A stretch of 40,683 nucleotides of DNA from a virus: the IMG/VR virus record IMGVR_UViG_3300005613_000153, positions 1 through 40,683 of that record. One strand, given 5' to 3'. Shown here piece by piece: positions 1 through 40,683 of this stretch. The notes under the pieces are model-generated. The model was given only the letters and a program-made list of their open reading frames with translations. It had not been told where the DNA came from and made no database searches. The position numbers and the translations under genes are program-made. The stretch's first letter is position 1, and every line of letters starts with the position of its first letter.

Positions 1-150
1 AATACAGAGACAGGCTTTATAACAATCAGTAATAACCATTGTTCTGTTACGATTAAAGACAATAAGATTAGATCAAGTATCGGCTTTATTACTCCGGCTG
101 ATAAGAAAAAAGCATTTAAAATTTATAATTCTATAATTAAGAAATCATGA
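1..150 (+). CDS. 3' end of small hypothetical protein (left-edge partial)
   Basis: The open frame enters from the left edge and ends at TGA 148-150. Its last residues, from about SVTIKDNK to the C-terminal IIKKS, are identical to the small protein at 34051-34221, while the part before base 61 is diverged but recognisably homologous. The stop overlaps the next start as ATGA, so it is translationally coupled to the recombinase gene. The function is unknown. It is the allelic counterpart of the 34.05-kb gene and shows where the left-end variant rejoins shared sequence. Confidence 0.7.
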   Translation, partial: NTETGFITISNNHCSVTIKDNKIRSSIGFITPADKKKAFKIYNSIIKKS

Positions 151-154
151 ATAA
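61..154 (+). repeat. Short shared block, copy 1 (partner 34132-34225)
   Basis: About 94 bases read identically here and at 34132-34225. They cover the end of the small hypothetical gene, the ATGA overlap and the first codons (MNN) of the following gene. Immediately after, the two copies encode unrelated proteins. This places the left boundary of the exchanged recombination cassette at a start codon. Confidence 0.85.
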
Positions 155-1028
155 CCTACAATTAAGAAAAGCAGAACGCAGACAGGCTAAAATGCGTGTT
201 GGTATATCTGGTCCATCAGGATCTGGTAAGACATATTCTGCACTTTTATTAGCATCCGGTATGACTGATTGGTCAAAGATAGCTTTAATTGATACAGAAA
301 ACGGAAGTGGTGAACTTTATGCCGATCTAGGTGATTACAATGTAATTACATTATCTGCACCATTTTCACCATCAAGATATGTTGAAGCTATAAAGGCTTG
401 TGAAAACGCAGGAATGGAAGTAATTATTATAGACAGTGCTACTCATGAATGGGATGGTGATGGGGGGTGTCTTGATATTCATTCTAAAATGGCTGGTAAT
501 AGTTTTACTAACTGGTCAAAAATCACACCAATGCACAATAGCTTTATACAGGCTATACTACAAAGCAAATGTCATATAATCACCACTACCCGTAGAAAGC
601 AAGATTATGATATGACGCAAAATAATGGTAAGACTACTGTTACTAAAGTAGGATTAAAAGAAATACAGCGTGATGGTTTTGAATATGAATTAACCCTATC
701 ATTTGATATTGATATTGCACATTTTGCACAAGCAGGTAAAGATCGTACTGGTTTGTTTATGGACAAGCCTGCATTCAGAATAACAAAAGAAACAGGCAAG
801 GTTATACTTGATTGGGCGAGCAGTGGCAAAGAAGCTATAAAAATAGAATATGAACCTACAGAAACTAAAGACCCTGTATCTACTCCTTTATTAGATAAAT
901 TAAAGGCTAAGGCAGATCTTAAAACTATTAATAAGGTGTGTGGTCTTAATTTAAAGAAAATAGAACACATAACTCAAGCACAAGCGACACAATGTTTAAT
1001 TCTTTTAATGCAACATAAAAATGACTAA
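147..1028 (+). CDS. RecA-fold AAA ATPase, Sak4-like recombinase
   Basis: This 293-residue protein is predicted to be an ATP-dependent single-strand annealing or strand-exchange protein. A Walker A motif GPSGSGKT lies near residues 22-29, and a hydrophobic strand ending in IIIDSATHEW near residue 95 fits Walker B. This layout matches the phage AAA_24/Sak4 group of RecA-like recombinases. It overlaps the preceding stop (ATGA) and the next start by 8 bases. Next come a PD-(D/E)XK nuclease and an SSB-like gene, the usual partners of phage recombinases. At the same position on the right end an unrelated annealase-like gene (34218-34916) is found, which supports the role by context. The family call rests on motifs only. 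Confidence 0.75.
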   Translation: MNNLQLRKAERRQAKMRVGISGPSGSGKTYSALLLASGMTDWSKIALIDTENGSGELYADLGDYNVITLSAPFSPSRYVEAIKACENAGMEVIIIDSATHEWDGDGGCLDIHSKMAGNSFTNWSKITPMHNSFIQAILQSKCHIITTTRRKQDYDMTQNNGKTTVTKVGLKEIQRDGFEYELTLSFDIDIAHFAQAGKDRTGLFMDKPAFRITKETGKVILDWASSGKEAIKIEYEPTETKDPVSTPLLDKLKAKADLKTINKVCGLNLKKIEHITQAQATQCLILLMQHKND

Positions 1029-1770
1029 TATTGAAACTCACAAATTATATAAAGGTGAAGTTGAAATAGCTTTTTATCCAGATTCTCACCGCTATAAACT
1101 AGCCGGAGAAAAAACTTATTTAATCGGTGTCACAACAGCGACAGGGATGTTAGACAAAAGTAGACCGTTATTGCATTGGTCGGCAGGTCTAGCACAAGAA
1201 TATTTACTATCACAATTACAGGAAGGACATCCGATAGATGAAGCTACTATATGCTCAGCAGTAAACCAGTATAATGAAAAGCGTGATAGTGCAGCAGATA
1301 CAGGAAGCAAAATACATGAATGGATTGAGCAATACCTTGACTCTGGAAATAAAGAAATACCGGAAGATCAACAGGTTGCACAAGGTGTTATAGCATTTCT
1401 TGATTGGATTGATAAAAATGATATTAAGTTTGAACACTCTGAAAAAATAGTTTATTCAAAAAAACATCAGTACGTTGGAAGGTTTGATGCAATAGCTAAT
1501 ATCAATGGAACACGTTATTTAATTGATTTTAAGAGCAGTAAAGGCGTGTATAATGATTTCAGATACCAATTATCAGCATATCTTGAGGCGTGGAACGAGG
1601 AATATAATGATAATATTACAAAGCGAATGATTGTTAAACTGGGAAAAGACACAGCAGAATTTGAAACCATTGAATTACCGGAAGAAGATCATCAAAAAGA
1701 TTTTGAATGTTTTATTTCACTTCTAACTCTTAAAAAAAGAGATAAAGAACTTTATAAATTTAATTCTTAA
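1021..1770 (+). CDS. PD-(D/E)XK exonuclease (RecB/Cas4-like)
   Basis: A 249-residue nuclease, probably the 5'-3' exonuclease partner of the upstream Sak4-like protein in recombination or end processing. The core is visible in the second half: GRFDAIANINGTRYLIDFKS supplies the Asp, then the D-x-K pair (IDFKSS), followed by YQLSAYLEAW, the Q-x-x-x-Y helix typical of RecB/Cas4-type nucleases. An N-terminal stretch with HRYKLAG and SAGLAQEYL resembles phage exonuclease VIII-like proteins. It overlaps the ATPase gene by 8 bases and is followed after 14 bases by the SSB-like gene. On the right end its place is taken by a YqaJ-family nuclease of different sequence. Confidence 0.8.
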   Translation: MTNIETHKLYKGEVEIAFYPDSHRYKLAGEKTYLIGVTTATGMLDKSRPLLHWSAGLAQEYLLSQLQEGHPIDEATICSAVNQYNEKRDSAADTGSKIHEWIEQYLDSGNKEIPEDQQVAQGVIAFLDWIDKNDIKFEHSEKIVYSKKHQYVGRFDAIANINGTRYLIDFKSSKGVYNDFRYQLSAYLEAWNEEYNDNITKRMIVKLGKDTAEFETIELPEEDHQKDFECFISLLTLKKRDKELYKFNS

Positions 1771-1784
1771 CATAATATAATATT

Positions 1785-2162
1785 ATGACACAATTTACTT
1801 ATTCAGCAGGTAAATCACAAAATGCCGAACTAAAGGCTGGTGAATATACTGTAATGATTACTAAGGCTGATATTGCCAACATACAAGGAGTTGAAAAACT
1901 TATTGTAGATTTTACACTTGAAAATAGTGATGTAAGAACAGAGTTTATTAAACCTGAAATGTGGATTCCTATATTTAAGGATTTACTTGAAGCATCAGGG
2001 CAAGAATTTAATGAAGAAGGTGGAGAGTTTGATACTGATTATCTTATTGGTATTGAGGGTACACTTGTAATGGGAGAAAACGAAGGCAAGGGAAAACATG
2101 AGGGTAAAACTTTTATTAATGCTGATAGATTTATTAAAAAGGAAGACGAAAAAAAAAATTAG
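1785..2162 (+). CDS. SSB-like protein (DUF669-like), allele 1
   Basis: A 125-residue acidic protein beginning MTQFTYSAGKSQNAELKAGE. It has a beta-rich core (YTVMITKADIA, LIVDFTLENSD) and a C-terminal GKHEGKTFINADRF block. This resembles the single-strand-binding-like proteins that accompany phage recombinases; that assignment leans on position and general pattern. The start follows TAATATT with no Shine-Dalgarno. The gene ends in ten consecutive A residues (2149-2158) followed by an in-frame TAG. A -1 shift on that run would fuse it to the downstream SWIM zinc-finger frame. The unrelated allele at 35945-36289 ends the same way. Confidence 0.65.
   Translation: MTQFTYSAGKSQNAELKAGEYTVMITKADIANIQGVEKLIVDFTLENSDVRTEFIKPEMWIPIFKDLLEASGQEFNEEGGEFDTDYLIGIEGTLVMGENEGKGKHEGKTFINADRFIKKEDEKKN
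2149..2158 (+). other. Poly-A slippery site before stop, -1 fusion signal
   Basis: Ten A residues precede TTAG at the end of the SSB-like gene and contain the classical -1 heptamer A AAA AAA. Reading -1 from here bypasses the TAG and enters the SWIM frame, which has no start codon of its own. The right-end copy has nine A residues (36277-36285) in the same phase relation. Both ribosomal frameshifting and transcriptional slippage on the A-run would give the fusion; which one operates cannot be read from sequence. Confidence 0.55.
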
Positions 2163-2437
2163 TAATCCAATCTAAAATTGTTAAAGGCAGTACAGGTAAT
2201 GAATATAAAATCACCACTATTAATGGTATTCCAAATTGCTCATGTCCTGCCTTTAAATACAAAGGTAAGTGTAAACACTTATCCCCTCACGATTTATCTA
2301 AGCTACGGAGAGAAGCCAGTAAAGCTGGCAACGCTATTACCCCGATGCTCTCTAATAACCCTCAATATGCTAGTGTAGAAGAAAAGGTTGAAAGCGATCC
2401 TGCATTAAAGGCATTTATGGAAGTATTTAATGATTAA
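2159..2437 (+). CDS. SWIM zinc-finger domain, -1 frame extension of SSB-like gene
   Basis: About 92 codons in the -1 frame relative to the SSB-like gene. The zinc-finger core is CSCPAFKYKGKCKHL, a C-x-C...C-x-H SWIM signature, followed by an HDLSKLRREASKAG helix and an acidic tail ending VFND. The frame is open only from just after a TAA at 2135-2137. It has no ATG, GTG or TTG before the zinc finger, so independent initiation is unlikely. SWIM domains bind DNA or protein, and fusion to an SSB-like partner would make a two-domain single-strand-binding protein. The same frame, essentially identical, follows the other SSB allele at 36286. A miscalled homopolymer, making one continuous gene, is the main alternative. 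Confidence 0.7.
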   Translation, partial: LVIQSKIVKGSTGNEYKITTINGIPNCSCPAFKYKGKCKHLSPHDLSKLRREASKAGNAITPMLSNNPQYASVEEKVESDPALKAFMEVFND

Positions 2438-2440
2438 ATA
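2421..2440 (+). repeat. 20-bp direct repeat, left of small gene (partner 2591-2610)
   Basis: The 20 bases from AAGTATTTAATG to ATTAAATA occur at the end of the SWIM frame and again at the end of the following 54-codon gene, so both proteins end in VFND. The small gene is thus bracketed by a direct repeat, as if inserted by duplication of a gene-end sequence. The arrangement is repeated in the right-end copy. Confidence 0.7.
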
Positions 2441-2442
2441 AT

Positions 2443-2607
2443 ATGAAATTAGCAGAAAAATTTGATATAACTAAATCCTCTAAAATGGTACTTACAGAAA
2501 AACCACCTAAAAATGCTATTATACAAATAGGAAATGAAACCTATCGTGTTTATTATCGCAGAGGTAATATTGCTTATGTTCAACTTATAAAAGTATTTAA
2601 TGATTAA
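2443..2607 (+). CDS. Hypothetical 54-aa protein
   Basis: A small ORF starting ATG after TAAATAAT and running MKLAEKFDITKSSKMVL to VQLIKVFND. It contains IQIGNETYRVYYRRGN, which looks like a short beta-rich, basic segment. No family is recognised. It sits tightly between the SWIM frame and the VRR-NUC gene, and is bracketed by 20-bp direct repeats. An identical copy lies at 36570-36734. Confidence 0.6.
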   Translation: MKLAEKFDITKSSKMVLTEKPPKNAIIQIGNETYRVYYRRGNIAYVQLIKVFND

Positions 2608-2609
2608 AT

Positions 2610-3020
2610 ATGTCAAAACACGAAGAAACTAAAGAGCAGTCTAAGTTTGTTAATTGGTGTAAAGAGCAAGGAGTTGAAGCATATGCTACAGCTCAAGCAA
2701 CTTATACTTCTAGCTGGTCTGCTATTAATCAAAATAAAGCTCTTGGTGTTAGAAGAGGCGTATCTGATTTAATTGTTTTTATACCGGCTACAAGATCAAC
2801 TACTAATAAAACCCACTTATTTTTTATAGAAATGAAGAAAGTAAAAGGAGGATATGCATCTAAAGAGCAGATATATTTTTTATCTCTAGTGGATCAGATA
2901 CAAGGCGATATTCATGGCAAAGTATGCAGAGGTTTTGAGGAGGCTAAACAATTTATACAGCCATTATTAAAAGATAAACCTATTATCGAACCTACGGAAG
3001 AATTTATTAACAATTTATAA
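2610..3020 (+). CDS. VRR-NUC domain endonuclease
   Basis: A 136-residue stand-alone VRR-NUC protein of the PD-(D/E)XK superfamily, the type of nuclease found in many phages and in FAN1. Diagnostic blocks are RRGVSDLIVF (catalytic Asp), FIEMKKVKGGYASKEQ (E-x-K followed by the conserved S-x-x-Q) and a C-terminal helix. It is predicted to cut branched DNA, for example during recombination or packaging clean-up. The upstream gene ends three bases before, and a small gene follows after two bases, suggesting one operon. An identical copy lies at 36737-37147. Confidence 0.85.
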   Translation: MSKHEETKEQSKFVNWCKEQGVEAYATAQATYTSSWSAINQNKALGVRRGVSDLIVFIPATRSTTNKTHLFFIEMKKVKGGYASKEQIYFLSLVDQIQGDIHGKVCRGFEEAKQFIQPLLKDKPIIEPTEEFINNL

Positions 3021-3022
3021 AT

Positions 3023-3223
3023 ATGATCGACCTAAAAAAAACATTAGAAGAGGCAAAGATAAGACAAACTTTCATAGCTGATTATTTTTCTACTTTATCA
3101 GGTAGAAAAGTACATAAGCAACAGATCAATAAAATGGTCAAAACTAATAAGCTAAGTAAAGGGTGGGAACTGGCTTTCAAAGAATATTTTAATAGACTGA
3201 ATATTAAAATATATTATAAATAG
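3023..3223 (+). CDS. Small helix-turn-helix-like protein, 66 aa
   Basis: A basic 66-residue protein with a helical pattern (LEEAKIRQTFIADYF, then RKVHKQQINKMVKTNKLSKGW). The second block could form the turn and recognition helix of a small DNA-binding domain, with KGWELAFKEYF closing the fold. The assignment is by pattern only. It lies two bases after the VRR-NUC gene and just upstream of a strong promoter candidate. An identical copy lies at 37150-37350. Confidence 0.6.
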   Translation: MIDLKKTLEEAKIRQTFIADYFSTLSGRKVHKQQINKMVKTNKLSKGWELAFKEYFNRLNIKIYYK

Positions 3224-3234
3224 TAAAAAAGGTA

Positions 3235-3263
3235 TTTACTTTATACTTAAAATTTGATATAAT
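3235..3263 (+). promoter_or_regulatory. Sigma70-like promoter, probably giving a leaderless mRNA
   Basis: TTTACT (3235-3240), a 17-base spacer and a perfect TATAAT (3258-3263). The expected start point, about seven bases downstream, falls on or next to the ATG at 3269, so the message would have essentially no 5' leader. The same -35 hexamer occurs in the promoter candidate at 31263. The right-end copy is at 37362-37390. Confidence 0.6.
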
Positions 3264-3268
3264 TAATT

Positions 3269-3433
3269 ATGATAACAAAAAAACAACTTATTGATCTTCT
3301 CGAAAAAATATCTTCTAATAGAACATTGAATATAGATGAAATGGCTATGTCAATAGAGCCTTTCTATAAATTATTAGATTATTCTGATGCTGAAACACAT
3401 GTTAAAGCAATAGTTAAAAATTTATATACTTAA
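3269..3433 (+). CDS. Hypothetical 54-aa helical protein
   Basis: Starts MITKKQLIDLLEKI and ends KAIVKNLYT. It is mostly charged and helical, with no cysteines or recognisable motif. Its ATG lies six bases after a TATAAT box, so it would be the first gene of a leaderless transcript. The function is unknown; position suggests a small regulator or host-takeover protein. An identical copy lies at 37396-37560. Confidence 0.6.
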   Translation: MITKKQLIDLLEKISSNRTLNIDEMAMSIEPFYKLLDYSDAETHVKAIVKNLYT

Positions 3434-3486
3434 ACCAAGCCCTGACAACGGCTCAAAACAAAAATACAACATAACCAAAAACAAAA

Positions 3487-3705
3487 ATGCTCCAAAATTT
3501 TATATTAGCCTTAGCAATATTTTACTTAATAGGCACATCAATACTAACTGTTAAAACAATATATAAATTATTATCACTTAATAACAAAAACAATGAAAAC
3601 AAAAATAAACAAAATAATACTGATCTTTTACCTGTCGCTAGCAATATTCGTATTATCTCAATGCGAAACAAAAATGGATTTACAACCAAAAGAATTACCT
3701 CATGA
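3487..3705 (+). CDS. Small single-pass membrane protein, 72 aa
   Basis: The N-terminus (residues 2-28, LQNFILALAIFYLIGTSIL...) is one strong membrane helix, followed by an Asn/Lys-rich tail. The last 113 bases overlap the start of the lipoprotein gene at 3593 in another frame. An inner-membrane protein overlapped by a lipoprotein gene resembles the Rz/Rz1 spanin arrangement, but no spanin family is recognised and the tail lacks a clear coiled coil. An identical copy lies at 37614-37832. Confidence 0.5.
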   Translation: MLQNFILALAIFYLIGTSILTVKTIYKLLSLNNKNNENKNKQNNTDLLPVASNIRIISMRNKNGFTTKRITS

Positions 3706-4168
3706 AAATATGTTTTTATTAGAAGCCAATGCCGATTATTGCGATAATGCTCCGGAATGTTATATACTTGATGAAAATGGTAATCAATTATTCTGGACAA
3801 AGATTTTAAATACAATAAGCAAGTATAAAGATAAAGAATGGATTATTAACAAAGTCGATCTTACATATTACGCACCGGATCAGGAGCAGATCATTGATTA
3901 TTTATATCGTCTTAATCCTGATCCTGATATGTTATATACCTTTAGAGCTGAAAGTGGTAATTTCAGCCCTCAACGTGTTGGTGTAACAGATGATCGTGGT
4001 ATGTGTCAGTTATCGCCTATATATCATTCTGCATTTATTAATAGTCCTGATTTCAATGATTGGCATAAACAGGCAGAATATTGTGTAAATGTTTATAAAA
4101 AAAGACCGACTGCATTTTATGGATATTATAAACGTCATGCACAAAAAAAATTCTTTAAATTTTATTAA
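3593..4168 (+). CDS. Lytic transglycosylase (SLT-like) lipoprotein
   Basis: 191 residues. The N-terminus is a signal peptide with a lipobox: IILIFYLSLAIFVLSQC, with Cys24 as the lipidated residue, so the mature protein would be membrane-anchored in a Gram-negative envelope. The domain near residues 105-180 carries FRAESGNFSPQRVG (Glu as candidate catalytic acid) and DDRGMCQLSPIYH, the pattern of SLT/lysozyme-like muramidases. It lies in the early arm, away from the lysis genes of the late arm, so envelope remodelling, superinfection exclusion or spanin-linked lysis are all possible. It overlaps the membrane-protein gene 3487-3705. An identical copy lies at 37720-38295. Confidence 0.7.
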   Translation: MKTKINKIILIFYLSLAIFVLSQCETKMDLQPKELPHENMFLLEANADYCDNAPECYILDENGNQLFWTKILNTISKYKDKEWIINKVDLTYYAPDQEQIIDYLYRLNPDPDMLYTFRAESGNFSPQRVGVTDDRGMCQLSPIYHSAFINSPDFNDWHKQAEYCVNVYKKRPTAFYGYYKRHAQKKFFKFY

Positions 4169-4169
4169 T

Positions 4170-4394
4170 ATGAACAGTTTAAAATATTTATTACCATCTT
4201 ATATCAGACAAGGAAAAGAATTATCACCTCCATCATATTCATTAGTATATGCAGGTAAATTCTGTAAATGTAATTCACCTCTTTATAAACGTGCTGATGG
4301 TAAAATAATATGTAAACGATGTAGTGATCCACAACCAATTAACAAAATGCTTAATGAGAAACCCCTTACCGAAACTAATAGACCACAGGCTTAA
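4170..4394 (+). CDS. Zinc-ribbon protein, 74 aa
   Basis: Start chosen at the ATG after TTATTAAT (4170). The protein has FCKCNSPLYKRADGKIICKRC, a C-x-C...C-x-x-C zinc ribbon, and a proline-rich C-terminus. It probably binds zinc and perhaps nucleic acid; no named family. It starts one base after the lipoprotein stop and overlaps the next gene. An identical copy lies at 38297-38521. Confidence 0.6.
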   Translation: MNSLKYLLPSYIRQGKELSPPSYSLVYAGKFCKCNSPLYKRADGKIICKRCSDPQPINKMLNEKPLTETNRPQA

Positions 4395-4539
4395 AGAAAT
4401 CAAAGAAACTCTCCCTGTTGATACTTTTATAGAATTAAATAAACTATCCCTCATTATGAGGATAGAAGATGACCCTGAGCATATTACTGATTTGTGCAGG
4501 AAATACAGAGAGATACTTAATAATCATTTTAACCAATAA
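4354..4539 (+). CDS. Hypothetical 61-aa helical protein
   Basis: Start taken at ATG 4354 (MRNPLPKLIDHRLKEIK). An upstream in-frame ATG at 4324 would extend it further into the zinc-ribbon gene. It contains charged helices with EDDPEHITDLCRKYREIL. No family is recognised. It is followed by five bases and the PcfJ-like gene, whose start has a weak AAGAAG Shine-Dalgarno-like string. An identical copy lies at 38481-38666. Confidence 0.55.
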   Translation: MRNPLPKLIDHRLKEIKETLPVDTFIELNKLSLIMRIEDDPEHITDLCRKYREILNNHFNQ

Positions 4540-4544
4540 GAAGA

Positions 4545-5633
4545 ATGAAATATCTACAATATATCAAAGAGTTTCAAGAAGATAATAAAGCAGGAAAATA
4601 CTTTGTTGAAAATCAGCTAAAGAAACACCTTGAAACTAATCCTGAAAATCAAACAGAGATTGAACATATACTTGATTATCTATATTCAACCAGGAAGAAG
4701 TTTAAGGTAGGATATAAAACAATTAAAGAAAAAGCTGATAAGTGGTCTAAAAAATTACAAGAGACTTCAAGTAAGGATAATGAAGTTGAGGGTACAGATT
4801 ATGAAGTTGTAAAGAAATGGAAAGATTTTAGGTTTGTAAAACTTATAAGTAAACAGGCTTATGAATTAGAGGGTAAAAGAATGAGCCATTGTGTTAGTAG
4901 TTATTATGGCAAAGATGATGAGATATATTCCTTAAGGGATAAGAATAATAAACCTCATTGTACCATTTCAAAGCAAAGTGAACAGATTAAGGGTAAAGGT
5001 AATGGTGCTATCCACCCTACTTATATTAAGTATGTAGTTGAATTTTTAGAACATCTAAAGGTTGATGTTAGAGATAGTGAAATGAAAAACTTAGGATATA
5101 TTAATATAGAAACATTGTTGCCCGATATTAAGAATAAGAAAGACTTATTTAGAGGTAAATATTGGAATAAGGAACATGTTAAACTAATTGGAAAAAGCGG
5201 AAAGGAATATTTATCATTAGACCTATTAGATTATATTGATTTAATTAGCGAAACTAATACAGGACTTAAAATTAATTTTGAATTACCACATTTTATTAAA
5301 TGCTCTATTGATTTTTTACTTAGCAACTCAAAAAAATTATTATCAAAGAATGCAAGTAGTGGGGATTACTCAACGAATGCAAGTAGCGGGAATTACTCAA
5401 CGAATGCAAGTAGTGGGTATTCATCAAAGAATGAAATGACAGGTAAAAATTCTATTTCAGTAGATGCAGGACATAATGGTAAAGCAAAAGGGAAAATAGG
5501 TTGTTGGTTTTGTCTAAGTGAATGGAAAAATGGTAAACCATATCATGTAGAAGCTTTCTATATTGATGGTAAAAAAATAAAGGAGGACACATGGTATATG
5601 CTTAAAAATAAGAAATTAACCCCTAACCAATAA
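4545..5633 (+). CDS. PcfJ-like protein with Asn-Ala-Ser-Ser-Gly repeats
   Basis: 362 residues. The middle part carries the signature of PcfJ-like proteins of plasmids and phages: GKRMSHCVSSYYGKDDEIYS followed by an SLR and a PHCTIS strand. The biochemical role of the family is not established. The C-terminal third holds a 9-residue, 27-base repeat (NASSGDYST, NASSGNYST, NASSGYSSK; about 5349-5430) leading into a Gly/Asn-rich stretch and GCWFCLSEW. The repeats may form a short beta-helix, a feature shared with the repeat protein at 5872. An identical copy lies at 38672-39760. Confidence 0.65.
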   Translation: MKYLQYIKEFQEDNKAGKYFVENQLKKHLETNPENQTEIEHILDYLYSTRKKFKVGYKTIKEKADKWSKKLQETSSKDNEVEGTDYEVVKKWKDFRFVKLISKQAYELEGKRMSHCVSSYYGKDDEIYSLRDKNNKPHCTISKQSEQIKGKGNGAIHPTYIKYVVEFLEHLKVDVRDSEMKNLGYINIETLLPDIKNKKDLFRGKYWNKEHVKLIGKSGKEYLSLDLLDYIDLISETNTGLKINFELPHFIKCSIDFLLSNSKKLLSKNASSGDYSTNASSGNYSTNASSGYSSKNEMTGKNSISVDAGHNGKAKGKIGCWFCLSEWKNGKPYHVEAFYIDGKKIKEDTWYMLKNKKLTPNQ

Positions 5634-5638
5634 GAAAG

Positions 5639-5848
5639 ATGAAGGAGCTTACCAAAGAACAAGCCCTAAATGAAGCACAATACTGTAATGACTTACCAAT
5701 AGCCCGTCAATGTTGTATCTGCAAAGAAGCTATGGATAAACCTTCTTCAGTCATAATGGATATAAGGAATAAGATAGAGCATGTAGTGAGTCATGGATAT
5801 CACGAAGATTGTTACGAGAAATGGGAAAAAGGAGAAATAATAACTTAA
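5639..5848 (+). CDS. Small zinc-binding protein, alternative C-terminus 1
   Basis: 69 residues beginning MKELTKEQALNEAQYC. QCCICKEAMD supplies the first metal pair and HGYHEDCYEKW the second, a treble-clef or RING-like pattern. Shared sequence with the right-end copy stops inside this gene: after VSH this copy ends GYHEDCYEKWEKGEIIT, whereas the 39766 copy ends TFCPSCDEEYYKKNNL. Both tails keep Cys/His ligands, so the recombination junction preserved a zinc site. It has a weak AAGAAAG before the start. Confidence 0.65.
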   Translation: MKELTKEQALNEAQYCNDLPIARQCCICKEAMDKPSSVIMDIRNKIEHVVSHGYHEDCYEKWEKGEIIT

Positions 5849-5871
5849 TTTATAACTTAATTTTAATAACT

Positions 5872-6345
5872 ATGCCAAAAATAACTTTAGAAAACGGACA
5901 AGAGGTAGAAATATCTAAAAAGTCCTATGATGAACTTTCAAAAGCAGTTCAGATTAAACCTACACCTAGTAGTGGAATAGGAATAGATTATAAATTACTA
6001 TGTGATTGTAAGTTTGATAAGCCTATTCTTGTAAACGATAAACCTACTTATAAAGTATTTATTAACCAATCATTTGCTGATAATAGTGTATTTGGAAATT
6101 TTTGTGTATTTATAAAGTGTAAGTTTGGTTCATACTGTGAGTTTGGTTCATACTGTGAGTTTGGTTCATACTGTGAGTTTGGTTCAGGCTGTAACTTTGG
6201 TTCATACTGTAAGTTTGGTTCAGGCTGTAACTTTGGTTCATACTGTGAGTTTGGTTCATACTGTGAGTTTGGTTCAGACTGTAAGTTTGGTTCATACTGT
6301 ATAAAAAATACCCCTTACTGGATTGCGGATAAGAAATATGAATAA
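5872..6345 (+). CDS. Cysteine-ladder hexapeptide-repeat protein
   Basis: 157 residues, start chosen at the ATG after TTTTAATAACT. After an N-terminal region (MPKITLENGQEVEI), ten tandem six-residue units of the form (E/K/N)FGS(Y/G/D)C fill residues about 84-143, preceded by degenerate units (VFGNFC, VFIKC). Phe recurs at one position and Cys at another every six residues, which suits a left-handed beta-helix-type coil with a ladder of stacked Cys. Disulfide or metal binding along the ladder is inference. It occurs only in the left-end variant, between the zinc protein and the Dam methyltransferase. Confidence 0.6.
   Translation: MPKITLENGQEVEISKKSYDELSKAVQIKPTPSSGIGIDYKLLCDCKFDKPILVNDKPTYKVFINQSFADNSVFGNFCVFIKCKFGSYCEFGSYCEFGSYCEFGSGCNFGSYCKFGSGCNFGSYCEFGSYCEFGSDCKFGSYCIKNTPYWIADKKYE
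6121..6300 (+). repeat. Ten tandem 18-bp repeats
   Basis: Ten in-frame 18-base units based on GAGTTTGGTTCATACTGT encode the hexapeptide array. Units differ by only a few bases (AAG, GAG or AAC first codon; TAC, GGC or GAC fifth codon), indicating recent expansion and likely length variation between strains. Confidence 0.9.
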
Positions 6346-6355
6346 TTTTAATACT

Positions 6356-6442
6356 ATGAAACCAATTACTAAAGCAGAGGCGAAGAAGAGGTTTAACATA
6401 TCAGAAATTAAAAGAGATATAATTACTAAACTTAAAGAATAA
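6356..6442 (+). CDS. Tiny ORF, 28 aa
   Basis: A short ORF MKPITKAEAKKRFNIS ending DIITKLKE, with its ATG preceded by AATACT. Its last 24 bases are repeated at 7115-7138, where they again encode the end of a frame (DIITKLKDEA). It may be a real micropeptide or the remnant of a longer gene cut by the methyltransferase cassette. No function is assigned. Confidence 0.35.
   Translation: MKPITKAEAKKRFNISEIKRDIITKLKE
6415..6438 (+). repeat. 24-bp direct repeat flanking Dam cassette (partner 7115-7138)
   Basis: AGATATAATTACTAAACTTA followed by AAGA occurs at 6415-6438 and 7115-7138, bracketing about 700 bases that hold the Dam-type methyltransferase and one small gene. Both copies code for DIITKLK near a frame end. 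This is a second case, besides 2421/2591, of a gene cassette between direct repeats located at gene ends. Confidence 0.75.
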
Positions 6443-6443
6443 T

Positions 6444-6884
6444 ATGGCTACAAATTTAAAAACAATGTTAAGCAGTCAGGATATGACATGGGAAACACCT
6501 CAAGACTTCTTTGATAAACTGAATGATGAGTTTCATTTCACACTAGACCCATGTGCTACACCTGAAACAGCTAAGTGTAAAAAGTATTACACAAAAGAAG
6601 ATGATGGATTGGTTCAAGATTGGAGTAATGAAATTGTATTTTGCAACCCACCTTATGGCACAGCTATTAAACATTGGGTAAAAAAATGTGCTAATGAGGG
6701 AAAGAAAACTACTGTTGTTATGCTTATTCCTGCACGAACAGACACAATTTACTTCCATGAACATATTTACCACAAGGCAGAAATAAGATTTGTAAAAGGT
6801 AGATTGAAATTCGGAGGTAAACAAAAGGGAAGTGGTTGTGCCCCCTTTCCTAGTATGATTGTAATATTTACCCCCCATACATAA
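6444..6884 (+). CDS. Phage DNA N6-adenine methyltransferase (Dam-type)
   Basis: 146 residues, matching the short phage N-6-adenine methyltransferase family. Visible features: WETPQDFFDKLN at the N-terminus, FTLDPCATPETAKC (SAM-binding region), and the catalytic motif NPPYG near residue 71, then TTVVMLIPARTDT and a C-terminal RFVKGRLKFGG. It would methylate adenine in phage DNA to evade host restriction. The ATG follows AAAGAATAAT. In the right-end variant the corresponding place is occupied by a C5-cytosine methyltransferase, so the two ends carry different anti-restriction enzymes. Confidence 0.85.
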   Translation: MATNLKTMLSSQDMTWETPQDFFDKLNDEFHFTLDPCATPETAKCKKYYTKEDDGLVQDWSNEIVFCNPPYGTAIKHWVKKCANEGKKTTVVMLIPARTDTIYFHEHIYHKAEIRFVKGRLKFGGKQKGSGCAPFPSMIVIFTPHT

Positions 6885-6899
6885 TTAACAAGATTAAAG

Positions 6900-7055
6900 A
6901 TGAAGCATAAAATAATAGAACGATATATGTACTTTATTGATAATTGTCCTTACAAGGAGAATAAATGTAGTTGTGGCTCTAAGCAAGGTGGTTGGTCAGA
7001 AGAGGACGCAGAGGAGGAAGCTAAAAAACACTTAGAACTTAATAATACCCTATGA
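6900..7055 (+). CDS. Hypothetical 51-aa cysteine-containing protein
   Basis: MKHKIIERYMYFIDNCPY then KENKCSCGSK and an acidic helical tail. Three Cys in CPYKENKCSCG suggest a small metal site. The start lies in GATTAAAGATGAAGC, very similar to CTTAAAGATGAAGC at the start of the 7138 gene, so the two starts may be related by duplication. After it, a frame without a start codon ending LKDIITKLKDEA (stop 7146-7148) looks like a gene remnant. Confidence 0.5.
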   Translation: MKHKIIERYMYFIDNCPYKENKCSCGSKQGGWSEEDAEEEAKKHLELNNTL

Positions 7056-7137
7056 ATACACAAATGTGATACTGAACTATTAGAAGGCTACAATCAAAAA
7101 ACCAAAGAGTTAAAAGATATAATTACTAAACTTAAAG

Positions 7138-7353
7138 ATGAAGCCTAAGAAATATGATAAAACATTTAGTAAGCACCAAATAGGTGAACAATGGATAATT
7201 AAAAAGTGCAAAAATGGTTGGCACTTAGAACGTAGGTTTGCTTATGATATGCCGACCCTTACGCTAATAAAAGATTTTGCTGAATATCATAATGTCAAAC
7301 TCAGAGAACCAATAGTCGATGATGTAGGAAATATTAATATAACAAGCCCTTGA
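7138..7353 (+). CDS. Hypothetical 71-aa basic protein
   Basis: MKPKKYDKTFSKHQIGEQW, then IIKKCKNGWHLERRF and an acidic C-terminal half. No family is recognised. It is the last gene of the plus arm before the convergent junction. Its start overlaps the end of the 24-bp direct repeat, and the 12 bases at its stop (TGAATACACAAA) match those after the 6900 gene. Confidence 0.55.
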   Translation: MKPKKYDKTFSKHQIGEQWIIKKCKNGWHLERRFAYDMPTLTLIKDFAEYHNVKLREPIVDDVGNINITSP

Positions 7354-7413
7354 ATACACAAAAAGAGCCTAGATACCGATAGTCGTATATCCACGCTCCT
7401 TACTCTTTTACAG

Positions 7414-7478
7414 CTATCTTGAGCTTCCTCCGATTACCAAGTGTCTTTAGTACAATGCGAGGAGCATATATAAGATAG
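7414..7478. terminator. Imperfect stem-loop between convergent arms
   Basis: CTATCTT (7414-7420) pairs with AAGATAG (7472-7478), with an inner CCTC/GAGG pair. The plus arm ends at 7353 and the minus arm at 7484, so a bidirectional terminator is expected here. No strong T-tract is seen on either side, so the call is weak. Confidence 0.3.
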
Positions 7479-7483
7479 GTTGA

Positions 7484-7678
7484 TTATTTACCAATTTTTC
7501 TTGCCAAAGAATCAGCTATACCTACACCCGTAGCAAGTCCTATAATGTTTCTTAATGCCTCTGCTAAGTTACCAGTTATGTAGCCATCTTTCATCAGCCA
7601 AGTGACTAATGAAAATAGTACAATACCCCAGAACTTAGGAGAAGTCAGTATAGGAAATTTCTTTAAAAATTTTTCCAT
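7484..7678 (-). CDS. Small membrane protein, holin candidate
   Basis: 64 residues from MEKFLKKFPILTSPK. The first hydrophobic segment is FWGIVLFSLVTWLM, the second IIGLATGVGIADSLA, with a short basic end ARKIGK: two membrane segments and small size, as in many phage holins. The ATG at 7678 is preceded by CTATTAAT, the start context used throughout this genome. A longer version from 7747 would overlap another open frame and is less likely. It is the last gene of the late arm, downstream of a cysteine peptidase, which fits a lysis role. Confidence 0.55.
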   Translation of the reverse strand: MEKFLKKFPILTSPKFWGIVLFSLVTWLMKDGYITGNLAEALRNIIGLATGVGIADSLARKIGK

Positions 7679-7719
7679 ATTAATAGAGTTAAATAATATA
7701 GTTATCCAGTTATGTTTGA

Positions 7720-7938
7720 TTATTTGAAAAAGTTTCTGTGTTTCCATTTATAATATATATTAGAGATAATACGTTTTAACTTCATATACAATGTATAAGA
7801 ATTTGATGTTATGGCTATTGTTAGGCTTAATAATATCCATCCTATCAGGATTAAGCCTGTTAATATAGCTATCTTGCCTAAGATTTCAAATAAATCTACG
7901 ATAAGACGTAAATGTAACTTGAAGTAAAGAACACCCTA
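7720..7938 (-). CDS. Membrane-segment ORF lacking a standard start
   Basis: An open frame overlapping the end of the peptidase gene in another frame. It reads a long hydrophobic stretch (ILGKIAILTGLILIGWILLS) followed by a basic tail (YMKLKRIISNIYYKWKHRN). No ATG, GTG or TTG occurs before the membrane segment. It could be a second lysis protein started at a rare codon, a frameshifted extension of the peptidase, or chance. Its position between peptidase and holin candidate makes it worth listing. Confidence 0.35.
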
Positions 7939-8609
7939 CCTGCTACGAGCTTCTTCCAGTTGGAAGTTGGCACGAGATAAAGATTAGTAGAACGATGAGG
8001 ATAATTATCTACTATTTGTGTCACTTTAGTAGCGTATGTAGGTAAATGCCCTTTAAAATAACCAGCTCTCAAACAATGTGCATAAGTAGAATCTACAATT
8101 TCTGTTAAATCCAATACTCCATCTGCCCTGTCCTGAGAATAAGTAGCATTACCCCTATATCCTACTATTGGTGAATAACCCAATCTCATCGCCATACCAA
8201 AATCCCCAGAGCCTACATCTAAACGATAATAATTAACTTTATCTTCACAATTCTTATTTACCCATTCCTTTACTAATTTAACTGCACTAGATATATACCA
8301 TCCTACATCAGGGTCAGCCCCTCTGTTTAAAGCCTCTTGCCAGATTTCTTTTCTTTCCTCTAGTTGGAATTTATAACCTGTTAAATCTGAATAAGCACCC
8401 ATAGCTCCGTGAACAGTACACGAATTAGGAGCACACTCTACCTGATTATATTGGGTTGCACCATTCAAGAGAAATGATGAAGTGCCCTTTGGTGCTCTTG
8501 GTAAATCAAAATCAGAACCTAGCCAATCCCTATCATCTGTTTTTTCGGAAATTACTCCGTAGTATTGATCCATACTATTTGTATTAAGCAATAAATTTAA
8601 GTCCTTCAT
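7896..8609 (-). CDS. Papain-like cysteine peptidase
   Basis: 237 residues. The N-terminal half has TQYNQVECAPNSCTVHGAMG: an upstream Gln, then a Cys followed by a helix, as in papain-like (C1/C39-type) peptidases. DSTYAHCLRAGYF around residue 175 gives the candidate His. No signal peptide. In this position, last but two of the late arm and next to membrane proteins, it may cleave peptidoglycan peptides (endolysin) or mature virion proteins. The exact substrate cannot be told. It starts 56 bases after the ejection-protein gene. Confidence 0.6.
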   Translation of the reverse strand: MKDLNLLLNTNSMDQYYGVISEKTDDRDWLGSDFDLPRAPKGTSSFLLNGATQYNQVECAPNSCTVHGAMGAYSDLTGYKFQLEERKEIWQEALNRGADPDVGWYISSAVKLVKEWVNKNCEDKVNYYRLDVGSGDFGMAMRLGYSPIVGYRGNATYSQDRADGVLDLTEIVDSTYAHCLRAGYFKGHLPTYATKVTQIVDNYPHRSTNLYLVPTSNWKKLVAGRVFFTSSYIYVLS

Positions 8610-8665
8610 CTAAGTATCTCATAAACATATTCTTAGCATTTCCATCGTTGAAGGGGTTGCGCCCT

Positions 8666-10180
8666 TTAAAAATCCTTTTCACCTTTAATAAAATTTAATA
8701 CTTTCTGTGCAGCAGTTTTTGCTAATTGAACTGCATAAGGATTATTTGCTATTTCTTTCATATTACCACCTATATTTGTAAGTATAGATGTATTAGCTGA
8801 AGCTCTTGCACCCAATCCACCTATAAGACCAAATATTAAGGCATCTTGTGCAATATCTATTGGATTTGTTTTACCTTGTGCTACAGCAGTTAGACCACCT
8901 AGCATACCCCCAGAGCTTCCCCCTATAAGCGTTCTGCCTACTAATCTTCGGATCTCGGCATCCTGCATTACTCGTTCTATAACTTTTCTTTTAGCATATT
9001 GTGTGTATAGAGGCTTAACTTCTTCAGGTAGTAAATCTTTAAGACCCACCTTAATTTTATTAGTTAATGAATTAGCAACCTTGCTAGGTAAGACTATTCT
9101 CTGCCCGTTCATAAATAATTCATCATTAATATCACTTATTAAAGCAACCACCTGATCTCCACTAATAGATTTAGTAGGCTTAAATTGTGATACGCTGTCC
9201 ATAATATCCTGTACTAATTGTTTTTTATAGGCATTATTCGGCAATTCAGAAGTCATTTTATCTGCAATTTCCTTTGCTATATCATCAAATTGTGATGGTT
9301 TAATTTGACCTGACTTTTGTGCAGTTGCTTTTAACTTATTCCATACACCCGTTAAATCATTTTTAACTTTTGTTTCAATACCTTTTGCACTTCCTTTATA
9401 GCCAAATTCTTCTGCAATATCACCACTTGTAGTGCCATATTGCTTAACTAACTCTCTCTCTTGTCCTTTAGTGCCTTTAAATGCTGATTTATATATCTTC
9501 CCTCCTAATTTACCTAATCCAAATAGGGCTGTGTCTATTGCAGCTCCAACTGTTAAGTCAGACAATGTAGGTAGTTCTCCTTTACTTCCTGCTGTGGCTG
9601 TACCTGTAGTCATTCCTGATTTACCTAAGAATGCAGCTAATTTTGTTAGCTTTGGTGCTGATGCTGATGCAGCTGGCATAACTTTTGATAATGCACCACC
9701 AACTGCTATACTAGGTAACATACTTCCAGCTATCTCTCCTGCACCTTGTGCTATTTTATGTTCACCAAAAGCCTCTGGTATTTGACCTTTAATAAAATCA
9801 TTAGCCTGCCTAGCTTCTGCCTGTATAGAGCTTCCAAATCTCTCACCTGATGATTGGTATTTATCTCCTAATACCATTTTTCTACCAAGTTCGGGTGATA
9901 AGGGGTTATAAGCACTTAACTTGCCTAAAACATTTGCCATATTACCAGCAGCCTCATAAGTGCCACCTATAGCCCCCATAGTACCAGCAGAAATCGGATT
10001 AATTATTTTTTCTTTTAATCCTTGTAGCCCTTTTTTCCAATCAAATGTGCGTTCTTTTGGAGCTGTTTTGGGCATTGGCTGTTGATCCTTAACACTTTCC
10101 CATACCTCATCAATATCTTGTTGAGTAGGTGTTCCTTCAAAGTTGACAGTCAATCCATTTTCAAATTTAATCTTAGCCAT
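8666..10180 (-). CDS. Virion ejection (internal) protein with glycine-rich segments
   Basis: 504 residues starting MAKIKFENGLTVNFEG; TPTQQDIDEVWESVKDQ resembles the short N-terminal motif of many podoviral internal proteins. Several Gly/Ala-rich hydrophobic stretches occur (SAGTMGAIGGTYEAAG; LIGGSSGGMLGGLTAVAQ; IFGLIGGLGARAS), as in proteins that form a DNA channel across the host envelope. The middle is charged and helical. The upstream 769-residue protein ends one base before this start, so the two are probably co-translated and packaged together. The assignment is by composition and context. Confidence 0.55.
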   Translation of the reverse strand: MAKIKFENGLTVNFEGTPTQQDIDEVWESVKDQQPMPKTAPKERTFDWKKGLQGLKEKIINPISAGTMGAIGGTYEAAGNMANVLGKLSAYNPLSPELGRKMVLGDKYQSSGERFGSSIQAEARQANDFIKGQIPEAFGEHKIAQGAGEIAGSMLPSIAVGGALSKVMPAASASAPKLTKLAAFLGKSGMTTGTATAGSKGELPTLSDLTVGAAIDTALFGLGKLGGKIYKSAFKGTKGQERELVKQYGTTSGDIAEEFGYKGSAKGIETKVKNDLTGVWNKLKATAQKSGQIKPSQFDDIAKEIADKMTSELPNNAYKKQLVQDIMDSVSQFKPTKSISGDQVVALISDINDELFMNGQRIVLPSKVANSLTNKIKVGLKDLLPEEVKPLYTQYAKRKVIERVMQDAEIRRLVGRTLIGGSSGGMLGGLTAVAQGKTNPIDIAQDALIFGLIGGLGARASANTSILTNIGGNMKEIANNPYAVQLAKTAAQKVLNFIKGEKDF

Positions 10181-12490
10181 TTATTCTTGGGTTATAGTAA
10201 ATTTTATTCCACTAGAAGTCTGTCCTTCTGTTAGTGCTGTATCTATAGATGGTTCATAAGTTTCACCTAAATCTTCATATACTGCTTTGTTCATATTTAT
10301 AAGGTTTGTTCTGATGTTATTTAGGGATTTCTTGAATTGTGTTGTTGTAAGACCCTGTTTTAATGCCCCCATAGAAGCTTTAAGTAAGTCTAATTCTTTT
10401 TCACTCAAAGCACCGAATGTACCACCAGAAGACTTAACATCTAACAGTTTCTTAATGGCAATCGCACCTAATATTGTATCAAGCTGTGTAGCAACGTAAT
10501 AGCCAGGTGTCATTGGTATTCCAGAGGTAAGCGCTCCAGCACCTACTCCAGAAGACAAATTGTCATATTCTAATAAGTCATCAATAGCTTTTATAGCAGT
10601 TTCATTACCTTGCGTTTGCTGTTTCATTAATTTTATATTCTCATTCTCAGGCATTATTCCAAATAAGTGGTAATTATCTAGTAAATTCTTTCTTTTTTCA
10701 GCATTAGTTATATCGTGCCCCCACTGTTGAGCCTTTTTAAGTATAGCTGAATCAGACTGCGGTAATTCTTGTCCATCGCCACCAATAGCACTATCTCTAT
10801 CGGTAAATACTGTGCTTCCACTTTTATTAACATGAGCAGCGAATCTGGTAGGTGCTATTCCCCATTCTTGTCCAGTGGCTTTAGCCATATCGTCTAATTC
10901 CTTGAGTGTATAGAATCCGCTTGTTAATTGCTCATCTCCGTTCCTATTCCATTCGTCTACAAAAAATTTCTCTCCATCAAAGTCATTTATGAATGCAACA
11001 TGTCCTGTTTCAAGCGCACCTCCGACTGTCATAGGTAAAACAAGTGTATTGCCAGGCTGTGCCTCTTCAGGTGTTATGTTTGGATCAATCCACTGTACTT
11101 TACTTTCATAAGTATTTCCCATGTGTATAGGTTCTCCATTTAATTCACCTTCTGAATTATCATTTATACCCTCTCCGCATTGAGATCCTTTTTCATCTCT
11201 GAATATATATCCTTTAAAGGCTGGATTATTTACATTGGTAGTATCGTTTATATCTGCATATAAGGTTTGCTTACCAGTGGTAGGGTCAAAGTAGCCTATA
11301 TTTTCAGTTTCTCCTGTTATTGGATTGGTTCTCTTGACCTGTTGTAAATTAGAACCTGTAGGATCTTTAGGCATTTCAACTATATTTCCTGCACCATTTA
11401 ATATTGGTTGTCCATCTACACTCACTAAGAATCCGAATTGCATACTTTGCTCTATATCAGCACCTTGTCCATCCGTAGTTTGTAGCTTCTGAAATCCTCC
11501 AGTTTCAGGATCATATTGGTAACCAGATTTTAATGCATCTAATGTCGTTTTAGCTAATTCATTATTAGCTTCTGCCTTAGCTATAGAAGCCTCATCCAAT
11601 CCAGCCTGCACTAATTCCTGTTGCTCCTGATATTCCTGTCTTTTAGCTTTAGCAGCGTTTAACGAATCACTTAGCGAAGCTATTTCTTCATCACTAGCAC
11701 CTCTGGCTTGTGCAAGTAACATTTGTTCTTGCAGACGTTGTTCTGCTGCTATTGATGATTCAACCTGTCTTTGGTATTCAATTAAATCCTGTTGCTGTTG
11801 TTCACTCTTAGATCCCATAGCAGCCCTGCCCTGTATTCTTAATGCTGATTCCTGTGATCTTTGGCCGGCTTGTTTAGCAGCAGTATATTGAGGTGCGAAT
11901 TGAGCTTCTGAATCTTTTCTGATTTGTTCTTCTTTTGTTAATAATTCAGCCTCAGCTTTAGCCTTAGCTTTATCAAATTTAAGCTGTTCATAAGCCTCAT
12001 TTAAAGCGTATTGATCTTCACTGGATAATCCTGCTCTGCCCTCAATCATAGCCCTTGCCTTTAAAACATCATCAGTACCAGTTAAAGCTCGCAATTCATC
12101 TTGAGATATATCTTGATTTCTTAATTCACCAAAAAATCTTCTATTTGCCTCTTGGCTTTCTGTAGTTTGTGGATCATATTCACTTACTCCTCTAGGTTGA
12201 GCTGTAGTAGGTGTAACAGTATTACCAGTACCATAAATCTGGGTATTTTCTCTATCATCTAATCCTTGAGTAAATCCCGTATCCTGTCCTGATCTTGTGG
12301 TAACGGGTTTTATATCAAATGCCCCCCTCGCACTAGCTGTATTTAAAGCAGTTTGTGCTTTATCAGGTTGTGCAAAATTTAAAGGACTATTAGTCTTTAT
12401 CACAGGATTACTTGAAGTAGGGGCATTAATGCCCGTAGTTTTATTTTTCTGTAATTCCTGTGATCTTAAAAGATTTTGTAAATTTGCCAT
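10181..12490 (-). CDS. Large ejection protein with CHAP-like hydrolase domain
   Basis: 769 residues. The first 330 are Gln/Ala/Glu-rich coiled-coil-like helix (RQVESSIAAEQRLQEQ). A compact domain at about 430-550 has GSQCGEGIND (nucleophile Cys) and GALETGHVAFINDFDG (His), the layout of CHAP/NlpC-type amidases. The C-terminus is again helical. Virion-carried peptidoglycan hydrolases open the wall during DNA entry, and the position next to another ejection protein in a podovirus-like late arm fits. The start follows TTTTAATTGATAAAAA. The catalytic assignment rests on the Cys and His motifs. Confidence 0.65.
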   Translation of the reverse strand: MANLQNLLRSQELQKNKTTGINAPTSSNPVIKTNSPLNFAQPDKAQTALNTASARGAFDIKPVTTRSGQDTGFTQGLDDRENTQIYGTGNTVTPTTAQPRGVSEYDPQTTESQEANRRFFGELRNQDISQDELRALTGTDDVLKARAMIEGRAGLSSEDQYALNEAYEQLKFDKAKAKAEAELLTKEEQIRKDSEAQFAPQYTAAKQAGQRSQESALRIQGRAAMGSKSEQQQQDLIEYQRQVESSIAAEQRLQEQMLLAQARGASDEEIASLSDSLNAAKAKRQEYQEQQELVQAGLDEASIAKAEANNELAKTTLDALKSGYQYDPETGGFQKLQTTDGQGADIEQSMQFGFLVSVDGQPILNGAGNIVEMPKDPTGSNLQQVKRTNPITGETENIGYFDPTTGKQTLYADINDTTNVNNPAFKGYIFRDEKGSQCGEGINDNSEGELNGEPIHMGNTYESKVQWIDPNITPEEAQPGNTLVLPMTVGGALETGHVAFINDFDGEKFFVDEWNRNGDEQLTSGFYTLKELDDMAKATGQEWGIAPTRFAAHVNKSGSTVFTDRDSAIGGDGQELPQSDSAILKKAQQWGHDITNAEKRKNLLDNYHLFGIMPENENIKLMKQQTQGNETAIKAIDDLLEYDNLSSGVGAGALTSGIPMTPGYYVATQLDTILGAIAIKKLLDVKSSGGTFGALSEKELDLLKASMGALKQGLTTTQFKKSLNNIRTNLINMNKAVYEDLGETYEPSIDTALTEGQTSSGIKFTITQE

Positions 12491-12509
12491 TTTTTATCAA
12501 TTATTTTAA

Positions 12510-13877
12510 TTATAAGTCATAAGATACCCAGCCTTCTTTAAGCATTCTAATTACTTTAGCTGCTCCTGTAGCATCAGCAATAACTAAAGCAGAAAATGAA
12601 TCTAAATCTCCATTAGGTACATGTGTAGCAATAGTTCCTACACTTGCGCCATCTACATAAAAGGTTGCTGTTGTACCATCAAAAGTTGCACAATAATCAT
12701 GTGGCGTTGCTATATCCGCAATAGTACCTGAAATATCTATTTTAGTTTGTGTAGAACCATCTGCACAACTAATATATAAAGTTCCATCTTCAATAACAAA
12801 TCCGAAATGATCTAATGTCATAACAGAATTTTCAAGTGAAGTTCCTGCTACACCTTCATCAACATATCCTATAAATCCTTCCTGTGCTGTCGCTGCATCA
12901 TAAAAACAAGAAGCATGAAAAGCTGGATTTTTATCATGTACAGAAACAAAATTACCACTAGCAAGATAAGTTTTTAATTGGATTATACCTAAAGCATTAT
13001 TAGCTGCCTGTGTTAATATATAATAAGCATAGTCACTTTCTGTAGCAGTACCACCTGTTGCTGTGTCTGTACATCTTGATAAAGACCAATTTCTTCTTTG
13101 TGACAATAATTCATTATTAGCTCCTGATTTATGATAATGCTTACTACTAGCATCACTACCATCTGTTAAAGTTTCTGCTTCTGCCCCTGTTATATCAGTA
13201 GCACCGAAGAAGGTATTAGCTTCATCTAAATTAGCTGGAAGTGTTGTAGTATCAATTTCCAGTTGCAATTTTTCATCTCCAGCAGGACTTGTAATAGTTT
13301 CTTTTATACCATTAGTCGCAACTATTTTATCTCCTAAATAATCAGAAGTAGTATCTGCATTACTTACCTTTGTTTTATCATCAACACCAGCAGCAGCAGC
13401 TAATGTAGCTAAACTAACTTCAGCTTGTGAATCATCTGTAAATTTCATATCACCACTATCTTCCCTAATTCTCCAATCAGTACCAGTTACTTTTAAATCA
13501 AAAGCTGTTACTGTTTCACCTGTATTATCTAATTTACTAGCAATAGCAGTAGCAATATCATCAAAATTAGACCAGTTATTAGATATAATGATCTTAGAGC
13601 CACCTCCATGAGTTGTAGTAGTAGCAGCACCGCCTTTAGCAGTTGCAATACCCCTTTCAGATACAGTCCAAGTAGTACCTGATACTGCACTTATCTTCAT
13701 TACCTCCTCTTTTGAAGTACCTGGCTCTAAAGTAGCATAAAATCCACCAGAAGCAGGTGTAAAACTAATAGCCTTTTTAACTGTAATATCAAAAGGAGCT
13801 GTTGAAGCTGATGATATTTCACCTACTATTTGAGTTTCAAATTGATTTTCTAACGGGGTTGTTGTGAAATCTGTCAT
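12510..13877 (-). CDS. Virion fibre/appendage protein with lectin-like C-terminus
   Basis: Start taken at ATG 13877 (MTDFTTTPLENQFETQI). A longer frame would overlap the previous gene by 76 bases. The N-terminal 120 residues (GGFYATLEPGTSKEEVMKIS, ISNNWSNFDDIATAI) resemble the virion-attachment module common in phage fibres. The C-terminal half is Thr/Ala/Gly-rich, and FVIEDGTLYISCADG with YCATFDGTTATFYVDG resembles a concanavalin/LamG-like jelly roll that could bind surface sugars. Probably a receptor-binding or decoration protein. Confidence 0.55.
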   Translation of the reverse strand: MTDFTTTPLENQFETQIVGEISSASTAPFDITVKKAISFTPASGGFYATLEPGTSKEEVMKISAVSGTTWTVSERGIATAKGGAATTTTHGGGSKIIISNNWSNFDDIATAIASKLDNTGETVTAFDLKVTGTDWRIREDSGDMKFTDDSQAEVSLATLAAAAGVDDKTKVSNADTTSDYLGDKIVATNGIKETITSPAGDEKLQLEIDTTTLPANLDEANTFFGATDITGAEAETLTDGSDASSKHYHKSGANNELLSQRRNWSLSRCTDTATGGTATESDYAYYILTQAANNALGIIQLKTYLASGNFVSVHDKNPAFHASCFYDAATAQEGFIGYVDEGVAGTSLENSVMTLDHFGFVIEDGTLYISCADGSTQTKIDISGTIADIATPHDYCATFDGTTATFYVDGASVGTIATHVPNGDLDSFSALVIADATGAAKVIRMLKEGWVSYDL

Positions 13878-13888
13878 ATTATTTTTTA

Positions 13889-15946
13889 TTAAATATATTG
13901 TGCTGTAGGAAAGAAATCGACAGGTAATGCTTCTACTTGGAATTGTATCTTGGAAAGTACCCAAGCGCTATCATTGGTAGAACTTTCTAATTTTATTTGA
14001 TTTCTGAAATTACTTTGATAAATATTCTTTCTTACATTAAATAAATTAAGTTGTAAATCTTCTGATACAGGCGATCCAGCTAATCCTATAATACCTAAAG
14101 GACTTGTACCTAAAGTATAAGATGAACCGCCTACATCAAAATTATCTCCATCTATAATATCTGTAGCATTTTCCTCTCCATCAATTACATCAATAGCATT
14201 TATTTCTGCCGTCTGGCTAATAAATCCGCTAATATCACATATATTAACTAATTTGTATAGTGTAGGTTCACCAAAATCATTTTCTTTAGTCCATATTTTT
14301 ACATTAATTTCAGCGCCATTATCATTAAATCCTGTTTCTATTTCCCTAACCTGTCCGGAGTAAGCATTAGCAGATAATATATGCCAATCACCGCTAGAAT
14401 CCTCCCACTCTATTAATTGATTGGTTGATACATTAGTATATTCTGTCCATGCCTGTAATTTTATATTCAAAACCATTAAAGTATCAGGTACACCGCTTTT
14501 ATTAGTATCTAAACTTAAATAATAATGATTTGGCATTATATGCTTACCTCTGAAAGCATTGGATGTACTTAAATCTGATCCTGTATTTATTCTAGGCTGT
14601 ATATTATCAGATAAAGAAGTTGAGCCAAAAGTTCCCTCTGATCCTTCTCTTTGTGATAATGAATATAGGGCATCTTCTGCCAAAAAGTACATATCATTAC
14701 CCACCCTTTGTATATTCCTCCATGCAGAACAACCGCCATCATAGTCTAAAGGTCTTATTACTGTTGTGGCCGGTACTGTATCTACATAATAAGCTGAATT
14801 TTCTAAAAATACGGCAATAGCATCATTTGGCAATTTACCCATACCCGTAATAAGTTCTCTTGAATCATCATCATATATATATTCTGCACCAGTCCATACA
14901 GCATTAGCTAAATTAGCTGGTAGTGCTGTTGAATAGGCAAGTTTATTTGGTGATCCACTAATACCGCAAGCATAGGCTGTATTAGCTACCATCATCAGAT
15001 ATTTAGCTTTAGGACAAGCAGCATCTGCCGTTACTATTGATCCTGCACTAGATTCATTAGCATATTCATACCATGCAAAATTATCAGTACCATTACTGAA
15101 ATGTATAATATTCTTATAATTTAAAAACGAAAACTTTAATCCATCTGTATAACCTGCTGATAAAAGTGTCCAATCATTATCATTTTCAAGTTTAAAAATA
15201 TTAGTACCACAACCTGCTAAAGTTACCCTTGTGCCATCATCTAGTTTGACGTGGTATAAAGATGTTATTTCTTTTGTATAAGATCCGCTATACCAAGCTA
15301 TACAATCAGCATAAAAAGTTCCACCTGCATAAGCTGCACCATATATCAAAGCTATCCTTATTTCATCAATAGAGCCTGTAGGGCTACCATCAGAAGTCAT
15401 ACTAGCCCAATCATATTTCAAAAAGTTCCAACCTACCTCAAAAGCTGTACCATCAGCTTGTGTTGTAACAGCTAATTCATAATCATCAGTATCAAGTGTA
15501 TCACCCAAAGTAAGTGTTACGCTTGTTAAATCAGTTATAACAGGTATATATAACCAAAAGCCAAAATGGCCAGTTTCTTTTACGGCTGTTAAATCTACTG
15601 CTGTAATTCCAGTATTATGTATTTCTGCCGTAGTTCCGGATACAGTAATAACAAATTCTGTACTACCTGCATCATATTTTTTAATAGATGTTTCAGTAGC
15701 CACACTTCCGGCATCCACTCCATCTGCTGTCCACGTTCCATCCCCATCATAAGTATTCATTGAAGCAATTACAGTAACAGTATCACTTATAGGCTGAAAT
15801 TTATTAGATATACCACGTCTTGAAGTTAATCTGGAATCATCATCATAATAACAATTCTCAGCCTTAGCTAATTCGTTGTCTTTAATGGTAGTAGCCTCGT
15901 TGAGGTTAAGACCGCCTTTGAAGTCATTAAATGTTAGTTGTTTCAT
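13889..15946 (-). CDS. Head-tail/tail hub protein with inserted beta-sandwich domain
   Basis: 685 residues beginning MKQLTFNDFKGGLNLNEATT, a start often seen in podoviral tail-hub or DNA-stabilisation proteins. After LTSRRGISNKF (about residue 50), a beta-rich domain of roughly 160 residues begins SMNTYDGDGTWTADG and ends before KEITSLYHVKLDDGTRV, where the usual body resumes (NIFKLENDNDW, INRWED-like W repeats). A related domain sits inside the neighbouring gene 15943-17088 (HNMDTYDGNGTWVG). The start overlaps the upstream stop as ATGA. It probably closes the connector beneath the portal. Confidence 0.55.
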   Translation of the reverse strand: MKQLTFNDFKGGLNLNEATTIKDNELAKAENCYYDDDSRLTSRRGISNKFQPISDTVTVIASMNTYDGDGTWTADGVDAGSVATETSIKKYDAGSTEFVITVSGTTAEIHNTGITAVDLTAVKETGHFGFWLYIPVITDLTSVTLTLGDTLDTDDYELAVTTQADGTAFEVGWNFLKYDWASMTSDGSPTGSIDEIRIALIYGAAYAGGTFYADCIAWYSGSYTKEITSLYHVKLDDGTRVTLAGCGTNIFKLENDNDWTLLSAGYTDGLKFSFLNYKNIIHFSNGTDNFAWYEYANESSAGSIVTADAACPKAKYLMMVANTAYACGISGSPNKLAYSTALPANLANAVWTGAEYIYDDDSRELITGMGKLPNDAIAVFLENSAYYVDTVPATTVIRPLDYDGGCSAWRNIQRVGNDMYFLAEDALYSLSQREGSEGTFGSTSLSDNIQPRINTGSDLSTSNAFRGKHIMPNHYYLSLDTNKSGVPDTLMVLNIKLQAWTEYTNVSTNQLIEWEDSSGDWHILSANAYSGQVREIETGFNDNGAEINVKIWTKENDFGEPTLYKLVNICDISGFISQTAEINAIDVIDGEENATDIIDGDNFDVGGSSYTLGTSPLGIIGLAGSPVSEDLQLNLFNVRKNIYQSNFRNQIKLESSTNDSAWVLSKIQFQVEALPVDFFPTAQYI

Positions 15947-17088
15947 CTAGGTAACATTTCAAAGCTACGTGGTAAATTGTACATAAGTTCCTCTATCATT
16001 TGATTTTTATATAGTTTAGCTTCATCAAGCCTCATCGTGGCTCTTTGCTCCATACCTGGTACTATTCTAAGTGCTTTATATTCTGCATAAGTTTCATAAA
16101 TATACTGATACTGGCTAGGTATTACACTTTCGTCTGAATCACCGCTTAAATCTGTTGCTTGTTGTGTAAACCAATATTCTATATATTTATCTACAAATTG
16201 TATATTATCTAATCTGCAAGTTGCCTGATCTGTTTCACCGGAATCAAATACAATATTAACCTGTAAATAATCAACAGCACTCATATCAGGTGTACCGGTT
16301 GTTTGTCTATTAACAGTTGGTATAAATATTCTATTCCAGCCATCAGCATACTTACCGCCCTGTACTGTCTGATAATTCTTTACAGCATAATAATTAGATG
16401 AATCAGAACCGAATTTAACCTCAATAGCTTTTATATCAGTACCGCTAGTAAAATAAACCCATAACATAATACCGCCATCATTTAGATCATAAGAGCTAAT
16501 ATCAACGCTTGTAAGGGTAGAATTGGTAAGAGTAGCCTTATTTTCAGTAGAATTACTTACATCTATAGCAAAGCTAACTGATCCGCTACCTGCTTTATAA
16601 GTAGTGGCATCTGTTGCTACAGTTGTAGCATCATTTGTACCAACCCAAGTACCATTGCCATCATATGTGTCCATATTATGAAGCGTAGTATAAACAGGTG
16701 CTGTCTGAAATCCTGCATTTAAGAAAAATCTATTAGCATATTGTGATATTACTGATGGTGCAGTAGCTACATTATTATTATAAGAAGCCCAATCACTAAA
16801 ATTTATATTTGTACCATTGGAGGCTCTGGCCTTTAAAAGTGTACGTATTTTTGTGCTAAAAAAGTTTTCAGGTAAATCATCAGTGCTTGTACGATATTCC
16901 TGATAATCTAATACAGGTATTAAATATCCTATTGTTTCACCAAATTCCCAATTGACAGCAGGATCACTTAATATCCAGCGTTGCCCCTCATTTATATATC
17001 TAGTCAAATCAGCATCGCTCCAAATTTTCTTTTGAGGATCTATTTTTAGATTTGTCCTGACATTTGCTCTATTTGTAGTTAGGCTCAT
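15943..17088 (-). CDS. Head-tail adaptor with inserted beta-sandwich domain
   Basis: Start chosen at 17088 (MSLTTNRANVRTNL) because it follows AAATAAT; an upstream ATG at 17121 lies inside a small gene. The helical N-terminus (SDADLTRYINEGQRWILSDP) and helical C-terminus (YQYIYETYAEYKALRIVPG) look like a connector/adaptor fold. Between them lies a beta-rich insertion beginning MDTYDGNGTWVG and ending ATCRLDNIQFVDK, resembling a carbohydrate-binding-like jelly roll and related to the insertion in the next gene. Four-base ATGA overlap with that gene. Confidence 0.55.
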   Translation of the reverse strand: MSLTTNRANVRTNLKIDPQKKIWSDADLTRYINEGQRWILSDPAVNWEFGETIGYLIPVLDYQEYRTSTDDLPENFFSTKIRTLLKARASNGTNINFSDWASYNNNVATAPSVISQYANRFFLNAGFQTAPVYTTLHNMDTYDGNGTWVGTNDATTVATDATTYKAGSGSVSFAIDVSNSTENKATLTNSTLTSVDISSYDLNDGGIMLWVYFTSGTDIKAIEVKFGSDSSNYYAVKNYQTVQGGKYADGWNRIFIPTVNRQTTGTPDMSAVDYLQVNIVFDSGETDQATCRLDNIQFVDKYIEYWFTQQATDLSGDSDESVIPSQYQYIYETYAEYKALRIVPGMEQRATMRLDEAKLYKNQMIEELMYNLPRSFEMLPR

Positions 17089-17089
17089 A

Positions 17090-17230
17090 TTATTTAAATT
17101 TTTTAAGAGATTTATGTACATTACGTACAGTTTTTTGTAGCCTTTTGATTATCTTAGTTGATAATCTGTTTTTACCCTCATAAGGCGATCTAAAAAATAA
17201 TTGTTTTGATGTATCAGTTATTTTACCCAT
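17090..17230 (-). CDS. Small basic protein, 46 aa
   Basis: An ORF MGKITDTSKQLFFRSP ending VHKSLKKFK, with its ATG after AATAATACTT. It is rich in Lys and Arg (KIIKRLQKTVRN). Its TAA is followed one base later by the ATG of the adaptor gene, as expected for tightly packed late genes. The function is unknown; a small nucleic-acid-binding virion or assembly protein is possible. Confidence 0.55.
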   Translation of the reverse strand: MGKITDTSKQLFFRSPYEGKNRLSTKIIKRLQKTVRNVHKSLKKFK

Positions 17231-17235
17231 AAGTA

Positions 17236-17487
17236 TTATTTAAAGATTAAAGTTAATACCGAAGCGATTACTGAACCACAAGTAGCTGTTACGATTATCC
17301 AATATGTTTTCATCAGCCACTTTTGATTAGTTTCCATTTCTGTTAATTTATTATTCAAATGATAAAAGTGATTTTCTTTAAGATTTTTAACCTCTTCTCT
17401 TAACGAGCATATTGAATCATTTATTGTCCTTAGTTGTGATGAAGTGAGAGAATCATAATTCTCAAACCAATCTGGGTATTTTGTCAT
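17236..17487 (-). CDS. Coiled-coil protein with C-terminal membrane anchor (XhlA-like)
   Basis: 83 residues: MTKYPDWFENYDSLTSSQ, a heptad-like segment (LREEVKNLKENHFYHLNNKL) and a C-terminal membrane helix (TYWIIVTATCGSVIASVLTLIF) ending in Lys. This is the layout of haemolysin XhlA-like holin accessory proteins. It is embedded among virion genes rather than beside the lysis genes, so a virion or membrane-docking role is also possible. Confidence 0.5.
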   Translation of the reverse strand: MTKYPDWFENYDSLTSSQLRTINDSICSLREEVKNLKENHFYHLNNKLTEMETNQKWLMKTYWIIVTATCGSVIASVLTLIFK

Positions 17488-17499
17488 TAGCTTACTGAG

Positions 17500-18648
17500 T
17501 TAAAAGTTAAATCCTACCATTACACCTGCACCTCCTGCACCTCCTACACCTTCTATACCAAATACTTGCGTAAAGCCGTCAAAATCAGCACCCTGCCAGA
17601 AGTTGATGAAGTGGCTACTATCTACTTGATAGCAGGAGTTGGCGATACCAACTCCTGTGTCAAATTCTAAATTTGAGTTAGCTGTAGTTACAGCCCAAGT
17701 AGATGTGTCTACCTCAAAGACCTGTGTAAAGCCACCCGCACCATTACCAGTCCAGAAGTTGATGAAATGATTTGAGTCTACTTGATAACAGGAGTTGTAC
17801 TGACCTGAAACTGTATCAAACTCTAATCTACTACCTGCCGTTGTAACAGCCCAAGTTGAGGTGTCTACTGTAAAGGCTTGAACATATCCATCGATACCAT
17901 CACCACTCCAAAAGTTGATGAAGTGATTGCTATCGATTTGATAGCAGGAATTATACTCATTCTGAACTGTATCAAATTCCAAACTTGAGTTAGCCGTAGT
18001 TACAGCCCAAGTTGAGGTGTTTACTGTGAATACCTGAACATAGCCATCTGCCCCAGCAGTACCAGACCAAAAGTTGATGAAATGATTACTGTCTACTTGG
18101 TAACATGAGTTGTACAGACTCAAGTTAGTATCGAATTCTAAACTTGCACCTGCTGGCGAAACTGCCCAAGTCGAAGTATTTACCTCAAAGACCTGCGTAA
18201 ATCCATCCGTATCAGTACCAGACCAAAAGTTGATGAAATGATTTGAGTCTACTTGGTAGCAGGAATTGAAAGTATTGTCTGTCACAGAAAATTCATACGA
18301 ATTATTGGCTGTTGTAATTGCCCAAGTCGAAGTATTTACTGTGAATACCTGCGTAAATCCATCCGTATCAGCACTACCTCTAAAAAAGTTGATAAAATGA
18401 TTTGAGTCTATCTGATAGCAGGAATTATAATTACCCCAATTGGTATCAAACTCTAATCTACTACCTGCTGTAGTTACAGCCCATGTTGAGGTATTTACCT
18501 CAAAGACCTGCGTAAACCCGTCAAAATCAGCACCCTGCCAAAAGTTGATGAAGTGGTTACTGTCAATTTGGTAGCAGGAATTAGAATCACTATAAACTGT
18601 ATCGAATTCCAGCCTACTTCCCGATGTTGTAATTGCCCAATTTGCCAT
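17500..18648 (-). CDS. Seven-repeat beta-propeller protein
   Basis: 382 residues made of seven units of 52-53 residues, each with NSCYQ(I/V)DSNHFINFW, a GFTQVF or GYVQVF strand, and STWAVTTAGSRLEFDT. The chain opens with NWAITTSGSRLEFDT, the missing last strand of a unit, and unit seven ends after GFTQVFGI, so N- and C-terminal pieces would close one blade (velcro closure). That gives exactly seven blades. A Gly-rich tail follows. Propellers in virions commonly bind receptors or stabilise tails. Near-identical units suggest recent duplication. It lies between a glycosyltransferase and a membrane-anchored protein. Confidence 0.7.
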   Translation of the reverse strand: MANWAITTSGSRLEFDTVYSDSNSCYQIDSNHFINFWQGADFDGFTQVFEVNTSTWAVTTAGSRLEFDTNWGNYNSCYQIDSNHFINFFRGSADTDGFTQVFTVNTSTWAITTANNSYEFSVTDNTFNSCYQVDSNHFINFWSGTDTDGFTQVFEVNTSTWAVSPAGASLEFDTNLSLYNSCYQVDSNHFINFWSGTAGADGYVQVFTVNTSTWAVTTANSSLEFDTVQNEYNSCYQIDSNHFINFWSGDGIDGYVQAFTVDTSTWAVTTAGSRLEFDTVSGQYNSCYQVDSNHFINFWTGNGAGGFTQVFEVDTSTWAVTTANSNLEFDTGVGIANSCYQVDSSHFINFWQGADFDGFTQVFGIEGVGGAGGAGVMVGFNF

Positions 18649-18649
18649 A

Positions 18650-19318
18650 TTATATAATCATTGAATCATTAAATTGTACATATTTTTTACCTGCAAAATG
18701 AACAGGTCTTACTGTAGTATCACAATAAATCTCAAATCCCTCATTGGTCGCCCTTTCGCAAAATGTTACATCTTCTGACATATCTCTTTTATTCTTACCA
18801 TCTACTTTATTCATAGATTCTCTTGAAAATGCAAAAGGTGTACCCTCGTGTTTTGGATATAATTTTTCCAGCACTTCTCTTTTAATAAGAGTACAAGCCA
18901 TACCACAAGCATCTATTCTCACAAGATTCCCACCTGATGTATCTATTTTTTTAATAGGCTCATATCCTTTTACATCATTATCTGGTATCTGTGTAGCTGT
19001 AAATATACAAGGCACAAAAGGCTCATGCCTAGATAAAACTGGAGCACAGATTATATCTTTATCTGCCTGTAAAAACTTAGCCAAAGCATCTTGAGGAGGT
19101 GGATTATCGTCATCTACAAAAAATAAATGCGTAAACCCTCCTTCTAAGGCAAATTTAACTAAAGCATTTCTAGCCTTATCTACCGCCTCACCACCGATAA
19201 CTTTAGTAACTATTTGTGGAGTAACTTTAAGGTTCATCAAAGCCTCTACAGTTTCCCCGTAAAAAAGTTCAGAAGCGGATGGTAATCCTATTAGTATTTT
19301 TGGTTGTATTTGATTCAT
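18650..19318 (-). CDS. GT-A type glycosyltransferase
   Basis: 222 residues. ILIGLPSASELFYGE opens a Rossmann-like fold, HLFFVDDDNPPPQDALAK near residue 85 carries the DxD-type metal/nucleotide-sugar motif, and SGGNLVRIDACGMACTLI and EDVTFCERATNEGF match later blocks of GT-A (GT2-like) enzymes. It would transfer a sugar to a virion protein, to DNA or to a host surface polymer. Placement within the tail genes favours a virion or fibre substrate, which is inference. The start follows CTGTTTAAT. Confidence 0.7.
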   Translation of the reverse strand: MNQIQPKILIGLPSASELFYGETVEALMNLKVTPQIVTKVIGGEAVDKARNALVKFALEGGFTHLFFVDDDNPPPQDALAKFLQADKDIICAPVLSRHEPFVPCIFTATQIPDNDVKGYEPIKKIDTSGGNLVRIDACGMACTLIKREVLEKLYPKHEGTPFAFSRESMNKVDGKNKRDMSEDVTFCERATNEGFEIYCDTTVRPVHFAGKKYVQFNDSMII

Positions 19319-19319
19319 A

Positions 19320-19691
19320 TTAAACAGTTATATTTGTTACACCACTTCCAATGTAGTTAGTGCTGTTATAATAAAAGAAAGCATAGTTCTCTCTATTTCC
19401 TGTGGTATCCCATGTAGGTTCTGTACCTCCTGACCATTTTACTGTAGCTGGGAATGTTACTGTATTAGTACCACCAGCATCTTGTATCATTCTTAAAGTT
19501 AAATGACATGGACCAGAAGGAGCTGTAAATGTATAAGTTACGTTATCTGTAAGAGTTGATTTTTGACTATTACCTGCACCCCAGTCTATTGTATCTGCTG
19601 CACCTGAATTACCATTATCTGTTTCTGTCGCATATGCTGTATTAGCTCCAAAATCGAAATCTCCTCCTGTCTTATTTGTATTATTTGCCAT
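19320..19691 (-). CDS. Small beta-rich virion protein
   Basis: 123 residues starting MANNTNKTGGDFDFGA. It contains ATETDNGNSGAADTIDWGAG and LTDNVTYTFTAPSGPCHLTL, a pattern common in short phage tail-fibre or appendage modules, with a final NYAFFYYNSTNYIGSGV strand. No enzyme motif. The preceding fibre gene ends 13 bases upstream and the glycosyltransferase gene follows directly, so it is part of the tail-fibre cluster. Confidence 0.55.
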   Translation of the reverse strand: MANNTNKTGGDFDFGANTAYATETDNGNSGAADTIDWGAGNSQKSTLTDNVTYTFTAPSGPCHLTLRMIQDAGGTNTVTFPATVKWSGGTEPTWDTTGNRENYAFFYYNSTNYIGSGVTNITV

Positions 19692-19704
19692 AATAATTAA
19701 TTAA

Positions 19705-21228
19705 TTAATAAATAGTATTTCCAAAAGCCTCTGTATCTGCCCCGTTATCAACGATAGCTACATCTGTCATACAACCCATAACTCTAGTCCTGTTTGCCGT
19801 AGCATTAATAGTAAGAGTATTAGCACCTCCCCCTGCGTCTGCACCAAATTGACAATTAGAAAATCCATTGTCATCTGCTCCGTTATTGACTGTCGCACCT
19901 CCTAGAAAATCAACATTTGTACATTTATGTCTATCACCGCCAATAGTTACAGCACTTGTAATACGGGAATTAGTTAATTTTCCACCAATAGAAGTTGTAT
20001 CTGCAAGGTCTATTGAACCAAATTCACTATTTGTTATATTCCAATAATCATATGTGAGTGTATCTACTGCTCCTCCATTAGTATAAATATTGGTCAAATT
20101 TATATTATCAGCTTGTAGCTGTATACCTAATTCGCCACTGCTTATTGCTCTAATATTGCTACAATTATTTTTAGGGCGGATAATTACATCAGTACCTGAA
20201 TCATATATCACATTTGATATAGCTGTATCAGCACTACCCTCAAATAATCTACCGCCTGATTTAAATGTACCTAATATAACTATATTTGTTACAACAGACC
20301 CTTGTTCGGGTTCTAAAATTCTTTCACAGTCACTACCACCACCCATAAAAATAACATCTGAAACCTTGCTGGAATCCATTCCACTTATTCCTCCTACCCC
20401 ATTATGTAATTCAAAATAAATATTACTTATTCTTTCCTGCCCACCCGATAATTCCAAATAATCATTTGTGGAATTCCAATCTAATCGCAGATTTTTCATT
20501 GTAAGAGTTGAAGCAGACCCAGATGAATTAAATAATTTTAAACTATTACTTGTAGGTGACCAATCTATTTCTGCACCACTATCATCACCATTACCCATTA
20601 CCATAACATCTGCATTATCTGTATATTGAAATTGATATGCCCCCATTGTTAAACAATAAGAACTTAAATCCAATAATATATTTGCATCTGAAGGAAATGT
20701 TATATCACTATCTTCCGTTATATCGGTTATTAATAATAGTTTTATATCTGTACCTCCCACTCCAGTAATAGCAGCTTGTATATCAGTATAATCCGCACCG
20801 CTTGAGCCTACTGTTGCATCATATTTTGTAAGACCTCCACCAGTAGGGTCTTCGAAACTAGGAGCTACACCTGCACCACCTGAAGTTAATACTTGCCCGT
20901 CAGTTCCTATTGGTATCTCCCCGAAAGAAGTTGTTGTATCTGCATAAGGAATTAAATACTGAGTTCGTGCATAAGTATTCTGAGTATCGGGTGCAAGACC
21001 TGTAATAGTTGATACTGTACCAGCGTTACCTGTTACAGAGCCTGCAATAGCATTAGTTACTTCTAAATCTGTAAACCAACCTTTTGACATTCTATTTGTG
21101 GTATCAGCTATAGATCCTGTTCCTGTTATATTGCTTGTACCAAGTGCCACAGTATCTCCTGCTGTTCTTGGCGATATTGTAGTCCCGCTCCTTTTAAATG
21201 GCGGAACTGGTGTATTTAATTTTCCCAT
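19705..21228 (-). CDS. Tail fibre/tailspike with beta-helix-like body
   Basis: 507 residues. The N-terminus (MGKLNTPVPPFKRSGTTISP) and the region to about 135 resemble fibre attachment and shaft modules. From SGADYTDIQAAITGVGG (about 146) begins the signature of right-handed beta-helix tailspikes of the pectate-lyase type, followed by many short beta turns rich in Asn and Gly (NLRLDWNSTNDYLELSG). It probably recognises or degrades a host surface glycan; no catalytic residues can be named. It is the longest fibre candidate in the window. Confidence 0.6.
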   Translation of the reverse strand: MGKLNTPVPPFKRSGTTISPRTAGDTVALGTSNITGTGSIADTTNRMSKGWFTDLEVTNAIAGSVTGNAGTVSTITGLAPDTQNTYARTQYLIPYADTTTSFGEIPIGTDGQVLTSGGAGVAPSFEDPTGGGLTKYDATVGSSGADYTDIQAAITGVGGTDIKLLLITDITEDSDITFPSDANILLDLSSYCLTMGAYQFQYTDNADVMVMGNGDDSGAEIDWSPTSNSLKLFNSSGSASTLTMKNLRLDWNSTNDYLELSGGQERISNIYFELHNGVGGISGMDSSKVSDVIFMGGGSDCERILEPEQGSVVTNIVILGTFKSGGRLFEGSADTAISNVIYDSGTDVIIRPKNNCSNIRAISSGELGIQLQADNINLTNIYTNGGAVDTLTYDYWNITNSEFGSIDLADTTSIGGKLTNSRITSAVTIGGDRHKCTNVDFLGGATVNNGADDNGFSNCQFGADAGGGANTLTINATANRTRVMGCMTDVAIVDNGADTEAFGNTIY

Positions 21229-21253
21229 AATATTTAGTTATTAATACGGATTG

Positions 21254-21285
21254 TTTACCGCTAAAGCCACCAAAGTGGTGGTAAA
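21254..21285 (-). other. Intergenic hairpin between fibre genes
   Basis: TTTACC (21254-21259) pairs with GGTAAA (21280-21285), enclosing CCAC/GTGG. It lies in the 62-base gap between the 400-aa and 507-aa virion genes. No T-tract, so an RNA-stability or processing element is more likely than a terminator. Confidence 0.4.
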
Positions 21286-21290
21286 TCTAA

Positions 21291-22493
21291 CTATAAGTAT
21301 TCAACCTGAATCCAGCAATCTGCACTTCCTATCGTTTTAGTTGCCAGAGTAGATGAATTTGAAATTGTTATACCTGTACTCATTGTTACTGGACTTTCTG
21401 GTGCGTAAAAGAAGTTCTCACCAGCATCTACCTTAATTACAATAACTGGTACTGCTGTATCAGCAGGTAGTGAAGCTGTATTATGAACCTGAATATACTG
21501 AGCAGAGGCACTATTATTAATACCAGATACCCCATATAAAGTACCAGCAGAAGCCTTAGCAACTAAACTAGCTGCTAGAGCAGAAGTTGAAGCAAGTGTT
21601 ATAGGGTTTAAAACTACAGCTCCTGTATTACACGATGTGATTTTTGAATCTAGCGAAGTAGTATCTCCAGCAATTGTAGCAATATCAGCTTCTAGCCCGT
21701 CTACAGCCTCACCTATAAATCTTAACTGTCCATGCACATTACCATCTACATCAGCAGCAGCACCCACAGCACCCATTTGAGTATCATCAGTAGCAAGAGT
21801 AGTAGGTACAGAACCCGTCATAACTGCCGTACCGAGAGAAGGTGTTTTAGTATTTATATCACTTGCTTCTGAATAAATATCATTAGCAGTAGTTTCAGTG
21901 GCTAAACTAGCAGTATCTAAAACATTTCCAGCCGCATCTATTCCCTGTACAGCCAATACATGAGTAGCCGTAGTTCTGGCAGTATTAGCATCATTAATAT
22001 CAGCCCTGTCATCAGTTGTAGCATTTTTAAGTTCTACCGCACCTATTTCAATATCACCAGCATTTAAAGTAACAGGTCTAGGTATATTTGTATAAACAAT
22101 AAAAGTATCTGTAGCTACAAAAGTAGCACCCGTAACTGTTAGGGTTGTAGGATCAGTACCGGCTGCTGTGATAGTTACATCATCTCTTGTGTAAGTATTC
22201 GTAACAGCACCACTTGTAGCAATTTGCTGGATACTTACTATATCAGCAGCAGTAATAGCCGTTACACCTGTAGGTAAACCTGAACAAGTTAAAGTAGTAC
22301 CTGAAGCATAAGCCGTTGTAAAATCAGCATTAGTTCCGCTTGCCTTTCCAATATAACCGCTAGTATCATTGGAAACTGAATCGACATTAACATCACCTGT
22401 AAAAGTAGCAGTTGTTCTAACAGCTACATTACCTAATGCATCTTCGACAAACTTATTATATTCCCTATCCCCTTTTGAGCTTGGTAAAGCCAT
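21291..22493 (-). CDS. Virion structural protein, Thr/Ala-rich
   Basis: 400 residues beginning MALPSSKGDREYNKF. The opening VEDALGNVAVRTTATF is reminiscent of fibre or baseplate-adaptor proteins, and the rest is low-complexity beta-rich sequence (Thr, Ala, Asp, Val) without enzyme motifs. The C-terminal domain (VIVIKVDAGENFFYAP, SADCWIQVEYL) looks like a small beta sandwich. It lies between the HeH-domain protein and the tailspike candidate. Structural role by composition and position. Confidence 0.5.
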   Translation of the reverse strand: MALPSSKGDREYNKFVEDALGNVAVRTTATFTGDVNVDSVSNDTSGYIGKASGTNADFTTAYASGTTLTCSGLPTGVTAITAADIVSIQQIATSGAVTNTYTRDDVTITAAGTDPTTLTVTGATFVATDTFIVYTNIPRPVTLNAGDIEIGAVELKNATTDDRADINDANTARTTATHVLAVQGIDAAGNVLDTASLATETTANDIYSEASDINTKTPSLGTAVMTGSVPTTLATDDTQMGAVGAAADVDGNVHGQLRFIGEAVDGLEADIATIAGDTTSLDSKITSCNTGAVVLNPITLASTSALAASLVAKASAGTLYGVSGINNSASAQYIQVHNTASLPADTAVPVIVIKVDAGENFFYAPESPVTMSTGITISNSSTLATKTIGSADCWIQVEYL

Positions 22494-22588
22494 AGTATAT
22501 TGAGTTAAATTTTAAATATTTATACATAGCGAGTTTTCTTCCACGCAATGCCCTATATTCCTTTTAACCCAATTCCTTTTGGCTTAAA

Positions 22589-22963
22589 TTATTTTAATTT
22601 ACCTGATTTTTCAATTGCTTCTAAAATTTCCTTTTTAGTTTTACAACCAGTTAGGGAAACTTCATTTTTAGCTGCAAAATCCTTTAACTCAGCAACAGTT
22701 TGAGTTAAAAATTCCTCGATCTGTCTACCTGTCATATCAGTATTAGCATTTTTAATACCTATATTAGTCTTACCTTCGTCAAAAGGTCGAACTTTATTTT
22801 TAGGTACAAAATCCGGTTCGCATTCTTTCCACCCCCTATTTTTATCAGCAAGCATTTTAGCTACTGCATGACGTGGAAATACACGCTTGCTCCCATTAGG
22901 CAATTCAAACCATACAGGAGTCATGTCTTTTTTAGGAGGATTTATTAAGTTTTCAGCACTCAT
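22589..22963 (-). CDS. Virion assembly protein with C-terminal HeH/SAP-like domain
   Basis: 124 residues. The N-terminal part (TPVWFELPNGSKRVFPRHA) precedes a C-terminal helix-extension-helix module, VAELKDFAAKNEVSLTGCKT followed by KKEILEAIE, typical of HeH/LEM-like or Rho-N-like DNA-binding domains found just downstream of phage capsid genes. It may sit at the head-tail junction. The start follows TATAACTTTAATAAT. Confidence 0.55.
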   Translation of the reverse strand: MSAENLINPPKKDMTPVWFELPNGSKRVFPRHAVAKMLADKNRGWKECEPDFVPKNKVRPFDEGKTNIGIKNANTDMTGRQIEEFLTQTVAELKDFAAKNEVSLTGCKTKKEILEAIEKSGKLK

Positions 22964-22990
22964 ATTATTAAAGTTATATAATAATCTTGC

Positions 22991-23021
22991 TTATACCCAT
23001 TATAATATACAATGGGTATAA
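22991..23021 (-). other. Perfect 11-bp inverted repeat in late operon
   Basis: TTATACCCATT (22991-23001) and AATGGGTATAA (23011-23021) are exact reverse complements separated by nine bases. It lies in the gap between the 47-aa gene (ending 23032) and the HeH-protein start (22963). There is no T-tract. Candidate mRNA-stabilising or processing hairpin that may separate abundant capsid message from downstream genes. Confidence 0.55.
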
Positions 23022-23031
23022 AGTAAAACTA

Positions 23032-23175
23032 TTAGGTAGTACAGGTGATAGTTAGTACACCACCACTTTCAGTAACAGTCATAGCCGTTACAGCAGTACC
23101 TGATGTATTTACTGTTGGGTAAGCATCATCACCTGTCTTGTCCTTTAGAGCTACAGTATAAACTGTTGAAGCCAT
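23032..23175 (-). CDS. Small hypothetical protein, 47 aa
   Basis: An ORF MASTVYTVALKDKTGDDAYP ending GVLTITCTT. It is beta-rich and Thr/Val-rich, like a short head decoration or fibre fragment. The ATG follows ATAAGATT, 42 bases after the capsid gene. It is tightly placed in the head module and followed by a strong hairpin. No family recognised. Confidence 0.5.
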   Translation of the reverse strand: MASTVYTVALKDKTGDDAYPTVNTSGTAVTAMTVTESGGVLTITCTT

Positions 23176-23217
23176 AATCTTATTATGTTATAGAATATTT
23201 TTCTTTAACAAGTACAA

Positions 23218-23997
23218 CTACGTTTTTACGAGTACAGCATGATCATCTCTCATTTCAGCTACTCCGTAGATAGTATCTGTTATAACTTCCCATGCAATCG
23301 CAGCAGGGTTGTACCAGAAATTAGTTTTAGGAGCTTTCTGAAGTGCAAGACCCATAGCATCTCTATGGAACATCATGTCATTTACAGATGTTGTAGCGTT
23401 ATAGATATTTGTAGAAATGTAAGTCTGAATACCATAAAGTGAACCGATTTTACCTGTTTCTACTGGTTTACCACCAACGAAATCATTAGAAACGTAAGTA
23501 GTAATATCTATAATATCACGCTTTGTACCTGGTTTCATTACAAAGTAACGATCATCTTCAGGAACATCTGCTGTATCAAGTAATTCAATTGAATCAAGGA
23601 TAACATCAGTTGTGATAGCTGTATTATATGTACCTTTTGTTTGAGAGAAAGAAGCAGCAAGTGCAGCCAGAGAAGAATCAATAGCTTTAGCAAGTGCATA
23701 ACCTGCTTTACCTGTATACTCAGCATTCAGATCAACATTGGACTGAACTTTTGTAATATCTTCCAATTTGAAAGATGCTTCTTTGTGTTGATCGATAGAA
23801 ATATCGATTTTAGTTTCTGTTGGAGCTTGGAAGCTAACATCTGCACCAGGGACTTTGTCATTAGCAGTTAGATTAGAAAGATTAGGAACGTGGATTGTAT
23901 CTCCTGAATCTTTAACCATTGAACTGTAATCATGTACAAGTTTTGCTAGTACTAAATTTGCTTCTGTGGCTCTCATTATATCGGTACTCCATTTTTC
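23218..23997 (-). CDS. Major capsid protein, exon 2
   Basis: 259 codons from EKWSTDIMRATEANLVLAKL to DHAVLVKT. Features of the P22-like/HK97-fold coat family: an N-terminal helix ending LAKLVHDYS, GDTIHVPNL, a DQHK...SFKLEDITKVQS spine region, and KPGTKRDIIDI. Read alone from ATG 24000 it would lack the conserved N-terminal FIP segment that precedes (E)xWS in this family. That piece is exon 1 at 24700-24741. Joining after the 702-base intron gives a 273-residue protein. An AGGAG string eight bases before ATG 24000 is the 3' arm of an intron hairpin but could permit some unspliced translation. Confidence 0.85.
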   Translation of the reverse strand, partial: EKWSTDIMRATEANLVLAKLVHDYSSMVKDSGDTIHVPNLSNLTANDKVPGADVSFQAPTETKIDISIDQHKEASFKLEDITKVQSNVDLNAEYTGKAGYALAKAIDSSLAALAASFSQTKGTYNTAITTDVILDSIELLDTADVPEDDRYFVMKPGTKRDIIDITTYVSNDFVGGKPVETGKIGSLYGIQTYISTNIYNATTSVNDMMFHRDAMGLALQKAPKTNFWYNPAAIAWEVITDTIYGVAEMRDDHAVLVKT

Positions 23998-24699
23998 CAT
24001 TTTTGTTACTCCTTTTTAGGAGGATAGGTCATTTCTGCCTATCTCTATACCTTTATTTATTCGTATAGATCGGACTGTCGCATATCCTTTCGGATTCTCT
24101 TCACTCAGTCTCTACAGCTGTTCCACGTTTATTTAATTTTCGAGCCACTTCGTACAATTGAGATTGCTTTTCCTTTAAGTTATCTATTGTAAACAAATTT
24201 TCAGGCTTTCTTGTTTTTACCTTAGGAAGTGCAAGAAATTCTTTAACTAATTCTGCTTGTTTCTTTTTAACAACCAAATAAGGTAATAAATCATCAAGCA
24301 TTTTAATCAAACATTTTTGATTTTTTATGTCTAATGTTAGAGATGGACAAGAATTATCAGTATAAGTTCTTCTACCACTCATAACTCCTCCATAAGTTTC
24401 TTGTATATATCTCAATACATCAGAATCTTTTTCTCTTTGACTTATTTTAACACAAGCCTGATACCATATGCCGCCTCTTGCGGATTTCCTATTAAGTCTT
24501 AAAATACTTAGATAGCCTTCGCCATCTACGAAACCTGCTATATATTGTGTTGATAATTTCATACCACAACTATAGCATACTTTTATCTCAATTGTCTATG
24601 TTGTTAAAGATCACGTGAAACTTGCTGTGGGTTACCCTGTCGGGCTTTCCCGATTAATCAGAAGAGATTTTACATTCCCAATTTTTGGAGCTAACGTCT
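23998..24699 (-). mobile_element. Group I intron in the major capsid gene
   Basis: A 702-base intron on the minus strand. P1: exon end CATTCCT (24700-24706) pairs with intron GGGAATG (24673-24679), ending in the required U-G pair. Core elements: P AATCGGGAAAGCCCG (about 24641-24655), Q AACCCACAGCAAG (24621-24633), R GAGACTGAGTG (24102-24112), a P8 hairpin ATCCGAAAGGAT (24084-24095) and S GCGACAGTCCG (24071-24081). R and S form P7 through ACTG/CAGT. P9 hairpins follow (GATAGG...CCTATC; CTCCT...AGGAG). The last base is G at 23998. P10 is not evident. It contains a LAGLIDADG endonuclease. Confidence 0.85.
24101..24562 (-). CDS. LAGLIDADG homing endonuclease (intron-encoded)
   Basis: 153 residues. 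STQYIAGFVDGEGYLSILRL is the LAGLIDADG motif with its catalytic Asp/Glu region, followed by YQACVKISQREKDSDVLRY and the YGGVMSGRRTYTD strand pair typical of single-motif enzymes that act as homodimers. It promotes spread of the intron by cutting intron-free capsid genes. The ORF lies in the loop between intron elements Q and R. Its stop codon (TGA 24101-24103) falls inside the R element, so coding and ribozyme sequences overlap at the end. Confidence 0.9.
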   Translation of the reverse strand: MKLSTQYIAGFVDGEGYLSILRLNRKSARGGIWYQACVKISQREKDSDVLRYIQETYGGVMSGRRTYTDNSCPSLTLDIKNQKCLIKMLDDLLPYLVVKKKQAELVKEFLALPKVKTRKPENLFTIDNLKEKQSQLYEVARKLNKRGTAVETE

Positions 24700-24741
24700 A
24701 GGAATGAAGTTTGCCGATGTGGTAGGGGTTAAACTAGCCAT
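24700..24741 (-). CDS. Major capsid protein, exon 1
   Basis: Fourteen codons, MASLTPTTSANFIP, starting at ATG 24741. Without splicing the frame continues only RR and stops at TAG. Splicing after the T of CCT (base 24700) joins FIP to EKWS, restoring the FIPExWS-type N-terminus usual for this coat family. The start is preceded by an A/T-rich leader after the 124-aa gene. Confidence 0.85.
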
Positions 24742-24790
24742 ATTTGGATAAATTAAATTATATAAAATTTACCCTAATCCTTTTTATTTA

Positions 24791-25165
24791 CTAAACACCA
24801 TATTCTAGTGAAAGTTGTACGTCACCATCTCCAGTAACTGTACCTCCTGATGCCTGTGTTTTTATTGTAATTACAATATCATCACCGGCAGCAAACTCGA
24901 TGTACTTATCACTTGAGGCTGTAAATGTTTGTGTCTCACCGATAGAATCAGAAATATTAGCTGTTAAAGTAGCTACTTCTGTACCACCTACCTCAAGAGC
25001 AACAACGCCCTGTGTAGATGACTGTGTTCCTGTATCTTCTGTCCAGCGGACATAACATTCATCAAGTCTTAGTACTCCAGCAAAAGGAGCTTCCATTGAA
25101 AACTGATCTGTAGTAGCAGCATCGCTGATATCAGCGGCACTGATAGCGGAATATACTTGTTTCAT
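24791..25165 (-). CDS. Capsid decoration/head protein candidate
   Basis: 124 residues starting MKQVYSAISAADISDAATTD. It has a beta-rich pattern (FAGVLRLDECYVRW, GVVALEVGGTEVATLTA, VQLSLEYGV) without enzyme motifs. It lies between scaffold and major capsid protein, the usual place for head decoration proteins or capsid cement. It ends 49 bases before the capsid exon 1 start. Role by position and composition. Confidence 0.5.
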   Translation of the reverse strand: MKQVYSAISAADISDAATTDQFSMEAPFAGVLRLDECYVRWTEDTGTQSSTQGVVALEVGGTEVATLTANISDSIGETQTFTASSDKYIEFAAGDDIVITIKTQASGGTVTGDGDVQLSLEYGV

Positions 25166-25181
25166 ATCTTTAAGTTAATAA

Positions 25182-25811
25182 TTATTGATTAGCTTTATTA
25201 GCAGCATAATCAGCCCAATATTTGTCATATTCATCTTTAGGTAATCTAGCAAGTTCGGCAGATGTTTTTTCCTTGAATCCTCCATCCAGACCTTTTTTAG
25301 GTTTTAAAGTAGTCTTACGACTTATTACTTTACCACCTATTGATCCTGTGAGTTCATCCCAGCATTCTGCCATAGATTTGCTTAGATTATCTCTATGAGA
25401 AGCATAACGTCTTAGGGCATTAACCTGATTATCAGAAAGTTGTAATTCCTGAATCTCACGCTCATCTTTAGCCTTTTGAGTTTCTACAGCCTGTTCTTGC
25501 ATGAACTCCTCTTTAGTCATTACACCAAGAGATTTAAGCTCATTCAGTATCTCCTGTTTATCAGGTGACAACTGAGGTTTTTTGCTTTTAGCTATTTCCT
25601 GAGCCATACGAGTGGCTTCGGCAGTAGCTTTGAGATAGGCTTTTTCTAACTCTTCAGGGCTTTTATATTTTCCAGCATATATTTGAGGTTGCTCTTGTTC
25701 TTCACTTTGAGGCTCTTCTTGCTGGCTAGAAGGCTCATCGTTAGTAGTTTCGGGTGTTACTTCTTCTGTAACAGTTTCCTCTACTACCTCGTTTGAGGTT
25801 TCTTCATTCAT
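25182..25811 (-). CDS. Capsid scaffolding protein
   Basis: 209 residues: a very acidic Glu/Gln/Thr N-terminus (VTEEVTPETTNDEPSSQQEE), then YAGKYKSPEELEKAYLKATA, the motif that opens many phage scaffold domains, a long charged helix, and a basic C-terminal part (SRKTTLKPKKGLDGG) of the kind used to contact coat protein. It lies upstream of the coat gene and downstream of the portal, as expected. Its leader contains a strong double hairpin (25834-25901). Confidence 0.75.
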   Translation of the reverse strand: MNEETSNEVVEETVTEEVTPETTNDEPSSQQEEPQSEEQEQPQIYAGKYKSPEELEKAYLKATAEATRMAQEIAKSKKPQLSPDKQEILNELKSLGVMTKEEFMQEQAVETQKAKDEREIQELQLSDNQVNALRRYASHRDNLSKSMAECWDELTGSIGGKVISRKTTLKPKKGLDGGFKEKTSAELARLPKDEYDKYWADYAANKANQ

Positions 25812-25833
25812 ATTAGATGTTGTTAATGATTAC

Positions 25834-25901
25834 TTAGCTATATAAGCTAGGTGGAGCAACCCATAAAATTAATTATGGGAGGAATAGGGATTTTGCTCCA
25901 C
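25834..25901 (-). other. Strong double hairpin before the scaffold gene
   Basis: GTGGAGCAA (25851-25859) and TTGCTCCAC (25893-25901) are exact complements enclosing CCCATAA/TTATGGG (25860-25866, 25873-25879) and a one-sided 13-base bulge. A smaller TAGCT/AGCTA hairpin lies at about 25835-25849. The structure begins at the stop codon of the upstream gene and ends about 40 bases before the scaffold start. No T-tract. Probably an RNA processing, stability or translation-control element for the scaffold-capsid message. Confidence 0.6.
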
Positions 25902-26189
25902 TCAACTCATATAAGGTGACCATTTATCAAGGAATTCTTTACGTACCTTGATTTCCAATTGTAAACGAGCAAGTTCTTTTTCTGAACATCTAAGGAGTTT
26001 AGCTTTTGACAATTCTATGTCGTCTACGACCTTGTCTAATATAAGACTAAACCCCTTAGTGTTCACAGTTTGTATTACTTTTTCTTTTTCTTCCTTAAAC
26101 TTAGCCTCTACGCTTTCGTGTTTAGCGATAACTTCTTTTTCTTCTTCGGTTAGACCTGATTGCCAGATTTTAAATTTGTCTAGATCCAT
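25902..26189 (-). CDS. Hypothetical 95-aa helical protein
   Basis: Starts MDLDKFKIWQSGLTEEEKE. It is a continuous charged helix (AKFKEEKEKVIQTV, SEKELARLQLEIKVRKEFLD), probably coiled coil. The start overlaps the preceding stop by one base. Similar small helical proteins precede scaffold genes in many phages. No specific function assigned. Confidence 0.55.
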   Translation of the reverse strand: MDLDKFKIWQSGLTEEEKEVIAKHESVEAKFKEEKEKVIQTVNTKGFSLILDKVVDDIELSKAKLLRCSEKELARLQLEIKVRKEFLDKWSPYMS

Positions 26190-26383
26190 TAAATTAATTT
26201 GTTATCTTTAGCTGTTTTAAGAATAACTTTATAAGTATTAGTAATCTTTTCCTCAATAGTTTCCTCGTCTTTCTTTTTATTAGATTGACTGTTGTATGCA
26301 CACTGTACCGCTAAACTAAATAGTTCTGTTTTATTAAATGTACCTGTTTCTATTTTGGTGGTTATTTCTTTTACTTGCTTCAT
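26189..26383 (-). CDS. Hypothetical 64-aa protein
   Basis: MKQVKEITTKIETGTFNKTE, then a Lys/Glu-rich helical remainder (KKKDEETIEEKITNTY). No motif recognised. Start preceded by AATAATT. It is located between the basic repeat protein and the 95-aa helical protein, with two- and one-base spacing, so it is part of the head operon. Confidence 0.5.
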   Translation of the reverse strand: MKQVKEITTKIETGTFNKTELFSLAVQCAYNSQSNKKKDEETIEEKITNTYKVILKTAKDNKLI

Positions 26384-26385
26384 AA

Positions 26386-26673
26386 TTATTTTTTTCTGCC
26401 CTTATAAACACGATTACTACGAAGAGATTTTCCTAGAGTACGCTTTAATCCTTTTACCTTAGCAGCTCCTTTAGCTATTCCTTTACTACGAAGAGATTTT
26501 CCTAGAGTACGCTTTAATCCTTTTACCTTAGCAGCTCCTTTAGCTATTCCTTTACTACGAAGAGATTTTCCTAGAGTACGCTTTAATCCTTTTACCTTTA
26601 CGTTTATTCTTCTTTGTCTTGCTGCACCAGCAGCAGCTCCTTTAGCTATTCCTTTTAAAGATTTTTTTAACAT
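26386..26673 (-). CDS. Highly basic repeat protein (protamine-like)
   Basis: 95 residues, strongly basic. Three copies of a 23-residue unit, VKGLKRTLGKSLRSKGIAKG followed by AAK, fill most of the chain; the first 20 residues (MLKKSLKGIAKGAAAG) resemble part of the unit. The composition (Lys, Arg, Gly, Ala, Leu; almost no acidic residues) resembles viral core or DNA-condensing proteins. It sits directly after the portal gene, so packaging, DNA condensation or ejection are plausible roles. No family recognised. Confidence 0.6.
   Translation of the reverse strand: MLKKSLKGIAKGAAAGAARQRRINVKVKGLKRTLGKSLRSKGIAKGAAKVKGLKRTLGKSLRSKGIAKGAAKVKGLKRTLGKSLRSNRVYKGRKK
26416..26600 (-). repeat. Tandem 69-bp coding repeats
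   Basis: The motif ACTACGAAGAGATTTTCC starts at 26416, 26485 and 26554, a period of 69 bases, with essentially identical units; the third is partial. It encodes the 23-residue basic repeat. The lack of divergence points to very recent duplication and possible copy-number variation. Confidence 0.9.
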
Positions 26674-26700
26674 AGTATTAAAAAATTAATAAATTAAAAA

Positions 26701-28509
26701 TTAAACTTGCATAGAATTAATTGGTTGCCCCTCCTGTTGTAACATCTCACTTTGTGCATCCTGTTCATTGTTTGTAGCAGCACCAAGTAGGCTTTCTTCA
26801 TCTTTTACATTAAAGCCCTCTTTCATAATATTCAGATATTCCTTAGTAAGATCGACAGGTACTCCGACCTGTGCATACTGCATAGATATATTACCCCTCG
26901 CTATAGCCTCGTTACGTCTTTCCGAAGGTGTATCAGCTGCCATTGAGCCGGTAACTACAACAGGACTAAATCCCTGAGCTATTTTCTTAAATGTATCTTT
27001 ATAAATCTTAATAAAATCATCCTCTTTAGGTACTTCTATTGAATCTTCAGCATAATGTGCTGCATAAAGTAAGATTTTTTTACCCAATTCGCTAACAGCA
27101 TCATCAAGATACTCTATTTTTAACTGCATTCTTGTATTTTGTTCTGATTGTCGCATAGAAGCACCACTAGCAGTATCGGTAAATGCAGAAGTAGCACCAG
27201 GCTGGGCAAAATTTGTAGTAGAAGTAGTATCTTGTATATCTCTGTTAATAGCATCTTCCTCATTATAAGAAGATTGAGGTACGGAATCCTTTTGAAGTGG
27301 CTGAATATCAGTAAGATTATCAGCCATAATAATATTATTAGGCTTATGTACTAATTGAAATGGATTAATACCGCTACCTTTACGGATAAGCCACTCCGGA
27401 TATAAAACAGAATTATTAAAATCAGACCTTGTATTGCGTAAATGATTGATTTCCTCCTGTAATGAGGAAATAGGCTCTGCTTCACCAATAGCATAATACT
27501 CACCAGGCACTGGCTGATCGTGCATAGCCACAAAAGGCCTTACAGGATTACCCATACTATCTTCTACAGGGTTTTTTTCATATCTGATAAGCAATTTATC
27601 ATCTACTGTAGTAATAATCATTTCCTTATCCTTATACTTTCCATGATACTCATAAACAGTAAATGAATTTTTATCTATTTTTTGTGTAACATTATCCTGT
27701 GTAAGCTGTCTTTTTTGCAGTTCTTCAGCTATAGGGCTATCAACTGTCCTGCCCTCTCTTATCAAATCAAGATTAAAATATGTTTCATCATCAAGATCAT
27801 CAATACAAGTCTTATCACGTTTATGTATTACACCGGTAGCCGTATCAATACTTTCCTCATCTGGATGTATTAGAAAATCAAATGCATCAACGATATTTAT
27901 ATCAGGTAATATATTTTTGTATATTTCCTCTTCTATTTCCTCCTCACCCTCTTCTGTCTGACGTTTGGTTTTTTTCTTAGCTGTAATGATTTTAGGATCA
28001 ATCTTAATATGATATGAGCCATAAATAAGCCTGCCCTTATCCCACAATCTGATTTTTTTCTTTAACTGATTTTCAGTAAATACATATAACAAATAAGCCT
28101 CAAGTATATCTCTTGAACTCATAGTCTGAGCTTCCGGAATACTTTTTATCGGTGTTAAATCCTTATTACCTGCATCAATTTCCTTTTGTACAGCTAAAGC
28201 CTCATCAATTTCTTCCTGATTAGTAGTAAACATCTGTAAAGCTGAACTTTGAAGAGCCTTTAGATTAAATTTAGGATTATGTGCAGTGGTACGGCTAGCT
28301 ATTTGTTCGATTACAGTAAAAGTCTTGGGAATCCATAATTTAGACTGCCAATCCTTCTTATTCCTGCTTTTAAAAATACGATAGTTTCTGTATAACTCTA
28401 ACCATACCTGCCTAAGCCTTGTAGTAGCTGATAAAATTTCAGTTTTAAACTGATTAATATACTCTACAACTTCAGCTTGTTCAGCAGCACTTAGTTTTGT
28501 TTTAGCCAT
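26701..28509 (-). CDS. Portal protein
   Basis: 602 residues. The N-terminus (LRQVWLELYRNYRIFKSRNK), IPKTFTVIEQIASRTTAHNP, WDKGRLIYGSYHIKID, PVRPFVAMHDQPVPGEYYAIG and the IGEAEPISSLQEEINHLRNT stem-type segment match the large portal proteins of podo- and siphoviruses. It forms the dodecameric DNA gate at one capsid vertex and is the terminase docking site. Gene order, terminase large then portal then scaffold, supports it. The start lies within an RNA hairpin region (28511-28548). Confidence 0.8.
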   Translation of the reverse strand: MAKTKLSAAEQAEVVEYINQFKTEILSATTRLRQVWLELYRNYRIFKSRNKKDWQSKLWIPKTFTVIEQIASRTTAHNPKFNLKALQSSALQMFTTNQEEIDEALAVQKEIDAGNKDLTPIKSIPEAQTMSSRDILEAYLLYVFTENQLKKKIRLWDKGRLIYGSYHIKIDPKIITAKKKTKRQTEEGEEEIEEEIYKNILPDINIVDAFDFLIHPDEESIDTATGVIHKRDKTCIDDLDDETYFNLDLIREGRTVDSPIAEELQKRQLTQDNVTQKIDKNSFTVYEYHGKYKDKEMIITTVDDKLLIRYEKNPVEDSMGNPVRPFVAMHDQPVPGEYYAIGEAEPISSLQEEINHLRNTRSDFNNSVLYPEWLIRKGSGINPFQLVHKPNNIIMADNLTDIQPLQKDSVPQSSYNEEDAINRDIQDTTSTTNFAQPGATSAFTDTASGASMRQSEQNTRMQLKIEYLDDAVSELGKKILLYAAHYAEDSIEVPKEDDFIKIYKDTFKKIAQGFSPVVVTGSMAADTPSERRNEAIARGNISMQYAQVGVPVDLTKEYLNIMKEGFNVKDEESLLGAATNNEQDAQSEMLQQEGQPINSMQV

Positions 28510-28510
28510 T

Positions 28511-28548
28511 AATTAGGAAAGTTAATTAGCTTTCCCATATTCCTAATT
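28511..28548 (-). promoter_or_regulatory. Competing hairpins just before the portal start
   Basis: AATTAGGA (28511-28518) pairs with TCCTAATT (28541-28548), and GGAAAG (28516-28521) pairs with CTTTCC (28530-28535). The two share bases 28516-28518, so they compete or partly stack. The structure ends directly before ATG 28509 and could gate portal translation, which must be low relative to capsid protein. Confidence 0.45.
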
Positions 28549-28581
28549 TATATTATACACAAGTTTTTTTTAAATGTAAAA

Positions 28582-28875
28582 CTAATATAATTGAGGAAGT
28601 ACGAAGCCATTACTTTTTAAATTTGTTTCACGCTGTCTTATCTTAATTAAATTCTTAGCTTTATCACCTGTAAGCTCAATAAGTTTACACCTTGAACCAT
28701 CTTTTTTTGAGGCATCACATTTAACACAAAACCATTTAGAACCATTAGCTAATGTCTTATCTTTTACAAAAGGATATAATTTTAAATTACTATTCTGTTT
28801 GATTTTTTCTATCTGATCCTCGAACACATATCCTGAATCGCCACAGCTTTCGCATATTGATCTAAAGAGTTTCAT
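28582..28875 (-). CDS. Small zinc-finger protein between terminase and portal
   Basis: 97 residues with CESCGDSGYVF near the start and WFCVKCDASKKDGSRC in the middle: two Cys pairs forming a zinc ribbon. Lys-rich overall. It overlaps the terminase large end by four bases (ATGA-type), so it is translationally coupled. Possibly a packaging accessory factor; no family recognised. Confidence 0.6.
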   Translation of the reverse strand: MKLFRSICESCGDSGYVFEDQIEKIKQNSNLKLYPFVKDKTLANGSKWFCVKCDASKKDGSRCKLIELTGDKAKNLIKIRQRETNLKSNGFVLPQLY

Positions 28876-30041
28876 AATACACCTTTCATTAATGAATTAT
28901 AATTATAGCTCTCATTTGACGGCTTAATATAAGTGCTTAGAGCATATCTGATAGCATCAAGTGCATGGTCTAAACCACCCTCCGGCTCATTAAGAACTTT
29001 ACCATCTTTATCGGTTATCCATAAATAATTCCTATATTCTTTTATAATATTAATAGATCTTTTAGTCATTGAGCATTTCTGATCCTGCACATACTGGATG
29101 CCATGAGCAACACTACCCTGTCCTTTTGTAGCAGGCTGTATATTTACACCATACAATTTAATTTCATCAATACTTTTAGGCTCGGCACTATCAGCAACGA
29201 CCATAGCTTTGATTAACAGATTATTAAGTATATCCGCTATTTGTTTATTACTTAATCCTTTCTGATAAGTAATCTCATCAAAGATAAATCCGCCATTGTA
29301 ATAATAAACAGCCACAATAGCTGTTGGATCATTTGTATACCCAAAATCCAGCCCGATCCTTTCTAATCTGGCCTCATGAGGTATCTCATCAATTATCTGC
29401 CAATCCTTATAAATCCTGCCCTCTACTTCACCTAATAGACCTAAACCATAAACCTGCCACCATCCCTTTCTACCCTTTCTAGCCTCGATTGATTCAATTA
29501 TTCTCGGATCAAGTGCTTCGTTATCAAGATACGTTAAAGTAAGTTCCTCAATATCATCACGCTTATCTTTTAATTCTGTATAATACCAAAACTCATTTGT
29601 AGGATTCCAATCAAGGAATATAAACTCTTTAGTTCTTACCTCCAGCTCTTCAAAAGCCTTAAATGATACATTATTAGATTCATTAATAAATAATCTGTCA
29701 CGCCTACCACCCCTTAATTTATCATGCTGATCTGCACCAAAAAACTCAATTTGTGAGCCGGTTTCAAATGTATATATTTTTTCGGATTCTAACCAGTTAC
29801 TCTGTTTCCAGTAATTATGTGACTTCATAATATTCTCAAAATCACGTATAGCACCACGTTTAAGATGTGGTATTGATTCAGATACTATTGATGTAAGAGT
29901 AGGCTCGGTATCGCTTTGTGACCTATCAATCAAATACAGCAAAATAGAAATAGTCTTTGAAGCAGATGTACCACCAGGTACGGCTCTTATACGTTTAGAC
30001 ATTTCTATTATTTTTTTTGTACCTGTTGTAGCTACAAACAT
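28872..30041 (-). CDS. terL: Terminase large subunit
   Basis: 389 residues. ATPase half: Walker A-like AVPGGTSASKT near residue 20 and a Walker B segment GRRDRLFINESNNV near 110. Nuclease half (RNase H-like): IGLDFGYTNDPTAIVAVYY supplies the first Asp (about 230), VVADSAEPKSIDE the second (about 283), and GLDHALDAIRYALS the third near the C-terminus. This matches the Terminase_3/terminase-6 type packaging motors. It drives ATP-powered DNA packaging through the portal. Slightly short but with all catalytic blocks present. Confidence 0.92.
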   Translation of the reverse strand: MFVATTGTKKIIEMSKRIRAVPGGTSASKTISILLYLIDRSQSDTEPTLTSIVSESIPHLKRGAIRDFENIMKSHNYWKQSNWLESEKIYTFETGSQIEFFGADQHDKLRGGRRDRLFINESNNVSFKAFEELEVRTKEFIFLDWNPTNEFWYYTELKDKRDDIEELTLTYLDNEALDPRIIESIEARKGRKGWWQVYGLGLLGEVEGRIYKDWQIIDEIPHEARLERIGLDFGYTNDPTAIVAVYYYNGGFIFDEITYQKGLSNKQIADILNNLLIKAMVVADSAEPKSIDEIKLYGVNIQPATKGQGSVAHGIQYVQDQKCSMTKRSINIIKEYRNYLWITDKDGKVLNEPEGGLDHALDAIRYALSTYIKPSNESYNYNSLMKGVL

Positions 30042-30046
30042 TTAAG

Positions 30047-30388
30047 CTATTTATTATTTGTTATACCATTCAAAATAGGTGTAGGAATTAAATCCTTACC
30101 ATCCTTACCGGTATGCTCAACTCTATCACTCCAATCAGTCTTAGAGGCCTTGTGATGAGTTAATAACCATTTGGCATCATTTTTATCATCACCGGAGCTT
30201 TCTAATATCTTTTTCTTTGCTTTCCAAATAGGCTCGTAAGACAAACGATCCATCAACTGCATATTATCATCCTTAGCACACCAGTCTAATACTTCCTGAT
30301 AATCAATACCAGTTTCTAGGGCTATCTCTTTAACGGAATTAGCACCGCTTTTTATTGCCTCTATGATTCTGTTATGGTTTTTATCCAT
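30047..30388 (-). CDS. terS: Terminase small subunit
   Basis: 113 residues from MDKNHNRIIEAIKSGANS. IIEAIKSGANSVKEIALETG then YQEVLDWCAKDD forms a helix-turn-helix for recognising the packaging site, and KWLLTHHKASKTDWSDRVEH is the typical phrase near the end of small terminases. The start at 30388 overlaps the stop of the 46-aa gene (ATGGATAA); an alternative ATG at 30415 adds nine residues. It lies five bases upstream of the large subunit gene. Confidence 0.8.
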   Translation of the reverse strand: MDKNHNRIIEAIKSGANSVKEIALETGIDYQEVLDWCAKDDNMQLMDRLSYEPIWKAKKKILESSGDDKNDAKWLLTHHKASKTDWSDRVEHTGKDGKDLIPTPILNGITNNK

Positions 30389-30521
30389 TGTTATTTTGTT
30401 TACCTGCCCACCCATTACCCTTAAAAATTATTGTAGCACCTCCTGATTTCATCCTTTTAATGAATTCAGGAATTTCATCATCACCGGAGCTTTTTCTGTC
30501 ATCTGTTTTTTGATCTGCCAT
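30381..30521 (-). CDS. Small protein with FmdB-like tail, 46 aa
   Basis: MADQKTDDRKSSGDDEIPEF then IKRMKSGGATIIFKGNGWAG. The segment GATIIFKGNGW resembles the C-terminal GxxIxFKGSGF phrase of FmdB-type regulatory proteins, but the Cys ribbon of that family is absent. The ATG follows ACTATAAGAA. It overlaps the upstream 52-aa ORF and the terminase small subunit start. Function unknown. Confidence 0.5.
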   Translation of the reverse strand: MADQKTDDRKSSGDDEIPEFIKRMKSGGATIIFKGNGWAGKQNNNG

Positions 30522-30607
30522 TTCTTATAGTTATGTATAAAATTATCATCATCAATCAATAATATCTTCAGCTCACCCTGTTCATTTATAAATTTTACTA
30601 CTTGCAT
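30449..30607 (-). CDS. First small gene of the late arm, 52 aa
   Basis: MQVVKFINEQGELKILLIDD then DDNFIHNYKKWQIKKQMT and a short tail. ATG at 30607 after TTATAATTGAACC. It overlaps the 46-aa ORF in a different frame by 73 bases. This is the first ORF after the leader hairpins. The tail beyond the overlap may be incidental, but the N-terminal part is not covered by any other gene. No family recognised. Confidence 0.45.
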   Translation of the reverse strand: MQVVKFINEQGELKILLIDDDNFIHNYKKWQIKKQMTEKAPVMMKFLNSLKG

Positions 30608-30654
30608 GGTTCAATTATAAACTAAAATCTAATATAAGTAAAATAATTAATAAA

Positions 30655-30697
30655 GCCCTCTTTTTACGGAGGGCAGAATAACCTGACTGTACAGGTT
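30655..30697 (-). terminator. Two leader hairpins; possible attenuator of the late arm
   Basis: On the minus strand the order is AACCTG...CAGGTT (30680-30697, six-base loop) then GCCCTC...GAGGGC (30655-30674) followed by TTTATTAATTATTTT, a terminator-like hairpin plus T-rich tail. They lie between a promoter candidate (30738-30766) and the first late ORF, so late transcription would have to read through. This suggests antitermination or attenuation control; alternatively part of the packaging site. Confidence 0.5.
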
Positions 30698-30737
30698 TGT
30701 GACTATCGACATTCAATGAAGTCTAAAGTACAAAAAT

Positions 30738-30766
30738 ATTATAACAAAAAAGATCCGGATTGTTAA
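30738..30766 (-). promoter_or_regulatory. Late-arm promoter candidate
   Basis: Minus strand TTAACA (30761-30766), 17-base spacer, TATAAT (30738-30743). Predicted start near 30731, giving a leader of about 125 bases before the first ORF. It overlaps a 14-bp direct repeat that could be an operator. Confidence 0.55.
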
Positions 30767-30816
30767 ATATTTTACAAAATTAAAATATATTTTATATTCT
30801 TGATATTTTACAAAAT
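30767..30816. repeat. Direct repeat pair, operator candidate
   Basis: ATATTTTACAAAAT occurs at 30767-30780 and again at 30803-30816, 36 bases apart, next to the late promoter candidate in the divergent control region. The spacing and position suit a regulator or origin-binding protein, but the sequence is very AT-rich and chance cannot be excluded. Confidence 0.4.
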
Positions 30817-30844
30817 CAAAAAATGTTATATTTATATCGTTTTA

Positions 30845-31052
30845 AAAAGTGCCAAAGCTATGCCCCCCAGTTATGGCCTAGTTTAAAACGAAAAGTCCAA
30901 TTTAGGGGCGTTTTCGGGGTTTTTTCGCTCCTACTCTTTTATATATTATACTCTTACACATTATACCTATACATTATTATATATATGCCCCTAAATATAA
31001 GAATAGGTACTGCTAGATTGAAAAAATCAAGGGGCGCTTTTCTGGCACTTTT
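30845..31052. other. Structured non-coding region with GGGGC motifs
   Basis: AAAAGTGCCA (30845-30854) and TGGCACTTTT (31043-31052) are exact complements; just inside, AAGC and GCCCC match GCTT and GGGGC. Nested within, ATTTAGGGGC (30900-30909) matches GCCCCTAAAT (30987-30996). The motif TTTAGGGGC appears at 30901, 31067 and, inverted, at 30987, with related AAGGGGC at 31029. Downstream is an intrinsic terminator. Either a structured RNA of roughly 300 bases or an iteron-type replication origin. A weak 82-codon frame across it is not convincing. Confidence 0.5.
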
Positions 31053-31114
31053 GGCAAAACATACGTTTTAGGGGCAATATTATAAAACAAAAAAAAATTA
31101 TGACAAACACCAAA

Positions 31115-31159
31115 ACCTAAAAGTACCCCTTTTTGAGGGATCTTTTAGGTACTCTTTTT
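31115..31159 (+). terminator. Intrinsic terminator
   Basis: ACCTAAAAG (31115-31123) pairs with CTTTTAGGT (31142-31150), with an inner CCC/GGG stem, followed by ACTCTTTTT. It is upstream of the helicase promoter candidate, so it would end a transcript arising in the structured region 30.8-31.1 kb and insulate the helicase operon. T residues also follow on the minus strand, so it may work both ways. Confidence 0.75.
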
Positions 31160-31262
31160 AATATATTATTATAAAACTTTTCTGTTAATTTGTAAATATT
31201 AGAAACGCTTAAAAAAAACTTATATTATAAAATATTTTAATTGATTTATAAATATCAAATAG

Positions 31263-31290
31263 TTTACTTTTTAATCGATTTGTATATAAT
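31263..31290 (+). promoter_or_regulatory. Early-arm promoter for helicase operon
   Basis: TTTACT (31263-31268), 16-base spacer, perfect TATAAT (31285-31290). Predicted start near 31297, only about 16 bases before the first strand of the pseudoknot. The -35 hexamer is the same as in the promoter at 3235. Confidence 0.6.
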
Positions 31291-31312
31291 TGAAAATACA
31301 AAATTAATAAAT

Positions 31313-31404
31313 AATCCTCTCTGCATGAAAGACCCACTTTTAAAAATTAAAATGACCAGCTAAACAAATGGTGTTCTTTCAGAGAGGATTCCACTTAGCT
31401 GGTC
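31313..31404 (+). promoter_or_regulatory. Large H-type pseudoknot in helicase 5' leader
   Basis: Stem A: AATCCTCTCTG (31313-31323) with CAGAGAGGATT (31380-31390), 11 perfect pairs, extended past a CATG bulge by AAAGA/TCTTT (31328-31332, 31375-31379). Stem B: GACCAGCTAA (31354-31363) with TTAGCTGGTC (31395-31404), 10 perfect pairs. The order A-B-A'-B' is that of a pseudoknot. Stem B ends 19 bases before the helicase ATG and the whole lies just after a promoter. A translational operator or ligand/protein-sensing leader is likely; no known class is recognised. Confidence 0.7.
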
Positions 31405-31423
31405 GCTTTAGTTTTTAATAACT

Positions 31424-32728
31424 ATGAATAAAAAAGAAAAAGCATTAGTATTGGCTAAAGAGTTTGTAAATGATAAGAATATTATTTGTTTTGAGAAACA
31501 CTTTTATTTGTTTAATGAGGGTATATGGAGGTTAGAGAGTGATGAGAATACAGAGGCATGGATTACTACCGAGTATATTAAAAAGCATAATGATCCGCCA
31601 ATGGCTTCTGAGGTTAGGGAGATAATTAAATATATTACTACCTATACTTACGATCTGTATAGGAGGGAGATTAAATATAGGAACGAACACCATATATCTA
31701 ATAATATTAACGTGTTGTCCGGTATTTTAGATTTAGATACCCTAGAGATAAAACCATATACTAAAGAGGATTTTTGTTTTTATAAATTGCCATTCGATTA
31801 TATAGATAAGCCTAGCTGTCCGATAATGATGCAGTTTTTAACAAGCTCAATGGATTTTGATTTAAATAGTCCTGATTTTGATATAGAGGAGTATAAAGAG
31901 GTAATAGCTTTTATACAGGAGTGGATGGGGTATACATTAGTAGCAGGTAATCAATTAGAAAAGGCTTTATTAATGGTGGGAGAGGGTGCTAATGGTAAAT
32001 CGGTATTACAGGATATTTGGGAGTATATTATAGGCCGTTATAATTGCTCCTTTGTCGATCTTAGATATATAAATGATGGTTCACAGATATTTATGACTTG
32101 TAATAAGTTAGTAAATTTTTGTAAAGATTTAGAGAGCAATCAGCAATTAGATACAGGTATTACTAAAGCTGCCGTATCGGGGCAGAAGGTAATTAGTAAC
32201 GAGAAGTATAAAGGACAGACCGAGATGGACTTTACCGCTAAAATAGTAATAGCGTGCAACGAACTGCCATTTATTAAAAATGCCTCGATGTCTGTTAAAA
32301 GGCGTTTTCATGTATTGCCTTTTACTAGGATATTTGAGGAACACGAACAGGATCGTGAGCTTTCTAGTAAACTTAAAACAGAGGCTGATCAGATATTTAG
32401 CTGGGCGGTGAGGGGATATAAGAATTTAAAGGGGAGGGGGTGTTTTATAGTACCGCAAAGATGCGAATATAGTATGACTAATTACCTTAAAAATAATGAT
32501 TCTGTACAGAATTGGTTAGATGAGTTTGATATAATAGTAAAAGATAGTAAAGCTAAAACAAGCGATATATATAAAGATTATATAATATATTGTGAGGATG
32601 CCAGATTTAAACCTTATGGCCGTAATAAGTTTTTTGAGAAGTTAGAGGCAAAGGGATTTGAGCGTATAAAGATACAGGGTGAGCGATATTTTAAGGATAT
32701 AAAATTAGTTAATCAAACAGAGTTATGA
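31424..32728 (+). CDS. SF3 helicase / D5-type primase-helicase
   Basis: 434 residues. The N-terminal 150 match the D5_N region of phage/plasmid P4-type primases (NINVLSGILDLDTLEIKPYT, KLPFDYIDKP). The SF3 ATPase follows: Walker A MVGEGANGKSVLQDIWEYI near 187, a following acidic strand VNFCKDLES, and motif C TAKIVIACNELPFI with KRRFHVLPF as the arginine-finger segment. The C-terminal winged-helix-like region (NWLDEFDIIVKDS) completes the family layout. It unwinds DNA at the phage origin. Its leader carries a pseudoknot. The adjoining CHC2 zinc-finger gene probably supplies a primase module. Confidence 0.88.
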   Translation: MNKKEKALVLAKEFVNDKNIICFEKHFYLFNEGIWRLESDENTEAWITTEYIKKHNDPPMASEVREIIKYITTYTYDLYRREIKYRNEHHISNNINVLSGILDLDTLEIKPYTKEDFCFYKLPFDYIDKPSCPIMMQFLTSSMDFDLNSPDFDIEEYKEVIAFIQEWMGYTLVAGNQLEKALLMVGEGANGKSVLQDIWEYIIGRYNCSFVDLRYINDGSQIFMTCNKLVNFCKDLESNQQLDTGITKAAVSGQKVISNEKYKGQTEMDFTAKIVIACNELPFIKNASMSVKRRFHVLPFTRIFEEHEQDRELSSKLKTEADQIFSWAVRGYKNLKGRGCFIVPQRCEYSMTNYLKNNDSVQNWLDEFDIIVKDSKAKTSDIYKDYIIYCEDARFKPYGRNKFFEKLEAKGFERIKIQGERYFKDIKLVNQTEL

Positions 32729-33198
32729 GATACCTCCACCACCTAAACCTACCGGCCACTATTTTATCTCCTGAAGAAGAAGAGTATTTAGATAATATTG
32801 CCAGGCATGATTTGTGGTGCAGAAAAAATCAAGGTAATCATGGCAGAAACATATCCATATACGAAGCTATAGAGATATTCAAAGATGATATTTATGATAT
32901 AGCTATAGAACTTGAGAATGATGAATTACTTAGAATGCTTAAGAATAAAAACAATTTAGAGTTTAATGAGAAAAGGCTAAGAGCTAAGCAGGTACCTATT
33001 ATCAGCCTTATCACTACACCTATTAAGATGAATAAAACCCTATGTCCGTTCCACGAAGATAGTAATGCCTCAATGCACATATATGAAGATACTAATAGTT
33101 ACTACTGTTGGGTTTGCTCTGCCGGTGGCGATACTATTGATTATATACAGAGATTAAACGGATGTACTTTTTTAGAAGCTATTAATTTACTAACTTAA
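32725..33198 (+). CDS. CHC2 zinc-finger primase module
   Basis: 157 residues. The C-terminal part has LCPFHEDSNASMHIYEDTN then YYCWVCSAGGDTIDYIQ, the C-H-C-C zinc finger of DnaG/P4-type primases, which reads template sequence. There is no TOPRIM domain, so the catalytic primase part is missing or elsewhere. ATGA overlap with the helicase gene indicates translational coupling. Together they look like a split primase-helicase. Confidence 0.8.
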   Translation: MRYLHHLNLPATILSPEEEEYLDNIARHDLWCRKNQGNHGRNISIYEAIEIFKDDIYDIAIELENDELLRMLKNKNNLEFNEKRLRAKQVPIISLITTPIKMNKTLCPFHEDSNASMHIYEDTNSYYCWVCSAGGDTIDYIQRLNGCTFLEAINLLT

Positions 33199-33203
33199 AT
33201 AAT

Positions 33204-33365
33204 ATGAATCATAAAAGAACTGTATATTTATTGGTCTGTACCTGCGAAAAATGTGATGGTGCAAAACTAAAAGATTTTGTAAACCAAAATGTTCTTATCC
33301 ACTACATTGACGAGAATGGTAATATCGTTCCTTATAAATTTAATGATTTTTTAACTAATAAATAA
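33204..33365 (+). CDS. Hypothetical 53-aa protein
   Basis: MNHKRTVYLLVCTCEKCDGA then KLKDFVNQNVLIHYIDENGN and a short tail. CTCEKC could bind metal. The ATG follows TTAAATAAT. It lies between the CHC2 gene and a gene with an early stop. No family recognised. Confidence 0.5.
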   Translation: MNHKRTVYLLVCTCEKCDGAKLKDFVNQNVLIHYIDENGNIVPYKFNDFLTNK

Positions 33366-33367
33366 CC

Positions 33368-33676
33368 ATGAAAGAACTATTTACCAAATACTAAAACATC
33401 AAAGCTGAGATCGGAGCTTTGAGTAAAGAATTGACAGAGGAACTTAAAAGATATCCGGACTTTGTAGAATTCAAAGAAGAGTTAAATCAAATAAGAGAAG
33501 TCTATTATTCTTATAAGAAAAAGCTATTAACCGAAAGTCCGGCTTTAGGTGCTAGAGATCAACAGATACAGAATAAGAGAAAGGAATTAAAACTGATTAA
33601 AGCAGCTATACAGGATAATGTAATGGTGGTGAGGAAGGATAACGGGGAGCAGTTGAGTTTACCTTTTAACATATAA
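33368..33676 (+). pseudogene. Coiled-coil gene with an early in-frame TAA
   Basis: From ATG 33368 the frame reads MKELFTKY, then TAA, and continues without interruption NIKAEIGALSKELTEELKRY to SLPFNI. Restart could occur at TTG 33419, giving 85 residues. The natural start MKELFTKY(x)NIKAEI reads smoothly across the stop, suggesting a CAA-to-TAA change in codon 9. The body is a charged coiled coil (EFKEELNQIREVYYSYKKKL). Either a recent null allele, a re-initiation case, or a base error. Function unknown. Confidence 0.6.
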
Positions 33677-33710
33677 TTTTATTCTGTAAATATGAAAAGT
33701 AAAAAAGCTA

Positions 33711-33739
33711 TTGACTTTATATAAAAATAAGAGTAATAT
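33711..33739 (+). promoter_or_regulatory. Promoter candidate
   Basis: TTGACT (33711-33716), 17-base spacer, TAATAT (33734-33739), upstream of the 39-aa zinc gene. The -35 lies inside CTATTGACT, whose exact complement AGTCAATAG recurs at 33767-33775, so an operator or leader stem may overlap it. The 150-base stretch 33677-33827 holds no other gene. Confidence 0.45.
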
Positions 33740-33827
33740 TAAGACAGTCCACAACAGAACACCTTTAGTCAATAGACAATATTAAGGTCTTAAAGTTCTA
33801 AAAGGATTAAATAATAACTTACTCATT

Positions 33828-33947
33828 ATGAATAATAATCTGCCAGCAGGATATAAAGAAGAAGACCCAGTATATTACTGCGATTGTGGAGAGGAAATAT
33901 CAGAATATGAATGGGAAAATGTAGGAGTATGTAAGAATTGTAAATAA
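33828..33947 (+). CDS. Mini zinc-ribbon protein, 39 aa
   Basis: MNNNLPAGYKEEDPVYYCDC then GEEISEYEWENVGVCKNCK. Two Cys pairs (C-x-C and C-x-x-C) form a minimal zinc ribbon. ATG follows TTACTCATT. Likely a small regulator or adaptor protein; no family recognised. Confidence 0.55.
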   Translation: MNNNLPAGYKEEDPVYYCDCGEEISEYEWENVGVCKNCK

Positions 33948-33956
33948 CAGTTGCCG

Positions 33957-34026
33957 GGTGGCTGAACAGTAAAGACTTTTAGGCTCAAAAATTAGACCTT
34001 ATACTGATCAATACTTGACAGCCACC
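33957..34026 (+). other. 70-base three-way-junction-like RNA element
   Basis: GGTGGCTG (33957-33964) pairs with CAGCCACC (34019-34026). Inside are CAGTA-AAG (33967-33974) with CTT-A-TACTG (about 33998-34006) and a small TCAA/TTGA hairpin (34009-34019 region, overlapping the closing stem by its end). The 5' half (GGTGGCTGAACAGTAAAG) resembles the acceptor and D-arm of class II bacterial tRNAs, but no T-arm or proper anticodon stem can be drawn. Candidate decayed tRNA or leader RNA for the gene at 34051. Confidence 0.4.
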
Positions 34027-34050
34027 TTACTCAAAACTAACTCAATATTT

Positions 34051-34221
34051 ATGTGTAAAGCTGTAGATGTCCAAAAAGATATAAACTTTGTAACTATAGA
34101 TGGCGATCATTGGTCGGTTACAATAAAGGATAATAAGATTAGATCAAGTATCGGCTTTATTACTCCGGCTGATAAGAAAAAAGCATTTAAAATTTATAAT
34201 TCTATAATTAAGAAATCATGA
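34051..34221 (+). CDS. Small hypothetical protein, 56 aa
   Basis: Start at ATG 34051 (MCKAVDVQKDINFVTIDGDH); a TTG start at 34015 is possible but lies inside the stem structure. The C-terminal half (SVTIKDNKIRSSIGF...IIKKS) is identical to the partial gene at 1-150. TGA overlaps the next start (ATGA). Function unknown; always upstream of the recombinase gene. Confidence 0.65.
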   Translation: MCKAVDVQKDINFVTIDGDHWSVTIKDNKIRSSIGFITPADKKKAFKIYNSIIKKS

Positions 34222-34225
34222 ATAA
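34132..34225 (+). repeat. Short shared block, copy 2 (partner 61-154)
   Basis: Same 94 bases as 61-154. Downstream, the right-end variant encodes an annealase-like protein beginning MNNLIP instead of the Sak4-like protein beginning MNNLQL, so the exchange point is at the shared MNN start. Confidence 0.85.
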
Positions 34226-34916
34226 TTTAATACCAACCAATAATGATTCTGTTAATCAACTTATAGCTGATAAAAGACAAATAGCCGATCTTATGAGTAG
34301 GGTATTAAAAAAGGATGAGCATTATGGCATTATACCTGGTACTAATAAACCTGCTCTATATAAATCCGGAGCAGAAATTATCGCCCGCACTTTTGGGATT
34401 CATGCGAAAATGGAAATAAATAAAACAGATTTAGGAGATGAAAATAGAGAATATGAGGTAATATGTCGTATGTATAAAAACTCTGATAATCAACCAATAG
34501 GAGAAGGTGTAGGGATGTGTTCTACAATGGAAAAGAAATATAGGTGGAGGACAGTCAAGAAATTTAATAAAGAAGAAGGTAAACAAGTAGAAGAACAAAT
34601 AGAAAATCCTAATATGGCTGATCTGTATAATACAATTCTTAAAATGGCTAAAAAACGTGCTTTCGTTGATGCTATTATAAGCTCTTGTGCAGCTTCTGAT
34701 TTTGTAACTCAAGATCTAGAGGATTATATAGATATAGAAGAACCGGAAGAATGGGAAGCGGAAATTGAAATGTTAGATGATTTAAATCAATTAAAAAAAT
34801 ATTGGAATGATAATAAAGGTAAAGGTGCTAAATTTGATAAAGCAATAATGGATCGTAAAGCTATTTTAGAAACTAATTTAAAGCAAGATGAAAATACATC
34901 AAATACCACAAAATAG
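34218..34916 (+). CDS. Single-strand annealing protein candidate
   Basis: 232 residues with no Walker motif. HYGIIPGTNKPALYKSGAEI then IARTFGIHAKMEI is the conserved block of a widespread phage recombination-associated group: a metal- and ATP-independent, Rad52/ERF-like annealase is the likely class. EVICRMYKNSDNQPIGEGVG, KYRWRTVKKFN and TILKMAKKRAFVDAI complete the core. The acidic C-terminal tail may contact SSB. The start overlaps the previous stop, and it overlaps the YqaJ nuclease by 29 bases. It replaces the Sak4-like ATPase of the left end. Confidence 0.65.
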   Translation: MNNLIPTNNDSVNQLIADKRQIADLMSRVLKKDEHYGIIPGTNKPALYKSGAEIIARTFGIHAKMEINKTDLGDENREYEVICRMYKNSDNQPIGEGVGMCSTMEKKYRWRTVKKFNKEEGKQVEEQIENPNMADLYNTILKMAKKRAFVDAIISSCAASDFVTQDLEDYIDIEEPEEWEAEIEMLDDLNQLKKYWNDNKGKGAKFDKAIMDRKAILETNLKQDENTSNTTK

Positions 34917-35529
34917 TCCGGAGTGGCTAGAATTAAGAAAGGGTAAATTAACAGCCTCTAAAGCTCAAGCTATTGCCACAGCAGGTAAAGGACTGGAAAC
35001 TTTATGTTATGAGATTATAGCAGCAAAGTATAGCTCAGCAGAGTATATAAATTATACTAACGATGATATAGAGCGTGGTCATTTATTAGAGGAGCAAGCT
35101 AGGGAAATGTACGAGTTAGAAACAGGCAATAAGATTGAACTTATAGGTTTTATAGAAGCAGACGAGCAATCAGGAGCTAGTCCTGATGGTTTGATAGGTG
35201 AAGATGGACTAATAGAAATCAAATGCCCAAATGATAAAAATTATTTAAAAAATGTTATATTAGGAGAAAATGGTATAGATAGTGGATATATTTGGCAAAT
35301 GCAAATGCAAATGTACATAACAAATAGAAAATATTGTATTTTTTTAAGTTACAATCCAAACTTTACTTTAAGTTTGTTTTACGTTAAAATTAAAAGGGAT
35401 GAAGATAAAATAAAAAAAATAAAAATAGGTATAGAACAAGGTAAAAAAATATTAACATCTTTAGAAAATGAGTGGAATGCTAGGGAAAAAACATTCGGAA
35501 AAGGCGAAAGCAAAAATGAGAAAGGCTAA
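34888..35529 (+). CDS. YqaJ-family exonuclease
   Basis: 213 residues in the lambda-exonuclease/YqaJ family. Motifs: NSPEWLELRKGKLTASKAQA at the N-terminus (DNA-binding start of the family), DIERGHLLEEQAREMYE (catalytic Glu helix), GASPDGLIGEDGLIEIKCPN (catalytic D...ExK) and IWQMQMQMYITNRKYCIFLS. It resects DNA ends for the annealase. The last residues (REKTFGKGESKNEKG) overlap a NUMOD3-HNH homing endonuclease, so the native C-terminus has probably been replaced by invading sequence. Confidence 0.88.
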   Translation: MKIHQIPQNSPEWLELRKGKLTASKAQAIATAGKGLETLCYEIIAAKYSSAEYINYTNDDIERGHLLEEQAREMYELETGNKIELIGFIEADEQSGASPDGLIGEDGLIEIKCPNDKNYLKNVILGENGIDSGYIWQMQMQMYITNRKYCIFLSYNPNFTLSLFYVKIKRDEDKIKKIKIGIEQGKKILTSLENEWNAREKTFGKGESKNEKG

Positions 35530-35932
35530 ACTTGGTGTTTTTGATGGCAAAAAAAATCCATTTTACGGGAAAAAACATTCGGAAAAAACAAGAAAAAAAA
35601 TGCGACAAGCTAAATTGAATAATCCTACAAGATATTGGTTAGGCAAAAAAAGAGATAAAAATACTATAGATAAAATTATAAAAGCCAATACATTACCAGA
35701 TGAAGAATTAAAATATAGTTCGATACATACAAAGATTACTAAAAACTATGGTACTCCAAAATATTGTGAGATTTGTAAAAGCACTAATAAAAAAATATAT
35801 GATTGGTCAAATAAAGATCATAAATATAGTTTAAAAAGAAAAGATTGGCAAAGACTATGTAGATCATGTCATATAAAATACGATATAAAATATAACAATT
35901 TAGGTAAAAAATATTTAAAACTTATTTCTTAA
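35468..35932 (+). CDS. NUMOD3-HNH homing endonuclease
   Basis: 154 residues. The N-terminal half has NUMOD3 repeats (LGKKHSEKAKAKMRKAK; YGKKHSEKTRKKMRQAK; WLGKKRDKNTIDKI) that bind DNA. The C-terminal half has CEICKSTNKKIYDWSNKDH and WQRLCRSCHIKYD, the C-x-x-C...H...C-x-x-C-H HNH nuclease. It overlaps the 3' end of the YqaJ gene by 62 bases; ATG 35477 is an alternative start. It is absent from the left-end cassette. No intron core is seen, so it is a free-standing endonuclease gene. Confidence 0.85.
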   Translation: MSGMLGKKHSEKAKAKMRKAKLGVFDGKKNPFYGKKHSEKTRKKMRQAKLNNPTRYWLGKKRDKNTIDKIIKANTLPDEELKYSSIHTKITKNYGTPKYCEICKSTNKKIYDWSNKDHKYSLKRKDWQRLCRSCHIKYDIKYNNLGKKYLKLIS

Positions 35933-35944
35933 TTTTATTTGAAT

Positions 35945-36289
35945 ATGCAATATAAAAAAACTAATGCTGTCAATATGATAGCTGATGGTGAACATGAGGG
36001 TGTAATAACTCGTGTATCTATTTATAACAACCCATCCGGAGCTGATAAGCTAATAGTAGAAATCAGTTTGGAAGATGGTACTTTATTTGGTCATTTCTTT
36101 ACACCTGGATTTGATTCATTTGATGATCTAATTAGGGTTGTAGGTGATACACCTAAGCAAAAAGGGGAATTTGATGAACAAAAATTAGTTAATAAAATGG
36201 TAACATTTGAAACTAAAATTTCAGAAGCTAAAAATGGTAATGAATATTGTAATGTTGTTTGGATTAAAGAATTGGTAAAAAAAAATTAG
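35945..36289 (+). CDS. SSB-like protein, allele 2
   Basis: 114 residues, start at ATG 35945 (MQYKKTNAVNMIADGEHEGV). OB-like beta pattern: VITRVSIYNNPSGADKLIVE, LFGHFFTPGFDSFDDLIRV, and KMVTFETKISEAKNGNEYCN. This is the single-strand-binding-like component of the annealase/YqaJ cassette. It ends in nine A residues (36277-36285) and TAG. A -1 shift enters the SWIM frame, as in the unrelated-looking allele at 1785-2162. The phase is preserved despite different upstream sequences. Confidence 0.65.
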   Translation: MQYKKTNAVNMIADGEHEGVITRVSIYNNPSGADKLIVEISLEDGTLFGHFFTPGFDSFDDLIRVVGDTPKQKGEFDEQKLVNKMVTFETKISEAKNGNEYCNVVWIKELVKKN

Positions 36290-36564
36290 TAATCCAATCT
36301 AAAATTGTTAAAGGCAGTACAGGTAATGAATATAAAATAACTTATGTTAATGGTATTCCAAATTGCTCATGTCCTGCCTTTAAATACAAAGGTAAGTGTA
36401 AACACTTATCCCCTCACGATTTATCTAAGCTACGGAGAGAAGCCAGTAAAGCTGGCAACGCTATTACCCCGATGCTCTCTAATAACCCTCAATATGCTAG
36501 TGTAGAAGAAAAGGTTGAAAGCGATCCTGCATTAAAGGCATTTATGGAAGTATTTAATGATTAA
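36286..36564 (+). CDS. SWIM zinc-finger -1 frame, copy 2
   Basis: The same SWIM frame as at 2159-2437, apart from a few residues near its start (ITYVNG here, ITTING there). The zinc core CSCPAFKYKGKCKHL is unchanged. Upstream it is open only from after TAA 36265-36267, with no usable start codon, so it again depends on a -1 shift from the SSB-like gene through the nine-A run. Confidence 0.7.
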   Translation, partial: LVIQSKIVKGSTGNEYKITYVNGIPNCSCPAFKYKGKCKHLSPHDLSKLRREASKAGNAITPMLSNNPQYASVEEKVESDPALKAFMEVFND

Positions 36565-36569
36565 ATAAT

Positions 36570-36734
36570 ATGAAATTAGCAGAAAAATTTGATATAACTA
36601 AATCCTCTAAAATGGTACTTACAGAAAAACCACCTAAAAATGCTATTATACAAATAGGAAATGAAACCTATCGTGTTTATTATCGCAGAGGTAATATTGC
36701 TTATGTTCAACTTATAAAAGTATTTAATGATTAA
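36570..36734 (+). CDS. Hypothetical 54-aa protein, copy 2
   Basis: Identical to 2443-2607, including the bracketing 20-bp direct repeats at gene ends. No family recognised. Confidence 0.6.
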   Translation: MKLAEKFDITKSSKMVLTEKPPKNAIIQIGNETYRVYYRRGNIAYVQLIKVFND

Positions 36735-36736
36735 AT

Positions 36737-37147
36737 ATGTCAAAACACGAAGAAACTAAAGAGCAGTCTAAGTTTGTTAATTGGTGTAAAGAGCAAGGAG
36801 TTGAAGCATATGCTACAGCTCAAGCAACTTATACTTCTAGCTGGTCTGCTATTAATCAAAATAAAGCTCTTGGTGTTAGAAGAGGCGTATCTGATTTAAT
36901 TGTTTTTATACCGGCTACAAGATCAACTACTAATAAAACCCACTTATTTTTTATAGAAATGAAGAAAGTAAAAGGAGGATATGCATCTAAAGAGCAGATA
37001 TATTTTTTATCTCTAGTGGATCAGATACAAGGCGATATTCATGGCAAAGTATGCAGAGGTTTTGAGGAGGCTAAACAATTTATACAGCCATTATTAAAAG
37101 ATAAACCTATTATCGAACCTACGGAAGAATTTATTAACAATTTATAA
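36737..37147 (+). CDS. VRR-NUC endonuclease, copy 2
   Basis: Identical to the 136-residue protein at 2610-3020, with RRGVSDLIVF and FIEMKKVKGGYASKEQ as the nuclease blocks. Here it follows the annealase/YqaJ cassette rather than the Sak4 cassette, so the nuclease is shared by both genome variants. Confidence 0.85.
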   Translation: MSKHEETKEQSKFVNWCKEQGVEAYATAQATYTSSWSAINQNKALGVRRGVSDLIVFIPATRSTTNKTHLFFIEMKKVKGGYASKEQIYFLSLVDQIQGDIHGKVCRGFEEAKQFIQPLLKDKPIIEPTEEFINNL

Positions 37148-37149
37148 AT

Positions 37150-37350
37150 ATGATCGACCTAAAAAAAACATTAGAAGAGGCAAAGATAAGACAAACTTTC
37201 ATAGCTGATTATTTTTCTACTTTATCAGGTAGAAAAGTACATAAGCAACAGATCAATAAAATGGTCAAAACTAATAAGCTAAGTAAAGGGTGGGAACTGG
37301 CTTTCAAAGAATATTTTAATAGACTGAATATTAAAATATATTATAAATAG
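37150..37350 (+). CDS. Helix-turn-helix-like protein, copy 2
   Basis: Identical to 3023-3223. Small basic helical protein upstream of the TTTACT/TATAAT promoter. Confidence 0.6.
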   Translation: MIDLKKTLEEAKIRQTFIADYFSTLSGRKVHKQQINKMVKTNKLSKGWELAFKEYFNRLNIKIYYK

Positions 37351-37361
37351 TAAAAAAGGTA

Positions 37362-37390
37362 TTTACTTTATACTTAAAATTTGATATAAT
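37362..37390 (+). promoter_or_regulatory. Leaderless-type promoter, copy 2
   Basis: TTTACT, 17 bases, TATAAT, identical to 3235-3263; the ATG of the next gene is at 37396. Confidence 0.6.
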
Positions 37391-37395
37391 TAATT

Positions 37396-37560
37396 ATGAT
37401 AACAAAAAAACAACTTATTGATCTTCTCGAAAAAATATCTTCTAATAGAACATTGAATATAGATGAAATGGCTATGTCAATAGAGCCTTTCTATAAATTA
37501 TTAGATTATTCTGATGCTGAAACACATGTTAAAGCAATAGTTAAAAATTTATATACTTAA
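37396..37560 (+). CDS. Hypothetical 54-aa helical protein, copy 2
   Basis: Identical to 3269-3433; first gene after the leaderless-type promoter. Confidence 0.6.
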   Translation: MITKKQLIDLLEKISSNRTLNIDEMAMSIEPFYKLLDYSDAETHVKAIVKNLYT

Positions 37561-37613
37561 ACCAAGCCCTGACAACGGCTCAAAACAAAAATACAACATA
37601 ACCAAAAACAAAA

Positions 37614-37832
37614 ATGCTCCAAAATTTTATATTAGCCTTAGCAATATTTTACTTAATAGGCACATCAATACTAACTGTTAAAACAATATATAAATTATTA
37701 TCACTTAATAACAAAAACAATGAAAACAAAAATAAACAAAATAATACTGATCTTTTACCTGTCGCTAGCAATATTCGTATTATCTCAATGCGAAACAAAA
37801 ATGGATTTACAACCAAAAGAATTACCTCATGA
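37614..37832 (+). CDS. Small membrane protein, copy 2
   Basis: Identical to 3487-3705; single N-terminal membrane helix, overlapping the lipoprotein gene. Confidence 0.5.
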   Translation: MLQNFILALAIFYLIGTSILTVKTIYKLLSLNNKNNENKNKQNNTDLLPVASNIRIISMRNKNGFTTKRITS

Positions 37833-38295
37833 AAATATGTTTTTATTAGAAGCCAATGCCGATTATTGCGATAATGCTCCGGAATGTTATATACTTGATG
37901 AAAATGGTAATCAATTATTCTGGACAAAGATTTTAAATACAATAAGCAAGTATAAAGATAAAGAATGGATTATTAACAAAGTCGATCTTACATATTACGC
38001 ACCGGATCAGGAGCAGATCATTGATTATTTATATCGTCTTAATCCTGATCCTGATATGTTATATACCTTTAGAGCTGAAAGTGGTAATTTCAGCCCTCAA
38101 CGTGTTGGTGTAACAGATGATCGTGGTATGTGTCAGTTATCGCCTATATATCATTCTGCATTTATTAATAGTCCTGATTTCAATGATTGGCATAAACAGG
38201 CAGAATATTGTGTAAATGTTTATAAAAAAAGACCGACTGCATTTTATGGATATTATAAACGTCATGCACAAAAAAAATTCTTTAAATTTTATTAA
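37720..38295 (+). CDS. SLT-like lipoprotein, copy 2
   Basis: Identical to 3593-4168: lipobox FVLSQC, FRAESGNFSP and DDRGMCQLSP of the transglycosylase-like domain. Confidence 0.7.
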   Translation: MKTKINKIILIFYLSLAIFVLSQCETKMDLQPKELPHENMFLLEANADYCDNAPECYILDENGNQLFWTKILNTISKYKDKEWIINKVDLTYYAPDQEQIIDYLYRLNPDPDMLYTFRAESGNFSPQRVGVTDDRGMCQLSPIYHSAFINSPDFNDWHKQAEYCVNVYKKRPTAFYGYYKRHAQKKFFKFY

Positions 38296-38296
38296 T

Positions 38297-38521
38297 ATGA
38301 ACAGTTTAAAATATTTATTACCATCTTATATCAGACAAGGAAAAGAATTATCACCTCCATCATATTCATTAGTATATGCAGGTAAATTCTGTAAATGTAA
38401 TTCACCTCTTTATAAACGTGCTGATGGTAAAATAATATGTAAACGATGTAGTGATCCACAACCAATTAACAAAATGCTTAATGAGAAACCCCTTACCGAA
38501 ACTAATAGACCACAGGCTTAA
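38297..38521 (+). CDS. Zinc-ribbon protein, copy 2
   Basis: Identical to 4170-4394, with FCKCNSPLY and IICKRC as the zinc ligands. Confidence 0.6.
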   Translation: MNSLKYLLPSYIRQGKELSPPSYSLVYAGKFCKCNSPLYKRADGKIICKRCSDPQPINKMLNEKPLTETNRPQA

Positions 38522-38666
38522 AGAAATCAAAGAAACTCTCCCTGTTGATACTTTTATAGAATTAAATAAACTATCCCTCATTATGAGGATAGAAGATGAC
38601 CCTGAGCATATTACTGATTTGTGCAGGAAATACAGAGAGATACTTAATAATCATTTTAACCAATAA
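38481..38666 (+). CDS. Hypothetical 61-aa protein, copy 2
   Basis: Identical to 4354-4539; overlaps the zinc-ribbon gene and precedes the PcfJ-like gene by five bases. Confidence 0.55.
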   Translation: MRNPLPKLIDHRLKEIKETLPVDTFIELNKLSLIMRIEDDPEHITDLCRKYREILNNHFNQ

Positions 38667-38671
38667 GAAGA

Positions 38672-39760
38672 ATGAAATATCTACAATATATCAAAGAGTT
38701 TCAAGAAGATAATAAAGCAGGAAAATACTTTGTTGAAAATCAGCTAAAGAAACACCTTGAAACTAATCCTGAAAATCAAACAGAGATTGAACATATACTT
38801 GATTATCTATATTCAACCAGGAAGAAGTTTAAGGTAGGATATAAAACAATTAAAGAAAAAGCTGATAAGTGGTCTAAAAAATTACAAGAGACTTCAAGTA
38901 AGGATAATGAAGTTGAGGGTACAGATTATGAAGTTGTAAAGAAATGGAAAGATTTTAGGTTTGTAAAACTTATAAGTAAACAGGCTTATGAATTAGAGGG
39001 TAAAAGAATGAGCCATTGTGTTAGTAGTTATTATGGCAAAGATGATGAGATATATTCCTTAAGGGATAAGAATAATAAACCTCATTGTACCATTTCAAAG
39101 CAAAGTGAACAGATTAAGGGTAAAGGTAATGGTGCTATCCACCCTACTTATATTAAGTATGTAGTTGAATTTTTAGAACATCTAAAGGTTGATGTTAGAG
39201 ATAGTGAAATGAAAAACTTAGGATATATTAATATAGAAACATTGTTGCCCGATATTAAGAATAAGAAAGACTTATTTAGAGGTAAATATTGGAATAAGGA
39301 ACATGTTAAACTAATTGGAAAAAGCGGAAAGGAATATTTATCATTAGACCTATTAGATTATATTGATTTAATTAGCGAAACTAATACAGGACTTAAAATT
39401 AATTTTGAATTACCACATTTTATTAAATGCTCTATTGATTTTTTACTTAGCAACTCAAAAAAATTATTATCAAAGAATGCAAGTAGTGGGGATTACTCAA
39501 CGAATGCAAGTAGCGGGAATTACTCAACGAATGCAAGTAGTGGGTATTCATCAAAGAATGAAATGACAGGTAAAAATTCTATTTCAGTAGATGCAGGACA
39601 TAATGGTAAAGCAAAAGGGAAAATAGGTTGTTGGTTTTGTCTAAGTGAATGGAAAAATGGTAAACCATATCATGTAGAAGCTTTCTATATTGATGGTAAA
39701 AAAATAAAGGAGGACACATGGTATATGCTTAAAAATAAGAAATTAACCCCTAACCAATAA
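38672..39760 (+). CDS. PcfJ-like protein, copy 2
   Basis: Identical to 4545-5633, including the MSHCV block and the three NASSG repeats (about 39476-39557). Even the repeat units are unchanged between copies. Confidence 0.65.
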   Translation: MKYLQYIKEFQEDNKAGKYFVENQLKKHLETNPENQTEIEHILDYLYSTRKKFKVGYKTIKEKADKWSKKLQETSSKDNEVEGTDYEVVKKWKDFRFVKLISKQAYELEGKRMSHCVSSYYGKDDEIYSLRDKNNKPHCTISKQSEQIKGKGNGAIHPTYIKYVVEFLEHLKVDVRDSEMKNLGYINIETLLPDIKNKKDLFRGKYWNKEHVKLIGKSGKEYLSLDLLDYIDLISETNTGLKINFELPHFIKCSIDFLLSNSKKLLSKNASSGDYSTNASSGNYSTNASSGYSSKNEMTGKNSISVDAGHNGKAKGKIGCWFCLSEWKNGKPYHVEAFYIDGKKIKEDTWYMLKNKKLTPNQ

Positions 39761-39765
39761 GAAAG

Positions 39766-39972
39766 ATGAAGGAGCTTACCAAAGAACAAGCCCTAAATGA
39801 AGCACAATACTGTAATGACTTACCAATAGCCCGTCAATGTTGTATCTGCAAAGAAGCTATGGATAAACCTTCTTCAGTCATAATGGATATAAGGAATAAG
39901 ATAGAACATTTAGTGAGTCACACTTTTTGCCCCTCATGTGATGAAGAATATTATAAGAAAAATAATCTATGA
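39766..39972 (+). CDS. Small zinc-binding protein, alternative C-terminus 2
   Basis: 68 residues. The first 48 or so are shared with 5639-5848, with one or two substitutions at the junction (HLVSH versus HVVSH). The tail TFCPSCDEEYYKKNNL carries C-x-x-C in place of H-x-x-x-C. The stop overlaps the start of the methyltransferase (ATGA), coupling the two genes. Confidence 0.65.
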   Translation: MKELTKEQALNEAQYCNDLPIARQCCICKEAMDKPSSVIMDIRNKIEHLVSHTFCPSCDEEYYKKNNL

Positions 39973-40670
39973 AACACCTCTCTCTATTCACAGGCTACGG
40001 AGGATTTGATATAGCGTGTCAAAGACAAGGAATAGAAAGTATCGGTTTTTCTGAAATAGAAAAATCAGCGTGTGCCTTGCTTAGATACAGATTTCCACAA
40101 GTACCTAATTTGGGAGATATACAAAAAATAATCATTGACAGTAATGACAATGTTTGGTATCCTTCAATCAATGGGGCAACCACGATTAAAGAAATATGCA
40201 GGGATAGCGGATTTATACAATCAGGGATTGTCGATAGCCGATATAGCGAATATGTACGGAGTAACAAGGCAAGCAATGCACGCAAATCTGAAAGTGAGGG
40301 GTGTGAAATTCAGAAGCAACAAGAAGTATGGACAGGAAAATCACTTTTACAGGGGGGAAACAAGAGCAAGCGACAAAAGTCAGAATTTATTGGAGAAAGC
40401 AATAGAGAAGGGGGTTGTGAAACGGAAAACTCATTGCGAGATATGCAAGGACACGGGAGAGTTCAAAGACGGAAGAACGAAAATACAGGCTCACCACTCG
40501 GATTACAACCAACCACTCAAAGTGATGTGGCTATGTCAAAAATGCCACCACAAATGGCACAAGGAAAACAAAGCAATACCATTAACTCTATAAAAGAAAC
40601 TCGCCAGAATGACGATATTCGTTATTCAAAGTTAGAAGACTTCGAACTTCTGACTGGCGGGTTTCCGTAA
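39969..40670 (+). pseudogene. C5-cytosine methyltransferase, interrupted by HNH gene and truncated
   Basis: The N-terminus MKHLSLFTGYGGFDIACQRQ holds motif I (F-x-G-x-GG), followed by the family's SEIEKSACALLRYRFPQVPN and LGDIQKI. The expected motif IV, GGFPCQ, is reached only at the end as ELLTGGFP followed by TAA. Between them lie about 160 residues of unrelated, still open frame that overlaps an HNH endonuclease gene in another frame. After the stop, the +1 frame reads VSVTGQE, the usual continuation after GGFPCQP, so a short deletion appears to have removed the catalytic Cys. The window ends 13 bases later. Confidence 0.7.
40171..40593 (+). CDS. HTH-HNH homing endonuclease nested in methyltransferase gene
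   Basis: About 140 residues from MGQPRLKKYAGIADLYNQGL (ATG 40144 and TTG 40135 are in-frame alternatives). The N-terminus is a helix-turn-helix (LSIADIANMYGVTRQAMHAN). The C-terminus has THCEICKDTGEFKDGRTK, IQAHHSDYNQPLKVMWLCQK and CHHKWHKE, an HNH nuclease with two C-x-x-C pairs. It is read in the +1 frame relative to the methyltransferase, which stays open throughout. It has no visible intron core, so it is an inserted free-standing homing endonuclease. Confidence 0.85.
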   Translation: MGQPRLKKYAGIADLYNQGLSIADIANMYGVTRQAMHANLKVRGVKFRSNKKYGQENHFYRGETRASDKSQNLLEKAIEKGVVKRKTHCEICKDTGEFKDGRTKIQAHHSDYNQPLKVMWLCQKCHHKWHKENKAIPLTL

Positions 40671-40683
40671 CTGGACAAGAGTT

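Follow-up and report, generated by a model that had tools for sequence, protein, structure and literature searches.

How a reading frame without a start codon of its own could be translated is the question raised by two loci in the window, i.e., the whole 40,683-nucleotide stretch of viral DNA analyzed here (IMG/VR record IMGVR_UViG_3300005613_000153), which carries an SU10-like portal and a primase. At both loci, a gene for a protein resembling single-stranded DNA (ssDNA)-binding proteins (SSBs) ends just behind a run of adenines, as GAA AAA AAA AAT TAG in SSB1 and as GTA AAA AAA AAT TAG in SSB2, and is followed by a SWIM zinc-finger frame in the −1 phase (Table 1). The earlier note had reported an A10 and an A9 run, each with an immediate TAG, and located both exactly; its description of a −1 SWIM frame closed upstream by TAA is likewise confirmed, the frame being opened by TAA 2135–2137 and TAA 36265–36267 and extending to 2437 and 36564, respectively. 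As also claimed there, the frame lacks a start codon: from the A-run to the zinc finger, neither window copy has an ATG, GTG, or TTG in this frame. Under a dinucleotide model, the chance of a run of nine or more adenines (A9+) in a 22-nt interval is 0.2–0.8% per locus. The sole other A9 run of the window (31089–31097) is intergenic. We discarded the possibility that the TAG is read as an amino acid, since the 0-frame in the window continues as TAG TAA. We regard it as very probable that programmed recoding, whether by the polymerase or by the ribosome, yields both SSB and SSB-SWIM. This conclusion is drawn without RNA or protein data; it rests on sequence comparison, namely on the geometry of the junctions, their conservation, the selection on SWIM, and the avoidance of A9+ runs elsewhere, and the occurrence of recoding in cells is inferred, as is the suggestion in the earlier note that SSB and SSB-SWIM are made in a set ratio.

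Table 1. Features of the two SSB-SWIM loci and of their surroundings in the window.
Feature	Position	Strand	Basis or remark
AAA_24/Sak4-like RecA-fold ATPase	147–1028	+	PF13479 E=1.5e-18; phrog_124 Sak4-like E=1e-8; upstream of SSB1
PD-(D/E)XK exonuclease	1021–1770	+	phrog_298 exonuclease E=1e-36; upstream of SSB1
SSB1, OB-fold ssDNA-binding-like (putative), 125 aa, 0-frame product	1785–2162	+	PHROG_378 'single strand DNA binding protein' E=2.6e-4
Start-less SWIM zinc-finger frame, −1 to SSB1	2138–2437	+	PF04434
A10 slippage run	2149–2158	+	First A at codon position 2
TAG stop of SSB1	2160–2162	+	1 nt past the run
VRR-NUC nuclease gene, after SWIM	2610–3020	+	PF08774 E=2.4e-6; second copy 36737–37147
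YqaJ/RecE-like exonuclease	34888–35529	+	PF09588 E=2e-22; upstream of SSB2
NUMOD3 homing-endonuclease-like gene	35468–35932		Right module; overlaps the YqaJ gene
SSB2, alternative SSB allele, 114 aa	35945–36289	+	Alignment with other SSBs; AlphaFold OB fold
SWIM frame behind SSB2, second copy	36268–36564	+	Protein 95% identical
A9 slippage run	36277–36285	+	First A at codon position 3
Second copy of 2150–5793	36277–39920	+	99.8%
TAG stop of SSB2	36287–36289	+	

The two loci do not constitute two independent cases. The second copy extends over 3,644 bp and starts at the A-run, and 37–154 matches 34108–34225 as well; because of these recurrences, the window contig is seen to circle a genome of ~34.1 kb more than once, joining two population variants. 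The self-overlap (1–2150, 34108–36277, and 36277–40683) contains two alternative recombination modules ahead of the same SWIM, the left consisting of the Sak4-like ATPase, the PD-(D/E)XK exonuclease, and SSB1, and the right of a phrog_10048 protein, the YqaJ exonuclease, the NUMOD3 endonuclease, and SSB2. SSB1 and SSB2 are 28% identical and differ in run length and codon phase. The argument of the earlier note that two SSB alleles keep the same phase, A-run, and stop is true as seen but weak, the DNA from the run onward being shared (99.8%); the copies were therefore rejected as independent alleles, only their upstream halves being independent, and it is the relatives that carry the case. The window further contains imperfect repeats inside a 382-aa ORF (17500–18648), a 116-bp exact repeat at an offset of 69 bp (26414–26598), and a tandem repeat near 6.1–6.3 kb (6118–6301).

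Relatives were found via primase, VRR-NUC, or SSB searches, in which an A-run played no part, and provide four further junctions in five contigs (G003, G004, L021, identical to L022, and L043), with a single SWIM locus per record. All four have an A9 run with SWIM at −1, and their SWIM proteins are 34–49% identical to that of the window, so that the comparison of homologous phages proposed in the earlier note bears out conservation of both the run and the phase. The run begins at codon position 1 in G003, G004, and L043 and at position 2 in L021, as against 2 or 3 in the window. The 0-frame stop lies 3–5 nt beyond the run in the relatives, as in GAT AAA AAA AAA CAA TAG of G004, and 1–5 nt beyond it over all six junctions; the stop of the SWIM frame, a TAA or TGA, abuts the run at each of the four junctions of the relatives, which confines the frame change to 10–13 nt there. 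Across the junctions, the frames overlap by 10–22 nt, and the run is always inside. Gain of one A opens 92–115 codons of SWIM, and loss of one A leads to a stop within 4–9 codons, so that only the +1A product is new. Two criteria of programmed recoding are met by this arrangement: the frames overlap and the downstream one has no usable start, and a shift-prone A9 or A10 is inside the overlap at all six distinct junctions across divergent homologues.

The same junctions bear on two explanations that dispense with recoding. Phase variation, in which replication slippage in the A-run would fuse and separate SSB and SWIM among progeny as a DNA-level on/off switch, is compatible with the mutability of homopolymers and with the finding of run lengths of both 9 and 10; it also predicts fused copies, yet one and the same off-phase is found at each of the six distinct junctions (seven contig copies), the A10 of SSB1 being offset by a different codon phase. 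Alternatively, one continuous SSB-SWIM ORF with A11 or A10 may have been misread in sequencing or assembly, given the proneness of homopolymers to error and the mosaic, overlapping assembly of the window contig, but the identical off-by-one recurs in divergent contigs that come from separate metagenome accessions and vary in run length and codon phase, and a 0-frame stop closely follows the run at every junction. Because all junctions sit in the same off-phase, we consider the switch improbable and give hardly any credence to the error. A run length fusing the two genes, which the earlier note had named as a possible refutation, is found in none of the sequenced copies.

Regarding the relatives themselves, the ends of the G004 contig (IMGVR 3300038701_002087) overlap by exactly 127 bp (L006 end and L010 start), and the record, though classed as linear, is therefore probably complete and circular, with 36,268 bp. 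Around the run, the junction blocks of G003 (L011, minus strand) and L043 (5346–5376) agree at ~29 of 31 nt, and their SWIM proteins are otherwise only ~32% identical; either a recombination joint or a nucleotide-level constraint may underlie this likeness. Single-sequence SWIM searches of viral contigs and phage records returned no matches, the relatives having been reached via neighboring genes, and a search of viral contigs for the pattern of A9 plus SWIM motif revealed no new SSB-SWIM. Two contigs from the pattern were rejected: L042 is a chance match, and the SWIM protein encoded by L039 is in frame and of a different type; in it (466–583, minus strand, of a 72 kb phage contig), the A9 precedes SWIM in frame and slippage would truncate rather than extend the product. 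The pattern search of bacterial genomes gave 115 stretches, with no SSB-SWIM relative among those scanned; a profile search of bacterial genomes also gave none, and a weak lead from the SWIM of G004 to phrog_7104 (E=0.003) had no outcome. The number of lineages is small.

The SWIM frame is recognizable as a domain and evolves as a coding sequence. Its first window copy matches PF04434 (E=2.4e-4, 21.0 bits; cut-off 19.6), with CSC starting at 2237 and CKH following; L021 scores 21.3 bits, above the cut-off, and L011 (G003) 16.9, below it. No PF04434 match is reported for L010 (G004) or L043, the latter being recognized through a family profile, and CxC...CKH is kept in all. Between the SWIM proteins of G003 and G004 (66% amino acid identity), differences at the three codon positions number 29/17/53 and Ka/Ks is 0.15, and the dominance of third-position differences and this ratio indicate that the frame is under purifying selection. 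A structure prediction of SWIM was set aside because of its low confidence (pTM 0.34). Such a frame might encode a separate protein, initiated behind the SSB stop either by translational coupling or at a rare start codon, as the frames are adjacent and an ATA overlaps the stop (ATAG) in G003, G004, and L043. The ATA is, however, missing in the window and L021; the window and G004 are devoid of ATG, GTG, and TTG ahead of the zinc finger, and the only candidate in G003, L021, and L043 is a GTG 3–10 codons before the finger, from which initiation would remove the strands preceding it. Furthermore, a separate protein leaves unexplained why A9 is conserved where A9 is otherwise avoided, and we hold this explanation to be very unlikely. 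Separate SWIM start codons in relatives, the other refutation envisaged in the earlier note, were not found ahead of the SWIM domain.

The SSB part is less uniform than the junction. One loose family comprises the SSBs of the window, G003, L021, and L043, which are 28–62% identical in the alignments made, and PHROG_378 is matched by the SSB of L021 as well as by SSB1. The AlphaFold model of SSB2 (pLDDT 84) has as its best PDB match PrgE (Foldseek E=1.7e-5, TM 0.62–0.65, 18% identity), the OB-fold SSB of plasmid pCF10 (PMC11137577); the likeness of SSB2 to PrgE and to the PHROG_378 phage SSBs lies in its predicted fold, whereas identity is low and the match is limited to the SSB part. On these weak profile matches and the fold match, the window SSBs are predicted to be OB-fold SSB-like proteins, and ssDNA binding is inferred. 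Phages RIO-1 and VPMCC5 possess distant SSBs of this family without SWIM, whose tails are tryptophan-tipped (related Zobellviridae SSBs), and no run of six or more adenines occurs in these two SWIM-less SSBs. The SSB of G004 belongs to a different, gp32-like family (phrog_1192 E=2e-10) and has no similarity to that of G003 in BLASTP; its joint, GAT AAA AAA AAA CAA TAG, is nevertheless identical, with the same A9 and SWIM.

The proposed mechanism is as follows. Normal reading would produce SSB alone, with a short lysine-rich tail and a stop at TAG, and RNA-polymerase slippage adding one A in the run would lead into the −1 frame and hence to SSB-SWIM, comprising the same ssDNA-binding OB fold followed by the SWIM zinc finger and a helical tail; as a less likely alternative, the ribosome would slip back one base into the same frame. 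The recoding interpretation of the earlier note is supported, with RNA-polymerase slippage on A9+ preferred to the A_AAA_AAA ribosomal heptamer as its mechanism. That the polymerase slips is inferred, and we favor it with some reserve as the main route because the run length is fixed at 9 or more with variable phase, A9+ and not A7 is avoided, and stimulators are not conserved. A run of about nine or more A or T, the criterion for transcriptional slippage, is present at all junctions, and many bacteria show selection against slippage at a length of nine (PMC1088944). In five genomes, coding-strand A9+ runs number 3 in all phases against ~18–19 expected from codon shuffling, and all 3 are SSB-SWIM junctions; the count omits the junctions of the window and G004, whose genes are cut in the stretches used and hence were not called. 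In the same genomes, no such avoidance applies to exact A7 in the phase of the ribosomal heptamer (29 observed, 21 expected). The avoidance of A9+ could instead reflect replication slippage.

Classical −1 programmed ribosomal frameshifting on A_AAA_AAA, with the mRNA unaltered, nevertheless remains a real possibility as the main route to SSB-SWIM, if the less likely one. The heptamer is in phase at six of six junctions, though this is unavoidable in any A9 run. The shift direction is −1 in all six, and constant direction is taken as a sign of ribosomal frameshifting by Antonov et al. (PMC3711429), in whose scheme variation in direction between homologues is permitted but not required for transcriptional slippage. 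E. coli ribosomes slide in vitro weakly at A9–A10 and strongly at A11 (PMC4363877). A Shine-Dalgarno (SD)-like GAGG/AGGA lies at a stimulatory distance, 7–14 nt upstream, at the first window junction, G003, and L021 but is missing at the second window junction, G004, and L043, and no conserved downstream hairpin was detected at the six junctions (z 0.77, −0.30, −1.53, −0.69, −2.36, and −0.09); the criterion of a conserved stimulator is therefore not met, although some proven cases also lack one. The motif A_AAA_AAG is among the most efficient in E. coli (PMC4066793), yet it is in frame at none of the six junctions. Moreover, A7 would be enough for the ribosome and is common in phase elsewhere in these genomes, yet the runs are all 9–10 long with variable phase.

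Programmed recoding in phages is known mostly from tail and capsid genes; in SSB-SWIM, it appears to govern the composition of the ssDNA-binding filament on which phage replication and recombination take place. No recoded SSB or SSB-SWIM protein was found described in the open-licence literature, which does not prove its absence. Among known systems, Thermus thermophilus dnaX (tau/gamma) also has A9 in a DNA-replication gene and two products, one of them shorter (PMC1088944), but the templated frame of dnaX gives the long product, whereas that of SSB-SWIM gives the short one and the long one needs slippage. A9 is also used by some bacterial IS elements (PMC1088944); in these and in Shigella mxiE and spa13, an added base joins overlapping frames and a fraction of the protein gains a C-terminal domain, although the genes and the biology are other than those of a phage SSB. 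A minority C-terminally extended product likewise arises in the phage gpG/gpGT tail-assembly chaperone and in coat-protein frameshifts into an Ig domain, which is mobile between phages (PMC5009743); those cases are ribosomal and affect structural genes, whereas SSB-SWIM is a replication/recombination gene with a homopolymer of 9–10.

The role of SSB-SWIM is inferred from its neighbors. The gene adjoins a RecA-like ATPase or a RecE/YqaJ-type exonuclease, plus the VRR-NUC nuclease, the latter kept beside SWIM also in G003, G004, and L021/L022. The SWIM proteins SWS1/Shu2 of the Shu complex act alongside Rad51 paralogues, and the Sak4-like ATPase gene of the left module would parallel this pairing of SWIM with a RecA/Rad51-type ATPase; the likeness of the phage SWIM to SWS1/Shu2 rests, however, on the CxC...CxH zinc motif alone. 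On SSB-coated ssDNA, a minority SSB-SWIM subunit may recruit or regulate the Sak4-like ATPase, the exonuclease, and VRR-NUC, and a ratio-controlled accessory function in recombination or replication is an inference only. More speculatively, the A-run might, besides being the site of recoding, serve as a modular joint, upstream of which SSBs, even unrelated ones, are swapped while SWIM stays, and a small share of SWIM subunits, set by the RNA polymerase, might mediate recombinase loading as a phage counterpart of Shu-type SWIM factors; we put this forward tentatively and would not be surprised to see it fail. Selection is visible in that the run is kept where such runs are otherwise avoided and persists where a non-homologous SSB has taken the place of the other. 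Because gene callers would miss SWIM, a start-less fragment, other genomes may contain similar fusions that have gone unnoticed. Finally, the tails of the SSBs made without a shift are rich in lysine (window 2145–2159 and 36275–36286; L010, L011, and L043) and not tryptophan-tipped like those of the related Zobellviridae SSBs, and in the SSB tail of L021 an acidic stretch lies ahead of the lysines.
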